A stretch of DNA of 64,000 nucleotides from Flavobacteriaceae bacterium (lineage in GTDB: Bacteria; Bacteroidota; Bacteroidia; Flavobacteriales; Flavobacteriaceae), in NCBI GenBank assembly GCA_016649715.1, contig JAENXC010000008.1, positions 1 to 64,000 of the forward strand, read 5' to 3'. Positions 1-64,000 of the stretch are shown piece by piece (the first letter of the stretch is position 1; each line of letters opens with the position of its first letter). A model generated the notes under the pieces. It made no database searches. It was not told the origin of the DNA and saw only the letters and a list, made by a program, of their open reading frames with translations. The translations under genes were made by a program, and so were the position numbers.

Positions 1-105
1 AGTATTCAGTATTCAGTATTCAGTATTCAGTATTCAGTATTCAGTATTCAGTATTCAGTATTCAGTATTCAGTATTCAGTATTCAGTATTCAGTATTCAG
101 TATTC
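1..105. repeat. Heptamer tandem array (AGTATTC)x15
   Basis: Fifteen perfect head-to-tail copies of AGTATTC run from the first base of the window to position 105, so the array may extend further left. There is no variation between copies, which suggests recent slippage or gene-conversion-like homogenisation. It is not a CRISPR array because there are no spacers. Related 7-bp units recur at other intergenic sites in the window. Confidence 0.97.
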
Positions 106-159
106 AAAAATATTTTTTTTGGATTTGTTCAGACTAAATAACTAAATAACTTATTAACA

Positions 160-187
160 GATAACTGATAACTGATAACTGATAACT
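160..187. repeat. Heptamer tandem array (GATAACT)x4
   Basis: Four perfect copies of GATAACT end five bases before the YqeY stop codon. A shorter 8-bp repeat (ACTAAATA, two copies) lies just before it, at about 133-148. The unit differs from the array at 1-105 but shares the form A-(T/A)-A-C-T on one strand. Confidence 0.95.
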
Positions 188-192
188 GAAAT

Positions 193-642
193 TCATGAAA
201 GTCTCGTCTTTACTACCGTTGAGATTGTTTTACCATCAGCTTTTCCAGCGAGCTTTGCACTTGCCAAGCCCATCACCCTGCCCATATCTGCCATTGACGA
301 CGCTCCGGTTTCGGTGATGATTTGCTCCACAATTTTGCTTACTTCCTCTTCACTTAATTGTTGCGGTAAAAACTGCTCTATTACTTTTGCCTGTGCCAAT
401 TCTGGTTCAGCGAGGTCTAGGCGGTTTTGTTCCGTGTAAATTGCTGCACTATCCTTTCGTTGTTTTACTTGTTTCTGAAGTAATTTTATTTCTTCCTCTT
501 CGCTCAATTCGGCTTTTGAACCTGTTTCGGTCTGTGCCAAAAGCAAGGCTGATTTAATGGAGCGCAATGCTTCCAAAGACTGTGCATCCTTCGCTTTCAT
601 TGCGGTTTTCATCGCGTCCATTACTTTGTCCTGTAAGCTCAT
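193..642 (-). CDS. GatB/YqeY domain protein
   Basis: A 149-residue protein of the YqeY family, which resembles the C-terminal tRNA-binding tail of GatB, the amidotransferase subunit that makes Gln-tRNA. Free-standing YqeY has no firmly established role. The family start (MSLQDKVMDAMKTAMKAKD) is found at 642; an in-frame ATG at 663 would add seven unlikely residues. The C-terminal helical part, with the GRVMG and KADGKTIS segments, is intact. It follows ftsZ on the same strand but lies beyond a strong terminator, so it probably has its own promoter or depends on read-through. Confidence 0.9.
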   Translation of the reverse strand: MSLQDKVMDAMKTAMKAKDAQSLEALRSIKSALLLAQTETGSKAELSEEEEIKLLQKQVKQRKDSAAIYTEQNRLDLAEPELAQAKVIEQFLPQQLSEEEVSKIVEQIITETGASSMADMGRVMGLASAKLAGKADGKTISTVVKTRLS

Positions 643-730
643 TTCTTTGTTTTTTAATAGCATACGAAGATACTCAATTTAGCTGAAACGCGAAACCCGA
701 ATAAATAGATTTATCGATGAAAGTAGTACT

Positions 731-770
731 CAAAAAAAAGGCCCAATCTCAATAAAGAAAATTTGGGCCC
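731..770 (-). terminator. Rho-independent terminator of the dcw operon
   Basis: Read on the minus strand, a GGCCCAA/TTGGGCC stem (741-747 with 764-770) with a 16-base loop is followed directly by a run of eight T residues (complement of 733-740). It lies 26 bases after the ftsZ stop and before yqeY, so it should end the long dcw transcript. Confidence 0.85.
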
Positions 771-795
771 CTGCTTTAAGTGATAATAATAGCAC

Positions 796-2775
796 TTAGT
801 CTACATTGTCGTGAAGAAATGAATTGTTTTTGCGCAATTCAATTTCATCCTCGTCTGTGTTTACTGAAGTTCTTGAAATATTAGGTTCTCTTTTGGTTTC
901 GTTTAGGTCAATTCCCATACGCTTGTAGGCCGGCTGTTTTTCAATTTCATCAATGCGGGAAGGACTGTTTTTAAATTTATAATTGAACTCCTTCATCTTC
1001 CTCTTGCGCTCTTCGGTGCGGTCGCTCAATATTTTTGATATTGGTGAATTCAGCGGGTCTTCTTCCCCATTAATTTCCGTTTCCTTTGAGCTCGGCTCTG
1101 AAACGGTTCTTTTTTCAAAAACAATTTCTTCGTCATCATCATTGTCCGCAATAGCTATTTTTGAAGGCTTGGCGCTGGTTAAATGGTTTTCCATTTCTTG
1201 GTAATCATCCAAACTATAGCGTTTTATTCCATCGCCGGAAACTTCGGTAATTGGAACAATCTCAACGTGGTCCTGAACTTCTATTTCACTTAAATTGAAG
1301 AAAACCGCTTCCTCTTTTTCTTCCTTTTCAACTGTTTTTTTAGAAGTGGAATTTATAGGAAGATCAAACATCAGTATCTGCTCATCACTTTCTTCGTAAA
1401 TGGTTTCCGCAGTATTCTCTTTTTCGGTTTCCAGTTTTTTAGGCACTTCAATAATCACAAACTCGTTCACATTTATTTTATTGATTTCCACTTGGTTGAA
1501 CTCCTCGATTTTCTCAACCTCTACTTCTTCATAAGAAACATTTAATTTTTTAAGCAATTCCGAAGTTTTGATATAGCCTTCAAAGGGTAGTTTTTCCTCC
1601 ACTTCCACTTCATCAAAGAGTGTGTGTTTTACAATTGGAGCCTCGGTTTTGTGCTTAATGTTTAAGGGTGTTTCAGGTAACCGAACAGCTGTGGCAGTCG
1701 CTTTTGGTGTAAGGTCCTGCTCTGCCTTTTGGTCATCCTCTAGGGTGTGAATGATTTTTTTGGTTTCGGTATTTACAATTTCGTTTTGTTGTTCCATATT
1801 AAAACCTGTTGCAATTACAGTGATAGAGATAGAGCCCTCAAGACTTTCCTCATCGCCAACACCCATAATTATGTTGGCGCCATGGCCAGCTTCATCCTGA
1901 ATGTGGTCACTTATTTCGCCAATTTCATCAATGGTAATTTCATCGGAACCGGAAACGATAAGCAGCAATACGTTTTTGGCTCCCTTAATTTTATTGTCGT
2001 TGAGCAATGGCGAATCCAACGCCCTGCCAATGGCTTCTTTCGCCCTGTTGGCACCAGAAGCTGTAGCGCTTCCCATAATGGCGGTGCCGCTATTGGCAAG
2101 TACGGTCTTGGCATCGCGAAGGTCAATGTTTTGGGTGTAGTGATGGGTGATTACTTCGGCTATACCACGAGCAGCGGTGGCCAAAACCTCATCAGCTTTT
2201 GAAAAACCAGCCTTAAAACCGAGGTTTCCATAGACTTCGCGCAATTTGTTGTTGTTGATAACCACCAACGAATCCACATTTTGGCGGAGCTTTTCCACCC
2301 CAATCTGGGCTTGGTCGTTTCTTGTTTTTCCTTCAAACTGAAAGGGAATGGTAACAATCCCAACGGTAAGAATGTCCAAATCCCTGGCCATTTTGGCAAT
2401 AATCGGGGCCGCACCAGTTCCTGTGCCACCGCCCATTCCGGCTGTGATGAAAATCATTTTGGTATTGCTGGTAAGCATACTGCGGATTTCCTCCATGCTT
2501 TCCACGGCAGATTGCTCGCCCACTTTAGGGTTTGCACCAGCTCCCAGACCTTCCGTAAGGGAAACACCCAATTGGATTTTGTTTGGCACTGGGCTGTTTT
2601 CCAATGCTTGTGAATCTGTATTGCAGATTACAAAGTCAACTCCCTTTATGCCCTGGCTGAACATATGGTTAATGGCGTTACTTCCACCTCCACCAACACC
2701 AATCACCTTTATCACGTTTGATTGGTTCTTGGGCAGGTCGAATGAAATGTTGTCAAATTCTGTTTTGCTGCTCAT
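796..2775 (-). CDS. ftsZ: Cell division protein FtsZ
   Basis: The bacterial tubulin that polymerises into the cytokinetic ring. The GTP-binding signature GGGTGTGAAP is at residues 115-124, the N-terminal glycine-rich loop (GVGGGGSNA) at about 26-34 and the T7-loop catalytic motif NIDLRD at 216-221. At 659 residues it is far longer than the roughly 380 of E. coli FtsZ. The excess is an acidic, low-complexity linker from about 335 to 640, which is usual in Bacteroidota. The C-terminal tail (LRKNNSFLHDNVD) would be the peptide that binds FtsA. It starts on ATG, is last in the dcw operon, and lies 65 bases after ftsA. Confidence 0.98.
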   Translation of the reverse strand: MSSKTEFDNISFDLPKNQSNVIKVIGVGGGGSNAINHMFSQGIKGVDFVICNTDSQALENSPVPNKIQLGVSLTEGLGAGANPKVGEQSAVESMEEIRSMLTSNTKMIFITAGMGGGTGTGAAPIIAKMARDLDILTVGIVTIPFQFEGKTRNDQAQIGVEKLRQNVDSLVVINNNKLREVYGNLGFKAGFSKADEVLATAARGIAEVITHHYTQNIDLRDAKTVLANSGTAIMGSATASGANRAKEAIGRALDSPLLNDNKIKGAKNVLLLIVSGSDEITIDEIGEISDHIQDEAGHGANIIMGVGDEESLEGSISITVIATGFNMEQQNEIVNTETKKIIHTLEDDQKAEQDLTPKATATAVRLPETPLNIKHKTEAPIVKHTLFDEVEVEEKLPFEGYIKTSELLKKLNVSYEEVEVEKIEEFNQVEINKINVNEFVIIEVPKKLETEKENTAETIYEESDEQILMFDLPINSTSKKTVEKEEKEEAVFFNLSEIEVQDHVEIVPITEVSGDGIKRYSLDDYQEMENHLTSAKPSKIAIADNDDDEEIVFEKRTVSEPSSKETEINGEEDPLNSPISKILSDRTEERKRKMKEFNYKFKNSPSRIDEIEKQPAYKRMGIDLNETKREPNISRTSVNTDEDEIELRKNNSFLHDNVD

Positions 2776-2840
2776 AGTTTTATTTTTTATTGCAATTCTT
2801 TATTTTTTATTCTTACTGCGTACTGCTACTGAATACTTTT

Positions 2841-4199
2841 TTATTCCGCGTTATCGAGAAATTCCTTGAATTTCTCCGCCCATTTATCAAAAAACCCTTT
2901 TGAGGTTTTCTTTTCTTTTTCTTTCTCCTTTTTCCCTTTTTTTCCAGTTTCCTGTTTAGTTTCTACCCCGTCCGATTCCTCTTCTTTTTGTTTAATGGAT
3001 TCATCGTGCGAAAAACGTTTCATCAGCGAAGATTTCTCTTTGCTTTCCAAACTGTTCAGCACCAAACCTACTGCCGTGGCGTACATTGGGCTGGTGGTTT
3101 CGGCATCGCTATCGCCTGCCAAATGCTCGTTGGGATAGCCAATGCGAGTATCCATTCCAGTGATGTATTCCACCAATTGTTTAATATGCTGAAGCTGCGC
3201 CCCGCCTCCGGTAAGTACTATTCCCGCTATAAGTTTCTTTTTTGGATCCTCGTGACCGTAATTTTTGATTTCCAAATACGCTTGTTCGATAATCTCGATG
3301 ACCCGCGCATGGATTATTTTTGAAAGATTTTTTAAACTGATCTCCTTTGGTTCCCTTCCGCGAAGGCCTGGAATTGAAACAATCTCATTGTCCTTATTCT
3401 CTCCCGGCCACGCTGAACCGAATTTTATTTTCAGAAGTTCCGCTTGTTTTTCAATAATGGAACAGCCTTCTTTTATGTCTTCGGTAATCACATTTCCACC
3501 AAATGGGATTACCGCCGTATGGCGAATAATACCGTCTTTAAAAATTGCCAAATCCGTGGTTCCACCTCCTATATCAATCAAGGCAACACCAGCTTCTTTT
3601 TCCTCTTGGCTCAAAACAGCTTTTGCAGAGGCCAACGGTTCCAAAGTGATTGCCGAAAGTTCCAATCCAGCGCTTTTTATACAGCGGCCCACATTTCTAA
3701 TTGAAGAAACCTGCCCCACCACCACGTGGAAATTGGCTTCCAATCGCGCGCCGTACATGCCGATGGGTTCTTTTACTTCGGCTTGGCCATCCACTTTAAA
3801 GTCCTGCGGCAAAACGTGCAGTATTTCTTCGCCCGGAAGCATTACCAATTTGTGCACTTGGTTGCAAAGACGGTCTATATCTTCTTCGCTGATAACATCT
3901 TCACCATTGGGACGTGTAATGTAATCACTGTGCTGAAGGCTACGTATGTGTTGGCCGGCAATACCCACCACCACTTCTTTTATCTTCATCCCCGAAGCGG
4001 TTTCGGCATCCTGCACCGCTTGCTGGATGGATTGAATGGTCTGGGTAATGTTGTTCACAACGCCACGGTGCACCCCGAGGCTTTTTGCTTTTCCAATTCC
4101 CAATATTTCCATTTTGCCGTAATCGTTTTTCCTACCAATCATTGCAACTATTTTAGTAGTTCCGATATCCAATCCTACAGCAATATTATCGTTTTCCAT
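2841..4199 (-). CDS. ftsA: Cell division protein FtsA
   Basis: An actin-fold ATPase that tethers FtsZ to the inner membrane. The actin-family phosphate motif AVGLDIGTTKIVAMIGR is at the N-terminus and the second phosphate loop (DIGGGTTDLAIF) is mid-protein. The C-terminal part is a lysine-rich stretch followed by an amphipathic end (FFDKWAEKFKEFLDN), as expected for the membrane-targeting helix. I chose the ATG at 4199 (452 residues). The further upstream alternative at 4220 is a TTG and would overlap ftsQ. The gap to the ftsQ stop is four bases, so the two are probably co-translated. Confidence 0.96.
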   Translation of the reverse strand: MENDNIAVGLDIGTTKIVAMIGRKNDYGKMEILGIGKAKSLGVHRGVVNNITQTIQSIQQAVQDAETASGMKIKEVVVGIAGQHIRSLQHSDYITRPNGEDVISEEDIDRLCNQVHKLVMLPGEEILHVLPQDFKVDGQAEVKEPIGMYGARLEANFHVVVGQVSSIRNVGRCIKSAGLELSAITLEPLASAKAVLSQEEKEAGVALIDIGGGTTDLAIFKDGIIRHTAVIPFGGNVITEDIKEGCSIIEKQAELLKIKFGSAWPGENKDNEIVSIPGLRGREPKEISLKNLSKIIHARVIEIIEQAYLEIKNYGHEDPKKKLIAGIVLTGGGAQLQHIKQLVEYITGMDTRIGYPNEHLAGDSDAETTSPMYATAVGLVLNSLESKEKSSLMKRFSHDESIKQKEEESDGVETKQETGKKGKKEKEKEKKTSKGFFDKWAEKFKEFLDNAE

Positions 4200-4203
4200 G
4201 GGC

Positions 4204-4920
4204 TTACTTTTTTGTGGCAATTACCTGATTGTCAAATTTCAAGTTTACCATATTGTAGCTATACAGCGTACTGTCCTGTTTTGTTTTTTTATAAAAAGCT
4301 TTAAAGTTTTGAAACTTTTTTTCGATGTTTTCCGGTTTTCCGAAAAGCACTTTAAAATCTGTTTTTCGCAATTCCAATTCTAAATCGCCATCTGCTTTTC
4401 GGTTTATTCCCACCACGCTTGTTTTCATAAATTCATCATTCTCAATTTTCAGCAAAAGCGGCGTAACTTCATTGAAGTTATTTTTCGAACTGCCTGTAAT
4501 TATTGGCACTCTTGCCGAGTAAACATCAGACAACGGCATCTTCTTTCCGTCTGCATCCAAATAATAATCCGGCGAAGCGGACACCCGGCCCAAAGGTTTG
4601 CGTTGTTCTATTTTTGCGCCCAACGTGCCGTCCACAGACAGATAGACCTGTGCATCACGAATCATAGGGTTTTCAAGCAGTCTGCGTTCCATCTCCTTCA
4701 AAACTAAAGTTTCTTTACCTATGCTCGTAACCTTGTCATGATTTTGTATCAACAATTTATTAACTGTATTATAAGTGATAAATGGACTGTTTTCATCCAC
4801 AAATTCCACGTCTAGTTTCGTGATTTTTCTGGCGTCATTTCGCTTTTTGGTGAAGCTGAAAAGAAACGCAATCAACCCGAGCAATACCACAAATTTTAAT
4901 ATTTCAAGACTGCGCTTCAT
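4204..4920 (-). CDS. ftsQ: Cell division protein FtsQ
   Basis: A bitopic inner-membrane divisome protein of 238 residues. A short cytoplasmic tail is followed by one transmembrane helix (about residues 8-24) and then a periplasmic part with a POTRA-like segment (about 35-105) and the FtsQ beta domain. Sequence identity in this family is low, so position between murC and ftsA is a large part of the call. Its ATG lies inside the murC 3' end (17-base overlap), which implies translational coupling. Confidence 0.9.
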   Translation of the reverse strand: MKRSLEILKFVVLLGLIAFLFSFTKKRNDARKITKLDVEFVDENSPFITYNTVNKLLIQNHDKVTSIGKETLVLKEMERRLLENPMIRDAQVYLSVDGTLGAKIEQRKPLGRVSASPDYYLDADGKKMPLSDVYSARVPIITGSSKNNFNEVTPLLLKIENDEFMKTSVVGINRKADGDLELELRKTDFKVLFGKPENIEKKFQNFKAFYKKTKQDSTLYSYNMVNLKFDNQVIATKK

Positions 4921-6286
4921 TCTTCAATATTTTGGTTAGTTTATTTACTTCCGCACCAATATCTCCGGCACCTACAAGCAGTTTTATTCTGCATTTTGAT
5001 TTCAACAATACTTCGGGCAAAGCCGATTTGAATACCAAACTTTTTTTGTCTGCAACTATTTGGTCCAAAAGCCATTCTGAAGTAATTCCTTCAATGGGTT
5101 CTTCGCGTGCGGGATAAATATCAAGCAGTACCACTTCATCAAATTGAGAAAGACTTTTTGCGAAATCTTCCGCAAAATCTCTCGTTCTACTGAAAAGATG
5201 TGGCTGAAAAACAATCTGTTTGTGGTCGTTCGGGTACATTTCATCCACTGCCTGAAACAGCGCATCAATTTCGGTGGGATGATGTGCATAATCGTCTATC
5301 AAAACCAAATTTTCTGATTTAATTTTATAGGAAAAACGACGTTTCACACCTTTAAAAGTTGCCAAAGCTTTGGGCAGGCAATCGGTTGGGGAGCCTGCGA
5401 GAATAGCCATGCCCAAAGCCATAATGGCATTTTTAAGATTGTGACGTCCGGGAAGATTGAAGGTTAGATTCTCCAAAATTCCGTTCGGGGTTTTTAAGTC
5501 GAAAAGGTATGCACCATCTTTAATTTTTACGTTCTGTGCTTCGTAATCGGCTTGTTCTTCAACTGCTACGGTCATTCCGTCCAGCGGAAGATTCTTATTT
5601 ATGAAAACATTTTCCTCCTTTTCAACCAATTGTGCAAAAGTTCTGAACGCATTTTCTATTTCGGCCGCATCGCCGTATATATCCAAATGGTCCGCATCCA
5701 TAGAGGTTATGCAAGCAATATCGGGCCTTAGCTGAAGGAACGAACGGTCAAATTCGTCTGCTTCCACAACGGTTATTTCGCTGCCTTTATATATGAAATT
5801 TGAATTGTAATTCTCTGCAATCCCACCCAAAAAGACGGTAACCGGCATATTACATTCTGCCAACAAATGTCCCAAAATTGCCGAAGTTGTTGTTTTCCCG
5901 TGTGTTCCAGCAACTGCGAGACAAAGTGTATTTTTGGAAACTTCACCCAAAAGTTCTGCGCGTTTCACGATCTGGAAATCTTCCGAAAAGAAATAATTCA
6001 AAATCTTGTTGTGCTTCGGAATTGCAGGTGTGAAAACGACTAAAACATTTTCCCTCCTATCGGCGGGCACAGCTTTAGCAAGTACTTTTTCTTGAATCTC
6101 CGAAATTTCATCAGTGAAAGTAACTGGAATTCCTTCGGAAATTAATTCATTGGTTAAATCGGTCGCAGTTTTGTCATACCCAAAAACAGCCTTTCCCTGC
6201 ATCTTGAAATAACGCGCAAGCGCGCTCATCCCAATGCCGCCGATGCCGACGAAGTAAAAGGTTTGTATGTTACTTAAATTATTCAA
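4904..6286 (-). CDS. murC: UDP-N-acetylmuramate-L-alanine ligase MurC
   Basis: Adds L-alanine to UDP-MurNAc, the first step of peptide stem synthesis. The Rossmann start FVGIGGIGMSALA (about residues 12-24) and the Mur-ligase P-loop GTHGKTTT (127-134) are intact, as is the C-terminal DDYAHHPTEI motif. The length of 460 residues is normal. The start codon appears to be TTG at 6286, because no ATG lies between it and the conserved GIGGIGM. A four-copy heptamer array ends 13 bases upstream of that start and may bear on initiation. Confidence 0.97.
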   Translation of the reverse strand: MNNLSNIQTFYFVGIGGIGMSALARYFKMQGKAVFGYDKTATDLTNELISEGIPVTFTDEISEIQEKVLAKAVPADRRENVLVVFTPAIPKHNKILNYFFSEDFQIVKRAELLGEVSKNTLCLAVAGTHGKTTTSAILGHLLAECNMPVTVFLGGIAENYNSNFIYKGSEITVVEADEFDRSFLQLRPDIACITSMDADHLDIYGDAAEIENAFRTFAQLVEKEENVFINKNLPLDGMTVAVEEQADYEAQNVKIKDGAYLFDLKTPNGILENLTFNLPGRHNLKNAIMALGMAILAGSPTDCLPKALATFKGVKRRFSYKIKSENLVLIDDYAHHPTEIDALFQAVDEMYPNDHKQIVFQPHLFSRTRDFAEDFAKSLSQFDEVVLLDIYPAREEPIEGITSEWLLDQIVADKKSLVFKSALPEVLLKSKCRIKLLVGAGDIGAEVNKLTKILKNEAQS

Positions 6287-6298
6287 AATTCAGTGTCT

Positions 6299-6326
6299 CA
6301 GGTTTCAGGTTTCAGGTTTCAGGTTT
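6299..6326. repeat. Heptamer tandem array (CAGGTTT)x4
   Basis: Four perfect copies of CAGGTTT, read on the plus strand, sit between murG and murC and end 13 bases from the murC TTG start. Read in the murC sense the unit is AAACCTG. An A-rich run follows at 6327-6337. Confidence 0.95.
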
Positions 6327-6367
6327 CAAAAAAAAAATATCAATCGTTCAAAATTCTCCTTTGGGAG

Positions 6368-7456
6368 TTAGGGAGACAATAATTTTTCAATCTCCTCAAC
6401 TATATCTTTTGTGGCATTCGGTTTTGCGAGTTTTTTAATGTTTTCTGAAAGTGTTTTTTGTTTTTCTTCAGAAGCAATCAATTCTGAAAATTCGCTTTCA
6501 AAAGTGGTTTCCAAATCACTTTCTTTAATTAGCAACGCAGCATCTTTTTCTGAAATTGCCATCGCGTTTTTGGTTTGGTGGTCTTCCGCCACGTTAGGCG
6601 ACGGGATAAAAACAACGGGCTTTCCAACCAAGCACAATTCCGAAACTGATAGCGCGCCCGCTCTCGAAATTATAAAATCGGCCGCGGCATACGCCAAATC
6701 CATTCTATTTAAAAATGCGTGAATTTGAACAGTTTTCGTCGCTTTATTTTTATAGGTTTCCTCATAAAATTTTCCGCATTGCCAAATAACTTGCAAATTG
6801 TTCCTTTCAAAAAACGGTAGTGATTTTTCAATCAATTGGTTTATCCTTCGCGCACCCAAACTTCCACCTAAAACCAAGAGCGTTTTTTTATCATTTTTTA
6901 AATTGAAAAAAACCATTGCTTTCTCCTTTTTTGAAGAAATTTCCAGTAAATCCTGCCTAACTGGATTACCTGTAAGCTTTATTTTTTCAGAAGGGAAGAA
7001 CTTTTCCATCCCTTCATAAGCCACGCATATTTTTTGGACTTTACTACTCAGCCACTTGTTTGTGATTCCAGCGTGGCTGTTCTGTTCTTGAATCACACAC
7101 GGAATTTTTCGCAAGGCTGCCATTCTCAATAAGGGAGCACTGGCATAACCTCCCGTTCCTATTGCAACATCAGGTTTAAAATCTTTTAATATTTTTTGGG
7201 ATTTCCGCAAACTGGAAACCAGTTTTAAGGGAAAAGCCAAATTCTGAATCGATAAACTTCTTTGCAAACCAGAAATCCACAGACCTATAATTTTATAACC
7301 AGCTTGTGGCACTTTTTCCATTTCCATTCTATCTTGGGCGCCAACGAACAAAAATTCAGCATCGGGGAAACGGGTCTTTAACTCGTTCGCAATGGCAACC
7401 GCCGGGTAAATGTGACCTCCGGTTCCGCCGCCGCTTATGATGAATTTTGGTTTCAA
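6368..7456 (-). CDS. murG: UDP-GlcNAc:lipid I GlcNAc transferase MurG
   Basis: Transfers GlcNAc to lipid I to make lipid II on the cytoplasmic face of the membrane. The glycine-rich loop [12 protein letters not shown] marks the N-terminus; the donor-site region ([10 protein letters not shown], and later [10 protein letters not shown]) follows. An open frame reaches back to an ATG at 7567, but that would add 37 unrelated residues and a 115-base overlap with ftsW. The TTG at 7456 gives the family N-terminus ([11 protein letters not shown]) and overlaps the ftsW TGA as TTGA, a classic coupled stop-start. I therefore annotate 362 residues from TTG. Confidence 0.93.
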
Positions 7457-8643
7457 ATTGTTTCGCTTAAAATATCCAATGGGTTTTCTTCTGTTTCTCC
7501 TTTTGCTATTATTTCTCGTTTTGCACTTACGCTCAACACCATTCCCAAAGCCAAACACGTCATCCATATAGATGTTCCTCCGCTGCTGATCAATGGTAAA
7601 TTTTGTCCCGTTACCGGAAATAATTCCACCGCAACTGCCATATTTATCATCGCCCGAAAAACAATGGGTAGGCCCACGCCAATGACCAGCAGCTTTCCAA
7701 AAACGGAAGTTGATTTGTGTGCAACCACCACAATTCGGAACAATAAAAACAAGTACAGCACCATTAAAAACAGGCCGCCCAATAGGCCGAATTCTTCCAC
7801 GATTATTGCGTAAATAAAATCTGAAGACGACTGCGGCAAAAAGTTTTTCTGAACGCTTTTACCAGGCCCTACACCAGTTATTCCGCCGGACGCAATGGCG
7901 ATTTTAGCTTTTTCTATTTGGTAATCCGCTTCGGTGTCTTTGTTATCGCTAAAATTTTCAACCCTACTAATCCAAGTATCCACACGGTTCGGGAAAACGC
8001 CGGGAAATGCTTTCGCGGAGATCACAAACAGCGTGAGAAAAACCAATCCTACGCCCAAGATTATTCCCAGATATTTTAAAGGATAGCCGCCAATAAAAAC
8101 CAACAACACAACCATTGAAAAGAAGATAGCCGTGGTGGAAAAGTTTGCAGGAAGTATTAATGCAAGGACAATAAAAACTGGCACCCAAAGCGGTAAAATG
8201 GTTTCTTTGAAAGTAACCGTTTTGTCTTTTATCCGTGATAAATAGCGCGCCACATACGTCATCAAAACCACCCCAGCCAAAGTTGAAGTTTGGAACGTAA
8301 CCCCAACAAACGGTATGCGTATCCATCTACTGGCGTTGGCTCCTTCAATGGTCGTTCCTTCAGCCATTGTGATAATTAAAAGCAGAATAATCACGGGAAT
8401 TGCAATAATAGACAAGCCCCGAAAATAGTTATACGGAATTTTATGGACGCCGTACAAAATGGCTATCCCCAATACCAAATGTGCAAAATGCGTAAGCAGA
8501 TATGGCAACGTACTTCCATCTCCATACAAGTATGCCAGATTGCTGCTCGCGCTGTAAACGGGCAAAAAGGAGAACAGTGCCAAAAGGAATACTATGCCCC
8601 AAATTGCCCTATCGCCCTGTATGTATTGAAAAATGTTTTTCAC
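7453..8643 (-). CDS. ftsW: Septal peptidoglycan polymerase FtsW (SEDS family)
   Basis: A polytopic SEDS glycosyltransferase that works with FtsI at the septum. About ten hydrophobic segments can be counted over 396 residues. The conserved loop with [19 protein letters not shown] and the later PLISSGGTS motif are family hallmarks. The start is GTG at 8643, in front of [15 protein letters not shown]. It is preceded 13 bases upstream by a heptamer array and overlaps murG by four bases at its end. Confidence 0.95.
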
Positions 8644-8656
8644 TTATAAAGTTTAT

Positions 8657-8684
8657 AGTTTCTGGTTTCTGGTTTCTAGTTTCT
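8657..8684. repeat. Heptamer tandem array (RGTTTCT)x4
   Basis: Four copies of (A/G)GTTTCT lie between murD and ftsW. The array ends 13 bases from the ftsW GTG start, the same distance as the CAGGTTT array has from murC. In the ftsW sense it reads AGAAACC. Confidence 0.92.
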
Positions 8685-8691
8685 CAAAAAA

Positions 8692-10029
8692 TTATAGATT
8701 TCTAACTGCATCCTTGAACTGTCTTCCGCGGTCTTCGTAATTCTCAAATAAATCAAAACTCGCGCAGGCTGGCGAAAGCAGAACAGTGTTGTTGCGATCA
8801 GCCAATTTGTACGCTATTTGAACCGCCATTGCCATGGAATCGGTTTCTATAATTGTATCCACAATATTTCCGAAGGCGTTTATTATCTTTTCATTGTCAA
8901 CGCCCAAACAGATTATCGCTTTCACTTTTTCGTTAACTAATGGTAAAAGCTCTGAGTAATCATTGCCTTTGTCCACGCCGCCCACAATCCAAACAGTGGG
9001 ATTTTCCATACAGCCCAAGGCATAAAATGTGGCATTTACATTTGTGGCTTTGCTATCGTTGATGTACATCACATTATTGATTTTCAAAACCTTTTCAAGT
9101 CTGTGCTCAACGCCCTGAAAACCCTCCAAACTTTCACGAATGGTCTGTTTTCTCACCTTTAATAATGTGGCAACCATACTGGCGGCCATTGCGTTTTTTA
9201 CGTTGTGTTCCCCTTGTATTCCTATTGTTGCGATTGGCATAGTAAATTGATTATTATCTATTGTTATTATTATTTCGTTGTTTCTTTTGAATGCTCCCTG
9301 CTTCACTTCTTTTTTGGTTGAAAAAGGAAGCAGTTGCGATTTAATTGTATTTTGTGAAAGCCATCTCAGTATTTCCACATCATCTGCGTCATAAATAAAA
9401 TAGTCCTGCGCCGTTTGGTTCATCGTTATCCTGAATTTTGATGCGATATAATTTTCATATTTATAATCATATCTGTCCAAATGATCCGGACTCAAATTTG
9501 TCAAAACTGCAATGTGTGGCGCAAAGGTTTCAATTCCGTCAAGTTGAAAACTGCTGAGTTCGAGTACGAAATTTTCATACTTTCCCTCAGAAACCTGTTC
9601 AGCAAAACTCTTTCCGATATTGCCTCCCAAAGCCACATTTAAGCCACCGTTTTTCAGCAATTCGTAGGTCAAACTTGCGGTGGTAGTTTTTCCGTTACTA
9701 CCGGTAATTCCTACAATTATCGCTTTCGTGTACTTTGAAGCGAACTCAATTTCAGAAATTACTTTCACTCCTTTTTCGTGCAACTTTTTAATGATTGGCG
9801 CCTTATCGGGAATTCCCGGACTTTTCATTACAACATCTGCTGAAAGGATTTTCTCTTCGGAATGACCTTCCTCTTCCCATTCAATTTCATTATTTATAAG
9901 AACTTGTTTGTACTTTTCTTTTATTTTTCCGAAGTCTGAAACAAACACTTCAAACCCTTTCTTTTTTCCCAAAATGGCCGTTCCTACTCCGCTTTCACCT
10001 CCTCCTAAAATCACCAATCGCTGTTTCAC
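8692..10029 (-). CDS. murD: UDP-MurNAc-L-Ala:D-Glu ligase MurD
   Basis: Adds D-glutamate to UDP-MurNAc-L-Ala. The N-terminal LVILGGGESGVGTAILGKK loop, the P-loop GITGSNGKTTTASL and the C-terminal LLSPACASFDLFENYEDRGRQFKDAV segment are all characteristic, and the length (445) is typical. The start codon is GTG at 10029; the mraY stop lies one base upstream, so the genes are tightly coupled. Confidence 0.97.
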   Translation of the reverse strand: MKQRLVILGGGESGVGTAILGKKKGFEVFVSDFGKIKEKYKQVLINNEIEWEEEGHSEEKILSADVVMKSPGIPDKAPIIKKLHEKGVKVISEIEFASKYTKAIIVGITGSNGKTTTASLTYELLKNGGLNVALGGNIGKSFAEQVSEGKYENFVLELSSFQLDGIETFAPHIAVLTNLSPDHLDRYDYKYENYIASKFRITMNQTAQDYFIYDADDVEILRWLSQNTIKSQLLPFSTKKEVKQGAFKRNNEIIITIDNNQFTMPIATIGIQGEHNVKNAMAASMVATLLKVRKQTIRESLEGFQGVEHRLEKVLKINNVMYINDSKATNVNATFYALGCMENPTVWIVGGVDKGNDYSELLPLVNEKVKAIICLGVDNEKIINAFGNIVDTIIETDSMAMAVQIAYKLADRNNTVLLSPACASFDLFENYEDRGRQFKDAVRNL

Positions 10030-10030
10030 C

Positions 10031-11263
10031 TTATCTAATTTTTAGAGTGACAATGGTGATAATTGCCAAAAAAATTCCCACAATCCAAAACCGTGTTACA
10101 ATCTTACTTTCGTGAAAACCCTTTATTTGATAATGATGATGCAGCGGCGACATTCTGAAAATTCGTCTTCCTTCGCCAAATTTTTTCTTTGTGTATTTAA
10201 ACCAACCAACCTGCAAAACCACTGAAAGATTTTCCATCAAAAAGATTCCGCAAAGAATTGGAATCAACAATTCTTTTCGAACGGCAATTGCGATAACGGC
10301 TATAATTCCACCAATAGTCAAACTGCCTGTATCGCCCATAAACACTTGTGCCGGATAGGCATTGTACCATAAAAATCCAATAAGAGCCCCGACAAATGCC
10401 GTGATGAAAATGGTCATTTCACCAGTATTTGGGATGTACATAATATTCAGGTAATCCGCAAAAATGACGTTGCCCGAGACCCATGCAAAGAGTGCAAGCG
10501 TTAGCCCAATGATCGCGGAAGTTCCCGCAGCAAGTCCATCAATTCCATCAGTAAGATTTGCACCATTTGAAACTGCCGTAATGATAAAAATCACTATGGG
10601 AATAAAAATGAGCCACACATAGCTTTTATAATTTTCGCCCGCCCAGCTTATCAATTCCGAATAATTGAATTCGTTTTCTTTTACGAATGGAATGGTGGTC
10701 AGCATTGCTTTGTCCTTCACATAAAATTCGTTGGTAGGTCCTTTAGCAATTATTTCAGTTTCTGTTCCCGGATCGGCAATGTTTCGTTGAACGATGATAT
10801 CTGGGTGTAAATACATGGTTGCACCCACGAAAAGCCCCAAACCTATTTGCCCAATAATTTTAAATTTTCCCGGCAATCCCTGTTTGTCATTTTTGAATTT
10901 TTTTATGTGATCGTCAATAAAACCGATGGTTCCCATCCAAAGCGTAGTTACAATAAGCAGGATTACGTAAATATTTTCCAGCTTCGCGAAAAGCAACACG
11001 GGAATGAGCGTGGCGAGAATTATGATAATTCCGCCCATTGTTGGCGTTCCCACTTTTTCGTTTTGACCGTCCAGACCTAGGTCGCGAATGGATTCACCAA
11101 CTTGTTTTCTTCTTAAGTAATTGATTATCTTTTTACCGTAAACCGTTGCAATAAATAGCGAAAGAATAACCGCCAAAATAGCCCGAAACGTAATAAAATT
11201 GAACAAGCCCGCGCCCGGCAAATCGTATGTTTTATCCAAATATTCAAAAAGATAATAAAGCAT
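10031..11263 (-). CDS. mraY: Phospho-MurNAc-pentapeptide transferase MraY
   Basis: An integral membrane enzyme that makes lipid I from UDP-MurNAc-pentapeptide and undecaprenyl phosphate. It has many hydrophobic helices and the conserved acidic loops: VGTPTMGG and [19 protein letters not shown] near the N-terminal third, [12 protein letters not shown] in the middle, VFMGDTGSL later, and the [12 protein letters not shown] motif close to the C-terminus. At 410 residues it carries the extra extracytoplasmic loop common in Bacteroidota (about residues 155-215). ATG start; four bases separate it from murE. Confidence 0.98.
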
Positions 11264-11267
11264 TTTG

Positions 11268-12731
11268 CTATTTGTTTAGGGTTGTTAAAAGTTGGTTCAC
11301 TATTTCAAAATCATCAAAATCGAAGCGTTCACCATTAATTTCCTGATAGGTTTCGTGGCCTTTTCCAGCTATTAAAATGATGTCATTTTCCTGCGCCATT
11401 TGGCAAGCGGCTTTTATCGCCTCTTTTCTATTTGTGATTGAAATGGTCTTTTTATAATGTTCCGCTGGCACGCCAGCTTCAATTTGTTCAATGATTTTTT
11501 CAGGGCTTTCGCTTCTTGGATTGTCACTCGTAAAAACCACTTTTGTGCTCAACGCAGCGGCGATATTCCCCATTATTGGGCGTTTTTGTGCATCGCGGTC
11601 GCCGCCGCAACCCATAACCGTAATAACTTCTTCGTTGCCGATGCGGATGCTGTTTATGGTTTCCAATACATTTTTTAGGGCATCGGGCGTGTGGGCATAA
11701 TCAATAATTGCGGTGATTTTCTTTTCCGAAATTAAATATTGAAACCTGCCACTCACACTTTCCAAAGTGCTCATAATTTGAAGGGTTTCAAGTTCCTTTA
11801 ATCCCAAAAGTTGCGCTGTTCCGTAGATTGCGAGCAAATTATACGCGTTGAAACCGCCAATTAATTTCACCCACAATTCCTGATTGTTTATTTTAAGAAG
11901 TTGGCCGGTGAATTGGCTTTCCAAAACCTGCGCTTTATAGTCGGCATATGTTTTTAGGGCGTAGGTGTATTTTTTCGCCTTTGTATTCTGAAGCATCATC
12001 ACGCCATTTTTGTCATCCACATTTACCAATGCGAAAGCAGATTTAGGCAATTCGTCAAAAAATGATTTTTTAACGTCGCGGTATTCCGCAAAATCTTTGT
12101 GATAATCCAAATGATCGTGTGAAAGATTGGTGAAAACGCCACCGACAAAATGAAGCGCTTCGGTACGTTTTTGATGAATTCCGTGTGAACTCACTTCCAT
12201 AAAGCAGAATTCCACGCCCGCATCTACCATTTCGCGTAAATAGCTGTTGATGGTCAACGAATCGGGAGTTGTGTGTGTGGCTTTGTGTTCCACATCGCCC
12301 ACCATTATTCTTACGGTGGAAAGCAGGCCAGCCTCCAATCCCGCCTTTTTGAAAAGTTCGTACAATAAAGAAGAAACTGTTGTTTTTCCGTTGGTTCCAG
12401 TTATTCCCACGAGCTTCAACTCTTCGGAAGGATTTCCGTAGTAATTGGCTGCCATAATTGCCAAGGCCTTGTGCGAATCCGTAACTTGAACGTATGTAAT
12501 TCCGTTTACGATATGCTCTGGCAAGGTTTCGCAAATAATAGCCAAAGCACCTTGTTCCGAAGCTTTTTTTATGAATTGATGCCCATCGGAAACCGTACCC
12601 TTTATTGCGATGAAAACGTCGTTCAACGAAACTTTTCGGGAATCAAATTCCAGATTGTTTATGGCCACGGAAGTACTGCCCACAACTTTTTCGAGGGTAA
12701 CTTTGTACAATATGTCCTTTAAATATATCAC
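11268..12731 (-). CDS. murE: UDP-MurNAc-tripeptide ligase MurE (DAP type)
   Basis: Adds the third stem residue. The P-loop [14 protein letters not shown] and the specificity motif TSDNPRSE are present; DNPR is the signature of enzymes that use meso-diaminopimelate, so the cell wall is predicted to be DAP type. 487 residues. The start is GTG at 12731 and overlaps the ftsI stop as GTGA, so translation is probably coupled to ftsI. Confidence 0.97.
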
Positions 12732-14728
12732 GACAGATTCAAGATTATTTGTTGTCCTTTTTTAAGAATTTCCCCAGATTTTATGGATTGGTCTAAAACG
12801 GTTCCGTTGCCAATCACTTTCACTTTCAGCCCAAGGTTTTCGAGAAGTGAAACAGCATCCATTCCCGCCATTCCGGTAACGTTGGGAATGGTTTTGGACG
12901 GTTGCTGCAATTTTGCATAAAACTGTTCAAAGTCATTTTCAATCACAGGATCGGTTTTTTCAACCCCTTCCACAGAATCAATAATTTGAGAATCGGTAAA
13001 TATTTTTTGAGCAATTCTTTTGAAAACCGGACCGGAAACATCCGCTCCGTAAAATCCTTTTTTGGTGCTTGGTTTATGAATGATTACGATACAGGAATAC
13101 TTTGGGTTTTCCGCTGGAAAGAATCCCGCAAACGAAGAAATATAGCGGCGGTTGCTTTTCCAGTCTGGCATCCAATATTCGGTCTGTGCGGTCCCTGTTT
13201 TTCCAGCCATTGAAAAATCGGGAGAGTAAAGTGATTTCGCTGTGCCGCGTTTCACTATATTTTTCATGATTTCCCTTACTTCCTTCAAGGTTTCATCCGA
13301 ACAGATTTTTGGGTTTATAACCTTTGTATTATAAGTAGTCACTTTTTCATTCCAAGCGCGTACCTCCTTTATAAAACGGGGTTTTACCATTACCCCGTTG
13401 TTGGCAATGGCATTGTAAAAGGTAAGAGTCTGCAGAGGCGTAAGTCGTAAATTGTAGCCATAGGCCATAGAGGGCAAAGCGTTCTTGCTCCATTTTTTGT
13501 CGCCTGGCTCTGGAATCATTGGCTTTCCTTCGCCTTTAATAGCCACGCCCGTCTTTTCATTTAGGTGCCAACTTTTTAAACGGTTGATGAATTTATTTGG
13601 GTTTTTTGCATAATTGTCATTCACAATTGTTGCCAAACCAATGTTTGAAGAAACTTCCAAAGCGCGCGCAGCAGAGATTTTTCCGAAGCCGCCTCGATGG
13701 GAATCGTAGATTTTTCTTCCGTAGAAAACTTTTATACCATTGCCGGTATCAATCACGGTACTGGTGTCTATAACCTTATCTTCCAAAGCGGCCATAAAAG
13801 CCATAATCTTGAAAGTAGAACCTGGCTCGTGCGATTCACCGATGGCGTAATTGAGTTTTTCGTAATAAGTGCCATCTGAAGTACGGCCCAAGTTTGAAAC
13901 GGCTTTTATCTCACCCGTCGCAACTTCCATCACTATGACCGTTCCGTGGTCTGCTTCGTAATATTCAAGCTGTTTCAGCAAAGCGTGGTGCGCAATATCT
14001 TGAATATTCACATTTATGGTAGAAACGATATCATAACCATCCTGTGGCTCAATTTCGTTATCATCGGAAATGGGTTTCCATTGACCGACGGCTATTTTTT
14101 GCTTTAGGCGGTGGCCTTCTTTTCCTGTCAACAAATCGTTAAAAGCGCCTTCCAAGCCCACGGCATAATAGCCCGGACGGTCAAAAGCTTCATCACCCAC
14201 GGTGCGTTGCGCAATTTTTCCGATGGGGTGTTCGCGAACGGTGCGCTGTTCCACAATTATTCCACCTTTGTAGGGCCCTTTGCGGAAAAGCGGTAAATTT
14301 TTCACCTTAATATAATCTGAATAGCCCAAGTTTTTTACGATAAACAAATACCGATTTTTATCGGCACGGGCTTTTCTAAACATATTTTGATAATAGGAAA
14401 CTGGCTTCCCAAACATCTTGCTCAAGCCTTCGGAAAGTGGTTTTAAATTTTCTTTGAAGTCTTCGGAAGTAACCGTAACCGCGTCAAAACGGATGTCGTA
14501 TTTGGGTACTGAAGTGGCCAAAAGACTGCCATCATCTGCATACACATTGCCGCGATTGGCGGGAATCACGAAATTTTTGATGGTGTTTTCCTTCGCCAAC
14601 TCACGATACTTTTCGCCTTGAGCAAACTGAATATTCATCAACTTGATGCTTATGGCAAGCGCAAAGAGAAACATACACCCAGCGATGATGTACAAACGGT
14701 TTAGTATGTTTTTTTCTTCGAAAGGCAT
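12728..14728 (-). CDS. ftsI: Septal penicillin-binding protein FtsI (class B PBP with PASTA)
   Basis: The transpeptidase that cross-links septal peptidoglycan with FtsW. One N-terminal transmembrane helix (about residues 11-28), a PBP dimerisation domain, then the transpeptidase with SxxK (HEPGSTFKIM), SxN (EVSSNIGL) and KTGT (AGKTGTAQTEY) motifs. The last 60 residues form a PASTA domain (IPNVTGMAGMDAVSLLENLG). The length of 666 is normal for Bacteroidota. The ATG at 14728 is only two bases away from a tandem TCAGTGT array, so the ribosome-binding region is made of repeat sequence. Confidence 0.97.
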   Translation of the reverse strand: MPFEEKNILNRLYIIAGCMFLFALAISIKLMNIQFAQGEKYRELAKENTIKNFVIPANRGNVYADDGSLLATSVPKYDIRFDAVTVTSEDFKENLKPLSEGLSKMFGKPVSYYQNMFRKARADKNRYLFIVKNLGYSDYIKVKNLPLFRKGPYKGGIIVEQRTVREHPIGKIAQRTVGDEAFDRPGYYAVGLEGAFNDLLTGKEGHRLKQKIAVGQWKPISDDNEIEPQDGYDIVSTINVNIQDIAHHALLKQLEYYEADHGTVIVMEVATGEIKAVSNLGRTSDGTYYEKLNYAIGESHEPGSTFKIMAFMAALEDKVIDTSTVIDTGNGIKVFYGRKIYDSHRGGFGKISAARALEVSSNIGLATIVNDNYAKNPNKFINRLKSWHLNEKTGVAIKGEGKPMIPEPGDKKWSKNALPSMAYGYNLRLTPLQTLTFYNAIANNGVMVKPRFIKEVRAWNEKVTTYNTKVINPKICSDETLKEVREIMKNIVKRGTAKSLYSPDFSMAGKTGTAQTEYWMPDWKSNRRYISSFAGFFPAENPKYSCIVIIHKPSTKKGFYGADVSGPVFKRIAQKIFTDSQIIDSVEGVEKTDPVIENDFEQFYAKLQQPSKTIPNVTGMAGMDAVSLLENLGLKVKVIGNGTVLDQSIKSGEILKKGQQIILNLS

Positions 14729-14730
14729 GC

Positions 14731-14758
14731 TCAGTGGTCAGTGTTCAGTGTTCAGTTG
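14731..14758. repeat. Heptamer tandem array (TCAGTGT)x4 at the ftsI start
   Basis: Four units, TCAGTGG, TCAGTGT, TCAGTGT and TCAGTTG, occupy the space immediately upstream of the ftsI ATG (read ACACTGA in the gene sense). It therefore replaces the usual leader and ribosome-binding region. Confidence 0.93.
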
Positions 14759-14787
14759 TATTGTCTCTTTTCTTTATTCTGTGTTCT

Positions 14788-15108
14788 TTATTCTTTCTTT
14801 TCGATAATTCGAATTCGCTTCGGCGGCGTTACGGAAGGCTGTAGGCCGCGGTTTTCCATTGCTGCAATTATTTTACTTTCCATTCGGGCTTGCATCAACA
14901 GCATCCGCACGTCTACATATTCGCTTTTCAACTCTTTTACTTGGGCATTCAACTTTGAGATTTTGTGCACTTTTTTATCCGCACTGTGCGAACTGGCAAT
15001 CATTATCAAAGCCAAAACAGAAAGGAAAATGATGAAACGCCAATTTTTCAGGGCGTCGTCGCTCACTAGAAATTTTCCTTTTATTATGTTGTAAAAACCG
15101 TCTTTCAA
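14788..15108 (-). CDS. ftsL: FtsL-like divisome protein
   Basis: A 106-residue bitopic protein with one transmembrane helix (WRFIIFLSVLALIMIASS, about 23-40) followed by a short coiled coil (DKKVHKISKLNAQVKELKSEY). It lies between rsmH and ftsI, where FtsL is expected, and matches the FtsL-like family seen in Flavobacteriaceae. The start codon appears to be TTG at 15108; there is no ATG before the membrane segment. FtsL proteins are poorly conserved, so topology and position carry the call. Confidence 0.85.
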   Translation of the reverse strand: MKDGFYNIIKGKFLVSDDALKNWRFIIFLSVLALIMIASSHSADKKVHKISKLNAQVKELKSEYVDVRMLLMQARMESKIIAAMENRGLQPSVTPPKRIRIIEKKE

Positions 15109-15113
15109 AATTT

Positions 15114-15143
15114 GGGATTCGTTTATTCGGGATTCGTTAATTG
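15114..15143. repeat. 15-bp direct repeat (two copies)
   Basis: Two adjacent 15-base units of the form GGGATTCGTTxATTx lie upstream of the ftsL start, inside the rsmH-ftsL gap. The GGGATTCGT core recurs at about 61068-61079 near the DinB gene, so this is another dispersed simple repeat. Confidence 0.8.
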
Positions 15144-15172
15144 ACTCCTTTTTACTTTATCTCTCTTTATTC

Positions 15173-15193
15173 CCTGCCCGTCCGGCAGGCGGG
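15173..15193. repeat. GC-rich palindromic repeat (CCTGCC family)
   Basis: A short imperfect palindrome with CCTGCC on one side and GGCAGG on the other, in the rsmH-ftsL gap of the dcw operon. Similar elements occur at 26633-26653, 61047-61065 and 61142-61170. It has no T run and is inside an operon, so I do not call it a terminator. Confidence 0.7.
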
Positions 15194-15222
15194 TTTTCCC
15201 TTTATTCTTTTTTCTGAAAAAA

Positions 15223-16119
15223 TTATATCTTTTCTGCGATTCTGAGCTTTGCACTTCGGGCGCGGTTGTTTTGTTTTATTTCTTCTTCGGAAGGGATTAT
15301 AAATTTTCCAATGGCTTTAAAAGGCACTTCCACCCTACCAAAAACATCTTTTTCCGGTTCGCCCTCAAACATTCCACTGCGGATGTAACGTTTCACCAAT
15401 CTGTCTTCCAACGAGTGATAGCTTATCAAACTGATCCGTCCACCTGGTTTCAAGACTTCATTTGTTTGAAGCAAAAATTCCTTCAACGCTTCTAATTCTT
15501 GGTTCACTTCAATCCGAATGGCTTGATAGATTTGGGCCAGAATTTTGTTCTCTTTATGTGCTGGCAAAAACCTCCTGAGCACTTTTTTGAGTTGTTCGCT
15601 GGTTTTTATTTTTTCTTCCTGACGTGCTTCAACGATTACCCGTGCCATTCCTGCCGCATTGCGCAATTCGCCGTAATTTGACAACACATTTCGCAATTGA
15701 ACTTCTTCGTATTTATTGACCACCGTATATGCCGAAAAATTTGTGTCGCGGTTCATGCGCATATCCAAATCGGCTTCAAAACGGGTTGAAAAACCTCTTT
15801 CGGCAACGTCAAATTGATGAGAAGAAACGCCAAAATCACCCAAAATTCCATCTACCGTTTTATGGCCATGAAACCTCAAAAATTGTTTCAAAAACCGAAA
15901 ATTTTGATTGATGAGTAAAAACCTGTCATCATCAATGGTGTTTTCTAAAGCATCTTTATCTTGATCAAAAGCGATGAGTTTTCCTTTTGGGCCCAAGTGT
16001 TTCAATATTTCCAGGGAATGACCGCCGCCGCCGAAAGTAACATCCACATAAACCCCGTCCGGCTTTATGTTTAGCCCCTCCACAGTTTCGTGTAGCAAAA
16101 CCGGATTATGATATTCCAT
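15223..16119 (-). CDS. rsmH: 16S rRNA (cytosine-1402-N4) methyltransferase RsmH
   Basis: Methylates N4 of C1402 in 16S rRNA using S-adenosylmethionine. The MEYHNPVLLHETVEGL start, the SAM-binding DVTFGGGGHS loop and the ILGDFGVSSHQ and SYHSLEDRLVKR motifs are diagnostic. I chose the ATG at 16119 (298 residues) because the family begins at MEYHNPV; ATGs at 16125 and 16128 are also possible. The start overlaps the mraZ 3' end by 14 bases. Confidence 0.97.
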   Translation of the reverse strand: MEYHNPVLLHETVEGLNIKPDGVYVDVTFGGGGHSLEILKHLGPKGKLIAFDQDKDALENTIDDDRFLLINQNFRFLKQFLRFHGHKTVDGILGDFGVSSHQFDVAERGFSTRFEADLDMRMNRDTNFSAYTVVNKYEEVQLRNVLSNYGELRNAAGMARVIVEARQEEKIKTSEQLKKVLRRFLPAHKENKILAQIYQAIRIEVNQELEALKEFLLQTNEVLKPGGRISLISYHSLEDRLVKRYIRSGMFEGEPEKDVFGRVEVPFKAIGKFIIPSEEEIKQNNRARSAKLRIAEKI

Positions 16120-16579
16120 CACCATCATTGCTTTTGTTTCCCATTACTTCTTCGGCCAAATCGGCAAAATCGTTTGCGGCATCGTCAATGGCCTGTTCGT
16201 ATTTATCTTTATCCCAGATTTCAACAATATTTATAGCGGATGAAATCACCAATTCCTTGTTTATCCCCGCGAAAGAAAGCAGGTCTTTGGGTATTAACAA
16301 TCGGCCCGTAGCGTCAAGTTCCACAGTTTTTACACCTGCGGTAAACCTTCTTATGAAGTCGTTGTTTTTTCTGTTGAAGCGGTTGAGTTCGCCCATTTTT
16401 AGCATCAAGGCATCCCATTCTTTCATCGGGTACATTTCCAAGCACGGCTGAAACACGGCACGTTTTATAACGAAGCCTTCGGGCGTAACCGATGCCAGCT
16501 GCTTTTTTAAAGGCGCAGGCATCATGACTCGTCCCTTTACGTCAGCTTTACATTCGTATGTGCCTATCAGATTGTGCAT
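16106..16579 (-). CDS. mraZ: Transcriptional regulator MraZ
   Basis: First gene of the dcw operon. MraZ has two SpoVT-AbrB half-domains and represses its own operon in bacteria where it has been studied. Both halves are visible: residues about 7-50 (ECKADVKGRVMMPAPLKKQL) and 85-130 (VELDATGRLLIPKDLLSFAG), each with the DxxGR motif. 157 residues, ATG at 16579. The sequence just upstream carries five boxes of the MraZ operator type overlapping a TAnnTTTG promoter, consistent with autoregulation. Confidence 0.96.
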   Translation of the reverse strand: MHNLIGTYECKADVKGRVMMPAPLKKQLASVTPEGFVIKRAVFQPCLEMYPMKEWDALMLKMGELNRFNRKNNDFIRRFTAGVKTVELDATGRLLIPKDLLSFAGINKELVISSAINIVEIWDKDKYEQAIDDAANDFADLAEEVMGNKSNDGDGIS

Positions 16580-16611
16580 TGTGGAAATTTCCGCTTTGAA
16601 ATTTATAGTTT

Positions 16612-16619
16612 CAAATATA
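16612..16619 (-). promoter_or_regulatory. -7 element of the dcw operon promoter (TATATTTG)
   Basis: On the minus strand the sequence TATATTTG matches the Bacteroidota -7 consensus TAnnTTTG exactly. It would place transcription start near 16605, about 25 bases before the mraZ ATG. No clear TTG is seen at the -33 position, which is occupied by MraZ-type boxes. Confidence 0.65.
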
Positions 16620-16628
16620 TATAACTTT

Positions 16629-16695
16629 TACCACATTTTACCACATTCTACCACTTTGTTGATAAGTTTTACCACTTTGTAGATAACCCACTTTG
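16629..16695 (-). promoter_or_regulatory. Cluster of five MraZ-type operator boxes
   Basis: On the minus strand five GTGG cores occur, complementing CCAC at 16631, 16641, 16651, 16672 and 16688. Three have the full form CAAAGTGG(T/G), and two are TGTGGTAAAA. Known MraZ operators are arrays of (AAA)GTGG(G/T) repeats about one helical turn apart; here three lie at exact 10-base steps and the others at 21 and 16. They overlap the -33 region of the promoter. The MraZ assignment is inference from family knowledge and position. Confidence 0.75.
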
Positions 16696-16741
16696 AAAAA
16701 TTTGAAAAAACAAAGGCAGTTTTTAAGTAGAAAGCATGATA

Positions 16742-16759
16742 TATTTTTGTTTACTTTTG
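16742..16759 (+). promoter_or_regulatory. Possible -7 elements for the hydrolase gene
   Basis: Two matches to TAnnTTTG, TATTTTTG (16742-16749) and TACTTTTG (16752-16759), lie 27-37 bases before the hydrolase ATG on the plus strand. No clear TTG stands at the expected -33 distance for either, so the call is weak. Confidence 0.4.
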
Positions 16760-16785
16760 TCATTCTAAATTGCATCAACCACCGC

Positions 16786-17550
16786 ATGTCCAAAAATTTA
16801 AAGAAAGAAGGGAAATTTTCATATTTAGAAATAGGTGAAGGCACTCCAATAATCATCCTTCACGGACTTATGGGCGGGTTGAGCAATTTTGATGGCGTTG
16901 CAGATTTCTTTCCGCTGAAAGGCTACAAAATTCTAATTCCCGAACTGCCCATTTACAAAATGACCTTGTTGCGTACCAATGTGAAAAATTTCGCGAAATA
17001 CGTTTCACAGTTCATTGACCATTTGGGTTTTGAAGAAGTGATTCTCTTGGGAAATTCATTGGGCGGACACATCGGTTTGCTGTGTACAAAAATGTATCCT
17101 GAAAAAGTGAAGGCATTGATTATTACTGGAAGCTCGGGCCTTTATGAAAGTGCGATGGGCGAAAGTTACCCCAAACGCGGCGATTACGAATACATAAAAC
17201 AAAAAGCCGAAAACGTTTTTTATGACCCCGCCGTCGCCACCAAAGAAATTGTGGACGATGTTTACGCAGCGGTAAACGACCGAAATAAATTGATACGCAC
17301 GCTTGCCATCGCAAAAAGTGCCATTAGGCACAATATGTCGAAGGATTTGCCGAAAATGCGCACCCCAACCTGTATTATTTGGGGGAAAAATGACAATGTT
17401 ACTCCTCCGGAAGTTGCCGTAGAATTTGACGAACTTTTACCAGATTCTGAGTTATTCTGGGTTGACAAATGTGGCCACGCCGCAATGATGGAGCATCCCG
17501 ATGAATTTAATAAACTGCTATATTCTTGGTTGCAAAAACGAGGATATTGA
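16786..17550 (+). CDS. Alpha/beta hydrolase
   Basis: A 254-residue alpha/beta-fold hydrolase. The oxyanion region (IIILHGLMGG), the nucleophile elbow GNSLGGH (Ser in the middle), an acidic residue in IIWGKNDNVTPPE and the catalytic histidine in DKCGHAAMMEHP form the expected triad. The substrate cannot be told. It is divergent from mraZ and 68 bases upstream of engB, and this neighbourhood (mraZ, hydrolase, engB, gldC, gldB, nadE) is common in Flavobacteriaceae. I start at the ATG at 16786; the in-frame ATG at 16693 would overlap the MraZ operator region. Confidence 0.9.
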   Translation: MSKNLKKEGKFSYLEIGEGTPIIILHGLMGGLSNFDGVADFFPLKGYKILIPELPIYKMTLLRTNVKNFAKYVSQFIDHLGFEEVILLGNSLGGHIGLLCTKMYPEKVKALIITGSSGLYESAMGESYPKRGDYEYIKQKAENVFYDPAVATKEIVDDVYAAVNDRNKLIRTLAIAKSAIRHNMSKDLPKMRTPTCIIWGKNDNVTPPEVAVEFDELLPDSELFWVDKCGHAAMMEHPDEFNKLLYSWLQKRGY

Positions 17551-17618
17551 TTCAAGATTTAAGATTCAAGGTTCTTAAAAACTCACTTTTCACATCATAA
17601 AGACTCAAAACTAAAACA

Positions 17619-18224
17619 ATGCAAATAAAATCCGCGGAATTTGTGATGAGCAACAGCGATGTCGCCAAATGTCCCAAAGACCGCATGCCAGAATATGCCT
17701 TTATTGGCCGGAGCAACGTGGGGAAATCGTCCCTCATCAATATGTTGATGCTTCGCAAAAACTTGGCAAAAACTTCGGGAAGACCAGGAAAGACACAACT
17801 TATCAACCACTTTCTCATCAACAAAAACTGGTATTTGGTAGATTTGCCAGGCTATGGTTACGCTCGTGTTTCAAAAAGCAGCAAGAAGGTATTTCAGAAA
17901 TTTATTACCAATTATTTTGAAAAAAGGGAGCAAATGGTGCTCGCCTTTGTTTTAGTAGATTGCCGCCACGAGCCCCAACCCATAGATTTGGAATTTATGG
18001 AATGGATGGGCGAAAGCGAAATTCCCTTCAATATTATTTTTACGAAAGCAGACAAGCTGAAGCCAAAAGCTTTGGAACGAAATATTGCCGCTTACCGTGA
18101 GAAAATGCTGGAAACTTGGGAAGAAATGCCGCTGTATTATATTACCTCGGCCAGCGATTCCACGGGAAGGGAGGAAGTTTTGAAATATATTGATGAACTC
18201 AACCAAAACCTCACAGGTCTTTGA
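17619..18224 (+). CDS. engB: Ribosome biogenesis GTPase EngB (YsxC/YihA)
   Basis: An essential small GTPase that acts in large ribosomal subunit assembly. G1 [10 protein letters not shown]3 DLPGYGYA and G4 TKADK are all present in 201 residues, with the conserved GKTQLINHF switch region. ATG start. The stop codon TGA (18222-18224) and the last few residues (NLTGL) lie inside a perfect 14-bp inverted repeat, so the natural C-terminus may have been altered by the insertion of a palindromic element. Confidence 0.96.
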
Positions 18225-18237
18225 GACCTGTGAGGTT
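18207..18237. repeat. Perfect 14-bp inverted repeat at the engB 3' end
   Basis: AACCTCACAGGTCT (18207-18220) and its exact reverse complement (18224-18237) are separated by TTG. The hairpin covers the engB stop codon and lies between two convergent genes (engB and gldC). No T run follows on either strand, so it looks more like a dispersed palindromic (REP-like) element than a standard terminator, although it could still slow or end transcription. Confidence 0.85.
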
Positions 18238-18244
18238 CAATACG

Positions 18245-18583
18245 CTATTCCCGCTTTAACTCCAGTTTTTCAGCGAAATAGTCACAGAAATCGCGCATAG
18301 TGTCGCTCATTTTATCATCATTAGTGGCTCGTTGAAAAGTATCTGTCATCGCGCTCAGGGTTTGGTGAAAGAAAATTTTCATCTCATCAACGGGCATGTC
18401 TTTGGTCCAAAGATCTATTCTAAGTGATTCCTTTTTTTTACTGTCCCAAACAGAAAGCATCACTGCCTTGGTCCTTTCGTTTAAAATACCACCATCTTCC
18501 GCAGTCCAATGGATGGTTTCGGGAATTTTATTTTCGTCAAGATTTACGTTTAGTTTTATTTCTGAAGTGTGTTTTATCGCCAT
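18245..18583 (-). CDS. gldC: Gliding motility protein GldC
   Basis: A 112-residue cytoplasmic protein matching the GldC family of gliding Bacteroidota (KHTSEIKLNVNLDENKIPETIHWTAEDGG at the start). Its loss impairs, but does not fully abolish, gliding in Flavobacterium johnsoniae; the biochemical role is unknown. It overlaps the gldB stop by one base (TAATG), so the two are co-translated. Confidence 0.93.
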   Translation of the reverse strand: MAIKHTSEIKLNVNLDENKIPETIHWTAEDGGILNERTKAVMLSVWDSKKKESLRIDLWTKDMPVDEMKIFFHQTLSAMTDTFQRATNDDKMSDTMRDFCDYFAEKLELKRE

Positions 18584-19539
18584 TATTTCTTTGGTTTGTA
18601 TTTTGAATTTTTAAATAGTTCGTCAGCATCGATAACCATTAATTGCTGAACGGTTGTTTTGTTGTTTTCCATATAAGCCCGCACAATTTTCCAGCCCAAA
18701 TAGCGGCCCAACATTCCGGGAGATTCGTTATCAATTTCCAAATAAAATTTTGAAAATGGCGCTGGATTTATAAACCGTGCGCCAAGTTTAGGGTCGGTAC
18801 TATAAAGCAATTCATTTTCCACAAAATACCGCCACATGTACTCTTCATTTTCTTCTGCCCACTTGAATTCTTCTTCGGTATAACCTATTTTTTCAGCATC
18901 AGAAATGTTTGGTAGCCATAAATCTTTCAAATAAAGTTCTTTTCCGAAGTACAAAATTTGTCCCAAAAACGAAGCTTCGCTTGGGAGTTTTATATATTGT
19001 CTTGCATACGTTTCCGCAACATCGGGACCCAATTGCGAAGGTTTCATTTCTTTGGTGATATATTTATCAATGCCTTCATAAAAACGGTGGCCACTCCCCA
19101 AATAATTGTCCAAACCGATGACCAAAATACTGTCGGCCAATATCACTTTATTGCGATAATCAACATCGGAAGTTGTGGTTACTACAACCGTAGTTCGAAA
19201 TTTCGGAAAATAGTATTTTACGTGTTGAAACAGCGGGACCAAAACTTCCTCCAATGCCTCATCTTTCGGAAAAGTTTTCAGCACTTCGTCTTCCAACTGT
19301 TTTTGAAGGGTATCGGTCAATTTTTCAACCCAAATACTATCGCTGTATTGCTTCGGAAAAAAGGCTGGATATTCCGCTTTCAGCTTCGGAAGGTCTGCAG
19401 GAGTGGCATCTGCAAACTTTTTGTCGAAACGAATGATTTCAACATTCATCGGAATTTTTTCAATTTCCTTCTCAACTTTGCTTTCGTTGTTGCACGAAAA
19501 AAGAAGCACCCCAAAAAGAATCAATACATAAAACTTCAT
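18583..19539 (-). CDS. gldB: Gliding motility lipoprotein GldB
   Basis: A lipoprotein needed for gliding in Flavobacterium johnsoniae. Signal peptide with lipobox LFSC, cysteine at residue 16 when read from the ATG at 19539 (318 residues). An upstream in-frame ATG at 19572 would put 11 residues before the signal and is unlikely. The body matches GldB throughout (IIRFDKKFADATP, AEYPAFFPKQYSDSIW, YLGSGHRFYEGIDKYI). Its probable promoter has a TACCTTTG -7 element at 19612-19619, with a heptamer array just upstream. Confidence 0.93.
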   Translation of the reverse strand: MKFYVLILFGVLLFSCNNESKVEKEIEKIPMNVEIIRFDKKFADATPADLPKLKAEYPAFFPKQYSDSIWVEKLTDTLQKQLEDEVLKTFPKDEALEEVLVPLFQHVKYYFPKFRTTVVVTTTSDVDYRNKVILADSILVIGLDNYLGSGHRFYEGIDKYITKEMKPSQLGPDVAETYARQYIKLPSEASFLGQILYFGKELYLKDLWLPNISDAEKIGYTEEEFKWAEENEEYMWRYFVENELLYSTDPKLGARFINPAPFSKFYLEIDNESPGMLGRYLGWKIVRAYMENNKTTVQQLMVIDADELFKNSKYKPKK

Positions 19540-19611
19540 AATCGAAAAAATGTTATTGTTGGTTAACGCCATTCCTTTTTATTAATTTTATCTTTAAAGA
19601 CTTTTGCGGCG

Positions 19612-19619
19612 CAAAGGTA
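19612..19619 (-). promoter_or_regulatory. -7 element of the gldBC promoter (TACCTTTG)
   Basis: Exact match to TAnnTTTG on the minus strand, followed by GCGCCGCAAA, about 73 bases before the gldB ATG. The matching -33 position (about 19639) falls inside the AGTTATG heptamer array, and no TTG is present there. Confidence 0.65.
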
Positions 19620-19632
19620 CTTTTTAGTTTTT

Positions 19633-19688
19633 AGTTATGAGTTATGAGTTATGAGTTATGAGTTATGAGTTATGAGTTATGAGTTATG
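19633..19688. repeat. Heptamer tandem array (AGTTATG)x8
   Basis: Eight perfect copies of AGTTATG lie between the divergent genes gldB and nadE. The array begins 14 bases upstream of the gldB -7 element and ends 49 bases before the nadE ATG. Copy-number change would alter the -33 region of gldB and the leader or promoter of nadE. Confidence 0.97.
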
Positions 19689-19737
19689 AAAAGTAAAAAA
19701 TCAATAAGTATGTTTCAAAGTTAAATTTTAAAAAAAA

Positions 19738-20526
19738 ATGCAGACAGAAAAAGTTATTAAACACATTGTAAACTGGTTGAAAAATTACGCCACCAACGCG
19801 AAGATGGAAGGTTTTGTGGTGGGAATAAGCGGTGGGATTGATTCCGCAGTAACTTCTGCGCTGTGTGCAAAAACCGGCTTGCGGACCCTTTGTGTGGAAA
19901 TGCCGATTCATCAAGCGCCCAACCAAGTGTCGCGCGGTCGGGAACATATTCAACTTTTAAAAGAAAAATTTGCGAATGTCAGCAACACCGAAGTAAACCT
20001 GACCTCCGTTTTTGAACAATTTAAAAATGAAGTTCGCCAAACCACTGACGATAGCTTTCACGACCTTTCTCTGGCCAACACCCGCGCCCGTTTGCGGATG
20101 ACGACACTCTATTACTTCGCAGGTTTACACCGCTATTTGGTGATCGGAACCGGAAATAAAGTGGAAGATTTTGGCGTTGGTTTTTACACCAAATATGGCG
20201 ATGGTGGTGTGGATTTGAACCCAATTGCCGATTTAATGAAAAGCGAGGTTTACAAACTTGGACAAGCTTTGAACATTCCCGATTCAATTATGAAAGCTGC
20301 GCCAACTGACGGTCTTTTTGGTGATAGCCGTACGGACGAGGACCAACTGGGCGCAAGTTATGACGAACTGGAATGGGCCATGAAGATGAAAGAAACAGGC
20401 AAAACCAACACCGATTTTTCGGGAAGACAACAAGTGGTTTTTGATATCTATAATAAACTCAACAAAACCAACCAGCACAAAATGACGCCAATTCCTGCGT
20501 GCAAAATCCCGAAGGAACTGAAGTAG
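19738..20526 (+). CDS. nadE: NH3-dependent NAD+ synthetase NadE
   Basis: Makes NAD+ from deamido-NAD+, ammonia and ATP. The PP-loop motif SGGIDSAVTSAL is at about residues 31-42, and the conserved GTGNKVEDFGVGFYTKYGDGGVDLNPIADL region is intact. At 262 residues there is no N-terminal glutaminase domain, so ammonia is the expected nitrogen donor. ATG start after an A-rich leader. Confidence 0.96.
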   Translation: MQTEKVIKHIVNWLKNYATNAKMEGFVVGISGGIDSAVTSALCAKTGLRTLCVEMPIHQAPNQVSRGREHIQLLKEKFANVSNTEVNLTSVFEQFKNEVRQTTDDSFHDLSLANTRARLRMTTLYYFAGLHRYLVIGTGNKVEDFGVGFYTKYGDGGVDLNPIADLMKSEVYKLGQALNIPDSIMKAAPTDGLFGDSRTDEDQLGASYDELEWAMKMKETGKTNTDFSGRQQVVFDIYNKLNKTNQHKMTPIPACKIPKELK

Positions 20527-20691
20527 GTTTGTTATTTATCGAATAATTTAACCAATGAACGAAAAGGTGCATTAATGTACTGCTCAACTTGCTGTAAATT
20601 CAACATGTAGTATTAATATTACGTTGCTAAATCGAAGGCTTTCCAAAATTTGAAGGTTTTATCCATTTAAGAATCAATTAATTCAACAAAG

Positions 20692-21324
20692 ATGAAAAAA
20701 GTAGTAATAGCAGACAATCATCCAGTAACCACAAAAGGGGTTGAGGTCCTGCTCGATGGCACAGATGAGTACACAATAGTCGGAAAAGTATCCTGCGGGT
20801 CGGAATTACTGAAATGTCTGGAAAAAGAACGTCCCGATATTTTGATTTTGGAATTGGACATCCCTGAAATCAATGGTTTTCATGTGCTTAGAAAGATTCG
20901 TGAAAACTATCCAAAAACCAAGATTGCCATTTTTTCATCACATCCAGAGGAAATTTATGCGCTCCGCTCCGTAAAATCGGGCGCTGCAGCGTATATTCCA
21001 AAAACAGTTACAAAAGAAGTATTTCTGCAAGCCATTAAACGCATTGCTTTGGGCGGTGTATTTTTGAGCGAAGAAATTGGAGCAGCTTTAAACAGCAAAT
21101 CCGTTAACGACAACACCTTAGCAGGCCGCTATAAAAAACTGTCAGCCCGTGAAATTGAGGTACTGAACCTACTTTCCAGCGGTAAACGCAATAAAGACAT
21201 CGCCACGCTTCTGGAGATAAATGAAAAAACCGTGAGCACATATAAAACAAGACTCTTGAAAAAACTAAACGTTACAAGTTTGGCAGCATTGATTGACCAA
21301 GCACGGATGTTTCAGTTTACCTGA
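20692..21324 (+). CDS. LuxR-type response regulator with altered phospho-acceptor
   Basis: 210 residues: receiver domain (about 1-120) and a GerE/LuxR helix-turn-helix (about 143-205, KKLSAREIEVLNLLSSGKRNKDIATLLEINEKTVSTYKT). In the receiver, the position of the phosphorylated Asp is Glu54 (the sequence ILELDIP aligns with the canonical LLDLxMP), and the usual DD pair is Asp8-Asn9. The lysine (IPKTV) is kept. The Glu may mimic phosphorylation, so the protein could act without a kinase; none is adjacent. Its stop abuts the convergent dnaG stop with no gap. Confidence 0.9.
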   Translation: MKKVVIADNHPVTTKGVEVLLDGTDEYTIVGKVSCGSELLKCLEKERPDILILELDIPEINGFHVLRKIRENYPKTKIAIFSSHPEEIYALRSVKSGAAAYIPKTVTKEVFLQAIKRIALGGVFLSEEIGAALNSKSVNDNTLAGRYKKLSAREIEVLNLLSSGKRNKDIATLLEINEKTVSTYKTRLLKKLNVTSLAALIDQARMFQFT

Positions 21325-23283
21325 TTAAAGCACGCGATTCAGTTTATTGGAAAGTATTTTTTTAAGACTGATGTAATCCATAATTTCCTGCAGCCCATTT
21401 TCATTTTCAGGATTTTCCTCTTTTTTTAGGGCTTCGGAAAGTTCGTTAATTTTTTGCGAAACCAAATATCGGCGGAGGTTGAGGATGGTTTCACTGACCA
21501 TTTGGGCTATGGTCTGTTCTTTTTCCTTCACAAAAATTTCTTTTCGTTCCCAATTGTGGAGAACATAGCGTTCCTCCTCCATCAAAACATTCGTAACGGC
21601 AGAAGCCATTTCTGGTTCCAGTTCATTTATAAAAGTTTCAGCTTTAGCCTCTGGATTTTGGTTGAAACGATTGACCACTTCATAATACAGCGCTTTGAAT
21701 TCCGGATTGGAAAATTCAATTTCGTCTTCCTGCAAATCGAGGTATATTTTTTCAAAAACGCGAGCCTTTTGGTTTTCAGGCGTTGAAATAATTTCGCCTT
21801 TTTCATCGGTATCTATTATTATTTCCTCAAAATCCTCCTCAATGTTTCCGTAGAGCAGCAACAATTCAATAATTTTTTGTTCCAACTGAAACTGGATATC
21901 TACTTTTTCAAGGATTTTTTCAGAAGAAATTACCTCAAAAGCTTCCTGCGGAATGGTTGCCTTTTTTGCATTATCTTTTCTTTCTTTCTGAAAAATTTGC
22001 GCAAGCGTGTTAAAAAGAACCTGTTCCGAAATATCCATAATGCGCGAACACTCCTTTATATACACTTCGCGTTTAATTACATCAGGAATTTTGGCAATAC
22101 TGTTCACCATATCGTGAATGGTCTCACTCTTTTTTATCGGGTCGTTTTTTGCTTCATTTGCGAGCAAGGATGCTTTAAAAGTGATGAAATCCTTGGCGTT
22201 TTCTTCCAAATAAAGCGTAAGTTCCTCCAAAGAATTTTTTCGCGAAAAACTGTCCGGATCCTCTCCTTCCGGAAAGGTGCAAATTTTCACGTTCATTCCC
22301 TGTTCCAAAATTAAATCGATGCCGCGGAGTGATGCACGAAGTCCTGCCGCATCGCCATCAAAGAGGACGGTGATATTTTTGGTAAGCCTGTTTATTAGCC
22401 GAATTTGTTCCGAGGTCAAAGCCGTTCCCGAAGACGAAACTACGTTGTGGATGCCCGTTTGGTAAAACTGGATAACATCGGTATAACCTTCAACCAAATA
22501 GCAATTATCTTCTTTGGCTATGCTCTGTTTGGCGTGAAAAATTCCGTAGAGCACTTTGCTTTTATGGTAAATGTCGCTTTCGGGGGAGTTTAGATATTTC
22601 GCCGCTTTTTTATCCGAAGTCAAAATTCGTCCTCCAAAACCAAGCGTGCGGCCACTCATACTGAGGATTGGGAACATCACCCTTCCTTTAAAACGGTCGA
22701 ATTGTTTCTCTTCTTTTACAATAGACAGACCCGTTTTTTCTAAAAATTCAAGTTTGTACCCTTTTTTTATGGCGTGGCTGGTGAAAGCATCCCAAGAATC
22801 GGGCGAATAGCCGAGCTCAAATTTTTTGATGGTTTCATCCGTAAAACCGCGTTCTTTAAAATAGGAAAGGCCGATGGCTTTTCCCTCTTCGGTTTTTAAA
22901 AGTGTGTTGTGAAAATAATCTTTCGCAAATTCGCTGACCAAATAGAGGCTTTCACGTTCGTTGGCCTGTTCCTTATCCTCGGTGGTTTGTTCGGTTTCCT
23001 CTACCTCTATTCCGTATTTTTTCGCCAAAAATTTTATAGCCTCCGGATAGGTAAAATGTTCGTGTTCCATCAAAAACGCAACCACATTTCCGCCTTTTCC
23101 GCTACTGAAATCTTTCCAAATTTGTTTCACGGGGCTCACCATAAAACTTGGCGAACGCTCATCGGTAAAAGGGCTGAGGCCTTTGTAGTTGCTTCCGGAT
23201 TTTTTCAATTGTACAAAATCGCCAATCACCTCCTCTACTCGGGCAGTCTCGAAAACGTTGTCTATGGTGGTCCTGGAAATCAA
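21325..23283 (-). CDS. dnaG: DNA primase DnaG without zinc ligands
   Basis: Makes RNA primers at the replication fork. The order is a zinc-ribbon-like N-terminal domain (1-100), a TOPRIM catalytic core (VEGYTDVIQFYQTGIHNVVSSSGTA and FDGDAAGLRAS) and a helical C-terminal region that would bind the helicase. The four CHC2 zinc ligands appear replaced: by alignment to E. coli DnaG they are Ser37, Thr40, Asp58 and Ser61. The N-terminus ISRTTIDNVFETARVEEVI is otherwise conserved, so this is a real divergence. I believe it is shared with other Flavobacteriaceae. The start is TTG at 23283; 652 residues. Confidence 0.95.
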   Translation of the reverse strand: MISRTTIDNVFETARVEEVIGDFVQLKKSGSNYKGLSPFTDERSPSFMVSPVKQIWKDFSSGKGGNVVAFLMEHEHFTYPEAIKFLAKKYGIEVEETEQTTEDKEQANERESLYLVSEFAKDYFHNTLLKTEEGKAIGLSYFKERGFTDETIKKFELGYSPDSWDAFTSHAIKKGYKLEFLEKTGLSIVKEEKQFDRFKGRVMFPILSMSGRTLGFGGRILTSDKKAAKYLNSPESDIYHKSKVLYGIFHAKQSIAKEDNCYLVEGYTDVIQFYQTGIHNVVSSSGTALTSEQIRLINRLTKNITVLFDGDAAGLRASLRGIDLILEQGMNVKICTFPEGEDPDSFSRKNSLEELTLYLEENAKDFITFKASLLANEAKNDPIKKSETIHDMVNSIAKIPDVIKREVYIKECSRIMDISEQVLFNTLAQIFQKERKDNAKKATIPQEAFEVISSEKILEKVDIQFQLEQKIIELLLLYGNIEEDFEEIIIDTDEKGEIISTPENQKARVFEKIYLDLQEDEIEFSNPEFKALYYEVVNRFNQNPEAKAETFINELEPEMASAVTNVLMEEERYVLHNWERKEIFVKEKEQTIAQMVSETILNLRRYLVSQKINELSEALKKEENPENENGLQEIMDYISLKKILSNKLNRVL

Positions 23284-23383
23284 GTTATTTGTAAAATGTT
23301 AATTGAACACAGCAGATGGTAAAAATAGTAATATAATGGGAGGATAAATCAAAAATCGTTAATCGTTAATCCAAAATAGAAAA

Positions 23384-23956
23384 TCATTTAGAAAGATAAT
23401 CAATCAATTGCCCCATCGCTTTTCCGCGGTGGCCTATTTCGCTTTTTTGGATAAGCGTCATTTCGGCGAAAGTTGTATTAAAACCTTCGGGCTGGAAGAT
23501 TGGGTCATACCCAAAACCTGATTCGCCACGGGGCTCTTTTATAATTTCGCCTTCGCAGATTCCCAAAAACATAATTTTAGAATGGTTCATGGAAAGCGCT
23601 ATTGCCGTTTTAAACCTTGCAGAACGGTCTTCTTTGCCATCAAGATTTTTGAGCAGCTTTTGAATGTTCGCTTCAGCATTGTGAGCCTCGCCCGCATAGC
23701 GCGCACTGTAAACGCCAGGCTCGTTGTTGAGCGATTTTACTTCAAGACCTGTGTCGTCCGCAAAGCAATCTAAATTGTAATTGTCGCGTACGTAATTTGC
23801 CTTTAAAATTGCATTGCCTTCAATGGTGTCAGCGGTTTCGGGAATTTCTTCATCGCAACCAATATCGTCCAAACTAAGCAGTTCGAGGTGGTGCGGAAGC
23901 ATTACTTTTACTTCTGTGAATTTGTTTTGGTTGTGGGTGGCGAAGACGAGTTTCAT
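23384..23956 (-). CDS. rdgB: XTP/dITP diphosphatase (RdgB/HAM1)
   Basis: Removes non-canonical purine nucleoside triphosphates by cleaving them to monophosphates. The N-terminal FATHNQNKFTEV motif, the metal-binding FADDTGLEV and the GESGFGYDPIF segment are all present. 190 residues, ATG start. It lies 87 bases downstream of the methyltransferase gene on the same strand. Confidence 0.95.
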   Translation of the reverse strand: MKLVFATHNQNKFTEVKVMLPHHLELLSLDDIGCDEEIPETADTIEGNAILKANYVRDNYNLDCFADDTGLEVKSLNNEPGVYSARYAGEAHNAEANIQKLLKNLDGKEDRSARFKTAIALSMNHSKIMFLGICEGEIIKEPRGESGFGYDPIFQPEGFNTTFAEMTLIQKSEIGHRGKAMGQLIDYLSK

Positions 23957-24043
23957 TTTTAGATTGTAGATTTTAGTCGTGACACGTTAGAGGCTTTGGA
24001 CAGGGTGCTCAACTTTTAATTTTGAACCTTGAATTTTGAATTA

Positions 24044-24718
24044 TTATTTGGTATTTGGTTTTTGAAATTTGGCTTTTTCAAACCTTTGAATAATCTCCTC
24101 CGAAGCCTTAATAGTTTTCTTCAACCACTTCATTTCAATCTCAAATTTCTCTTCTTCGGAAAGCTGCCAGCTCACATTGCTCTGCTTCAATTTTGAAACC
24201 ACACTTTGCAAAATAATGGCCGCAGAAACCGAAATATTCAAACTTTCGGTGAAACCGTACATCGGGATTTTCAGAAAACCATCGGCGGCGTTCATCACCG
24301 TATCGCTCAAGCCATCACTTTCCTTTCCGAAGAAAAATGCGCTCTTTTTTGAAACATCAAATTCGTGAAGCATGGTGGAATTGTCGTGGGGCGTAGTGGC
24401 GATGATTTGGTAACCCGAATTTTTCAAATTTGAGATGCAGTCTTTTATGGAACTGTATCTTTTAAAATCGACCCATTTTTGGGCACCCATTGCAATTTCC
24501 TTGTCTATGCGCTTGCTCACTTTTTCTTCCACCACGTGCAAATCCTGAATGCCAAAAACATCGCAAGTTCGCATTACCGCGCTGGTGTTGTGAAGTTGGT
24601 AAACATCTTCCGTAACCACAGTAAAATGGCGCGTCCGTTCAGAAAGCACCTTTTGAAAACGGGTATTTCTGTGTTCCGTAAGGTAAGTTTGAAGGTGGTT
24701 TAAAAGTTCTAAATCCAA
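24044..24718 (-). CDS. TrmH-family RNA 2'-O-methyltransferase
   Basis: A SPOUT-class methyltransferase of 224 residues. Motif 1 (NTSAVMRTCDVFGIQDLHVV), motif 2 (FFGKESDGLS) and motif 3 (IPMYGFTESLNISVSAAIIL) that build the trefoil knot and bind SAM are clear. The nearest known role is TrmH, which methylates G18 of tRNA, but a different RNA target cannot be excluded. The start appears to be TTG at 24718; a TGAGTTAT repeat lies 14 bases upstream. Confidence 0.9.
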   Translation of the reverse strand: MDLELLNHLQTYLTEHRNTRFQKVLSERTRHFTVVTEDVYQLHNTSAVMRTCDVFGIQDLHVVEEKVSKRIDKEIAMGAQKWVDFKRYSSIKDCISNLKNSGYQIIATTPHDNSTMLHEFDVSKKSAFFFGKESDGLSDTVMNAADGFLKIPMYGFTESLNISVSAAIILQSVVSKLKQSNVSWQLSEEEKFEIEMKWLKKTIKASEEIIQRFEKAKFQKPNTK

Positions 24719-24732
24719 GTTGACAAAGTTAC

Positions 24733-24756
24733 TGAGTTATTGAGTTATTGAGTTAT
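24733..24756. repeat. 8-bp tandem repeat (TGAGTTAT)x3
   Basis: Three copies of TGAGTTAT between the divergent methyltransferase and sirtuin genes. It starts 14 bases upstream of the TTG start of the methyltransferase. The sequence is close to the AGTTATG heptamer at 19633 but has an extra base. Confidence 0.9.
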
Positions 24757-24877
24757 TTACTAGGTTTATTGAATTGACATGAGCGATTTCAATTTCGCTA
24801 AGATAAAAGTTATTGGTTTAATAGATTGTTACTTAAATCAGCAATTTTGAATAACTTAGTAACTAAATATCTCAATA

Positions 24878-25549
24878 ATGAAAATAGCAGTACTCACAGG
24901 CGCTGGCGTAAGTGCGGAAAGCGGGATTAAAACCTTTCGGGACAGTGATGGGCTGTGGGAAGGCCACGACGTGATGGAAGTTGCCTCGCCCGAAGGTTTT
25001 GCACGCAATCCTGCAGTAGTATTGGATTTTTACAATCAACGAAGGCGGCAATTAGTAACCGTTCAGCCAAATGCCGCACATTTAGCTTTGGCAGAACTTG
25101 AAAAAAACCACAATGTTACAATCATTACCCAAAACGTGGACGATCTGCACGAACGCGCGGGAAGCACCAACGTTATCCACCTGCACGGCGAGCTTTTGAA
25201 AGCGAGAAGCTCCTTTGACGAAGATTTGATTTTAGATTGGAAAACCGATTTGAACCTGGGCGATTGCTGCAAACACAACCACCAACTGCGCCCACACATT
25301 GTCTGGTTTGGCGAAATGGTCCCGATGATTGAAACCGCCGCCGAAGTTGTGGAAAGAGCGGATGTACTAATAATCGTGGGAACATCTATGCAGGTCTATC
25401 CGGCAGCGGGTTTGGTGCAATATGCCAAAATGGATGCGCATATTTATTTTGTGGATCCAAAACCTACTATTTCAGAAAATAAAAGAATAACTGTTCTTGC
25501 TGAAAATGCATCGACAGGTGTTCCAAAGGTTGTTGAACTTTTAAAATAG
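24878..25549 (+). CDS. cobB: Sirtuin protein deacylase (CobB-like)
   Basis: An NAD+-dependent lysine deacylase of 223 residues. The NAD-binding GAGVSAESGIKTFRD, TQNVDDLHERAGS and the catalytic His in HLHGEL are present. FYNQRRRQ supplies the Tyr-xx-Arg pair that in class III sirtuins (human SIRT5, E. coli CobB) recognises succinyl or malonyl lysine, so desuccinylase activity is predicted. The usual zinc site of four cysteines in two CxxC pairs is missing; only an adjacent Cys-Cys is found in LGDCCKHNHQLRP. It is followed after seven bases by the next gene. Confidence 0.92.
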   Translation: MKIAVLTGAGVSAESGIKTFRDSDGLWEGHDVMEVASPEGFARNPAVVLDFYNQRRRQLVTVQPNAAHLALAELEKNHNVTIITQNVDDLHERAGSTNVIHLHGELLKARSSFDEDLILDWKTDLNLGDCCKHNHQLRPHIVWFGEMVPMIETAAEVVERADVLIIVGTSMQVYPAAGLVQYAKMDAHIYFVDPKPTISENKRITVLAENASTGVPKVVELLK

Positions 25550-25556
25550 AAACATC

Positions 25557-26123
25557 ATGCTTCCCGAAGATTTAAAAGAAAAATTGATGGAGGTTGACAG
25601 CAGTCGAAAAAAAAGACAGGAAGTCGCTTCTTGGATAGTCAAAAAGCCACATTACGTTCGCGAAACCCTACAGTGGTGCTTTACGCCCGAAAGTGAACTT
25701 TTGGTCAATGCCTCTTGGGTATTGGAAATTATTTGCGAACACAAACCCAAACTCTTCTTTAAATATATGTATATCTTTTTTGAAAGATTGCCAAGTATAA
25801 AAAATGATTCTGCCCTCCGCTCTTGTGCTAAAATCTGTGAAATGCTCTGTTATGAACACTATATGCTTAAATGCAGATATTTTAGAGATATTTTGAGCGA
25901 AAACTATCTAAAAATAATGACCGAATGCTGCTTTGATTGGCTCATCACTGACCAAAAAGTTGCCTGCCAAGCACCTGCGATGGGGGCACTGTATTATTTG
26001 GGGAAAGATAAATTTGGCAAATGGATTTATCCCGAGTTAAGAAATATTCTTACTGAAAACGCCCCAAACAAAAGCGCAGGCTACCAAGCACGGGCACGGA
26101 AAGTCTTAAAACGAATTCCATAG
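25557..26123 (+). CDS. Helical-repeat protein of unknown function
   Basis: A 188-residue, all-helical protein. By memory it resembles a Flavobacteriaceae family that databases often label adenylosuccinate lyase without catalytic support. None of the purB active-site motifs can be seen. The SWVLEIICEHKP and CAKICEMLCYEHY segments look like HEAT-type helical hairpins. It starts seven bases after the sirtuin gene and should be co-transcribed. I assign no function. Confidence 0.8.
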   Translation: MLPEDLKEKLMEVDSSRKKRQEVASWIVKKPHYVRETLQWCFTPESELLVNASWVLEIICEHKPKLFFKYMYIFFERLPSIKNDSALRSCAKICEMLCYEHYMLKCRYFRDILSENYLKIMTECCFDWLITDQKVACQAPAMGALYYLGKDKFGKWIYPELRNILTENAPNKSAGYQARARKVLKRIP

Positions 26124-26244
26124 ATTTTAAAAACTATTGTTAAGTTAATTATAAGCAATCTCAACACTCGCATATATTTTTATAGCTTTATGTGTTAACA
26201 AATCCACACTAAGAACTAACATACAATACCATAAAAAATCAATT

Positions 26245-26648
26245 ATGACAAAAGAATATTGGATCAACCTTCCCATAAAGGATGTGAAGCGATCTAAAAA
26301 GTTTTTTACCGAAATAGGTTTTCTTTCAATACCAAACGCGAAACGGGCACAATGATCTTCTTATTGGTTGGTAAAGCAGCCATGCCTATTATGCTTTTTG
26401 AAGAGAATGTGTTCGAAAATGTTGTGCAAAATAAGGTTTCAAACACTTCAAAAGGAACGGAATTAATAATTTCCTTTGATGCAGAAAGCGAAAAAGAAGT
26501 AGATGAAATGGCAAAAAGAGTAGAAAAAGCAGGAGGAGATGTTTTCAGCAAACCCCAAGAAATTCAAGGTTGGATGTATGGCTTCGCTTTTAGTGATTTG
26601 GATGGTCATCGCTGGAATATGCTTTATTTGGACCTGCCTCGCCGGTAG
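26245..26648 (+). pseudogene. VOC (glyoxalase-like) family gene with a single-base frameshift
   Basis: The reading frame opens at ATG 26245 (MTKEYWINLPIKDVKRSKKFF) and stops at a TGA at 26353. A second frame from about 26320 continues with a typical VOC body (IFLLVGKAAMPIMLFEE, SFDAESEKEVDEMAKRVEKAGGDVFSKPQEIQGWMYGFAFSDLDGHRWNMLY). Adding one T to the TTTT run at 26319-26322 joins the two as EIGFSFNTKRETGTMIFL, so one T has been lost, or there is a sequencing error. The final residues LPRR and the stop come from a GC-rich palindrome at 26633-26653. A restart at ATG 26352 could give a 98-residue fragment. Confidence 0.85.
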
Positions 26649-26653
26649 GCGGG
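26633..26653. repeat. GC-rich palindromic repeat at the VOC 3' end
   Basis: An imperfect palindrome, CCTGCCTC then GCCGGTAGGCGGG, of the CCTGCC family. It supplies the last residues and the stop codon of the VOC gene. Confidence 0.75.
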
Positions 26654-26673
26654 TATGAAAAACTGTCACAATT

Positions 26674-27042
26674 ATGCAAATTTCAAAGCCTAAAAACATT
26701 CAAGAATATATAAGCCAATTTCCAGAAAATAGTGCAGCTATTTTGGAACGCATTCATAATACAATAAAGAATGTTGCCCCAAATGCCGAGGAATCTACAA
26801 GTTATGGAATGCCTGCTTTTAAGTTGAAAGGGAAGCCGTTGGTCTATTTTTGTGGATATAAAAACCACATCGGTTTTTATGCGCTTCCTTCGGGAAATGA
26901 AGCTTTTCAAAAGAAACTTTCAAATTATAAAACTGGCAAAGGTTCAATTCAATTTCAGCTTGATGAAGAAATACCTTATAATTTGATTGAAGAAATAGTG
27001 AAATTCAGAGTATTGGAAGTTGAAAAGAAAATTGAAAAATAA
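26674..27042 (+). CDS. DUF1801 (YdhG-like) protein
   Basis: A 122-residue protein of the DUF1801/YdhG family, a frataxin-like fold; the Bacillus relative Fra/YdhG has been proposed as an iron chaperone. Visible family features are SYGMPAFKLKGKPLVYFCGYKNHIGFYALPSG and the C-terminal helix IEEIVKFRVLEVEKK. The actual substrate here is unknown. ATG start, 25 bases after the broken VOC gene. Confidence 0.85.
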   Translation: MQISKPKNIQEYISQFPENSAAILERIHNTIKNVAPNAEESTSYGMPAFKLKGKPLVYFCGYKNHIGFYALPSGNEAFQKKLSNYKTGKGSIQFQLDEEIPYNLIEEIVKFRVLEVEKKIEK

Positions 27043-27113
27043 TTTTTTTGAAACACTAGCTAAAACAACAGTCGCAAACATCCATTGATCGTTAAGAAAA
27101 AGAAAAGTCAGCA

Positions 27114-27158
27114 CAATGAAAAAGCCCTGGGATTTCATTGTCTCAAGGCTTTCCAATT
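27114..27158 (-). terminator. Probable terminator of the MBL-rhodanese gene
   Basis: On the minus strand an imperfect hairpin (GGAAAGCCTTGAGA with TCCCAGGGCTTT) is followed by a short T run. It sits 20-65 bases after the stop of the MBL-rhodanese gene and between convergent genes. Confidence 0.55.
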
Positions 27159-27178
27159 ATTCGATGATTTTTTTATAA

Positions 27179-28564
27179 CTAAGCTTCTACAGGAATTCCA
27201 GCATTTTTAATAGCGGCAAATCCCCCTGCAACATTCACAACATTATGGATTCCGCGACTTTTTAATATTGAAGCTGCAATAACCGAACGATATCCTCCTG
27301 CACAATATAGGTAACACTTATCGCCATCGGGAAAGGCACTGACGTATTGGCTCAAAAATCCCAACGGGGCATGCGCTGCGCAGGATATTCGGCCATTGGC
27401 ATATTCGCCATCGTTGCGAACGTCGAAAACGGGAATCTTGTTTTCCAATTTATTTTTAAATGTTTCCGCTTCAATGGATTCTAAAGTGTCTATTTCCTTT
27501 CCGTCCTCTTTCCAAGCTTCAATTCCTCCCATCAAATAGCCAAGAGTCCTGTCAAAACCAACCCGCGACAATCTAGTTACGGCCTCTTCTTCTCTTCCAT
27601 GAGGGGCGATCAAAAGTATTTTTTGTTCCACATCTGCCAGCAAAGCACCAACCCACGGTGCAAAACCGCCATCCAATCCAATAAATATGGAACGTGGAAT
27701 GTGGCCGTCAATAAATTCAATTTGATTGCGCACGTCCAGCACAACGGCATCGGTTTCATTTGCCATTCTTTCAAAAGTTTCTGGGTCAAGCGGTCTCGTT
27801 CCTTGGGCAATAACTTCATCAAAAGCGGTGTAGCCTTCGCGGTTCATTTTCACATTCATAGGAAAATAAAGCGGTGGCGGTGCCAAACCATCGGTTACTT
27901 CCTTTATAAATTCATCACGGGTCATATCGGCCCGCAATGCGTAGTTCATCTTTTTTTGGTTGCCTAAAGTATCCACGGTTTCCTTCATCATGTTTTTTCC
28001 ACAGGCGGAACCTGCGCCGTGGGCAGGATAAACAATTACATCATCTGCCAACGGCATAATTTTGTTACGAAGGCTGTCAAACAAAATTCCCGCCAAATCT
28101 TCTTGTGTCATTTCATTGGCTTTTTGGGCAAGATCGGGACGTCCCACATCTCCCAGAAACAGTGTGTCACCGCTGAAGATTGCGTAATCTTTTCCATTTT
28201 CATCTTTCAATAAATAGGTAGTGCTTTCCATGGTGTGGCCGGGCGTGTGGATTGCGGTAATGGTAACATCACCCAATTTATAAACCTCATTATCCTTGGC
28301 CAATAAGGCATCAAAAGAAGGGTTTGCGTGTGGTCCATACACAATAGAAGCTCCAGTTTGTTGCGAAAGCGTTAAATGTCCACTCACAAAATCGGCGTGA
28401 AAATGCGTCTCAAAAATATATTTGATCTTGGCGTTGTCGTTCTTTGCACGTTCCAAATAAGGCTTTGTTTCGCGTAAAGGATCAATAATTGCCACTTCTC
28501 CGTTGCTCTCAATATAGTATGCCCCTTGAGAAAGACAGCCTGTGTAAATCTGTTCTACCTTCAT
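27179..28564 (-). CDS. Persulfide dioxygenase-like MBL protein with two rhodanese domains
   Basis: 461 residues from the ATG at 28564 (VEQIYTGCLSQGAYYI follows it). The N-terminal metallo-beta-lactamase domain has THFHADFVSGH, HTPGHTMESTTY and FSGDTLFLGDVGRPDL, the pattern of ETHE1/Blh persulfide dioxygenases, which oxidise glutathione (or bacillithiol) persulfide to sulfite. Two rhodanese domains follow. The first has no active cysteine (IAPHGREEE); the second has the active loop YCAGGYRS. The layout resembles CstB-type enzymes in sulfide detoxification. An ATG at 28594 would add ten residues and is less likely. Confidence 0.9.
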   Translation of the reverse strand: MKVEQIYTGCLSQGAYYIESNGEVAIIDPLRETKPYLERAKNDNAKIKYIFETHFHADFVSGHLTLSQQTGASIVYGPHANPSFDALLAKDNEVYKLGDVTITAIHTPGHTMESTTYLLKDENGKDYAIFSGDTLFLGDVGRPDLAQKANEMTQEDLAGILFDSLRNKIMPLADDVIVYPAHGAGSACGKNMMKETVDTLGNQKKMNYALRADMTRDEFIKEVTDGLAPPPLYFPMNVKMNREGYTAFDEVIAQGTRPLDPETFERMANETDAVVLDVRNQIEFIDGHIPRSIFIGLDGGFAPWVGALLADVEQKILLIAPHGREEEAVTRLSRVGFDRTLGYLMGGIEAWKEDGKEIDTLESIEAETFKNKLENKIPVFDVRNDGEYANGRISCAAHAPLGFLSQYVSAFPDGDKCYLYCAGGYRSVIAASILKSRGIHNVVNVAGGFAAIKNAGIPVEA

Positions 28565-28649
28565 CGTTTTTCTATTTTTGGCAAATATAAGCATTGTATT
28601 CCCTAAACTTTTTAAACGAAATATTCAAAATGGCATTTTTCACAAAACT

Positions 28650-28683
28650 TTTGCATTAAGAATTTCAACTTACTTTATCTTTA
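28650..28683 (+). promoter_or_regulatory. Candidate promoter of the small lipoprotein gene
   Basis: A TTTG (28650-28653) is followed after a suitable gap by TACTTTAT (28671) and TATCTTTA (28676-28683), near matches to the Bacteroidota -33/-7 pair. The ATG is 25 bases beyond. Confidence 0.4.
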
Positions 28684-28708
28684 CCCATTAACCTCAAAAA
28701 ATCTGATT

Positions 28709-29041
28709 ATGAAAAAAATTGCATTTATAGTAATATCGTTTTTGATTGTGGCCTGCTCAACCGAAAACAAACAGGAAGCCGTAGTCCGCGAACTTGCCAA
28801 AAAAGACGCCGTTGAAAAATTGCAACTTCCCGAAGGCACAAAATTCAGCAATGAAAATGTGGAAGTAACCGAAACCGAAACTGGCGAAGCATCCATCGGG
28901 ATAAGCTATTTGGTAAAATTAACCGTAAAATCGCAAGATAGCGATGGCAACGAAATTATAGAAACACATACTATGACGTATAAAAAAACGGGTGAAGGTG
29001 GGTTGGCACCAGAAGATTACGAACTCATTTCTTTTGAATAA
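28709..29041 (+). CDS. Small lipoprotein, unknown function
   Basis: A 110-residue protein with a lipoprotein signal (lipobox IVAC, Cys16). The mature part has a two-strand pattern (GEASIGISYLVKLTVKSQDSDGNEIIETHTMTYKKTGEG) and no recognised domain. It lies 18 bases upstream of the M28 peptidase gene, so the two may be co-transcribed. Confidence 0.8.
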   Translation: MKKIAFIVISFLIVACSTENKQEAVVRELAKKDAVEKLQLPEGTKFSNENVEVTETETGEASIGISYLVKLTVKSQDSDGNEIIETHTMTYKKTGEGGLAPEDYELISFE

Positions 29042-29059
29042 TTTTAGCCATTCAACCGT

Positions 29060-30070
29060 ATGAAGATTATCCTTTTCTTAATTTTTTCGTCTTTTATTTT
29101 CTCCTGCAACGCTACCCAGCACAGTAACGGCCCGAAAAAAACAAACGTTGATTACGCCAACACCATAACCGCCCAGGACCTTAAAAAACACCTCTACATT
29201 TATGCAGGAGATGAAATGGAAGGCCGGATGACAGGGACAAAAGGCCAGCATATGGCTTCAAATTACATTCGCGATTTTTATGTGAAGGAAGGCATTAAGC
29301 CCGCTCCCGGAACCAATAATTATTTTCAGGAAATCCCCGCCAGCTTTTTTAACGGAAGAAGGGATCCTCAGCCATCCGAAAACGTGGTGGCTTTTATAAA
29401 AGGCTCCGAAAAACCGGATGAAATAATTGTAATTTCTGCCCATCTGGACCATGTGGGAATGGATGCCAAAGGAAATGTTTTCAACGGTGCGGATGACGAC
29501 GGAAGCGGTACGGTTTCAATTTTAGAAATTGCCCAAGCTTTTCAGCAAGCAGTTAAAGACGGACATCCTCCAAAAAGGTCGATTTTATTCCTTCACGTTA
29601 CAGGTGAAGAAATAGGGCTTTATGGTTCAAGATATTATACTGAAAACCCACTATTTCCATTGGCAAATACTGTTTGCGATCTGAACATTGATATGATTGG
29701 CAGAATTGACCCCGACAAAAAGGACAATCCAAATTATCTCTATTTAATAGGAAGCAACATGTTGAGCCAAGAATTGCAGGATGTTTCTACTGAAGTGAAC
29801 AACAAATACACAAAGCTAGAGCTGGATTACAAATTTGACGATCCCAACGATCCGAACCGTTTCTATTACCGAAGCGACCATTACAACTTCGCAAAAAACA
29901 ATGTTCCTATTATTTTCTATTTCAACGGCGTTCACGAAGATTACCACAAAATGACCGACACGCCCGATAAAATTGAATATGATTTAATGGCAAAACGCGC
30001 CCAATTAATCTTTTTGACTGCTTGGGAACTTGCTAATCGGGATCATAGAATTACAGTGGATAAAAAATAA
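29060..30070 (+). CDS. M28 family aminopeptidase lipoprotein
   Basis: A 336-residue zinc peptidase of family M28. Lipobox IFSC with Cys16, then the di-zinc ligands: His and Asp in SAHLDHVGM, Asp in NGADDDGSGT, the catalytic Glu pair in TGEEIGLYGSRYY, Asp in LNIDMIGRID and His near FNGVHEDYHKMTDTPDKI. Likely an outer-membrane or periplasmic aminopeptidase that trims peptides. ATG start. Confidence 0.93.
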   Translation: MKIILFLIFSSFIFSCNATQHSNGPKKTNVDYANTITAQDLKKHLYIYAGDEMEGRMTGTKGQHMASNYIRDFYVKEGIKPAPGTNNYFQEIPASFFNGRRDPQPSENVVAFIKGSEKPDEIIVISAHLDHVGMDAKGNVFNGADDDGSGTVSILEIAQAFQQAVKDGHPPKRSILFLHVTGEEIGLYGSRYYTENPLFPLANTVCDLNIDMIGRIDPDKKDNPNYLYLIGSNMLSQELQDVSTEVNNKYTKLELDYKFDDPNDPNRFYYRSDHYNFAKNNVPIIFYFNGVHEDYHKMTDTPDKIEYDLMAKRAQLIFLTAWELANRDHRITVDKK

Positions 30071-30160
30071 AAGAAGCAAGACTGAAGGAAACAGGAAACA
30101 GGACTGAATTTTCGAAAAAATCTATAAAACTTGAAACCTGAAACCTTGAAACCGAAACGA

Positions 30161-30191
30161 AAAAATCCTCCACAAAAGGGAGGATTTTTTT
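30161..30191. terminator. Bidirectional Rho-independent terminator
   Basis: AAAAATCCTCC and GGAGGATTTTT form an 11-bp stem with a short loop, with A runs on the left and T runs on the right. It would end both the M28 peptidase transcript and the convergent cyanophycinase-family operon, whose last stop is at 30211. Confidence 0.92.
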
Positions 30192-30210
30192 AATAACTTT
30201 CAAAGTATGA

Positions 30211-31503
30211 CTAATTCAATGAATTTTTAATAAGCTTAAAAGTTTGTTGTGATTTTTCTGTTTGTATTTTTAGAATATACGTCCCAGCGCTTAATGTTGT
30301 AGTTTCAATTTTGAAATTATCTTGAACTTCAACTTTTATTTCACAGCCCAACACATCAAATAAACCTACATCTTTTAGTGGAAGCTTTGATTCTATAAAC
30401 AATTCATCTGTAAACGGGTTCGGATAAACGCCAATAAGATCTGTATCGTTATTTGTAATTGCTAATTGACCACAATTTGGATTTTCTCCAGCTTCCATAC
30501 TTAAAGTACCGTTTTCAATAAACCAATTTTCCCAACTTCCGCCAGTGCCTGTTTCCCAATCTGAAAGGTCAAAATAGTTAGGGCCACCATAAGTGCCAGG
30601 AACTTTATAAACCTTTATAGCTTCTCCATTACGGTTCCAAGTTACAGGTGTGCCAGCCACAACTACTTCTGGAGCATATTCCGTTACGCAATTGGCCTGA
30701 AGAAAATAGGCATATTCCGGATAGTCAGGATATTCGCCATACACGAATGCTTTTCCGTCAGGCTCTACGCAAACTGCTGTATAATCATTGCAAGCTATGC
30801 CAAAACTTCTTGGGCCATTATCCTGTATAAATCGTGCTAAAAAAACACTTATCCTACCTTGTCTGTCACGATCGGTGAAGTGGGTGTCTGTTATAAGATT
30901 CTGCATAAATGGCAACTCCAAAAAATCGTTATATCCTAATGCAACCCTTGGATGATATGGATTGCTCAGGGCGACATTGCTTTCAAGGGTACCGTATTGT
31001 GCCGTAAAATAAGTACTGCCCATAATTGCCATTCCCGCGCTCGTGCCACCAATTACGCCGTGTTTTATATTTATATACTCATTGAGGGTGGTTTCCATCG
31101 CGTTGTCCTTAAAATAGGATACATAATCCCATTGATCGCCACCAGCAACCCAAATTGCTTCTGCATTCGCTACTTTCTGTAATACATAAGGATCTGTAGC
31201 ACCATCTGTATTATTTATAACCAATGTAGTGACCGAATTAAGGGTTACGCCCAATTCACTATAAAAATAATTGTTGTAACCATCATCTCCTGAAGCGCGC
31301 AATACCACAACATCGCCCCCATCGGCCTTATTCAGAAACCAAACCATCGCTTCGTCATTTTCTGAAGACCCACCCATTAAGCAAATTCCGGGTTGGTGGT
31401 TTGTATTGACATCGGTGGTACTGCCTGTAATGTATTCGGTATAATCTTGAGCAAAAATTAGGGTTGAAAAACTTAATGCCACCAATAGTAGTATCCTTTT
31501 CAT
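30211..31503 (-). CDS. Cyanophycinase-family (S51) protein with T9SS sorting domain
   Basis: 430 residues: a type I signal (cleavage after IFAQ), an S51 domain (about 35-290) and a type A T9SS C-terminal domain (about 355-430, GVYPNPFTDELFI ... GTYILKIQTEKSQQTFKLIK). The nucleophile is Ser155 in GGTSAGMA, the histidine is His208 in DTHFTDRDRQGR, and GGDQ is at 121-124. At the position of the catalytic Glu the protein has Asp240 (IACNDYTA against GIDESTA in its neighbour). Predicted to be on the cell surface or secreted. Last gene of the locus, 13 bases after the M20 gene. Possible substrate: cyanophycin; the Asp change could alter or reduce activity. Confidence 0.85.
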   Translation of the reverse strand: MKRILLLVALSFSTLIFAQDYTEYITGSTTDVNTNHQPGICLMGGSSENDEAMVWFLNKADGGDVVVLRASGDDGYNNYFYSELGVTLNSVTTLVINNTDGATDPYVLQKVANAEAIWVAGGDQWDYVSYFKDNAMETTLNEYINIKHGVIGGTSAGMAIMGSTYFTAQYGTLESNVALSNPYHPRVALGYNDFLELPFMQNLITDTHFTDRDRQGRISVFLARFIQDNGPRSFGIACNDYTAVCVEPDGKAFVYGEYPDYPEYAYFLQANCVTEYAPEVVVAGTPVTWNRNGEAIKVYKVPGTYGGPNYFDLSDWETGTGGSWENWFIENGTLSMEAGENPNCGQLAITNNDTDLIGVYPNPFTDELFIESKLPLKDVGLFDVLGCEIKVEVQDNFKIETTTLSAGTYILKIQTEKSQQTFKLIKNSLN

Positions 31504-31516
31504 AATTCAATCTTAA

Positions 31517-32842
31517 TCAATTTTTAATATTTTGTTGCATCATTCGGTACATCAACACTGCAGTTATCTTCGCTTGAACACCAACTGTATTAAGGTTTCC
31601 CATTTCTTCAACTGTATGGTCGCCCGAGCCGCCCGTTAGCCCCAAACCATCCAAAGCCATAGCAACATATCCAGATGTAAATGATATATCGGCTGCGCCG
31701 GCATTTCTCGGATTCACTGCTTCCACAGCTCCAAAACCTAAATTCTGGCTTACTTTATTGAAATGTTCCAATAATCTCATATTGCCTTCCGTTTGCGCCA
31801 ATGGTGGATATCCTTCATTGTCGAATAATAATTCTGCCAATGTTTTTGGATAATTTTTAGAGACGATTTCCTTCATGATTCTTTTCGCCTTTTGCAACTG
31901 TTCGGGTGAAACAGCTCTCAAATCGCCGTGAACAATTGCCTTTTGGGCAACCACATTATTTTTTCCGAAGGCAGTACCGCCTGTTAAATCTTCATTGGGC
32001 GCTACGTTTGTTCCTCCCAAAATAAAGCCCGGATTAAAGGTAAGGTCATTCTCTTTCGCCAATTGTAGATAGAATTCATTTAAAATACGAGCCGTTTCAT
32101 ATATGGCTCCTGCGCCGATATTCTCTGTAAATATTTGTGAGGAATGGGCTGGCTTTCCAGTCACTGTTAGCTGCCAATCTTCAGACCCTCTTCGGGAAAC
32201 CACAATTGTTTTTGGGTTGTTGTCGCCATTTTCAAATCCCAAGGCAATATCGGCTCTTTTTGCGCCTTCAACTAAATCCTTTTTTGACAATTCAATTGGA
32301 GAACCGCTTTTTTCTTCATCGCCAGTCATTATTATTTCGACGGACATATCATCTAAAGCCCCAGATTCTTTTAATGCTTTCATTGCCAAAATGATTATTA
32401 CATCACCCCCTTTCATATCTGCTACTCCAGGACCTTTCATTATTGAATCATTAAGCATCGAGAATTCTTGAAGCGGGCTGTCCAATTCAAAAACCGTATC
32501 TAAATGACCGATCAATAAAAACTTAGGGCCCTTTTTACCTTCTTTTTTGGCAATAAGATGTCCGGCACGGCCATACTCTTCGCCAGATGTCAATTCTGTT
32601 GTAAAACCTAGCTTATCCAGTTCGGCCTTGTATATTTCACCTACTTTCCGAACACCTTCAATATTTAAAGAGCCGCTATTTATATTCACTGTTTTTTTTA
32701 GTAATTCTATAGAGGCTGGGAGATTTTTATCTACCGATTTTACAATGCTCTTTTCCATCTTGGTGTTTTGTGCCAAAGTACAAGTACCGAAGGACAGCAA
32801 CATCAAAATGATTATTTTTTCAAATTTCAATTTTAAACTCAT
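31517..32842 (-). CDS. Exported M20 family metallopeptidase (carboxypeptidase G2-like)
   Basis: 441 residues with an N-terminal signal (cleavage near TLAQ). M20 zinc ligands and catalytic residues are in LIGHLDTV (His about 112), GVADMKGGD (Asp about 141) and TGDEEKSG (catalytic and metal-binding Glu pair about 175-176), with the C-terminal His in GSGDHTVEE. Such enzymes cut peptides or N-acyl amino acids, often with C-terminal acidic or basic residues. In this operon it could split the beta-Asp-Arg dipeptides made by cyanophycinase, but this is inference. The true ATG is at 32842; the codon in front of it is TTG. Confidence 0.88.
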   Translation of the reverse strand: MSLKLKFEKIIILMLLSFGTCTLAQNTKMEKSIVKSVDKNLPASIELLKKTVNINSGSLNIEGVRKVGEIYKAELDKLGFTTELTSGEEYGRAGHLIAKKEGKKGPKFLLIGHLDTVFELDSPLQEFSMLNDSIMKGPGVADMKGGDVIIILAMKALKESGALDDMSVEIIMTGDEEKSGSPIELSKKDLVEGAKRADIALGFENGDNNPKTIVVSRRGSEDWQLTVTGKPAHSSQIFTENIGAGAIYETARILNEFYLQLAKENDLTFNPGFILGGTNVAPNEDLTGGTAFGKNNVVAQKAIVHGDLRAVSPEQLQKAKRIMKEIVSKNYPKTLAELLFDNEGYPPLAQTEGNMRLLEHFNKVSQNLGFGAVEAVNPRNAGAADISFTSGYVAMALDGLGLTGGSGDHTVEEMGNLNTVGVQAKITAVLMYRMMQQNIKN

Positions 32843-32846
32843 CAAT

Positions 32847-33701
32847 CTAATTTATAGCAAACGTTTCGCCCGGCAAATAGACATTCAATGAAAGATTATG
32901 TGCGCCAAGCTTTCCATTATTTTCATTTTTTGATTCTGTGGGATTTTTAAGAACGATAACCTGCGATTCGCCTAAAACCTCAGCCATATTACCTTCAACT
33001 AGAATGGCGGTAGATTCGTCAATGCCAATGCCCATTAGTTGTGGATGTTCAATCACCGCGCTAATGAGTCTATTGTACCGACTTCGCTTCACAAAATGTT
33101 GGTCGATAATAACACCCGTTAGCATTCCCAAACCTGTTTTAATTTCGATATTTTCTTCCTCTATATTTCTGAAAGTGGCAGCGTAGTCAGTATGTTTCAG
33201 TTCATTACCCGTAATCATCATTTTGCTCATAACCGCAGCTCCTGCACTTGTGCCAGCAACCAAACTACCTTTGCTGAATGCTTCGTGAATAGCCTCTTCC
33301 GCAGCAGTGCCGCCAACAATGTCCATAAATCTATTTTGGTCTCCACCGGATATGTAAATCATTTTGGCATTTTTGATTGAGTCTAATTTAGATTTAGACA
33401 CATTTTCATCTTTATAGATCTGAAGACCAACTATATTAGTAAGACCCGCTTCCACGAATTGCTTTTTGGCATAATAAACGGCTGAATCCGGTTCGGCGCT
33501 GGACATTGGCAAGATTATGCCATAGCCAGATTTATCCAACTGCGCTTCTTTAATAATGCGTTGCACCATGGCTTCGGGCCTTGAGCCACCGCCAATAATT
33601 ACCAGTTTACCATTGCCGTCGGATTGCTGCGCAAAAGCTGAAAACTGAAGCGCAGCAAAACCGATTAAGGCAAGGGGGATATAATAATTTAAAAGTTTCA
33701 T
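32847..33701 (-). CDS. Exported cyanophycinase (peptidase S51)
   Basis: 284 residues. A signal peptide (LIGFAALQFSAFAQ) precedes the S51 domain. The motifs fit CphB cyanophycinase: SGGDQNRFMD (119-), the nucleophile Ser152 in GTSAGAAVM, His202 in IDQHFVKRSRYNRL and Glu229 in GIGIDESTA. The His-to-Glu spacing of 27 matches Synechocystis CphB (His174, Glu201). Cyanophycinase cuts the Asp backbone of cyanophycin to release beta-Asp-Arg dipeptides. Most intracellular CphB proteins lack a signal, so this one would act on external polymer in the periplasm. It is four bases before the M20 gene. Confidence 0.9.
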   Translation of the reverse strand: MKLLNYYIPLALIGFAALQFSAFAQQSDGNGKLVIIGGGSRPEAMVQRIIKEAQLDKSGYGIILPMSSAEPDSAVYYAKKQFVEAGLTNIVGLQIYKDENVSKSKLDSIKNAKMIYISGGDQNRFMDIVGGTAAEEAIHEAFSKGSLVAGTSAGAAVMSKMMITGNELKHTDYAATFRNIEEENIEIKTGLGMLTGVIIDQHFVKRSRYNRLISAVIEHPQLMGIGIDESTAILVEGNMAEVLGESQVIVLKNPTESKNENNGKLGAHNLSLNVYLPGETFAIN

Positions 33702-33703
33702 AA

Positions 33704-34831
33704 TTAATTCCCAATCACGATACCTCGGGTATCACTGGTGGCTTGGTAATATAGCTCCGTGTTTGAACCATCCAGATTTGCCCGCATCATGGCATCGGTG
33801 CTTCTGTCTCCCCAATATATTTTGTTTTCAGAGGCATCATAACCAATGCCGTAAACAACCCTGCCAATTCCGGTAGCTATAGTTGTAACGTTTGTACCAT
33901 CCAAAGCAGCCGATTTTATACGTATATCGCCAGAGGCCACATATTCATCATAATAAATACGGTCGTTTATGACTATAATACTGCCTGACTCAACATCTGG
34001 CAGAATTAAGGTCTCATTAGTACCGTCAAGGTTCTTGGACCATATACCGCCATCATAATTGCCCCAGAATATTTTTCCGCTTGCAAAGTGAATTGAGACG
34101 CCTTCTGGATCGTTTACTTGGCCAGTTGCGAAATCCTCCTTCGCATTAACATCGGTAGAACTCAAATCGGTTCTTTGAATACTGTTGCTTGTGGACCAAT
34201 ATAGCTTATTGCCGGAATAATCTATTGCCATTCCAATTGGTGAATCCAGACCTATTCTGAAATCCTCAAACTCACTGCCATCCGTGTTGGCTCTATAGAT
34301 TTTGCCCGTATCCAAATCGCTTATATACAATTTGTTGGTAAGGGTATCCAAAACCATTTCGTAAGACGCCTGTAGCGTGATACCCGACAAGGGCGCAAAT
34401 ATGGCTGTCTGATTATTTATCAAGCCTTGATATACTGCGCTGCCATCTGTATAATAAATAGGGATACCCACTGCATTCGGATCTTTTATAACCACGGTTT
34501 TTGTAGTTTCTTTCACTTCCAAAGATATTGAGGTAGTTACTACCAGTTTAACTTGGTAAGCGCCAGGTTCAGTATAAGTATAGGTTGGATTTTCTTCCAC
34601 TGAAGAATCGCCGTTGCCAAAATTCCAATAAAATCTGGCTTCCCCAACTGTTGCAGGAACAATCGATGTATTTGTGAAAATTACCATTGCTGGTGCAAAC
34701 TCGTTATTGTCTATTGTATAAGTAAATTGAGGCACCGTACTGGCTGGCGGTACGGGAAAACCGTCGTCAGAGCAGGATTGGAAAATACTCCCAAAACCTA
34801 TAAATAGTATTGCTATTATTATATTTTTCAT
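33704..34831 (-). CDS. Lipoprotein with PKD domain and YWTD-type repeats
   Basis: 375 residues. Lipobox FQSC (Cys20), one PKD domain (about 35-115, ARFYWNFGNGDSSVEENPTYTYTEPGAYQV) and then six or so repeats of the LDL-receptor class B (YWTD) kind, each with a K(I/L)YW or KIFW core (KLYWSTSNSIQRTDL, KIFWGNYDGGIWSKNLDGT, KIYWGDRSTDAMMRANLDGS). This builds a beta-propeller. A surface binding protein is likely, filling the place SusE/SusF-type proteins have in polysaccharide loci. It is a paralogue of the next gene upstream. Confidence 0.85.
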   Translation of the reverse strand: MKNIIIAILFIGFGSIFQSCSDDGFPVPPASTVPQFTYTIDNNEFAPAMVIFTNTSIVPATVGEARFYWNFGNGDSSVEENPTYTYTEPGAYQVKLVVTTSISLEVKETTKTVVIKDPNAVGIPIYYTDGSAVYQGLINNQTAIFAPLSGITLQASYEMVLDTLTNKLYISDLDTGKIYRANTDGSEFEDFRIGLDSPIGMAIDYSGNKLYWSTSNSIQRTDLSSTDVNAKEDFATGQVNDPEGVSIHFASGKIFWGNYDGGIWSKNLDGTNETLILPDVESGSIIVINDRIYYDEYVASGDIRIKSAALDGTNVTTIATGIGRVVYGIGYDASENKIYWGDRSTDAMMRANLDGSNTELYYQATSDTRGIVIGN

Positions 34832-34838
34832 CTGTATC

Positions 34839-36188
34839 TTATTTTATTAAAGCAATTCCTCTTGGGCTGGCAATTCCTGTTGCGAGGACTTCACGGGCGG
34901 AGCCATCAAGATTTGCGCGGTACAGTTCGCCGGTATCACGACCAGACCAATATAGTTTGTTGATATCGTTGTCTATTTGAATACCGTAAATACGGGTTCC
35001 ATCAGGATCAATGGTTTGTATGTTTGAGCCGTCAAGATTGGCTATATTGAAAACCGCACCGTTCTGGTCGTCAAAATAAATCTTATCATTTACAGTGTCA
35101 ACGGCAACGGCATATCCATACACTCCAGCAATAAGTACTTGTGGATTTGTACCATCCAAATTGGCGACGTAAAGATTTTCCAAATTTACTTCATAGACGT
35201 ACATTTTATTGTTTTCCACATCCAAGGCAATGGCTCTCCATTGTGCTCCAGCTAAATTCAATATGCCTATCTCTGGAGAAGAGCCATCAAGATTTGCTCT
35301 TGAAACATTTCCGTCATCATCCACCCAATACACTTTACTGTTCATTTCATCTACAGCCACACCGTAAGGATCGCCAATATTGCTAACTATCATTTCAGGA
35401 TTGCTGCCGTCTAAGTTTGCTCTCCAAATATTTCCAAGAGGATAGGTGTCAAAATCACTGAAATAAATTTTTTGATTCGTAGCATCATAGGCCAAACCAA
35501 CGCCAACTTTGCCCACAAGGTTTAGCACATCGGTAGTCGTGCCGGAATCATCCAACAGTAAGCTTCTTATATATTCATCGCCATAAGCAATGTAATACAA
35601 TGAGGCAGGTGTAGCCTGACCTGGGCCAACATTTATTTCTTTCGTTGAAGTTTTTGATCCATAAACATTTGTAGCGGTAAGCGACACTGTGTAAGTTCCT
35701 TCAGCCAAATAGGTAAAGTCAGGATTTTCAGCAGTTGAAGTTGAATTGGCTGCATCTCCAAAATTCCACGTATAACTTGTGGCCCCAACAGATGAATTTG
35801 TAAAATGAACCGGAATGCCAGCCACCAGGTTCTCTGCATCTTCTACTTGAAAAGAACTTAATGGCGTAACGGTAATTTCCATATTAGAAATGGTTGAACC
35901 TCCCGCCCCTGTTGAAACCAAACTTACCAAGAACACATTGCTGCTGGTATAGGATTTTGTTGGCGATACTTGTGTAGATGTTGTACCGTCGCCAAAGCTC
36001 CATTTATAGGCCGTGGCATTTTGGGAATTGTTTGTAAACTGAATTGTTTCGCCAATGGCAACTTCAGTTGCACTCGCTGTAAATTCTGCCTGTGACTGCG
36101 GAGGCACTGGGTTGTCATCTTTCTGACACGAAAAAAGGGTCAAAAGAACGAAAGCAAAAAGACTGTGTCTGTTAAGAATTGTTTTCAT
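34839..36188 (-). CDS. Lipoprotein with two PKD domains and YWTD-type repeats
   Basis: 449 residues. Lipobox LFSC (Cys21), two PKD domains (about 33-110, AYKWSFGDGTTST; and 112-190, SYTWNFGDAANST) and a beta-propeller of YWTD-type repeats (KIYFSDFDTYPLGNIWRANLDGS, KVYWVDDDGNVSRANLDGS, KLYWSGRDTGELYRANLDGS). Clearly paralogous to the following gene, with one more PKD. Likely exposed on the outer membrane next to the SusCD complex; the ligand is unknown. Gap of seven bases to the next gene. Confidence 0.85.
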   Translation of the reverse strand: MKTILNRHSLFAFVLLTLFSCQKDDNPVPPQSQAEFTASATEVAIGETIQFTNNSQNATAYKWSFGDGTTSTQVSPTKSYTSSNVFLVSLVSTGAGGSTISNMEITVTPLSSFQVEDAENLVAGIPVHFTNSSVGATSYTWNFGDAANSTSTAENPDFTYLAEGTYTVSLTATNVYGSKTSTKEINVGPGQATPASLYYIAYGDEYIRSLLLDDSGTTTDVLNLVGKVGVGLAYDATNQKIYFSDFDTYPLGNIWRANLDGSNPEMIVSNIGDPYGVAVDEMNSKVYWVDDDGNVSRANLDGSSPEIGILNLAGAQWRAIALDVENNKMYVYEVNLENLYVANLDGTNPQVLIAGVYGYAVAVDTVNDKIYFDDQNGAVFNIANLDGSNIQTIDPDGTRIYGIQIDNDINKLYWSGRDTGELYRANLDGSAREVLATGIASPRGIALIK

Positions 36189-36215
36189 AATATCTGTTTT
36201 AGACTAGTTAGTTTG

Positions 36216-37544
36216 TTAATATCCTGGATTTTGAAACATCCCGGGATCTTTGTTGGTCTGTAATTCGTCAAAAGGTATTGGGAACAAGGTTTGGTTAATG
36301 CTTGTTACATTAACTAGCACATCTATTGCCCGGCCCGTTCTTACAAGGTCGAACCATCTATGGCCTTCAAAAGCAAATTCCACACGGCGTTCTTTTTCAA
36401 TTGCGCTTATTAATTGATCAATGCTATTGGATGTTATTCCAGACAAGCCAGCCCGCGTTCTTACAGTGTTTAAATCAGCTTTTATTTGGTTGGCATCTGG
36501 AGCGGAACCTTTTGCCAAAGCTTCTGCCCTGATTAGATACATATCTGCCAAGCGTATCACTATAAAGTTATCTGCACCTAAGTTTAGATCGTCGTATTTT
36601 ATGGCATACGCCAAATTATCTGCGAAAGCAACACTGGCAGCAAAACGCGTATCGCCAGCTTCATAGGCATCTAATAAATCTTGTGTAGGTTCAACTTCCC
36701 TTCTTCCGTTAAGTGACTTTGGAAAATTGTATTCGGCTATTCTATTGCGTTCCAATTGCGAAAATGAAATTTCAAAAATGGATTCCGCATTTTCTTCATC
36801 TGCAAAAACGTCGGCATAGTTTGAAAGTAGTGTGTAGCCGCCGTTGTTTAATACATCCGAAGCCATTGTTGCTGCTTGTTGATAGTTGCCTTGATACAGA
36901 TAGACTCTTGCCAAAAGTGCTTTGGCCGCAAATTTTGATCCCCGAATTTTAATTCTTGAGTTCGGTAAATTTTCAGCAGCAAAGTTTAAATCGGTAATAA
37001 TTTGTGCATAAACCTCATTCACGGGCACCCGTGGTGCATCCAAACCATTCACCCCAACGGTAGGTTCTAATTTTATGGGAATTGCACCGTAATAACGGGT
37101 TAAATTAAAGTGATTTAAGGCCCTTATAAAATATAGCTCTGCCAAGGCCGCATTTCTTTCTTCCTCCGTCATATCTGGAATGATGGGCACCTTGCTTATA
37201 ACGTTATTCGCCACATTGATCCCGTCATACATTATGGCCCACATATTACTATTGCTGCCGTTCTCGGGAAGCATGTTGTTGTTGTCTACCTCCGCATAAT
37301 CAGAAGCGGTTGCATCTACGGGATGTGATAGGTTATCTGCTGCCAAGTCTGCAAATATGCTGTATGTTCTTCCGTAATAACTAAGGCTTTGCAATGAGGC
37401 ATACGCTCCCAAAATACCCTTATCGATATCTTCTTTTGTTTTGAAGGCATTTTCGGCAGAAATTGAATTTTGTGGTTCAACATCCACGATATTGCAGGAA
37501 AATGCTGCAAGACATATTATTGAAATATATAGTAACTTTTTCAT
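36216..37544 (-). CDS. SusD/RagB family outer-membrane lipoprotein
   Basis: 442 residues with lipobox AFSC (Cys17). The SusD fold of TPR helices and the conserved C-terminal EKERRVEFAFEGHRWFDLVRTGRA and DPGMFQNPGY motifs are present. It forms the lid of the SusC transporter and binds the incoming ligand. It starts four bases after the susC-like stop. The companion genes encode peptidases and no glycoside hydrolase is nearby, so the ligand is more likely a peptide than a glycan. Confidence 0.95.
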   Translation of the reverse strand: MKKLLYISIICLAAFSCNIVDVEPQNSISAENAFKTKEDIDKGILGAYASLQSLSYYGRTYSIFADLAADNLSHPVDATASDYAEVDNNNMLPENGSNSNMWAIMYDGINVANNVISKVPIIPDMTEEERNAALAELYFIRALNHFNLTRYYGAIPIKLEPTVGVNGLDAPRVPVNEVYAQIITDLNFAAENLPNSRIKIRGSKFAAKALLARVYLYQGNYQQAATMASDVLNNGGYTLLSNYADVFADEENAESIFEISFSQLERNRIAEYNFPKSLNGRREVEPTQDLLDAYEAGDTRFAASVAFADNLAYAIKYDDLNLGADNFIVIRLADMYLIRAEALAKGSAPDANQIKADLNTVRTRAGLSGITSNSIDQLISAIEKERRVEFAFEGHRWFDLVRTGRAIDVLVNVTSINQTLFPIPFDELQTNKDPGMFQNPGY

Positions 37545-37548
37545 GTTG

Positions 37549-40500
37549 TTATATTTTTAGATTAACACCCAAAGTGAAAGATTGTGCTTGCGGATAGGTA
37601 AAGAAATCAGTCCCAATGACCGCATTGTCGTCGCCCCTATAGTTAACTTCTGGGTCGAGCCCCGAATAATTTGTAAATGTGAACAAGTTTTGTGTACTTA
37701 AATAAATTCTCATTGAATTAAAAAATCTGCTCTTCATGTTCTTTTGGTTCAAGGTATAGCCTAAGGTTACGTTTTTAAACCTTAAATAAGAACCATCTTC
37801 TATAAATCTAGATGAAACACGTTTGTTTTGTGCAGCGGCAACAGGGTCTGTGGTTGCTCTTGGGATATCCGTAATATCCCCCGGTTGTCTCCACCTTCTG
37901 GTTACCGATTCCAGCTGGTTGTCCCCGCCTTGTAGTGATTCCAAATACAATCGCGACCCATTGAAAACATCATTGCCATAAGAGCCTTGAAGGAATATAC
38001 TCAAATCAAAGTTTTTATAGGCGAAGTTATTGGTGAGACCGCCCACAAAATCAGGATGCGGATTGCCCACGATGGTTCTGTCTGCAGAGGTTATCTCTCC
38101 GTCAAAATTTGTATCTGCATACACAATATCGCCTGTGGAGGGATCTACCCCCAAAGATTGATAACTATAAAACACACCAATTGGTTGGCCTTCCATAATA
38201 CGGTTTCCGCCGCGCCCAATATCATCAATTGGTTGTCCATTGTAAAGTTCGAGCACCTTATTGCGGTTGCCTGCAATATTAAATTGTGTATTCCATGTAA
38301 ATTCTCCAACCAAGTTTTGAGTTGATAGGGTAAGCTCAATTCCTTTATTTTCCACCTTGCCCACATTTTCGGTAATGGATAAAAATCCTGAACTGGGGGG
38401 CAAAGGTCTGCTTAATAATAGATCATTGGTCTGCTTGTCATAATAATCGGCCGTTAATGTAATGCGGTCATTGAACAAGCCAAGGTTTAAACCAATATTG
38501 AGCTGGCGCGTACTTTCCCATTTTAGGTCTGGATTTGGAATATTGCTTGGGTATATGCCCGGAGAACCGCCATAAGAAGTATTCCCATAAAGTTCAGAAT
38601 ATAGAAACGGACTGATATCGTCATTCCCTGTTAAGCCATAACTTACACGAAATTTAAGATCTGATAAAAATTTTACATTTTTCAAAAATTCCTCTTGCGA
38701 AACTCGCCAGGCCAAGGAAGCTGCAGGGAAGAAACCTGTTTTGTTATTCGATCCAAATTTTGATGAAGTATCAAATCTGCCTGTAGCAGTAAAAATATAC
38801 TTATCGCTGAAGTTATAATTCACCCTGCCAAAATAAGAGCGAATACCCTGGTCTGAAGCGCTCGCACTGGCAGAAACAATCGTTGCTGCTGAGTTTATAT
38901 ATTCTAAATCGTCATCAGCAAAATCTTGGCCCCTAATAAAGGAGGACCTAAAGTTTCTTTTTTCAAAACTGTAGCCCACTAACGCTTCAAGTTTATGTTT
39001 GTTAAAGTGTTTGCTGTACTGTAACAAATTGTTGGAGACAATATTTGAAATATTGCTATATGTTTCAAAACCCAAACCATTATACTTGGCGCCCTGAACT
39101 GTTTTTGTAGATTCGTAACCGTGTTCCCGAAAGTTTAGGAAATCCACGCCCAATTTGGACGAAAAAGTTAAGTCTTCAAAAATGTTATAATCAATATATA
39201 TATTCGAGTTTGTGCGATACGAAAAGTTTTCATTTATGGCCTCATTCGCGATGGATACCGGATTTGAATAAGGGCCATCTTGATTGTATGAACCATCCGC
39301 ATTATAAACCGGAAATATGGCAGGAGTTGAAATACCATTTGGCAAAGGGCCGTGCAATGTCTGGTCACCTTCCACCCTATCAGTATGTGCATAGCTTAAG
39401 CCTATGCTGCTGCCTATCTTAAACTTATCTGATAGTTTGTGGTCTAAGTTTGTGCGAAAGTTGAAGCGGTCATAATCCGTCCCAATCAAAATACCTTCTT
39501 GCTGAAATAACGTTCCACTTATAAAAAACTGTGTTTTTTCTGAACCTCCCGTAGCGGAAATTTCATAACTATTTATAGGTGCGGTACGGAAAATAACATC
39601 CTGCCAATCTGTATCTATGGTATTATCGTTTATCTGCTCGTCTGTAAAAACGGTGCTATTTGTTAAATCGTTTCGATATTCTTTCCACTCCCTCGCGTTT
39701 AGCATATCCAGCTTGTTCCAAACGCGCTGAACACCCGAATAGATATTTACGGCAACAGTAGTTACCTGCTCCTTACCACGTTTTGTGGTAATCAAAACAA
39801 TACCGTTAGATCCTCTTGCGCCATATATTGCGGTGGCAGAAGCATCTTTCAATATACTAATGGATTCTATGTCGTTGGGATTTAAATCTGTAAGCGCGCT
39901 AGAGCCTTGGCCGGAATAGCCAATTTGTCCAAAATCGCCCGTGGTAACAGGAATACCATCAATAATATATAAGGGTTGGCTACTGCCACTAATTGAGGTA
40001 AGCCCTCTAATACGAACAGACATTTGACCTCCTGGCGTTCCGGAGTTTTGATTTACCTGCACTCCTGCAGCCTGTCCTTGTAGCAAACCATCAACCGATG
40101 CCAATGGTAAATCTTTAATTTGCTTTGAATTAATTGTGGTCATCGCATCACTTATCAATGATTTTTTTTCGGTGCCATAACCAATTACCACAATTTCCTC
40201 AAGGGCATTGCTGTCTTCAACCATAGTGACATTAACCTTTAATAATCCTACGATTGAAACCTCTTGATCCTTGTAGCCCACATATGATACCACCAAAATA
40301 CTCGCATCATTGGAAACTTTCATCTTAAAATTTCCATCAAAATCTGTAGCCGTACCTTTGGATGTTCCTTTAAGGATTACTGTGGCTCCCACCAAAGGTG
40401 TTCCCAATGCGTCCATAACAGTTCCGGCAATCTCGCGCTCTTGTTGATTTGAGAAAGGAGATTTGGAATCTAAATCCACTTGATTCTTAATAACAATCTG

Positions 40501-40839
40501 TCTATCGTTTATCTTGTAAATTAATCCTGTTTTGGCCAAGGCCTTATCAAGAATTTTGGAGACCGTAGATTCTTTCATTTCCAGCGTAATGTTGTATTTC
40601 AATACATCATCCTTATAGAAGAAAATGTATTCGCTTTTATTTTGGATTTCCTTGAAAAGCTGTTCCAAACTCACATTGGTCACTTTAATATCCATCTTGG
40701 TCTGCGCCTCGGTTATGTTTGCGAAAGCTGAACTGATTCCAAGGCTGATTAAAAGTAAAAAAGTCCGTGTCATATGCACCAGATAATAACTGAAAGATTT
40801 TACCCGCGGAATGGGGTAAGGGTTCTTAATTTTATTCAT
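37549..40839 (-). CDS. SusC/RagA TonB-dependent transporter with STN signalling domain
   Basis: 1096 residues. Signal region (LLLISLGISSAFANITEAQ), a secretin/TonB N-terminal STN domain (about 50-117), a carboxypeptidase-like CarbopepD_reg domain (about 135-210, EIAGTVMDALGTPLVGATV), a TonB box region near ALEEIVVIGYG, a plug and a large beta-barrel that ends in FTLGVNLKI. The STN domain contacts FecR-type anti-sigma factors, and the fecR and ECF genes lie directly upstream. The transporter is therefore expected both to import the ligand and to signal its presence. Confidence 0.96.
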   Translation of the reverse strand: MNKIKNPYPIPRVKSFSYYLVHMTRTFLLLISLGISSAFANITEAQTKMDIKVTNVSLEQLFKEIQNKSEYIFFYKDDVLKYNITLEMKESTVSKILDKALAKTGLIYKINDRQIVIKNQVDLDSKSPFSNQQEREIAGTVMDALGTPLVGATVILKGTSKGTATDFDGNFKMKVSNDASILVVSYVGYKDQEVSIVGLLKVNVTMVEDSNALEEIVVIGYGTEKKSLISDAMTTINSKQIKDLPLASVDGLLQGQAAGVQVNQNSGTPGGQMSVRIRGLTSISGSSQPLYIIDGIPVTTGDFGQIGYSGQGSSALTDLNPNDIESISILKDASATAIYGARGSNGIVLITTKRGKEQVTTVAVNIYSGVQRVWNKLDMLNAREWKEYRNDLTNSTVFTDEQINDNTIDTDWQDVIFRTAPINSYEISATGGSEKTQFFISGTLFQQEGILIGTDYDRFNFRTNLDHKLSDKFKIGSSIGLSYAHTDRVEGDQTLHGPLPNGISTPAIFPVYNADGSYNQDGPYSNPVSIANEAINENFSYRTNSNIYIDYNIFEDLTFSSKLGVDFLNFREHGYESTKTVQGAKYNGLGFETYSNISNIVSNNLLQYSKHFNKHKLEALVGYSFEKRNFRSSFIRGQDFADDDLEYINSAATIVSASASASDQGIRSYFGRVNYNFSDKYIFTATGRFDTSSKFGSNNKTGFFPAASLAWRVSQEEFLKNVKFLSDLKFRVSYGLTGNDDISPFLYSELYGNTSYGGSPGIYPSNIPNPDLKWESTRQLNIGLNLGLFNDRITLTADYYDKQTNDLLLSRPLPPSSGFLSITENVGKVENKGIELTLSTQNLVGEFTWNTQFNIAGNRNKVLELYNGQPIDDIGRGGNRIMEGQPIGVFYSYQSLGVDPSTGDIVYADTNFDGEITSADRTIVGNPHPDFVGGLTNNFAYKNFDLSIFLQGSYGNDVFNGSRLYLESLQGGDNQLESVTRRWRQPGDITDIPRATTDPVAAAQNKRVSSRFIEDGSYLRFKNVTLGYTLNQKNMKSRFFNSMRIYLSTQNLFTFTNYSGLDPEVNYRGDDNAVIGTDFFTYPQAQSFTLGVNLKI

Positions 40840-40895
40840 AATTTTGTGTTAGTTGGTTAATATTGCTGTGGTTACAGTGGTATTGATTTTTAATG

Positions 40896-40923
40896 GCTAG
40901 AAGGTGTTGACGCATCTTCTAGC
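40896..40923 (-). promoter_or_regulatory. Stem-loop between fecR and susC-like genes
   Basis: GCTAGAAG (40896-40903) and CTTCTAGC (40916-40923) form an 8-bp stem. On the minus strand no T run follows, so it is not a normal terminator in the operon direction. It may be an mRNA processing or stability element, or a partial attenuator that separates regulator from transporter expression. Confidence 0.45.
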
Positions 40924-40959
40924 TTTTTAATTACTCAGGTTATTTTAAAGACTGATTTT

Positions 40960-42018
40960 TTAGTTAATAATAATTTTATGATCTGTTAAGAATGTGTACT
41001 CAAATCCTGATGGCTCTGTTTCTTTTATGGTTGCCAAAACACTTTCAATACTATCCTTCACATCTAGATAACCCGAAAAAGTTTCATTGGCCCTTGCACT
41101 GTCAACAATGATGATTTCCACATTATAGTAGCGAGCTACTTTTTTCATTATGGATTTTAAGGAGTCGTTTTTAAAGATAAAAATTCCATCTCTCCAGGAA
41201 AAGTATTGCTCTGTGTTTACATTGGTTTCATATACAGCATACTTGGCCTTTTCATATGTTACCATAGTCCCTGGCTTCATCGTGATCTTTTTTTCAGAAT
41301 TGAATAGCGTGTTTGAAGTATAATTTATCTGAACACTTCCTCTTTTTAAGACAGTATAGACAGCATCGTCATCGCTGTAATTACTAAGATTGAAAATGGT
41401 TCCCAACACTTTTATTTCGTGATTTCTGGCTTTTACAAAAAATGGGGAGTACTTGTTATGGCTCACCTCAAAAATTGCTTCGCCTTCTAGATAAACTTCC
41501 CTTTTATCCGAAGCAAAGCGGGCTGGAAAAATAAGTTTTGAACCCGAATTGAGCCAAACTTTACTGCCGTCTGAAAGCGTTATTTCAGATCGTTTTCCGA
41601 AAGGAACAATCAAAGTATTGAAAACAGGTTCTCCTGAAGAAATGGCATCCTGCTCCACATAACTGGAATGGCCTACGTTCACTTTTTTACCAGATTTAGA
41701 ATAACTTATCTTGGCATCTGTTTCTGATATCGCAATACTTTTTTTATCACTCAATACGAGTTGAATATTTTTAGTATGTATCGATTCATTCTGGGTTTCG
41801 GCAAATTTTTCAATTGCGGAATGATCAACTTTAGTTTTGACTAATGAAACAGTGACGAAACCTATAAGAAAAACAACAGATGCGGCGATGGTAAATTTTA
41901 AAATACGCTTTCTACGTTTGAAGGAGTAGATAGAATTATAAATCCGCTTTCTTAAATGGGATTTATCCTTTTTGGAAAGTTTTTCGAGATTTAGGTTACC
42001 CTTTTTGTAGTGTTCCAT
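40960..42018 (-). CDS. FecR-family anti-sigma factor
   Basis: 352 residues from the ATG at 42018 (the longer frame begins on TTG). A cytoplasmic N-terminus, one transmembrane helix (ILKFTIAASVVFLIGFVTVSLV), a FecR domain (about 125-220, VPFGKRSEITLSDGSKVWLNSGSKLIFPARF) and a C-terminal DUF4974 domain (FIFKNDSLKSIMKKVARYYNVEI) that is predicted to meet the STN domain of the transporter. It should hold the ECF sigma factor until the substrate is sensed. Confidence 0.93.
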   Translation of the reverse strand: MEHYKKGNLNLEKLSKKDKSHLRKRIYNSIYSFKRRKRILKFTIAASVVFLIGFVTVSLVKTKVDHSAIEKFAETQNESIHTKNIQLVLSDKKSIAISETDAKISYSKSGKKVNVGHSSYVEQDAISSGEPVFNTLIVPFGKRSEITLSDGSKVWLNSGSKLIFPARFASDKREVYLEGEAIFEVSHNKYSPFFVKARNHEIKVLGTIFNLSNYSDDDAVYTVLKRGSVQINYTSNTLFNSEKKITMKPGTMVTYEKAKYAVYETNVNTEQYFSWRDGIFIFKNDSLKSIMKKVARYYNVEIIIVDSARANETFSGYLDVKDSIESVLATIKETEPSGFEYTFLTDHKIIIN

Positions 42019-42152
42019 GAATATTTTCAAAAAAGAATATAAAAATGTAGAGCTGCATCTATGAATTTAAATCACAAGAGCTGTTATTACTATAAGTAAG
42101 AACTTTATAATATATAGACACTTTAATTTGAAAAAAAATAAAATATTTGCAA

Positions 42153-42713
42153 TTAGAAAAGGATAAAAAACTGCATTTGCTTGCGTAAAGCCTTGATGGC
42201 CCTGTAAATCATGGTTCTTGAAGATTGTACGGAAATATTCATTACTGTAGCAATTTCTTCGTAAGAATGATTGTCATTAAACCGTAGCGACAATCCTGTG
42301 CGCTGTTTTTTGCTGAGCATTTTTATAGCCTTCGCCAGTTTTTGGGAACGTTCTATTTCCAAATCATCGGACAACAAACTTTCCTCTGGAGCTATTTGAA
42401 GAAGAGAGATTTGTGTTTGATCTGTTGCCATTTCTATTCTTGAGCTTTGAATTCGCCTTACGATTTCATTTTTTAACGAATGCATCAAATAAAAATCAAC
42501 TCGTGCTGGAAGGGAAAGAGTTCTTCGATATTTATACAGATTCAAAAATAAATCGTGGATGCAATCCATAACCAAACATTTATCCGCAGAAAATTTTCTC
42601 CCGTAAGTAAATAAATCATCAATGTAAATGTCATAGAGCATTCCAAGGGCCTCCACGTTACCCGCTTGAAGTTTTTCCCATAAGTTCGATGATTTAGTTT
42701 GATCCCTTTTCAA
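42153..42713 (-). CDS. ECF-type RNA polymerase sigma factor
   Basis: 186 residues. Region 2 (about 20-85, MLYDIYIDDLFTYGRKFSADKCLVMDCIHDLFLNLYKYR) and region 4 helix-turn-helix (about 130-180, LRFNDNHSYEEIATVMNISVQSSRTMIYRAIKALR) are clear. It belongs to the Bacteroidota-specific ECF group that pairs with FecR-like anti-sigmas. The start codon seems to be TTG (42711-42713) because the next ATG would remove part of region 2. It heads the locus; fecR begins 134 bases further on. Confidence 0.92.
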   Translation of the reverse strand: MKRDQTKSSNLWEKLQAGNVEALGMLYDIYIDDLFTYGRKFSADKCLVMDCIHDLFLNLYKYRRTLSLPARVDFYLMHSLKNEIVRRIQSSRIEMATDQTQISLLQIAPEESLLSDDLEIERSQKLAKAIKMLSKKQRTGLSLRFNDNHSYEEIATVMNISVQSSRTMIYRAIKALRKQMQFFILF

Positions 42714-43007
42714 AATTCTGAATATATACTAGTAATTATAAGATGGAACACAATTATGATTGCATTGGAAAAGATAAGCAGAATTAATAAAAATTTCATT
42801 CATAATGAAAACTGCAATATTTTTTTTTAAACAAAGTAGTTTTTTGCTGTCAAGGTACTTTTTCATTTAAATTTAAAAATATGGATGGTTTTAATCTGGA
42901 TTTCTTCCAGAGGGTTTAAATTATGCGTAGCCGAGAAGATTAAAATAAAGGACTTCCATAGAATTTTTATATGAATAAGTAGAATAAAAAGTAGCTCTTA
43001 ATTTCGA

Positions 43008-43040
43008 GAAGCTCTTAGTTTGGGTGGAAAACTTGGATTC
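43008..43040 (-). repeat. Second degenerate copy of tRNA-His 3' end and terminator
   Basis: GGGTGGAAAACTTGGATTC (43022-43040, plus strand) resembles the tRNA-His 3' end GGGTGGAAGACCGGTTTC, and GAGAAGCTCTT just before it resembles the terminator arm. It is more diverged than the copy at 43119-43171. Confidence 0.55.
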
Positions 43041-43118
43041 TTTCCCCCCCTTCGACAAGTGCAGGACAGGCAGGTTCAGGATGAATCTCTCCCGAAAAGT
43101 GTAATTAAAATTAAGCAC

Positions 43119-43171
43119 AAAAAAGCTTCCCATTTCTGAGAAGCTTATGTTTCGGGTAGAAGACCGGGTTC
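43119..43171 (-). repeat. First degenerate copy of tRNA-His 3' end and terminator
   Basis: The terminator hairpin (43119-43146) is an almost exact copy of that at 43231-43261. GGGTAGAAGACCGGGTTC (43154-43171) copies the last 18 bases of the tRNA-His gene and then breaks off into the CTTCAACAGGCTCAGGAT element. The repeat period is about 113 bases. Confidence 0.8.
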
Positions 43172-43230
43172 CCTTCAACAGGCTCAGGATAAACTTCTCA
43201 CCCGGCAAGTCAATTAAACATTTTGAATAC

Positions 43231-43261
43231 AAAAAAAGCTTCCCATTTCTGAGAAGCTTTT
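43231..43261 (-). terminator. Rho-independent terminator of tRNA-His
   Basis: On the minus strand AAAGCTTC and GAAGCTTT pair around a loop of about nine bases and a run of seven T residues follows. It begins within a few bases of the tRNA 3' end. Confidence 0.9.
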
Positions 43262-43267
43262 GTCCTG

Positions 43268-43342
43268 GGTGGAAGACCGGTTTCGAACCGGCGACCTCTT
43301 GAACCACAATCAAGCGCTCTAACCAGCTGAGCTACAACCACC
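43268..43342 (-). tRNA. tRNA-His (anticodon GTG)
   Basis: The cloverleaf can be drawn on the minus strand: G-1 at 43342, D-arm with AGCTCAGCTGGTTAGAGC, anticodon stem CTTGA/TCAAG around TTGTGGT (anticodon GTG), T-arm GCCGG-TTCGAAA-CCGGT and a 3' CCACC. The extra 5' G is the mark of tRNA-His. The acceptor stem GTGGTTG/CTTCCAC shows two apparent U-U oppositions (pairs 5-68 and 6-67). Confidence 0.93.
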
Positions 43343-43466
43343 ATTTTGCACTACTAAAAGCACAATGCTGTTAAGCGGATGCAAATATAAACCAATATTT
43401 ATGGCTATGCAATACCTCAAAGTAACATTTTTATCGGTTGGTTTCAGTGAGATATCTATGCTGGAC

Positions 43467-44183
43467 CTATATTAAATCAAAAATGGAATCAACGGCAGGA
43501 TAACGCTCTGTTGTAAAACCTTCGCCGAATTCAGTGCCAATAAGTCTTCCCAAATCCTGCGCCCGATAGGTAATACTATCTCTGAAATTGGTTGAGGTAA
43601 TTGGCGTTTCCGGCTCGTCTGCTTCTTTTTGGTGAAACTGGCTTTTGTATGCAAAAACCGCTTCCAGTTTTTTTTCCATAAAATCCGTTACATCCACCAC
43701 AAAATCCGGCTCAATGTTTTTCCATTGAATGTAGTGATAAACGTGTTTTGGCCGCCAAGCCTTTTGGTGATTGCTCTCATAAATGCTTTCAATCTTTTGC
43801 AATCCGCTTAAAAAACAGGCGTCGCTGGCAAGTTGGCTGGCCTTTCCGTGATCAATATGGCGGTCGTAAATGGCGTTGCAAAGCACAATGTCCGGTTGAT
43901 ATTTTCTGATTATTTTAATTATTTCAAGCTTTGATGCAGCATTGTTAACCAAAAATCCATCTGAAAATTCAAGATTGTGCCTAAAGGCTACACCCATAAT
44001 TTTCGCAGCATCGTCCGCTTCCTTATCGCGAATTTCAGCCGTGCCGCGAGTTCCGAGTTCCCCACGGGTAAGATCTAAAATCCCTACTTTCTTTCCGTTG
44101 TATATTTCTTTTGCCAAGGTTGCCGAACATCCCAGTTCCACATCGTCAGGATGTGCGCCAATGGCGAGTATATCAATCTTCAT
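43467..44183 (-). CDS. bshB1: Bacillithiol biosynthesis deacetylase BshB1
   Basis: A PIG-L family zinc deacetylase of 238 residues. The AHPDDVELGC motif (about residues 10-19) and a later DRHIDHGKA motif supply zinc ligands and the general base. The sequence follows BshB1, which removes the acetyl group from GlcNAc-malate on the route to bacillithiol (LDLTRGELGTRGTAEIRDKEADDAA is characteristic). I use the ATG at 44183; the longer frame to 44246 would overlap the upstream gene. Bacillithiol would also serve the persulfide dioxygenase at 27179. Confidence 0.92.
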   Translation of the reverse strand: MKIDILAIGAHPDDVELGCSATLAKEIYNGKKVGILDLTRGELGTRGTAEIRDKEADDAAKIMGVAFRHNLEFSDGFLVNNAASKLEIIKIIRKYQPDIVLCNAIYDRHIDHGKASQLASDACFLSGLQKIESIYESNHQKAWRPKHVYHYIQWKNIEPDFVVDVTDFMEKKLEAVFAYKSQFHQKEADEPETPITSTNFRDSITYRAQDLGRLIGTEFGEGFTTERYPAVDSIFDLI

Positions 44184-44193
44184 AAAACCTGTT

Positions 44194-45360
44194 TTAAATT
44201 TTTTCCATTTTTGAAACCATCTTAAATGCTCCTTCCAAATCGGCAATTATGTCTTCCACTTCTTCAATTCCCACTGAAAAACGAAGCAGCCCATCACTGA
44301 TGTTTTGCCGTTTCCGTTCTTCGGCAGAAAGAAGCGCGTGTGATGTTTTTGCAGGCGACAGTATGGTAGATTCCACACCTGCCAAACTCATTGAAGGTTT
44401 TATCATTTTCAATGCTTTTAAAAAATTGCCCACATTCAAAGATTCATTTATTTCAAAGGAAAGCATTCCCGTGTAACCATTCATTTGCTTTTTTGCAAGT
44501 TCGTATTCCGGATGGCTTTTCAATCCCGGATAATAAACTTTCTCTACCAAAGGGTGCTTCTCCAACCACTTTGCCATTTTTTTCGCGTTCTTGTTTTGCG
44601 CCTTTACGCGGAGCACCATGGTTTTCATGCTGCGTTCCAAAAGCCAAACTGTATAATCACTAAGGCTTCCTCCCAGATTTTTAGCGAGATTCCAAATTTG
44701 TTTTATATGTTCTTCAGAAGCTGCAACGGCTCCCGCCAAAATATCACTGTGGCCGCCCATATATTTGGTGGCGCTGTGAATCATAATATCAATCCCAAAA
44801 TCGGTCGGGGTTTGATTTACTGGGGAAGCAAAAGTATTGTCAATCATTGTTACAATGCCGCGCTGTTTTGCCAATTTTGAAATCATTTCCAAATCGGTTA
44901 TTCGCATCAAAGGATTGGAAGGGGTTTCCACAAAAATTACTTTAGTGTTCTTCTGAATTTTCTCAGAAAAATCTGTTTCGGAAAAACCTTTGGCAAAGGC
45001 GTATTCAATTCCAAATTTATGAAACTCTTCAACCACAAAATTGTACGTTCCACCGTACAAAGTCTGCGGAAGTACCACGTGGTCACCTTTATGCAAAAAC
45101 GCAAGCATAGTGGTGCTTACGGCTGCCATTCCACTTCCGAAGATAAGGGCAGCTTCACACTTTTCGAGCATTGCAATTTTTTTACAGAGCGCTTCCTGAT
45201 TTGGGGTGTTGAAATAGCGTGGATAGCGTTTTACGTCCACATCTTCATACGCATAACTGCTGGACATATACAATGGCGAAATGGCCCCTTTGAACTGTTT
45301 GTCCTCAACCTCACCAACGTGAGTACAGATAGTATTGATTCCTAAATTTTTTGATTTCAT
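44194..45360 (-). CDS. Trans-sulfuration PLP enzyme (cystathionine gamma-synthase/lyase family)
   Basis: A 388-residue fold-type I PLP enzyme of the Cys/Met metabolism family. The PLP-binding lysine is in HSATKYMGGHSDILAGAV, and the SGMAAVSTTMLAFL and ETPSNPLMRITD segments are typical. Gamma-synthase, gamma-lyase and O-acylhomoserine sulfhydrylase activities cannot be separated from sequence alone. It starts on ATG, 10 bases before bshB1, so sulfur and thiol metabolism may be linked. A TACCTTTA -7 box lies 22 bases upstream of the start. Confidence 0.9.
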   Translation of the reverse strand: MKSKNLGINTICTHVGEVEDKQFKGAISPLYMSSSYAYEDVDVKRYPRYFNTPNQEALCKKIAMLEKCEAALIFGSGMAAVSTTMLAFLHKGDHVVLPQTLYGGTYNFVVEEFHKFGIEYAFAKGFSETDFSEKIQKNTKVIFVETPSNPLMRITDLEMISKLAKQRGIVTMIDNTFASPVNQTPTDFGIDIMIHSATKYMGGHSDILAGAVAASEEHIKQIWNLAKNLGGSLSDYTVWLLERSMKTMVLRVKAQNKNAKKMAKWLEKHPLVEKVYYPGLKSHPEYELAKKQMNGYTGMLSFEINESLNVGNFLKALKMIKPSMSLAGVESTILSPAKTSHALLSAEERKRQNISDGLLRFSVGIEEVEDIIADLEGAFKMVSKMEKI

Positions 45361-45381
45361 TTAAAGCAATTTTCAGTTGGT

Positions 45382-45415
45382 TAAAGGTATAAATAACTGA
45401 GAAGAAAATCCCAAA
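45382..45415 (-). promoter_or_regulatory. Candidate promoter of the trans-sulfuration/bshB1 operon
   Basis: On the minus strand TTTG (45412-45415), 22 bases and TACCTTTA (45382-45389) fit the Bacteroidota pattern, with the ATG at 45360. Confidence 0.45.
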
Positions 45416-45467
45416 TATCAAAAATCAAATCCCAAATAAATCCCAAATTTGAAATTTGACACTTCCG

Positions 45468-45494
45468 TTTTGGCATTTAGTTTTTCTATCTTTA
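45468..45494 (+). promoter_or_regulatory. Candidate promoter of the hut operon
   Basis: TTTTG (45468-45472) and TATCTTTA (45487-45494) are close to the -33/-7 pair, and the hutI ATG follows 28 bases later. Confidence 0.45.
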
Positions 45495-45522
45495 TAAAAA
45501 ATTTCGCTATTAAATTTATTCC

Positions 45523-46761
45523 ATGAAATTACTGCTCACCCACATAAAAGAACTGCTCCAAGTCCGCGAAAACTGCCCCGCAAAACTCAGCGGTAAAGAC
45601 ATGAAAAAACTCCCAACGCTTAAAAATGCTTGGATCTTTATAAGTCACGGTATAATTGAAGCCTATGGAACCATGGATAAAATGGGTCCACACCAAGGTT
45701 TTAAAACTTTGGATTGCAGTGGAAAAATCGTTATGCCCGCTTGGTGCGATAGCCACAGCCACATCGTTTACGCCGGCAATCGGGAACAGGAATTTGTAGA
45801 TAGAATCAACGGGCTCAGTTATCAAGAAATCGCTGAAAAGGGAGGCGGAATCCTGAACAGCGCTAAGAAACTGCAAGAAACTTCGGAAGAGGCTTTATAC
45901 CATCAATCGGCCGCCCGTTTGGAAGAAGTGATGCGCCTTGGCACGGGCGCCATTGAAATAAAAAGTGGATACGGGCTTACTACGGAAGCCGAACTGAAAA
46001 TGCTCCGTGTTGCCAAAAAACTTTCCGAAGAATATCCCATCACCATTAAAACTACCTTTTTGGGCGCACACGCAATTCCCTCGGATTATAAAAACAACAA
46101 AGACGGTTATTTGGATTTGCTCTGCAATGAAATGCTTCCGAAAGTTGCCGAGGAAAAGCTCGCCGAATACATAGATGTTTTCTGTGAGGAAGGCTATTTT
46201 TCCGTGGCAGATATGGAACGTATTCTTTCCGAAGGAAAAAAATATAATCTCACTCCTAAAGTTCACGTAAACCAATTCAACTCCATTGGTGGAATTGCAG
46301 CAGCGGTAAAACACAATGCATTGAGCGTCGATCATTTGGAAGTTTTGACCGATGCAGATTTGGAAGCATTAAAAAACAGTGAAACCATGCCGGTTGCTCT
46401 TCCCTCCTGCTCCTATTTTTTAAGCATTCCGTACACCCCGGGAAGAAAAATGATTGATGCGGGCTTACCATTAGCGCTCGCCACAGATTACAACCCTGGT
46501 TCCACGCCCAGTGGAAATATGAATTTTGTGGTTTCCACGGCCTGCATAAAAATGCGGCTCACGCCCGAAGAAGCCATAAACGCTGCTACAATCAACGGCG
46601 CTTATGCAATGGGTTTAAGCAAAACCCACGGCAGCATTACCAAAGGAAAAGTGGCAAACCTCATTATCACAAAGGAAATTCCTTCTTATGGATATCTGCC
46701 CTATGCTTTCGGCAGCGATTTGATAGATACTGTAATTATCAACGGAAAAGAAATTAAATGA
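45523..46761 (+). CDS. hutI: Imidazolonepropionase HutI
   Basis: Hydrolyses imidazolone propionate to N-formimino-L-glutamate in histidine degradation. An amidohydrolase-superfamily protein of 412 residues with the metal motif SHSHIVYAGNREQEF, then EIKSGYGLTTEAELKML, TFLGAHAIP, KVHVNQFNSIGG and the metal-binding Asp in ATDYNPGSTPSGNM. It overlaps hutG by four bases (ATGA). hutH and hutU are not in this window. Confidence 0.96.
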   Translation: MKLLLTHIKELLQVRENCPAKLSGKDMKKLPTLKNAWIFISHGIIEAYGTMDKMGPHQGFKTLDCSGKIVMPAWCDSHSHIVYAGNREQEFVDRINGLSYQEIAEKGGGILNSAKKLQETSEEALYHQSAARLEEVMRLGTGAIEIKSGYGLTTEAELKMLRVAKKLSEEYPITIKTTFLGAHAIPSDYKNNKDGYLDLLCNEMLPKVAEEKLAEYIDVFCEEGYFSVADMERILSEGKKYNLTPKVHVNQFNSIGGIAAAVKHNALSVDHLEVLTDADLEALKNSETMPVALPSCSYFLSIPYTPGRKMIDAGLPLALATDYNPGSTPSGNMNFVVSTACIKMRLTPEEAINAATINGAYAMGLSKTHGSITKGKVANLIITKEIPSYGYLPYAFGSDLIDTVIINGKEIK

Positions 46762-47759
46762 GTTCCATAAAAATTTACTCTAAAAAAGATGTCGATCGTT
46801 TTATAAAGACCCGTGCTGGGGAAACAAAGTTTGGGGAAAAGGTATGTTTTATTGAAAGCATGGATAATTTAAAAAACCACTCTTCAAAATATGTTTTATT
46901 GGGAATCCCTGAAGACATCGGGGTGCGGGCCAATTATGGGAATCCTGGGACTTCAAAGGCTTGGGAAGCTGCATTAAAAAGCTTTTTAAACATTCAGGAA
47001 AACGACTTTGCAAAAGCCGAAAATGTGATTTTGTTAGGCGAAATTGATTGTGATTCACAAATGCGAGAGGCAGAAAATCTGTCGTCAGATGACGGACATT
47101 ATGTTGAAAAACTTGGCGAACTTGTCTCGCAAATAGACCATAAAGTCTCCATTACCGTGAAAACAATTATAGAGTCTGGGAAATTTCCAATAATTATTGG
47201 GGGCGGCCACAACAATTGCTATGGAAATTTAAAAGGAACTACTGAAGCTCTGAAAACTCCAGCGAATTGTCTCAACTTTGATGCACATACAGATTTCCGG
47301 GCATTGGGCCACCGCCATAGTGGCAACGGATTTTCATATGCTTTTGAAGATGGATACCTCAACCGTTATTTTATATTCGGGCTTCATCGTAATTATACCC
47401 CCCAAATTGTTTTCGATAGACTTGTGAAGCAACAAGACCGTATAAAATTCAGTCTTTTTGAAGATATAGCCATCAATGAAAAATTCTCCTTTTCCGAAGG
47501 TATTCAAGAGGCGGAAATGTTTGTATGCAACGCATCATTCGGATTGGAACTGGATCTGGACGCCATCGAGGATATGGGTAGTAGCGCTATGACGCCTGGT
47601 GGGTTTTCCATTAATGATGCCCGAAAGTTTATATCGTATTTTTCAAAAAAGGAACATTGCGTTTATTTTCATATTTGTGAAGGCGCGCCTCAATTGGGAA
47701 ATTTTCCTGCCCAGGTAGGAAAAACCATTTCGTTTTTAATTTCAGATATAATAGCTTAG
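46758..47759 (+). CDS. hutG: Formimidoylglutamase HutG (ureohydrolase family)
   Basis: 333 residues of the arginase/agmatinase family. The Mn-binding motifs GGGHNNCYG, NFDAHTDFRALGHRHSGN and LELDLDAIEDMGSSAMTPGG are present, though the last differs from the standard SxDxDxxDP. Between hutI and ftcD it should hydrolyse formiminoglutamate to glutamate and formamide. An arginase-like role cannot be ruled out from sequence alone. Its start overlaps the hutI stop. Confidence 0.88.
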   Translation: MSSIKIYSKKDVDRFIKTRAGETKFGEKVCFIESMDNLKNHSSKYVLLGIPEDIGVRANYGNPGTSKAWEAALKSFLNIQENDFAKAENVILLGEIDCDSQMREAENLSSDDGHYVEKLGELVSQIDHKVSITVKTIIESGKFPIIIGGGHNNCYGNLKGTTEALKTPANCLNFDAHTDFRALGHRHSGNGFSYAFEDGYLNRYFIFGLHRNYTPQIVFDRLVKQQDRIKFSLFEDIAINEKFSFSEGIQEAEMFVCNASFGLELDLDAIEDMGSSAMTPGGFSINDARKFISYFSKKEHCVYFHICEGAPQLGNFPAQVGKTISFLISDIIA

Positions 47760-47791
47760 AATTCAAAAAAAATATCACTAAATAAAAAATT

Positions 47792-49483
47792 ATGCAACAG
47801 CAGTTAATAGAATGTGTTCCAAATATCAGTGAAGGCCGAGATGCTGAAAAAATCAAAGCCATTTCCCAAATTGTGGAAACGGTTGAAGGCGTAAAACTTT
47901 TGGATGTTGATCCAGGAAAGGCAACCAATAGAACCGTGATCACTTTTGTTGGGGAACCTGAACCCGTGATTGAAGCTGCTTTTAGGTTAATAAAAAAAGC
48001 TTCGGAACTTATTGATATGTCCAAACACAGTGGTGCGCACCCCCGTTTTGGCGCAACCGATGTATGCCCTTTGGTGCCAATTGCCAACATTACTTTGGAA
48101 GAAACTGCCAAATACGCCCATAAATTAGGTGAAAGAGTGGGAAAAGAGCTGGGGATTCCAGGGTATTTTTATGAAAAGGCCGCGAAAGAGGAAAAACGTA
48201 AAAACTTAGCCAACTGCCGTTCAGGAGAATATGAAGGCCTACCTAAAAAATTGGTCGATAAGGATTGGAAACCCGATTTTGGACCGGCTGAATTCAGTGA
48301 TAAAGTTGCAAAAACGGGTGCTACGTCCATTTCGGCTCGGGATTTTTTAATAGCCTACAATGTAAACCTCAACACCACTTCCACAAGAAGGGCAAACGCC
48401 ATAGCTTTCGATATTCGCGAAGCCGGACGCGTAAAACGGGAAGGAAACCCGATTACTGGAAAAGAGGTTTTGGACAAAAATGGCGAACCAGTTCGAATCC
48501 CTGGAAAATTAAAAGCCGTAAAAGGTATTGGTTGGTATATTGAAGAATATGGCATAGCCCAAATTTCGTATAACCTTACCAATATTTCGATTACCTCTAT
48601 GCACGTGGCCTTTGACGAAACCTGTATGGAAGCCGAAAAACGTGGTTTACGGGTAACAGGGTCTGAACTCATCGGATTAATTCCCTTGCAAGCAATGCTC
48701 GATGCCGCAGATTATTTTTTAGTGAAGCAACAACGCTCTTTGGGAATTTCAGAAAGTGAAAAGATAAAAATTGCCATCAAATCATTGGGGCTGGACGATT
48801 TAAAACCTTTCAATCCACAGGAAAAGATCATAGAATACATGCTTGATAAAGGTGAAAAAAAGTTGGTCGATCTTAAATTAAACGATTTTGCCGATGAAAC
48901 CGCCGGGGAATCACCAGCCCCTGGCGGGGGTTCTATTGCTGCCTATGTTGGCACTTTGGGAGTTGCCTTGGGAACCATGGTCGCAAATCTTTCTGCACAT
49001 AAAGCGGGTTGGGACGAAAAATGGGAGTTCTTTTCAGATTGGGCAGAAAAAGGACAGGCTTATAAAAACAAATTGTTGTATTTGGTTGATGAAGACACCA
49101 ACGCCTTCAACAAAATTATTGACGGTTTCAGAATGCCAAAAGGTTCTGAAAAGGAAATAAACGACAGGAAAGCCGCTATTGAAGAAGCAACTAAATACGC
49201 AACTCAAATTCCTTTTCAAGTAATGGAAACCGCCTATCAATCTATGGAAGTAATGCAAGCAATGTTAAAAGATGGTTTGCAAAATTCTCTGTCTGATGCG
49301 GGAGTAGGAATTCTATGTGCCAGGACCGCTGTAATTGGAGCCTATTTCAATGTTCGTATCAACGCTAAGGATATAAAAGACAGAAAATTTGCGGATGAAA
49401 TTATACAAAAGGCCGAAAAAATTTATAAAGCCGCCATTAAAATCGAACAAGAAACAATTGAATATATAGATGGCAAGATGTAA
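47792..49483 (+). CDS. ftcD: Bifunctional glutamate formimidoyltransferase/cyclodeaminase FtcD
   Basis: 563 residues. The N-terminal formimidoyltransferase (about 1-325; ECVPNISEGRD, HSGAHPRFGATDVCPLVPI) passes the formimino group of formiminoglutamate to tetrahydrofolate. The C-terminal cyclodeaminase (about 350-563; FADETAGESPAPGGGSIAAYVGTLGVAL) releases ammonia to give 5,10-methenyl-THF. Together with HutG this gives two routes for the same intermediate in one operon. ATG start, 32 bases after hutG. Confidence 0.96.
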   Translation: MQQQLIECVPNISEGRDAEKIKAISQIVETVEGVKLLDVDPGKATNRTVITFVGEPEPVIEAAFRLIKKASELIDMSKHSGAHPRFGATDVCPLVPIANITLEETAKYAHKLGERVGKELGIPGYFYEKAAKEEKRKNLANCRSGEYEGLPKKLVDKDWKPDFGPAEFSDKVAKTGATSISARDFLIAYNVNLNTTSTRRANAIAFDIREAGRVKREGNPITGKEVLDKNGEPVRIPGKLKAVKGIGWYIEEYGIAQISYNLTNISITSMHVAFDETCMEAEKRGLRVTGSELIGLIPLQAMLDAADYFLVKQQRSLGISESEKIKIAIKSLGLDDLKPFNPQEKIIEYMLDKGEKKLVDLKLNDFADETAGESPAPGGGSIAAYVGTLGVALGTMVANLSAHKAGWDEKWEFFSDWAEKGQAYKNKLLYLVDEDTNAFNKIIDGFRMPKGSEKEINDRKAAIEEATKYATQIPFQVMETAYQSMEVMQAMLKDGLQNSLSDAGVGILCARTAVIGAYFNVRINAKDIKDRKFADEIIQKAEKIYKAAIKIEQETIEYIDGKM

Positions 49484-49683
49484 ATTCGATTTTCTTAAAG
49501 CATTGTAAAAGTAAATCTTGCCAATGTTGATTATTGTTGTTAATAATGCTGAAAAATCGTGTTAACCATTAAACATCGTACTAAAAAAGCCAGCCGCACA
49601 AATAGCACATTCGTTTTTTTCCAACGCAAAAGCCAACGCACCAAAAAATAAAATGCCTGTCCCGAATTTATTTCGGGAAGCTG

Positions 49684-49716
49684 TTTTTTGCCAACGCACA
49701 AAAAGTCCTACCTTTA
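49684..49716 (+). promoter_or_regulatory. Candidate promoter of the type IIG gene
   Basis: TTTTTTG (49684-49690) followed by TACCTTTA (49709-49716) fits the -33/-7 pair with 18 bases between. The ATG is 28 bases downstream. The preceding stretch (49484-49683) holds a TCCCGAA/TTCGGGA hairpin (49660-49678) and three copies of CCAACGC (49621, 49633, 49691). Confidence 0.5.
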
Positions 49717-49743
49717 AGACCCAAAGAAAACAACCGAATCTAA

Positions 49744-52700
49744 ATGCCGATATTCCAAAAATCCGTACTGCAAAAACACTTTGCGAACCTTGACAAGGAA
49801 AAAGTAGAAAATGCTTTCCAAACATTCCGACTAAATTACAATCCCGCAAAGATTGAACAGATAAAAACCCTCAAGGAAGAAGAATACCAAGACGGATTCC
49901 TAAGGGAAATATTTGTAGATGTTTTGGGCTACACGCTTCGTCCAAACGAAAATTACGACCTACAAAGGGAATTCAAAAACCAAACCGACGGAAAAAAAGC
50001 AGACGGCGCAATCCTTAAAGACGAAAACGCAATTGCGGTAATCGAGTTAAAGTCAACAAAAACAAAAGACCTGACCAAAATTACCCAACAAGCCTTCAAC
50101 TACAAAAACAACCAACCCGAATGTAAATACGTCATAACATCAAACTTCCAAAAACTTCGGTTTTACATAGACTACTCTACCGAATTTGAAGAGTTCGACC
50201 TCTTTTTCCTCGACCGCCAACGCTTCGAGGTTTTGTATTTAATCCTACACCAAGAAAGCATATTTGCAAATCTGCCAATACAGCTCAAAAAAGAAACACA
50301 GTTTCACGAAAAAGAAATTTCCGAAGACCTTTACAACGACTATTCAAACTTTAAGAGCAGATTGTTTGACAACCTTGTCGCAAACCATCCCGACAACGAC
50401 AAACTATTATTGTTTAAAAAGTCGCAGAAATTGTTAGACCGCTTCCTATTCATATTATTTGCAGAAGATAGCGGGCTATTACCGCCAAACTCAATTTCAA
50501 GAATCATAAAGCGTTTCCAAATCCTAAAGGATGAAGATGCCTACAAACCACTTTACGAAATATTCAAACAATATTTCGGGTATATGAACATTGGACGAAA
50601 AGGCAAAACCGAAAACGACAACATTCCAGCCTATAATGGCGGATTGTTTTACCAAGATTTAATGCTCGACAATCTCACGATTGACGATGAAGCATTGCTT
50701 GACGACCTACAAAAGATATCAACCTACGATTTCAACACAGAAGTAGGCGTAAACATCCTCGGTCATATTTTTGAGCATTCGCTCAACGAAATTGAAGAAG
50801 TAACAGCCGAAATAGAAGGAACGGTTTCAGACAAAAAACGTTCAAAACGTAAAAAAGACGGTGTTTTCTATACGCCAAAATACATCACCACATATATTGT
50901 TGCCCACACAGTAGGCAAACTTTGCTTGAACAAACGAAAAGAACTTGACATCGAGGAAATTGAATTTGACGACACTTTCAAAAAAGTGGACGGCACTTTA
51001 AAAGGTAAGGGCAAAAAACTGTTCAAAACCTTGACCGAATATAAAAATTGGTTGCGCGAACTTAAAATTGTTGACCCAGCTTGTGGTAGTGGTGCGTTTT
51101 TAAACCAAGCCTTAAATTTCTTAATTGAGGAACACGAAAAAATAGACGACATCATCGCAGAGTTAACCAATTCGCCTTTACGTCTTTTTGATACAGATAA
51201 AAACATTCTTGAAAACAACCTTTTTGGCGTTGACATCAACGAAGAAAGTGTTGAAATTGCCCAACTCTCTTTATGGTTGCGCACAGCAAGAAAAGACCGC
51301 AAGCTCTCAAAACTAAACAACAATATAAAATGTGGAAACTCACTTTTGGCAACCGAATTTGATTGGCACCAAGAGTTTCCGGAAATAATGAAAAACGGTG
51401 GTTTCGATGTCGTTATCGGTAACCCACCATATATAAAGGAATACACAAACCGCCAAGCGTTCGATGGTCTGCACGACCATTACTGTTATCAGGGCAAAAT
51501 GGATTTATGGTATTTCTTTGGCGCATTGGCGTTGGACATTGTAAAAAAAGAAAGCGGTCTTATCGGCTACATTGCCCCAAACAATTGGATTACCAATTCA
51601 GGCGCATCAAAATTCAGGAACATTATTTTGCAAAACGGCAAAATCACAGAGTTTATAGACTTTGGCGATTTCAAGGTTTTTGATTCCGCAGGTATTCAGA
51701 CAATGATTTATATAATGAAAAGGTCTGCTGATAATCTAAATTATCAGTTCGATTACGCAAAAGTTGCAGACAAACGCATAAAGCACGAAGATGCACAACT
51801 GTTTTTAGAAAAGGTAAAAGACCCACGTTACGAATATTTTACAGCATCCATAGACCAAAAAGAAAATCTCGACAATCCTATAAATTTCGTAAACGCAACA
51901 CTTACTTTAATAGTTGACAAAATTAGAGAACAGCAAAACTTTCAGTTTGACAAAAACGAAATTGCGCAAGGCGTTGTACCTAATCCAGATGTTGTAAACT
52001 CACGGAATATTGCTAAATTATCTCAAAAATTAATTGAAACAAAGAACATTCAAGTTGGCGAAGGGGTCTTTGTACTCGATAAAGGAAAATTAGGAAGTAG
52101 TAAATTTATTAAACCATTATATGAACCTGAAAACTTTGAAAGGTTCTATCATAATCCAAATAACACAAAGGAACTTATATATATACCAAAAGGTCAAGAA
52201 CCAGAATTACATATTTTAGAGCATTTAGATAATTTTCGACCTATTATGGAAGAAAGAAGAGAAAATTTAAGTGGTTCGATAAAGTATTATAATTTGCATT
52301 GGCCAAGAGACGAGAGGTTTTTCTCAAAAGGGTCTAAAATTATTTCATTACGAAAGTGTATAAATAGACCTGTGTTTTCGTTTACAAATGCGGAATGCTA
52401 TGTAATGTTGACCTTTAATGTAATATTGACAGAACGCCTTGACCAAAAATACCTAACAGGCCTGTTAAATTCAGACCTTATTGCATTTTGGCTAAAATAT
52501 CAAGGGAAGATGCAAGGCGATTTGTACCAAGTGGACAAAGGCCCATTAATGAATTTGCCAATCCTAAAACCAACCGAGGAAATACAAACTCAAATCGCAA
52601 CGCTCGTAACGCTAATACTTGAAGGGAAACAAAAAGAACAAGATTACACGCAACTGTTACAAACTGCCATTGCAGAAAATAATTTTGATAGGGAAATACA

Positions 52701-52836
52701 ACTTACAAAAGAATTAAGCGAAACCGACAAAACAATAATCACAGCCGAAAACGAAATCAACAACATTGTTTTCAGTCTTTACCAAATGCAACCCGAAGAT
52801 ATTGTTAACATACAGAAGAACATTTTAAAATCTTGA
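49744..52836 (+). CDS. Type IIG restriction-modification enzyme (Eco57I-like)
   Basis: One 1030-residue chain that appears to both cut and methylate DNA. The N-terminal nuclease has a PD-(D/E)xK pattern with Asp87 (KADGAI) and Glu101-x-Lys103 (IELKST). The gamma-class N6-adenine methylase carries SAM motif I VDPACGSGAFLNQAL (about 442-456) and motif IV GNPPYI (about 558-563). The C-terminal region (about 700-1000) is a TaqI-like target recognition domain with DLYQVDKGPLMNLPILKP. The recognition site cannot be predicted. There is no separate specificity or methylase gene nearby. It lies in a region absent of household genes and AT-rich, which suggests horizontal acquisition. Confidence 0.93.
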   Translation: MPIFQKSVLQKHFANLDKEKVENAFQTFRLNYNPAKIEQIKTLKEEEYQDGFLREIFVDVLGYTLRPNENYDLQREFKNQTDGKKADGAILKDENAIAVIELKSTKTKDLTKITQQAFNYKNNQPECKYVITSNFQKLRFYIDYSTEFEEFDLFFLDRQRFEVLYLILHQESIFANLPIQLKKETQFHEKEISEDLYNDYSNFKSRLFDNLVANHPDNDKLLLFKKSQKLLDRFLFILFAEDSGLLPPNSISRIIKRFQILKDEDAYKPLYEIFKQYFGYMNIGRKGKTENDNIPAYNGGLFYQDLMLDNLTIDDEALLDDLQKISTYDFNTEVGVNILGHIFEHSLNEIEEVTAEIEGTVSDKKRSKRKKDGVFYTPKYITTYIVAHTVGKLCLNKRKELDIEEIEFDDTFKKVDGTLKGKGKKLFKTLTEYKNWLRELKIVDPACGSGAFLNQALNFLIEEHEKIDDIIAELTNSPLRLFDTDKNILENNLFGVDINEESVEIAQLSLWLRTARKDRKLSKLNNNIKCGNSLLATEFDWHQEFPEIMKNGGFDVVIGNPPYIKEYTNRQAFDGLHDHYCYQGKMDLWYFFGALALDIVKKESGLIGYIAPNNWITNSGASKFRNIILQNGKITEFIDFGDFKVFDSAGIQTMIYIMKRSADNLNYQFDYAKVADKRIKHEDAQLFLEKVKDPRYEYFTASIDQKENLDNPINFVNATLTLIVDKIREQQNFQFDKNEIAQGVVPNPDVVNSRNIAKLSQKLIETKNIQVGEGVFVLDKGKLGSSKFIKPLYEPENFERFYHNPNNTKELIYIPKGQEPELHILEHLDNFRPIMEERRENLSGSIKYYNLHWPRDERFFSKGSKIISLRKCINRPVFSFTNAECYVMLTFNVILTERLDQKYLTGLLNSDLIAFWLKYQGKMQGDLYQVDKGPLMNLPILKPTEEIQTQIATLVTLILEGKQKEQDYTQLLQTAIAENNFDREIQLTKELSETDKTIITAENEINNIVFSLYQMQPEDIVNIQKNILKS

Positions 52837-52852
52837 GCGCAAAATATCTATC

Positions 52853-53641
52853 GTGAAACAAATAAAGAACAAACCATTATTTTTTCAAAATTCTATTCCC
52901 ACGGTTAGTTATGCCGATGGTAGTAAAGTCGAGCACCAACCTTTAGCAGAACAATCACAATTAACGAATGAGCTGTTTGTAATTGCTCAATTAAATGATG
53001 GAAAAAAAATAATATTTAATAGTAGGACGATTAGCTACAAAAATGAAGTCTTTATTGCACCATTACCGAATCCGGTTCATTTATTAATCAACGTTGGTAT
53101 AGAAAATTATAATAATTCCGTAATCACTCTTGGTCTTTTTAAAAATGATTGTCAATTAAAGGAAAATAATAAAGGCGTTCATTTATTAAATTTAGGGAAT
53201 GACAATACCAATCAAAATTTCAATAACCTAATTAAATTCAAGATTACGGCAGTAGTTTCTTTGATAACTGCGTTAGAAGCATTTTTAAATCAGGTTATAC
53301 CTAATGATTTTATTTACAAAGGCTTTAAAAAAGATAAGCCTTATAATTTTAATAAAAAGCAAATTGAAAGTTCAAGTATAACTTTCAAAGTAAAGTTAAC
53401 AGATGTGATGTCTCAACTAATAAAGAAACCTCATTTCTCTAAACAACATTCTAAAATTATTGCAATCATCATTCAATTATACGAAATAAGACGTGAACTG
53501 ATTCATATGAAAACCAGTTCAGAAGATTGGTTGGGTCTTTATTTCAAAATTACTGGTGGAGTAATTGACATTGATTTAGAAAAGACAATAATTGCTTTAA
53601 AAAAATATATGAATTTGGTGCAACCAAACTCCTTAAAATAA
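52853..53641 (+). CDS. Unknown protein with a HEPN-like motif
   Basis: 262 residues, start codon GTG 16 bases after the type IIG stop, so likely co-transcribed. I do not recognise the family. The N-terminal 90 residues look like beta strands; the C-terminal half (about 120-260) is helical and contains LYEIRRELIHMKTSSEDW, a match to the Rx4-6H motif of HEPN RNases. Codon use is strongly AT-rich compared with the rest of the window. A defence or abortive-infection role is possible but unproven. Confidence 0.75.
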   Translation: MKQIKNKPLFFQNSIPTVSYADGSKVEHQPLAEQSQLTNELFVIAQLNDGKKIIFNSRTISYKNEVFIAPLPNPVHLLINVGIENYNNSVITLGLFKNDCQLKENNKGVHLLNLGNDNTNQNFNNLIKFKITAVVSLITALEAFLNQVIPNDFIYKGFKKDKPYNFNKKQIESSSITFKVKLTDVMSQLIKKPHFSKQHSKIIAIIIQLYEIRRELIHMKTSSEDWLGLYFKITGGVIDIDLEKTIIALKKYMNLVQPNSLK

Positions 53642-53693
53642 ATGATTGTTCAAAGTTATTAAAACTGAAAACTCATTTTAAAAACTCTCACAA

Positions 53694-54248
53694 ATGGATA
53701 AAAAAGAATTTGACAATTTCAAATTTGACCACATTTTAGATATAATGGCTGATGAAGCATTATTTGGTCAATGGTTAGGTAAATTTTTCTATTTGAATAA
53801 TGCCTTGCAAAAGGAATATGATACAATTTATCAAAATTCATTTTACATTACATTTTATAAATTAATTTATGTTGGCATCGGCTATACAAAAAGCATTTTA
53901 ACTCATTTGGAGGGTAGTGAAAACCTAAAGAATATAGAATTTTATAAAGAGATATTTCAGAGTTTAACAAATCTTAAATCTGAATTTTCAGAATCGGAGT
54001 TTGAATTTATAGAGTATAAAAGACACAGTGCTTCGCACATTTTTCAAACTGGGTATCAAAAAAAACTTTTAAACAACGGCACTATTAAAAACACAAAAAA
54101 TCAAAAACTACTTGATGTGTTAGACCGTGAATTTGCACAAATATTAATCAAACACGGTTTTGATAGGGGTTTTGATAAATATATGACAGATAAGTTATAT
54201 CCTAAAATATTGGAATTGGAACAAGAACTAAAAAAATCCCAGAAATAA
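53694..54248 (+). CDS. Unknown helical protein with a second HEPN-like motif
   Basis: 184 residues, mainly helical, no recognised domain. The segment FIEYKRHSASHIFQTGY has the Rx4H spacing of HEPN proteins, although the match is short and may be chance. The gene is AT-rich and lies 52 bases after its neighbour, in the same direction. ATG start. The context (type IIG enzyme, HEPN-like neighbour) hints at a defence island. Confidence 0.72.
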   Translation: MDKKEFDNFKFDHILDIMADEALFGQWLGKFFYLNNALQKEYDTIYQNSFYITFYKLIYVGIGYTKSILTHLEGSENLKNIEFYKEIFQSLTNLKSEFSESEFEFIEYKRHSASHIFQTGYQKKLLNNGTIKNTKNQKLLDVLDREFAQILIKHGFDRGFDKYMTDKLYPKILELEQELKKSQK

Positions 54249-54375
54249 AAACCTTAATAATCCATATATAATTTTTTATAATTCTGTTCTATTAGCAGTT
54301 TTTATTAATTGTCATTGTTATTTTTAAAAGTTAAATTATTACATTTATTCTACTTAACTTTTAAAATCAAATACT

Positions 54376-55107
54376 ATGGCATCAACATCAGAAGTAGGTC
54401 ACGCAAAGAACGTAGCGAACTTTCAAGACCTCATTGCATTCGTAGATGGTTACGGAGCAACCTACAACCCAAGCAAGAACAGTTTAAAACTACCACAACT
54501 GAATTCCTTATATACAGATTCAGAAACCGCATTGCAGAAAGTCGTTAACAAAAACACCGAATATAATAATGCAGTAAATGACCGTGTTGAAGCTTTTGAT
54601 GGTTTGCGTTCATTATCCACAAGATTGGTAAACGCATTAGAAACTACAAACGCCAACAAGGAAAAAATTGACGATGCAAAAGGTTTCAATCGTAAATTAC
54701 AAGGCAAACGAGCATCTAAAATCGAAGAGCCAGTTGACCCAAACCAACCAGCACCCAAAACAATTAGTTCAAGCCAACAATCTTACGACCAATTAATCCA
54801 ACATTTTGAGGGATTGATTTCTGTTTTGGAATCTGAACCAAGTTACGCCCCAAACGAAGCCGATTTAAAAGCAACTGCCCTAAACGCACAAGCAGACGAC
54901 TTAAAAGATAAAAACAGCAAAGTCTCAACAGCATACACAGCCGTAAGCAACGCAAGAATTGACAGAAACAAAACGTTATACAAAGACGACAGCGGATTAG
55001 TTGACACCGCCACCGAAGTAAAGAAATACATCAAATCGGTTTACGGAGCAACAAGTCCAGAATTCGGACAGGTAAAAGGAATAGCTTTTAAGAACATCAA
55101 GAGTTAA
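54376..55107 (+). CDS. Unknown coiled-coil/helical protein
   Basis: 243 residues, hydrophilic, without signal or membrane segment and almost entirely helical (LYTDSETALQKVVNKNTEYNNAVNDRVEAFDGLRSLSTRLVNALE; YTAVSNARIDRNKTLYKDDSGLVDTATEVKKYIKSVYGATSPEFGQVKGIAF). A proline-rich hinge (EEPVDPNQPAPKT, about 118-130) splits it into two helical halves. I have a recollection of similar unnamed proteins in other flavobacteria but no function. GC-richer than the two genes before it. Just downstream are a 15-bp inverted repeat and the 21-bp array. Confidence 0.8.
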   Translation: MASTSEVGHAKNVANFQDLIAFVDGYGATYNPSKNSLKLPQLNSLYTDSETALQKVVNKNTEYNNAVNDRVEAFDGLRSLSTRLVNALETTNANKEKIDDAKGFNRKLQGKRASKIEEPVDPNQPAPKTISSSQQSYDQLIQHFEGLISVLESEPSYAPNEADLKATALNAQADDLKDKNSKVSTAYTAVSNARIDRNKTLYKDDSGLVDTATEVKKYIKSVYGATSPEFGQVKGIAFKNIKS

Positions 55108-55142
55108 GCACACCCCAAAAGGACATCCCATTACCCCATTTA

Positions 55143-55352
55143 AGAATATTCCAATTGCAGTTAGAAAATTATCAACTGCAATTGGAATTATAACAACTTC
55201 CGAAAGAATTATTCAAACTTCAAACAAGAATAACCGAACTTCATTTTAGATTATCGCTACTGCAATTAGAATTAGAGCAACTTCACTTTAGATTATAGCA
55301 ACTTCCAAAAGAATTATACCTACTGCAAAAAGAAATATGGTTACTGCGGAAT
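55143..55352. repeat. Degenerate tandem array, ten units of exactly 21 bp
   Basis: Ten consecutive 21-base units, each of the form (G/A)A(A/G)TTAT-n4-(A)ACT(T/G)C-n5, occupy 55143-55352. Phase is kept exactly across all ten although the units have diverged. In one frame they read as leucine heptads (QLQLE-, KLQTRITELHFRL, QLPKELYLLQKEI), but this frame has stops TAA and TAG in units 3 and 8 and no start codon. The first two units also form a perfect 15-bp inverted repeat. Confidence 0.9.
55148..55188. repeat. 15-bp perfect inverted repeat within the 21-bp array
   Basis: ATTCCAATTGCAGTT (55148-55162) and its exact complement AACTGCAATTGGAAT (55174-55188) flank an 11-base loop, 41 bases after the stop of the 243-residue protein. 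The hairpin could end or stabilise its mRNA, though no T run follows. Confidence 0.85.
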
Positions 55353-55751
55353 ATTTCGTCTGAACAACGCCAACGCTCAAAGCCATACACATTTGCAATT
55401 TGCGCAAAGCCACCACGCCACCAAAAATTGCAAAAGTGAATCCTGCCAATGCTGTCTATTGGTATCTTCAAAGTTTGTCCCGCACTCCTCAAAAAAATCT
55501 AACGCAAGCTATCTTCCTATTTGTGAAGGTTTGCCATCAGCAGGGATTTTTCCGAACCACGTAAGTAAAGTGATTGTGTATTTGGTAAGTGATATTTTGG
55601 CAAAGTAGATTATAAAATCCAAAAAATAAATTCTCAAAATTGAATCCTAAAATTATCACATTGGATTGCCTCCAAAAAAATAATTACGATATTTACAATC
55701 AATGAATTGCCAGATTCATTCCATTAAATCTATAATACTAAATCTTTATTG

Positions 55752-58313
55752 ATGAAAAACTACACACACCCCTTCAACCTACCTGCTATTATACTATTAT
55801 TTTCCGCACTTTTTATTTCAAGCTGTAAAAACAATTCCGAAGAAAACGTTGCAGAAAAAGAAACGGGAAAAATGGAATATCCCGCAGAGTGGATGTACAA
55901 CCAGCGCGCCTATCCTAACAATTACATCAATAAAGAAGCTTACAAAGAAGCGATACTTCAAACCAAACAAATTCTCGCCAACAGGTCGCCGGAGGCGGCT
56001 GGAGAATGGACTTTTGTTGGTCCTTTGAACACCGGCGGACGCGTTACGGACGTTGCCATTGCGCCCGACAACGACGATCATCTTTACGTGGCAACAGCAA
56101 CGGGCGGTATTTTCAGAAGCTATGACCGCGGTGCCAACTGGACCCCAATTTTTGACGAAGAAGCCAAACTTTCCATTGGTGATATTGCAATTGCACCTTC
56201 AAATCCTCAAATAATTTATGCAGGTACGGGCGAAGCCAACGGAAGCGCAACGGACGGCGCCTATTTTGGCGATGGAATATACAGAAGCAACAACGCAGGC
56301 GATACTTGGACAAACATCGGTTTGCCTGAAAGCAATCACATTGGCCGAATTGTGGTTGACCCCACAAACCCAGACCGAGTTTTTGCTGCTGCAACAGGAC
56401 AACTCTACGGAAAAAATATTGAACGCGGAATTTACAGAACCACCAACGGCGGTGGAAGCTGGGATAAAGTTCTTTTTGTTACAGATTCCACTGCAGCTAT
56501 TGATGTAGCAATGAATGTAGCCAATACAAATATTATTTACGCCGCAATGTGGGAGCGCACCCGCAAACCTTGGGAACGCGATTACGGCGGCGTTACTTCT
56601 GCAATCCATCGATCTATGGACGGGGGAAATACTTGGACACAATTGGGTGCGGCAAATGGTTTGCCCGCTCCAAACGTACAAACCGGGAGAATTGGCATTG
56701 CAGTTTCAGAATCTGATCCTTCAACTGTTTATGCCCGTTTCACCACGAATGAAATCACCAATGAATTTAATGGATTATATAAATCAACCGATAATGGCAA
56801 CAATTGGACGTTGGTAACTCCAGCAGGCGCTTTGAGCGGGATTGACGCTAATTTTGGTTGGTATTTTGGAAACGTGCGGGTGAATCCAACAAATTCTTCG
56901 GAAGTATATATTGTAGGATTTGATATTGCAAAATCTACCAACAGCGGTGCGTCTTGGAACACCTTGAACGGAATGCACGTGGATCATCACGCGCTGGATT
57001 TTTCGAGAACCAACAGCAATTTTATGTTGTCCGGAAATGATGGTGGAGCCTATATTTCTAACAATGGAGGAAATAGTTGGACGAAGTTTTTAAACCTTCC
57101 CATTACTCAATTTTATAACATTGAAGTTGACAAAACCCAACCCCAAAGACTTTATGGCGGAACGCAGGACAATAACACTATTAGAACAATAACTGGCGGC
57201 GCAAGCGATTGGAACTCTATTTGGGGCGGTGATGGTTTCCACGTAAATGTGGATCCCGTGGACAACAATTATATTTATGTGGAATCGCAATACGGAAACT
57301 TGGGACGCAGCACGAACGGCGGAAATAGTTTCAATAATGCTACCAACGGAATCAGCGGTAGCGACCGGAACAACTGGAACACACCCGTGATTATTTCGCC
57401 ATTCAATCACGAAATACTGTATTACGGAACCAACAAATTATACACTTCAAACAAAGCTTCAAACTGGTCCGTAATCAGCCCAGATTTGACCGATGGGCTT
57501 CACCCCAGTGGGTCTTTGGCCTTTGGAACGCTCACCGCAATTGCTTCTTCATATAACAATCTCGACGTGATTTATACAGGAAGTGACGATGGAAACGTAA
57601 ACGTGACTTTTGATGGCGGAACAACTTGGACGGATGTAAGTACTGGTCTGCCTGACCAATACATTACTTCCATTGCTATGGTTCCGAGTGATGATATGGT
57701 TGCTTATGTTACGGTTTCCGGTTTCAAATATTTGGATTATACACCGCACATTTTTAAAACTACGGACGGCGGACAGAACTGGACGGATATTTCTTCAAAC
57801 CTGCCAAACATTCCTGTGAACGACATAATAACTTATTCTGCGGAAAACATTCTTTTTGTTGCGACAGATTTGAATGTTTGGTATTCAAAAGATGACGGCG
57901 CCAGTTGGACCATATTGGGGAACAACCTACCATTGACAGTAATTATGGACTTGAAATTGCACGAACCAACGCAAACGCTTTATGCCGGAACCTTTGGAAG
58001 AGCGATGCACAGCTTTGACGATGTGATTAATTATTGTCTGGGCATTGATGACAATGGACTTGAAGCGAGTTCCATCATACTATATCCCAATCCTGCGACT
58101 TCAGAATTTACCATTTCGCAAACTTTATCCTCGGAAGGAAGTATCCAGCTTTTTGATATTTCGGGGAAAAAGATAAAGGATTTGTTCCGTGGAAATTTTA
58201 GCACAAACAAGAACATCACAGTGAAAACTGACGGTATTGCCGCAGGAATTTATCTTGTGAAAGTGAATAGTGGGAAGCAATTTGTTACGAAGAAATTGAT
58301 AATCAAGAAATAA
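55752..58313 (+). CDS. BNR/sortilin-like propeller protein with T9SS sorting domain
   Basis: 853 residues from the ATG at 55752 (the codon before it is TTG). Lipobox ISSC with Cys25, then many BNR/Asp-box repeats with the SxDxGxxW pattern (SYDRGANWTP, SNNAGDTWTN, STDNGNNWTL, TTDGGQNWTD, KDDGASWTI), which build a VPS10/sortilin-type beta-propeller. A type A T9SS domain closes the protein (ILYPNPATSEFTI ... GIYLVKVNSGKQFVTKKLIIK). It should be surface-exposed. The pairing of a lipobox with a T9SS domain is unusual. The ligand or activity is unknown. Confidence 0.88.
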   Translation: MKNYTHPFNLPAIILLFSALFISSCKNNSEENVAEKETGKMEYPAEWMYNQRAYPNNYINKEAYKEAILQTKQILANRSPEAAGEWTFVGPLNTGGRVTDVAIAPDNDDHLYVATATGGIFRSYDRGANWTPIFDEEAKLSIGDIAIAPSNPQIIYAGTGEANGSATDGAYFGDGIYRSNNAGDTWTNIGLPESNHIGRIVVDPTNPDRVFAAATGQLYGKNIERGIYRTTNGGGSWDKVLFVTDSTAAIDVAMNVANTNIIYAAMWERTRKPWERDYGGVTSAIHRSMDGGNTWTQLGAANGLPAPNVQTGRIGIAVSESDPSTVYARFTTNEITNEFNGLYKSTDNGNNWTLVTPAGALSGIDANFGWYFGNVRVNPTNSSEVYIVGFDIAKSTNSGASWNTLNGMHVDHHALDFSRTNSNFMLSGNDGGAYISNNGGNSWTKFLNLPITQFYNIEVDKTQPQRLYGGTQDNNTIRTITGGASDWNSIWGGDGFHVNVDPVDNNYIYVESQYGNLGRSTNGGNSFNNATNGISGSDRNNWNTPVIISPFNHEILYYGTNKLYTSNKASNWSVISPDLTDGLHPSGSLAFGTLTAIASSYNNLDVIYTGSDDGNVNVTFDGGTTWTDVSTGLPDQYITSIAMVPSDDMVAYVTVSGFKYLDYTPHIFKTTDGGQNWTDISSNLPNIPVNDIITYSAENILFVATDLNVWYSKDDGASWTILGNNLPLTVIMDLKLHEPTQTLYAGTFGRAMHSFDDVINYCLGIDDNGLEASSIILYPNPATSEFTISQTLSSEGSIQLFDISGKKIKDLFRGNFSTNKNITVKTDGIAAGIYLVKVNSGKQFVTKKLIIKK

Positions 58314-58349
58314 TGTCTGGTCGAGTCCTTCGGCTACGTTCAGGATAAA

Positions 58350-58793
58350 CTACTGTTTTTCACAAACCACGCCCCAAATTGGCAACGCATTTTTTGCCGT
58401 GTTTATCATTACATGTTCTTCGTCAATTACTTTAAAATCTGACACACTGGAATACTGTTTGTCGAAAATTGCGGCAAGTGAAAATTTGGGATTTTTAAAA
58501 TATAATGTTTTCCAATCTCCATCAGATGTATAAGTTCCTTTTTCGGAAATTTTCACAGACTTTTCGTCTGTGTCGGGCTGCGGAATACTTTTAAAATCGA
58601 ATTTGAACATATTGTTTTCATAAAGTTCCAACGATATGGAAGCAACGCCATTTCCTAAACTTTTATATAAAACCGAGGTCGTTTTTTTCAAAACCACTTC
58701 TTTGGAATCCTTTGAAGAATTTATTGCGGATTTCTTACTTCCGCAGGAAGCAAATGTTATCAGCAAACCAAGAATCACTATATTTTTCCACAT
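58350..58793 (-). CDS. Small lipoprotein, unknown function
   Basis: 147 residues with lipobox FASC (Cys17). The mature part is a small beta-rich domain (YKSLGNGVASISLELYENNMFKFDF, GTYTSDGDWKTLYF) reminiscent of copper-resistance or lipocalin-like folds, but I cannot place it. It starts three bases after the ettA stop and may be co-transcribed with ettA. Confidence 0.8.
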   Translation of the reverse strand: MWKNIVILGLLITFASCGSKKSAINSSKDSKEVVLKKTTSVLYKSLGNGVASISLELYENNMFKFDFKSIPQPDTDEKSVKISEKGTYTSDGDWKTLYFKNPKFSLAAIFDKQYSSVSDFKVIDEEHVMINTAKNALPIWGVVCEKQ

Positions 58794-58796
58794 AAC

Positions 58797-60488
58797 TTAT
58801 CGTATCAATTTTTTGTATTTAATTCGTTTCGGCATCAAATCGCCACCCAAACGTTTCTTTTTGTTTTCCTCATATTCGCTGAAACCGCCTTCAAAATAGT
58901 ACACTTCACTGTTTCCTTCAAAAGAAAGAATGTGTGTGCAAATCCTGTCCAAAAACCAACGGTCGTGACTAATTACCACCGCGCAACCTGCAAAGTTTTC
59001 CAAACCTTCCTCAAGTGCACGAAGGGTGTTTACGTCCAAATCGTTCGTTGGTTCATCCAATAGCAGGACGTTTCCTTCTTCTTTTAAAGTCATTGCCAAA
59101 TGCAATCTGTTTCGTTCCCCACCGGAAAGCATCGAGACTTTTTTGTTCTGCTCACTTCCGCTGAAATTGAAACGGCTCAAATAGGCACGCGAGTTCACTT
59201 GCCGTCCGCCCATCAAAATCAATTCCTGGCTATCGCTGAAGTTTTCCCAAATGGTTTTCTCTAGGTTTATATTGGAATGTGCTTGATCAACATACGCTAT
59301 TTTTGCGGTTTCACCTACTTCAAATGTGCCATTGTCCGGCGTTTCCTCACCCATAATCATTTTGAATATAGTGGTTTTACCGGCACCGTTTGGCCCGATA
59401 ATTCCCACAATTCCCGCTTGCGGAAGTTTGAAATTCAGATCTTCGTAAAGCAATTTATCTCCAAACGCTTTTGAAACATTTTTGGCTTCAATAACATTGG
59501 TTCCCAACCGTGGACCGTTAGGAATGTATATTTCCAGTTTTTCGTCCAGTTGTTTTTGGTCTTGGCTCAACAGTTTATCGTAATTCTGCAAACGAGCTTT
59601 TTGTTTGGTTTGACGCCCTTTTGCACCTTGGCGTACCCATTCCAACTCGCGTTCCAAGGTTTTTTGTCGTTTACCGGCTTGTTTTGATTCCTGTGCCAGT
59701 CGTTTCGATTTTTGGTCCAGCCAAGAAGAATAATTTCCTTTCCATGGAATGCCTTCGCCACGGTCCAATTCCAAAATCCAGCCGGCAACGTTGTCCAAGA
59801 AATAACGGTCGTGCGTTACGGCAATCACCGTTCCTTTGTATTCTGAAAGGTGATGTTCCAACCAATGCACGCTTTCGGCATCCAAATGGTTTGTTGGCTC
59901 ATCGAGCAGCAAAACGTCGGGTTCTTTCAGAAGAAGTCGGCAAAGCGCAACCCTTCTTTTTTCGCCGCCGGAAAGAACGCTGATCAATTTATCGGGTTCT
60001 GGAGTGCGCAAAGCGTCCATCGCAATTTCAAGTTTGGTATCGAGCTCCCAAGCGTTTGTGGCGTCAATTTTATCCTGAAGTTTTGCTTGTTTTTCCATCA
60101 ATTCGTCCATCTTCGCAGGATTTTCATAAACTTCCGGCAAGCCGAACATATCGTTTATTTTGTTGTATTCATCAAGAATATCAACCACTTCCTGTACGCC
60201 TTCTTTGACAACTTCAAGCACGGTTTTGGACTCGTCCAATTTTGGTTCCTGCTCAAGATAACCTACGGTATAACCTGGTGCGAAGACCACATCGCCCTGA
60301 TAGTTTTTTTCTTCGCCTGCAATGATTCGCAACAAGGTGGATTTCCCGCTTCCGTTAAGACCGAGAATACCAATTTTGGCACCGTAGAAGAAGCTTAAAT
60401 ATATATTTTTAAGAACTGGAGTCTGGGCGCTTTGGTAGGTTTTGGTCAACCCAGACATTGAGAAAATTACTTTTTTATCGTCGCTCAT
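58797..60488 (-). CDS. ettA: Energy-dependent translational throttle protein EttA (ABC-F)
   Basis: An ABC-F ATPase of 563 residues that binds the ribosomal E site and gates early elongation according to the ATP/ADP level in E. coli. Two ABC domains: Walker A GLNGSGKST and GPNGAGKTT, signatures LSGGEKRRVAL and LSGGERNRLHL, Walker B LLLDEPTNHLD and LLLDEPTNDLD. The linker between them includes WVRQGAKGRQTKQKARLQNY. Length and C-terminal GGDLMPKRIKYKKL fit EttA rather than Uup. ATG start. Confidence 0.96.
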   Translation of the reverse strand: MSDDKKVIFSMSGLTKTYQSAQTPVLKNIYLSFFYGAKIGILGLNGSGKSTLLRIIAGEEKNYQGDVVFAPGYTVGYLEQEPKLDESKTVLEVVKEGVQEVVDILDEYNKINDMFGLPEVYENPAKMDELMEKQAKLQDKIDATNAWELDTKLEIAMDALRTPEPDKLISVLSGGEKRRVALCRLLLKEPDVLLLDEPTNHLDAESVHWLEHHLSEYKGTVIAVTHDRYFLDNVAGWILELDRGEGIPWKGNYSSWLDQKSKRLAQESKQAGKRQKTLERELEWVRQGAKGRQTKQKARLQNYDKLLSQDQKQLDEKLEIYIPNGPRLGTNVIEAKNVSKAFGDKLLYEDLNFKLPQAGIVGIIGPNGAGKTTIFKMIMGEETPDNGTFEVGETAKIAYVDQAHSNINLEKTIWENFSDSQELILMGGRQVNSRAYLSRFNFSGSEQNKKVSMLSGGERNRLHLAMTLKEEGNVLLLDEPTNDLDVNTLRALEEGLENFAGCAVVISHDRWFLDRICTHILSFEGNSEVYYFEGGFSEYEENKKKRLGGDLMPKRIKYKKLIR

Positions 60489-60543
60489 TTTGGTTAATCG
60501 TTAAATGTTATTTGGTGAATGGTTAATCGGGAATTCGTGTTTT

Positions 60544-61020
60544 TTAATGAAGATTTAATAATCTCAGAATTACTAACATCTGTCCCGTGTGATAAGCAGT
60601 ATGCTCAATGACGAGCATTATTTCGCGTAAAAGGGTTTGTTCGCCTTTGCCATTTTTTACAGGCTGCATCAGTTTGTTTTCTTCATCTAAAAGGAAATAT
60701 TTCAATCGTTCACGATCGGTAGCATATTCAGCTTTTAGGGTTTCCCACTCCTCTTTATACTTACATATTTTTTCCTTCGGCCAGTAATAATCTGGCCATC
60801 TAGGTTCGGTATAATCGTCTGAACAAGTGAATTTCACAATGTCTTTTTGGGTGAAGACGATATGATAAAACAATTCATAAAGTGAATAAGGCAAGTTTCC
60901 TGGCCGGGTGTTTATGTCTTCAAAAGAAATTTTATTCAACATTTCCGTCACGGGCATAAATGCCTCGCCACCTTCGAGGTGATTTGCCAACTTTTCACGT
61001 AATTGTTTTTCTTCGGACAT
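60544..61020 (-). CDS. DinB-family protein
   Basis: 158 residues from the ATG at 61020 (SEEKQLREKLANHLEGG follows). Four-helix DinB/YfiT-like fold with the histidines expected for a metal site: one in YELFYHIVFTQKD and two in VIEHTAYHTGQMLVILRLL. The enzymes of this family include thiol-dependent (bacillithiol) transferases, and bshB1 is in the window, but no substrate can be named. The open frame extends further upstream only because intergenic repeats lack stops. Confidence 0.9.
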   Translation of the reverse strand: MSEEKQLREKLANHLEGGEAFMPVTEMLNKISFEDINTRPGNLPYSLYELFYHIVFTQKDIVKFTCSDDYTEPRWPDYYWPKEKICKYKEEWETLKAEYATDRERLKYFLLDEENKLMQPVKNGKGEQTLLREIMLVIEHTAYHTGQMLVILRLLNLH

Positions 61021-61046
61021 TGATTCGTTAATTCGGGATTTGTTAA

Positions 61047-61065
61047 CCTGCCTGCCAGCAGGCAG
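61047..61065. repeat. GC-rich palindromic repeat (CCTGCCTGCCAGCAGGCAG)
   Basis: An almost perfect palindrome of the CCTGCC family, placed between two GGGATTYGT simple repeats upstream of the DinB gene. Confidence 0.85.
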
Positions 61066-61141
61066 ATTCGGGATTCGTAGATTCTTACATTGGTTACTGA
61101 ATACTGCTACTGAACACTGATTACTGAATTCCCCCTTTGGG

Positions 61142-61170
61142 CCTGCCTGCCGAAGTGGCACGTAGGCAGG
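61142..61170. repeat. GC-rich imperfect palindrome
   Basis: CCTGCCTGCC on the left and GTAGGCAGG on the right around GAAGTGGCAC. A second, slightly different member of the family, 76 bases from the first and just downstream of the CAL67264 gene. Confidence 0.75.
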
Positions 61171-61180
61171 GGTTAGGGGG

Positions 61181-61363
61181 CTACACCCTCCCCTTAAGTG
61201 CATTAAAAACCCAAGCAATGGCAAAGAAGCCAATGCCCACTGAGGCAAACCCCCAGCCGGCCACATCGTCATATCTAAAAGCGCCCAAGGCAATCAAGGC
61301 ACAGCCCACAACAATCATTATAAAAGTGGCCCAGGCCAATACGGTATTTTTGTTCATTCCCAT
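61181..61363 (-). CDS. CAL67264-type small membrane protein
   Basis: 60 residues with two transmembrane helices (VLAWATFIMIVVGCALIALGAF and GWGFASVGIGFFAIAWVFNALKG). It matches a small membrane-protein family restricted to Flavobacteriaceae; function unknown. ATGs at 61363 and 61357 (MNKNTVL) are both possible. A TAAATTTG -7 box with a TTG 20 bases before it lies directly upstream, so the gene has its own promoter. Confidence 0.85.
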   Translation of the reverse strand: MGMNKNTVLAWATFIMIVVGCALIALGAFRYDDVAGWGFASVGIGFFAIAWVFNALKGRV

Positions 61364-61688
61364 AATCTATTTCTGTTTGGTTGATTTCAAGTTGCAAATT
61401 TACGCGGAAAGGCAAATATCGGCAATATATAATGGATTTTCTTACACAAAATGTCATAGTTTAAAAGAGAACCACGAACCACGACCGCTTCACTACAAGA
61501 TCCACGACAGATTCGTCTTCAAAAACGAAAATTATAGACTAATAACCTTTCGTTCCAGTCCCTTTAGTCTTGTTTCTCTTTAGTCGTGACTCCCTTCAGT
61601 CCAGCTTCCATAAACTTTTCAATATTTTCTCATCATTCCCAAAGTGGGTTCACGGCATTTTGTATTTTAGCGCAAACATACTTTTTCA
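61364..61688. other. Intergenic region between divergent genes
   Basis: 325 bases without a gene. It holds the promoter of the small membrane protein at its left end and two adjacent GAACCAC units at about 61471-61484. Short open frames here have no family resemblance. I find no firm promoter for the carboxylase gene. Confidence 0.65.
61395..61425 (-). promoter_or_regulatory. Promoter of the small membrane protein gene
   Basis: On the minus strand TTG (61423-61425), 20 bases and TAAATTTG (61395-61402) match the Bacteroidota -33/-7 consensus well. The leader would be about 25-30 bases. Confidence 0.6.
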
Positions 61689-63332
61689 ATGGATTTAAAC
61701 TTCAACATAAACGAAGACCACAATAAACTACTGGTTTCAGAATTAAGGCACAAACTGGTAAAAGTGAAGCTTGGCGGTGGCCAAAAACGAATTGACAAAC
61801 AGCACGCGCAAGGCAAACTCACTGCCCGCGAGCGGATTGCATATTTACTGGATCCAAAAAAAACAAGTATCGAAATCGGGGCATTTGCCGGCGATGGAAT
61901 GTATGAAGAACACGGAGGCGCGCCCGGCGGTGGCGTGGTTGTGAAGATTGGTTATGTGAAGGGAAGACAATGTATTGTTGTTGCCAATGACGCTACCGTG
62001 AAAGCAGGCGCTTGGTTTCCCATTACCGCAAAAAAGAACCTGCGTGCCCAGGAAATTTCCATCGAAAACCGTTTGCCCATCATCTATTTGGTGGACAGTG
62101 CGGGGGTTTACCTTCCTATGCAGGACGAAATTTTCCCTGATAAGGAACACTTCGGAAGAATTTTCCGTAACAATGCCGTAATGAGCAGTATGGGCATTAC
62201 GCAGATTGCAGCCGTGATGGGCAGTTGCGTTGCTGGTGGTGCATATCTTCCCATTATGAGCGATGAAGCTTTAATCGTTGACAAAACCGGAAGTATTTTT
62301 CTGGCGGGAAGTTATTTGGTGAAAGCTGCCATTGGCGAAAGCATCGATAATGAAGAACTTGGCGGCGCAACAACACATTGTGAAGTTAGTGGCGTTACCG
62401 ATTACAAAGCCAAAGACGACAAAGATGCCCTCGATAAAATAAAAAACATAGTTTCCAAAATAGGCGATTTTGACAAAGCTGGTTTCAACCGTGAAAAGGC
62501 GGTAAAACCAAAGGAAAACCAAGAAGATATCTACGGAATCATCCCAAAATCGCGCGCCGAGCAGTACGATATGCGCGAAATAATAAAACGCCTCGTGGAT
62601 GATAGTGATTTTGAGGAATACAAAGAAGGCTACGGACAAACAATCCTAACAGGTTATGCGCGTATTGACGGTTGGGCCGTGGGTATTGTAGCCAACCAAC
62701 GCACTTTGGTAAAAACTACCAAGGCAAAAACCAAACCCAGCGAAATGCAGTTCGGCGGCGTAATTTATAGCGACAGTGCTGACAAAGCCACCCGCTTTAT
62801 AGCAAACTGCAACCAAAAGAAAATACCACTCGTGTTTTTGCAGGACGTAACAGGTTTTATGGTAGGTAGCAAAAGCGAACACGGAGGCATCATTAAAGAC
62901 GGTGCCAAAATGGTGAATGCCGTGAGCAACAGCGTTGTTCCTAAATTTACAATTATAATTGGCAACAGTTACGGCGCCGGAAATTACGCTATGTGCGGCA
63001 AGGCGTACGATCCACGGTTAATAGTAGCGTGGCCAAGTGCTGAACTCGCGGTTATGAGCGGAAACAGCGCTGCAAAAGTTTTGCTTCAAATTGAAACTGC
63101 TTCGCTTAAAAAGAAAGGTGAAACAATAACCCCTGAAGTGGAAAAAGAGCTCTATGACAAAATCAAGGCCCGCTACGACAGGCAGATTTCCCCCTATTTT
63201 GCAGCATCCAGAATTTGGACCGACGCCGTGATAGACCCGTTGGATACTCGCCAGTGGATTTCGATGGGCATTGAAGCGGCAAACCATGCACCTATTGAGA
63301 AGGCTTTTAATATGGGGGTTATTCAAGTTTAA
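61689..63332 (+). CDS. Acyl-CoA carboxylase beta (carboxyltransferase) subunit
   Basis: 547 residues with the two crotonase-like halves of a biotin-dependent carboxyltransferase. The first half (about 30-280) has GKLTARERIAYLLDP and VVANDATVKAGAWFPITAKK; the second (about 290-545) has the CoA and biotin pockets with GYARIDGWAVGIVANQ, LVFLQDVTGFMVGSKSEHGGIIKDGAKM and IIGNSYGAGNYAMCGKAYDPR. The closest known enzymes are propionyl-CoA and methylcrotonyl-CoA carboxylases; sequence alone does not choose. No alpha or biotin-carrier subunit is adjacent. ATG start. Confidence 0.93.
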   Translation: MDLNFNINEDHNKLLVSELRHKLVKVKLGGGQKRIDKQHAQGKLTARERIAYLLDPKKTSIEIGAFAGDGMYEEHGGAPGGGVVVKIGYVKGRQCIVVANDATVKAGAWFPITAKKNLRAQEISIENRLPIIYLVDSAGVYLPMQDEIFPDKEHFGRIFRNNAVMSSMGITQIAAVMGSCVAGGAYLPIMSDEALIVDKTGSIFLAGSYLVKAAIGESIDNEELGGATTHCEVSGVTDYKAKDDKDALDKIKNIVSKIGDFDKAGFNREKAVKPKENQEDIYGIIPKSRAEQYDMREIIKRLVDDSDFEEYKEGYGQTILTGYARIDGWAVGIVANQRTLVKTTKAKTKPSEMQFGGVIYSDSADKATRFIANCNQKKIPLVFLQDVTGFMVGSKSEHGGIIKDGAKMVNAVSNSVVPKFTIIIGNSYGAGNYAMCGKAYDPRLIVAWPSAELAVMSGNSAAKVLLQIETASLKKKGETITPEVEKELYDKIKARYDRQISPYFAASRIWTDAVIDPLDTRQWISMGIEAANHAPIEKAFNMGVIQV

Positions 63333-63860
63333 AACTTTCCACACGTTTCTATGTTTTGCTGGGTATTATCGATAACTCACCGTTCTCATTATATTTAAGC
63401 GCAAACTACCAAAAAAACTCACTTCCACTGTCGGGCCGTACTTGCCCTGCCTGCGAATTCGCAACTTGGGGACGGGAAACAATCTGCTGTTAACCCATAA
63501 TAGGATCCTACAAATGGAACCTAATTGAGGAAACTGATGAATAATTAGTCTCTTTTCCCAATTTTTATTTTAGAAAAAAAACGCTCCCATTTATTTTTTC
63601 AATACTATTTTTTTATAATTTTATTCTTATAAACAAGTTAACTATTTGAAAATAGATGAGTTACAATTTTCAAAATCTGGTTTCTCCCCTAAAAAATATT
63701 AGTGCAAATTATAAAATTAATGTATTCGACCTTCGTTGAGAATGCATAACCTACGAGGTCCAAAAATTGTTTTTTTTTAGCCCATTCATTGATTAGTGAC
63801 CATAATTTACATATCCCCAATTTGTCCAACAGAATGTTTTTGTTTTATCTAAAATTTAAA
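63333..63860. other. Intergenic region, 528 bases
   Basis: No gene is supported. Near 63444-63463 a CCTGCCTGC fragment runs into the perfect palindrome TGCGAATTCGCA (63452-63463), a decayed member of the palindrome family. The rest is AT-rich with several T and A runs and no clear promoter motif. Confidence 0.65.
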
Positions 63861-64000
63861 ATGATGAAAAAAGTTTTAAAATTTTTGGGAATTGGTATTG
63901 CCGCAGTTTTACTTTTGGCTGGCGTATTTGTAATTTATATTTACGCAACCCCCATTCCCTATTACGATGTGGAAAAAATAGCCTTCCAAGCAAAGGCAAC
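63861..64000 (+). CDS. N-terminus of a membrane-anchored protein (cut by window end)
   Basis: An open frame from ATG 63861 (or 63864) runs off the window after 46 codons. It shows a short basic start (MMKKVLKF), one hydrophobic helix (LGIGIAAVLLLAGVFVIYIYA) and then an extracytoplasmic start (TPIPYYDVEKIAFQAKA). The layout would fit a membrane-anchored c-type cytochrome, but no haem motif is inside the window. Confidence 0.7.
   Translation, partial: MMKKVLKFLGIGIAAVLLLAGVFVIYIYATPIPYYDVEKIAFQAKA

Follow-up and report, generated by a model that had tools for sequence, protein, structure and literature searches.

The window (the whole 64,000-nucleotide stretch analysed, from a Flavobacteriaceae bacterium) carries a packed nine-gene run that, judging from its sequence, probably serves in the SusCD-based scavenging of cyanophycin, a nitrogen-storage polymer of cyanobacteria, or of another beta-aspartyl polymer. 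In this version of the locus, an exported M20 peptidase stands in for the dipeptidases IadA and IaaA and for the permease of related loci. The nine co-directional ORFs announced in the initial annotation were all recovered on the minus strand, between positions 30211 and 42713. In gene order, they are:

42153..42713, minus strand: ECF sigma factor, Bacteroidota type (Sigma70_r4_2; TIGR02937, 65.7 bits, cut-off 42.9)
40960..42030, minus strand: FecR anti-sigma factor (PF04773, FecR; PF16344, FecR_C)
37549..40839, minus strand: SusC/RagA TonB-dependent transporter with N-terminal STN-like domain (TIGR04056, 944.9 bits)
36216..37544, minus strand: SusD-like lipoprotein (SusD_RagB; PF07980, PF14322)
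34839..36188, minus strand: PKD2, PKD + YWTD/DUF5050 lipoprotein (PF18911, PF16472, PF00058)
33704..34831, minus strand: PKD1, PKD + DUF5050 lipoprotein (PF18911, PF16472)
32847..33701, minus strand: S51a, predicted exported cyanophycinase-like serine peptidase (TIGR02069, 170.6 bits, cut-off 126.6)
31517..32845, minus strand: exported M20 peptidase, carboxypeptidase G2 (CPG2) relative (PF01546, PF07687)
30211..31503, minus strand: S51b, second S51 protein, with T9SS sorting tail (TIGR04183, 43.1 bits, cut-off 23)

The successive intergenic gaps are 122, 120, 4, 27, 7, 2, 1 and 13 bases. The tight packing described initially holds, with a range of 1-122 instead of 2-134 bases, values decided by the choice of start codons. 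Adjacent SusC and SusD genes were found with FecR and ECF genes in one packed run, as in a SusCD-type utilization locus. The sigma factor scored 81.1 bits against TIGR02985, below its cut-off of 126.4. The transporter, first described as an STN-type SusC, is indeed of the SusC/RagA family, its STN domain scoring 28.1 bits, narrowly below the 28.4 required by Pfam. A Cys was seen by eye at a lipobox-like position of SusD, and PKD1 and PKD2 are probable surface binding proteins. The SusC/SusD pair, surface lipoproteins and STN/FecR/ECF set are shared with canonical SusCD loci, the type of importer that serves relatives of this flavobacterium for sugars; such loci contain glycan-active enzymes, whereas peptidases take their place here. 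As already noted in the initial annotation, no glycan-active domain was detected in the nine proteins by Pfam and NCBIfam scans. The closest PDB sequence to SusC is 8aa4, a SusC homolog with no peptide link known from the present results, which counts against the cyanophycin reading.

Two S51 proteins related to CphB

S51a lies above the curated cyanophycinase cut-off, and the PepE model gave it only 38.0 bits (cut-off 156). The complete CphB-type set claimed previously was recovered, Ser152, His202 and Glu229 aligning with Ser132, His174 and Glu201 of CphB. Using the pocket-residue list given in passages of PMC3235067, the nine catalytic and pocket residues were found identical to those of CphB. 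All nine are kept in 82 of 84 S51a sequences, the other two being incomplete with no mismatch; the PepE-like protein of the window's genome keeps five of nine. The PDB sequence closest to S51a, 7uqv, was deposited as ‘pseudo-CphB’ and has the same nine residues. This protein is reportedly inactive. Because it has all nine, the residue match is not decisive: model score and residues alone are weak evidence for a cyanophycinase, and genomic context is a stronger argument. Besides, although S51a keeps the nine CphB residues, it forms a clade separate from CphB (in a tree with a single PepE-like protein) and has eight extra residues between the Ser and His motifs (50 vs 42 in CphB). A regular expression for this insert matched only 24 of the 84 S51a sequences and was not used. 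Signal peptides were judged by eye only, because a hydrophobic-stretch export score failed to tell S51a and cytosolic CphB apart.

The T9SS tag reported on the second S51 protein was confirmed. S51b reached 61.6 bits with TIGR02069, below the cut-off of 126.6, and is therefore named cyanophycinase-like only. Its triad is Ser-His-Asp, with Asp in place of Glu at the third position; among 30 S51b sequences, including that of the window, this position is Glu in 25 and Asp in five. Arg178, retained in the window, is kept in just 14 of the 30. Compared with CphB and CphE, eight positions are identical or carry a CphE-like Thr (Thr223 of CphE, taken from passages of PMC3235067). The PepE model scored 19.2 bits (cut-off 156), and CphB structures were nearest to the structural model (1.5e-14, vs 1.6e-7 for PepE of Salmonella). 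The assignment of the S51 proteins to the PepE group was hence rejected, both being nearer CphB in score and fold (the tree holding one PepE-like protein). S51a is thus best described as a predicted cyanophycinase-like enzyme, which may hydrolyse cyanophycin to beta-Asp-Arg.

An improbable alternative is that isoaspartyl peptides (e.g., from aged protein) or another beta-aspartyl compound are imported, S51a being a specialised beta-aspartyl peptidase and not a cyanophycinase. Its separate clade with a fixed insert and the identical residues of the pseudo-CphB deposit would suit such a role; the clade, the pseudo-CphB precedent and the low score of S51b all count against cyanophycin. However, the six CphB pocket residues are all kept in S51a, 30 of the 79 loci (from the best 80 of 183 hits) combine two kinds of S51, and a polymer is suggested by the pairing of SusCD with an enzyme secreted through the T9SS.

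Genomic context of S51a homologs

The survey covered the best 80 of 183 hits, a basis that applies to all S51a locus counts below; one locus without anchor (L160) was removed from most counts, leaving 79. Sequences were incomplete in L125 and L158, and 24 of the 79 loci had less than 5 kb on a side. Identity floors were 45% for M20, 35% for IadA and for IaaA, and 30% for the permease. The proximity of S51 to susCD in other Bacteroidota, for which the initial annotation had called, was observed: SusC and SusD lie within 8 kb of S51a in 52 of 79 loci, and in 41 of the 55 with more than 5 kb on both sides. A YfcC-type permease accompanies 35 of 79, M20 19, IadA 18 and IaaA seven; an S51b-like protein is present in 30, ten of these having long S51 proteins (652-753 aa). 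ECF and FecR at 40% identity or more were found in 16 of 79, all of M20 type. Identities were checked for IadA (TIGR01975, 497.9 bits), the permease (YfcC/DcuC type) and IaaA (PF01112). This dipeptidase and permease content in relatives, together with the CphB-like S51 proteins, agrees with the earlier proposal of a SusCD locus for an isopeptide polymer. According to the abstract of PMC10206079, IadA and IaaA each accept a range of beta-aspartyl dipeptides; finding them is therefore no specific sign of cyanophycin and is compatible with isoaspartyl-peptide import. Eight of the 79 loci have none of SusCD, M20, IadA, IaaA, permease or S51b, which also counts against the cyanophycin reading.

The identical nine-gene set, contiguous and in the same order and strand, occurs in 14 of 80 loci; genome G157 has the seven genes from SusC to S51b together, the examined sequence ending just past SusC. 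As a control, 20 cytosolic CphB loci were chosen from lower-identity matches (about 30-35%): none has SusC with SusD (SusC alone in one), and 19 have CphA1 and 19 IaaA. One control has 4.8 kb on one side (L177) and one is not CphA1-linked (L174). Given the 14 identical loci and this control, a chance neighbourhood was rejected.

Genome sets of 49, 34, 36 and 36 were chosen from the 80 loci, M20 types being favoured, and the genome of L089 was left out of the CphA1 and IadA searches. As expected for scavengers, CphA1 over the cut-off was absent in 32 of 49 S51a genomes, some of which are incomplete MAGs; G329 gave a partial match (690.9 bits). The window's genome itself contains a CphA1-CphB-IaaA cluster elsewhere, and making its own CphB and IaaA counts against the cyanophycin reading. 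With the same mechanism, the carrier could store cyanophycin and recover it mainly from lysed neighbours. This cluster and the 14 of 18 M20-type genomes searched with CphA1 over the cut-off are in line with such recycling, but the 32 genomes above, including four of the 18, make it quite unlikely as the main role.

The exported M20 peptidase as a candidate dipeptidase

The M20 protein has the catalytic and dimerisation domains of its family and its metal ligands. In sequence and fold, it is closest to CPG2 and M20 peptidases (PahZ2, carnosinases), with 1cg2 as sequence match (E 7.6e-27) and CPG2 as nearest structure, at about 23-24% identity in the structural alignment. H113, D142, E177, E204 and H409, which align with what we take to be the CPG2 metal-ligand positions, are invariant in 20 sequences. 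From its position in the locus, a beta-Asp-Arg dipeptidase activity is plausible, albeit tentative. Somewhat more tentatively still, M20 may represent a new class of exported beta-Asp-Arg dipeptidase, by which digestion would end in the periplasm and scavenging proceed without IadA, IaaA or dipeptide permease.

M20 never shares a locus with IadA, IaaA or the permease (79 S51a loci from the best 80 of 183 hits). As functional proof, the mutual exclusion of M20 and permease is weakened by the tree of S51a, on which the M20 state needs only about three changes. A permease relative (32-37% identity, 30% floor) is encoded elsewhere in seven of 18 M20-type genomes, and none of the 18 has one at 50% identity or more, a strict line because Bacteroidales-type locus permeases themselves reach only 33-49% overall. 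M20 ortholog and locus permease are both present in G336, G342, G344 and G328. No IadA over the cut-off was found in the 18 M20-type genomes (13 of 49 overall; in two pieces below the cut-off in G304). PF01112 is present in all 34 genomes searched (a single match of 223.6 bits in G321, the genome of L107), so that absence of an alternative dipeptidase cannot be claimed.

The view of M20 as a dedicated cyanophycin gene is likewise weakened, orthologs also standing alone. One ortholog each (E 1e-40) was found in 16 of 36 genomes, seven with M20-type loci and nine without. In two of the nine (L102, L105), adjacency to S51a is left open because S51a lies near a contig end; in the other seven, S51, SusC and SusD were all absent within five genes either side of M20. 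Such general exported peptidases in other genomes, and the pseudo-CphB precedent, would fit S51 proteins that are inactive or otherwise employed in a locus importing a glycan, general peptide or other substrate. This is very unlikely: the triad is kept in S51a and, with Glu replaced by Asp, in S51b, a glycan-active enzyme is absent among the nine genes, and isoaspartyl dipeptidase linkage recurs across S51a loci.

Predicted scavenging route

The order of the genes, the families they belong to, their conserved residues and, in relatives, the linkage of S51a with SusCD and isoaspartyl dipeptidases are observed; for substrate, flow direction, compartments and every enzyme activity, we infer the following. 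The T9SS-secreted S51b would trim the polymer extracellularly, while SusD and the two PKD/propeller lipoproteins would hold it at the cell surface. Oligomers could then be imported by SusC with TonB energy and cut by a periplasmic S51a to beta-Asp-Arg, which M20 might split in the periplasm or which might pass to cytosolic IaaA. The locus would be switched on by the ECF sigma factor together with FecR and the STN-like domain of SusC.

Comparison with known systems

The initial annotation knew of no described Bacteroidota locus of this kind, which passages of PMC10206079 and PMC6243061 contradict; likewise, cyanophycin is already named in passages of PMC3400609 as a likely substrate of a TonB-dependent transporter. 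The ‘cyanophycin utilization locus’ that PMC10206079 mentions, citing Ben Hania 2017 (10.1111/1462-2920.13639), belongs to the Bacteroidetes strain L21-Spi-D4, Salinivirga cyanobacteriivorans; as PMC6243061 indicates, this strain has both a plain S51 protein and another that carries a Por secretion domain. Compared via these citing passages, both loci join cyanophycinase genes to a transporter, as scavenging systems of a Bacteroidetes host, but iadA is part of the L21-Spi-D4 locus whereas that of the window comes with ECF/FecR control and an exported M20. Indeed, IadA and IaaA, which characterize the cited locus, are both missing among the nine genes. Related loci are thus already published, and the window's version is new in its exported M20 at the usual last step. 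According to a passage of PMC10206079, isoaspartyl dipeptidases of Firmicutes and Bacteroidota are still undiscovered; M20 provides one testable candidate for Bacteroidota, and our survey gives a census of the dipeptide-handling genes that accompany exported cyanophycinase-like enzymes there. A literature search, whose results were examined in part, found no paper describing a cyanophycinase with SusC/SusD; the two are mentioned separately in passages of PMC11573002. If the proposed function is true, the SusCD logic extends to an isopeptide polymer and offers a route for cyanobacterial nitrogen into Bacteroidota.

Citromicrobium is an alphaproteobacterium. In Citromicrobium sp. JLT1363, a TonB-dependent transporter adjoins a cyanophycinase gene with cyanophycin as proposed substrate, as here; unlike for the window's locus, the passages concerned (PMC3400609) mention no SusD, second S51, M20 or FecR/ECF. 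Closer to the Salinivirga locus, S51a of a Salinivirgaceae MAG in our survey (L137) precedes SusC, SusD and a PKD protein.

Locus organization and distribution

The candidate cyanophycin-scavenging locus (30211..42713, minus strand) is organized in the order ECF, FecR, SusC, SusD, PKD2, PKD1 (both PKD and DUF5050 lipoproteins), S51a, M20 and S51b, the last three being:

32847..33701, minus strand, S51a, exported cyanophycinase-like protein
31517..32845, minus strand, M20, exported peptidase, candidate beta-Asp-Arg dipeptidase
30211..31503, minus strand, S51b, second S51 protein with a T9SS tail

All nine co-directional open reading frames of the initial annotation were found, separated by 1-122 bases, and its domain calls match domain-model scans of the nine proteins, the STN domain of SusC scoring marginally below the cut-off. 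An M28 peptidase gene (29060-30070) converges on the operon end; a few further S51a loci likewise have M28-like matches in the vicinity, probably by chance.

The comparison was based on the best 80 of 183 S51a matches from one scan of named genomes, 79 of which were anchored. Titles of these best 80 of 183 are nearly all Bacteroidota or taxa within, two reading only "bacterium"; one match titled Halorubrum is identical to the S51a of a Bacteroidales MAG, and Aequorivita supplies the closest named sequences (92% and 90% identity), so that the window probably falls within or close to this genus. The suggested search for S51 genes beside susCD in other Bacteroidota gave a positive result, SusC and SusD being present within 8 kb of S51a in 52 of the 79 anchored loci. 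Within the same distance were PKD (51), a YfcC-type permease (35), S51b-like (30) and M20 (19) genes and the isoaspartyl dipeptidases IadA (18) and IaaA (7), and eight loci lacked all of SusCD, M20, IadA, IaaA, permease and S51b. For the 55 loci whose flanks both exceed 5 kb, the numbers were 41 for SusC with SusD, 36 for PKD, 21 for permease, 25 for S51b-like, 18 for M20, 15 for IadA, 4 for IaaA and 3 for none of the set. IadA identity was confirmed with TIGR01975 (497.9 bits, cut-off 331.25), that of IaaA via PF01112, and the permease as YfcC/DcuC type. In 20 control loci of cytosolic CphB from Flavobacteriaceae, SusC with SusD was never found (a lone SusC match occurred in one), while cyanophycin synthetase (CphA1) and IaaA were each present in 19. 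S51a orthologs above 50% identity were carried by 5 of 299 Flavobacteriaceae genomes, including that of the window; therefore, the locus is a patchy accessory in this family.

Two locus architectures

No permease, IadA or IaaA was found within 8 kb in any of the 19 M20 loci, and the permease occurred in 35 other S51a loci, all devoid of M20. These data fit a scheme in which the dipeptide is cleaved in the periplasm of M20-type bacteria, while the other carriers take it up and cleave it in the cytosol. The window's own genome yielded no permease match at E 1e-5, an empty result that is uninformative in the absence of a positive control. However, this two-architecture reading is limited by several observations: about three changes suffice to place the M20 state on the S51a tree; 7 of 18 M20-type genomes encode a permease relative (32-37% identity) elsewhere; in four genomes an M20 ortholog coexists with a locus permease; M20 orthologs occur on their own in seven inspected neighbourhoods; IaaA-family proteins occur in 34 of 34 genomes searched; and the window's own genome has a CphA1-CphB(cytosolic)-IaaA cluster (contig C48, L035:3444-10595). 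Given this cluster, with another, more distantly related IaaA-like gene close by, this genome can probably both make and break cyanophycin intracellularly.

Of the 49 genomes searched, 17 encode a CphA1 above the cut-off (14 of the 18 M20-type genomes and 3 of the 31 others), absences being soft because part of these genomes are MAGs. As expected for scavengers, no synthetase was seen in most non-M20 carriers searched; it was present in most M20-type carriers.

Regarding earlier work, the abstract of Ben Hania 2017 reportedly, though this is uncertain, likens the locus it describes to polysaccharide utilization loci. Salinivirga cyanobacteriivorans L21-Spi-D4, the bacterium with this published cyanophycin utilization locus, is indicated to have one plain and one Por-tailed S51 protein (PMC6243061). 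In Citromicrobium, a TonB-dependent transporter lies near a cyanophycinase gene, and cyanophycin is given as a likely substrate of such transporters (PMC3400609). As the literature consulted on cyanophycin or cyanophycinase in connection with SusC, SusD or TonB-dependent transport contained no description of the M20-type locus, this locus is taken as a new form of a known kind. What is new is that M20 replaces IadA/IaaA and the permease, mostly under ECF/FecR control (ECF/FecR accompany 16 of the 19 M20 loci).

Predicted enzymes of the locus

S51a exceeds the cut-off of the curated cyanophycinase model and reaches only 38 of the 156 bits required by the PepE model. Nine positions were compared: Ser132 and the other CphB pocket residues named in the consulted text, Gln101, Asp172, Gln173, Arg178, Arg180 and Arg183 (PMC3235067), plus His174 and Glu201. 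All nine are identical in the window's S51a and kept in 82 of the 84 sequences of this protein, while two truncated ones show no mismatch; the PepE-like protein of the window's genome keeps five. The nearest PDB sequence to S51a, 7uqv (107.9 bits vs 82.8 for 3en0), is titled "Pseudobacteroides cellulosolvens pseudo-CphB", carries the same nine residues and is reportedly inactive. Besides, S51a forms a clade separate from CphB. Of the 81 S51a sequences in which the spacing between the Ser and His motifs could be measured, 80 have 50 intervening residues and one has 49, whereas this spacing is 42 in six CphA1-family CphB proteins, 3en0 and 7uqv. Hence, membership of the cyanophycinase family does not decide the substrate of S51a.

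The M20 protein is akin to carboxypeptidase G2 by sequence (1cg2, E 7.6e-27; profile E 7.9e-33). Its predicted model, of mean pLDDT only 73.9, also places it near this enzyme, and its structural neighbours include carnosinases and the poly(aspartic acid) hydrolase PahZ2. Since a beta-Asp dipeptide resembles carnosine in being a beta-amino-acyl dipeptide and differs from it by an extra carboxylate, its cleavage by M20 is chemically plausible.

The window's S51b deviates at two of the nine positions, with Asp for Glu201 and Thr for Gln173, the latter as in CphE according to the consulted text (PMC3235067); Arg178 is kept in only 14 of 30 S51b sequences. Its predicted model (mean pLDDT 88.9) is closest to CphB structures (7uqw, E 1.5e-14), with PepE behind. 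In six Flavobacteriaceae genomes (L044, L045, L076, L077, L078, L079), S51b relatives lie away from both S51a and SusCD, so S51b may work alone as a secreted enzyme. A short relative in genome G122 (L080:9561-10166), matched only piecewise, looks degenerate. A third type of S51 protein, 652-753 aa long, was observed in ten S51a loci (L098, L101, L103, L106, L124, L127, L133, L141, L147, L154), and in several its gene directly precedes SusC or IadA. Of the nine positions, only 173 (Ser/Thr) and 201 (mostly Asp) differ in it.

Other genes of the window

A tRNA-His gene and, beyond it, histidine breakdown genes adjoin the locus (43267-49483):

43267-43341, tRNA-His
45523, hutI
46758, hutG-like gene, below cut-off
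47792, FtcD/FchA fusion

A 1030-aa protein (49744-52836) resembles the BREX methyltransferase PglX in part, scoring 121.9 bits, far below the curated cut-off of 500. The window start (799-14728) holds a cell-division and cell-wall cluster (ftsZ, ftsA, mur ligases, transpeptidase).
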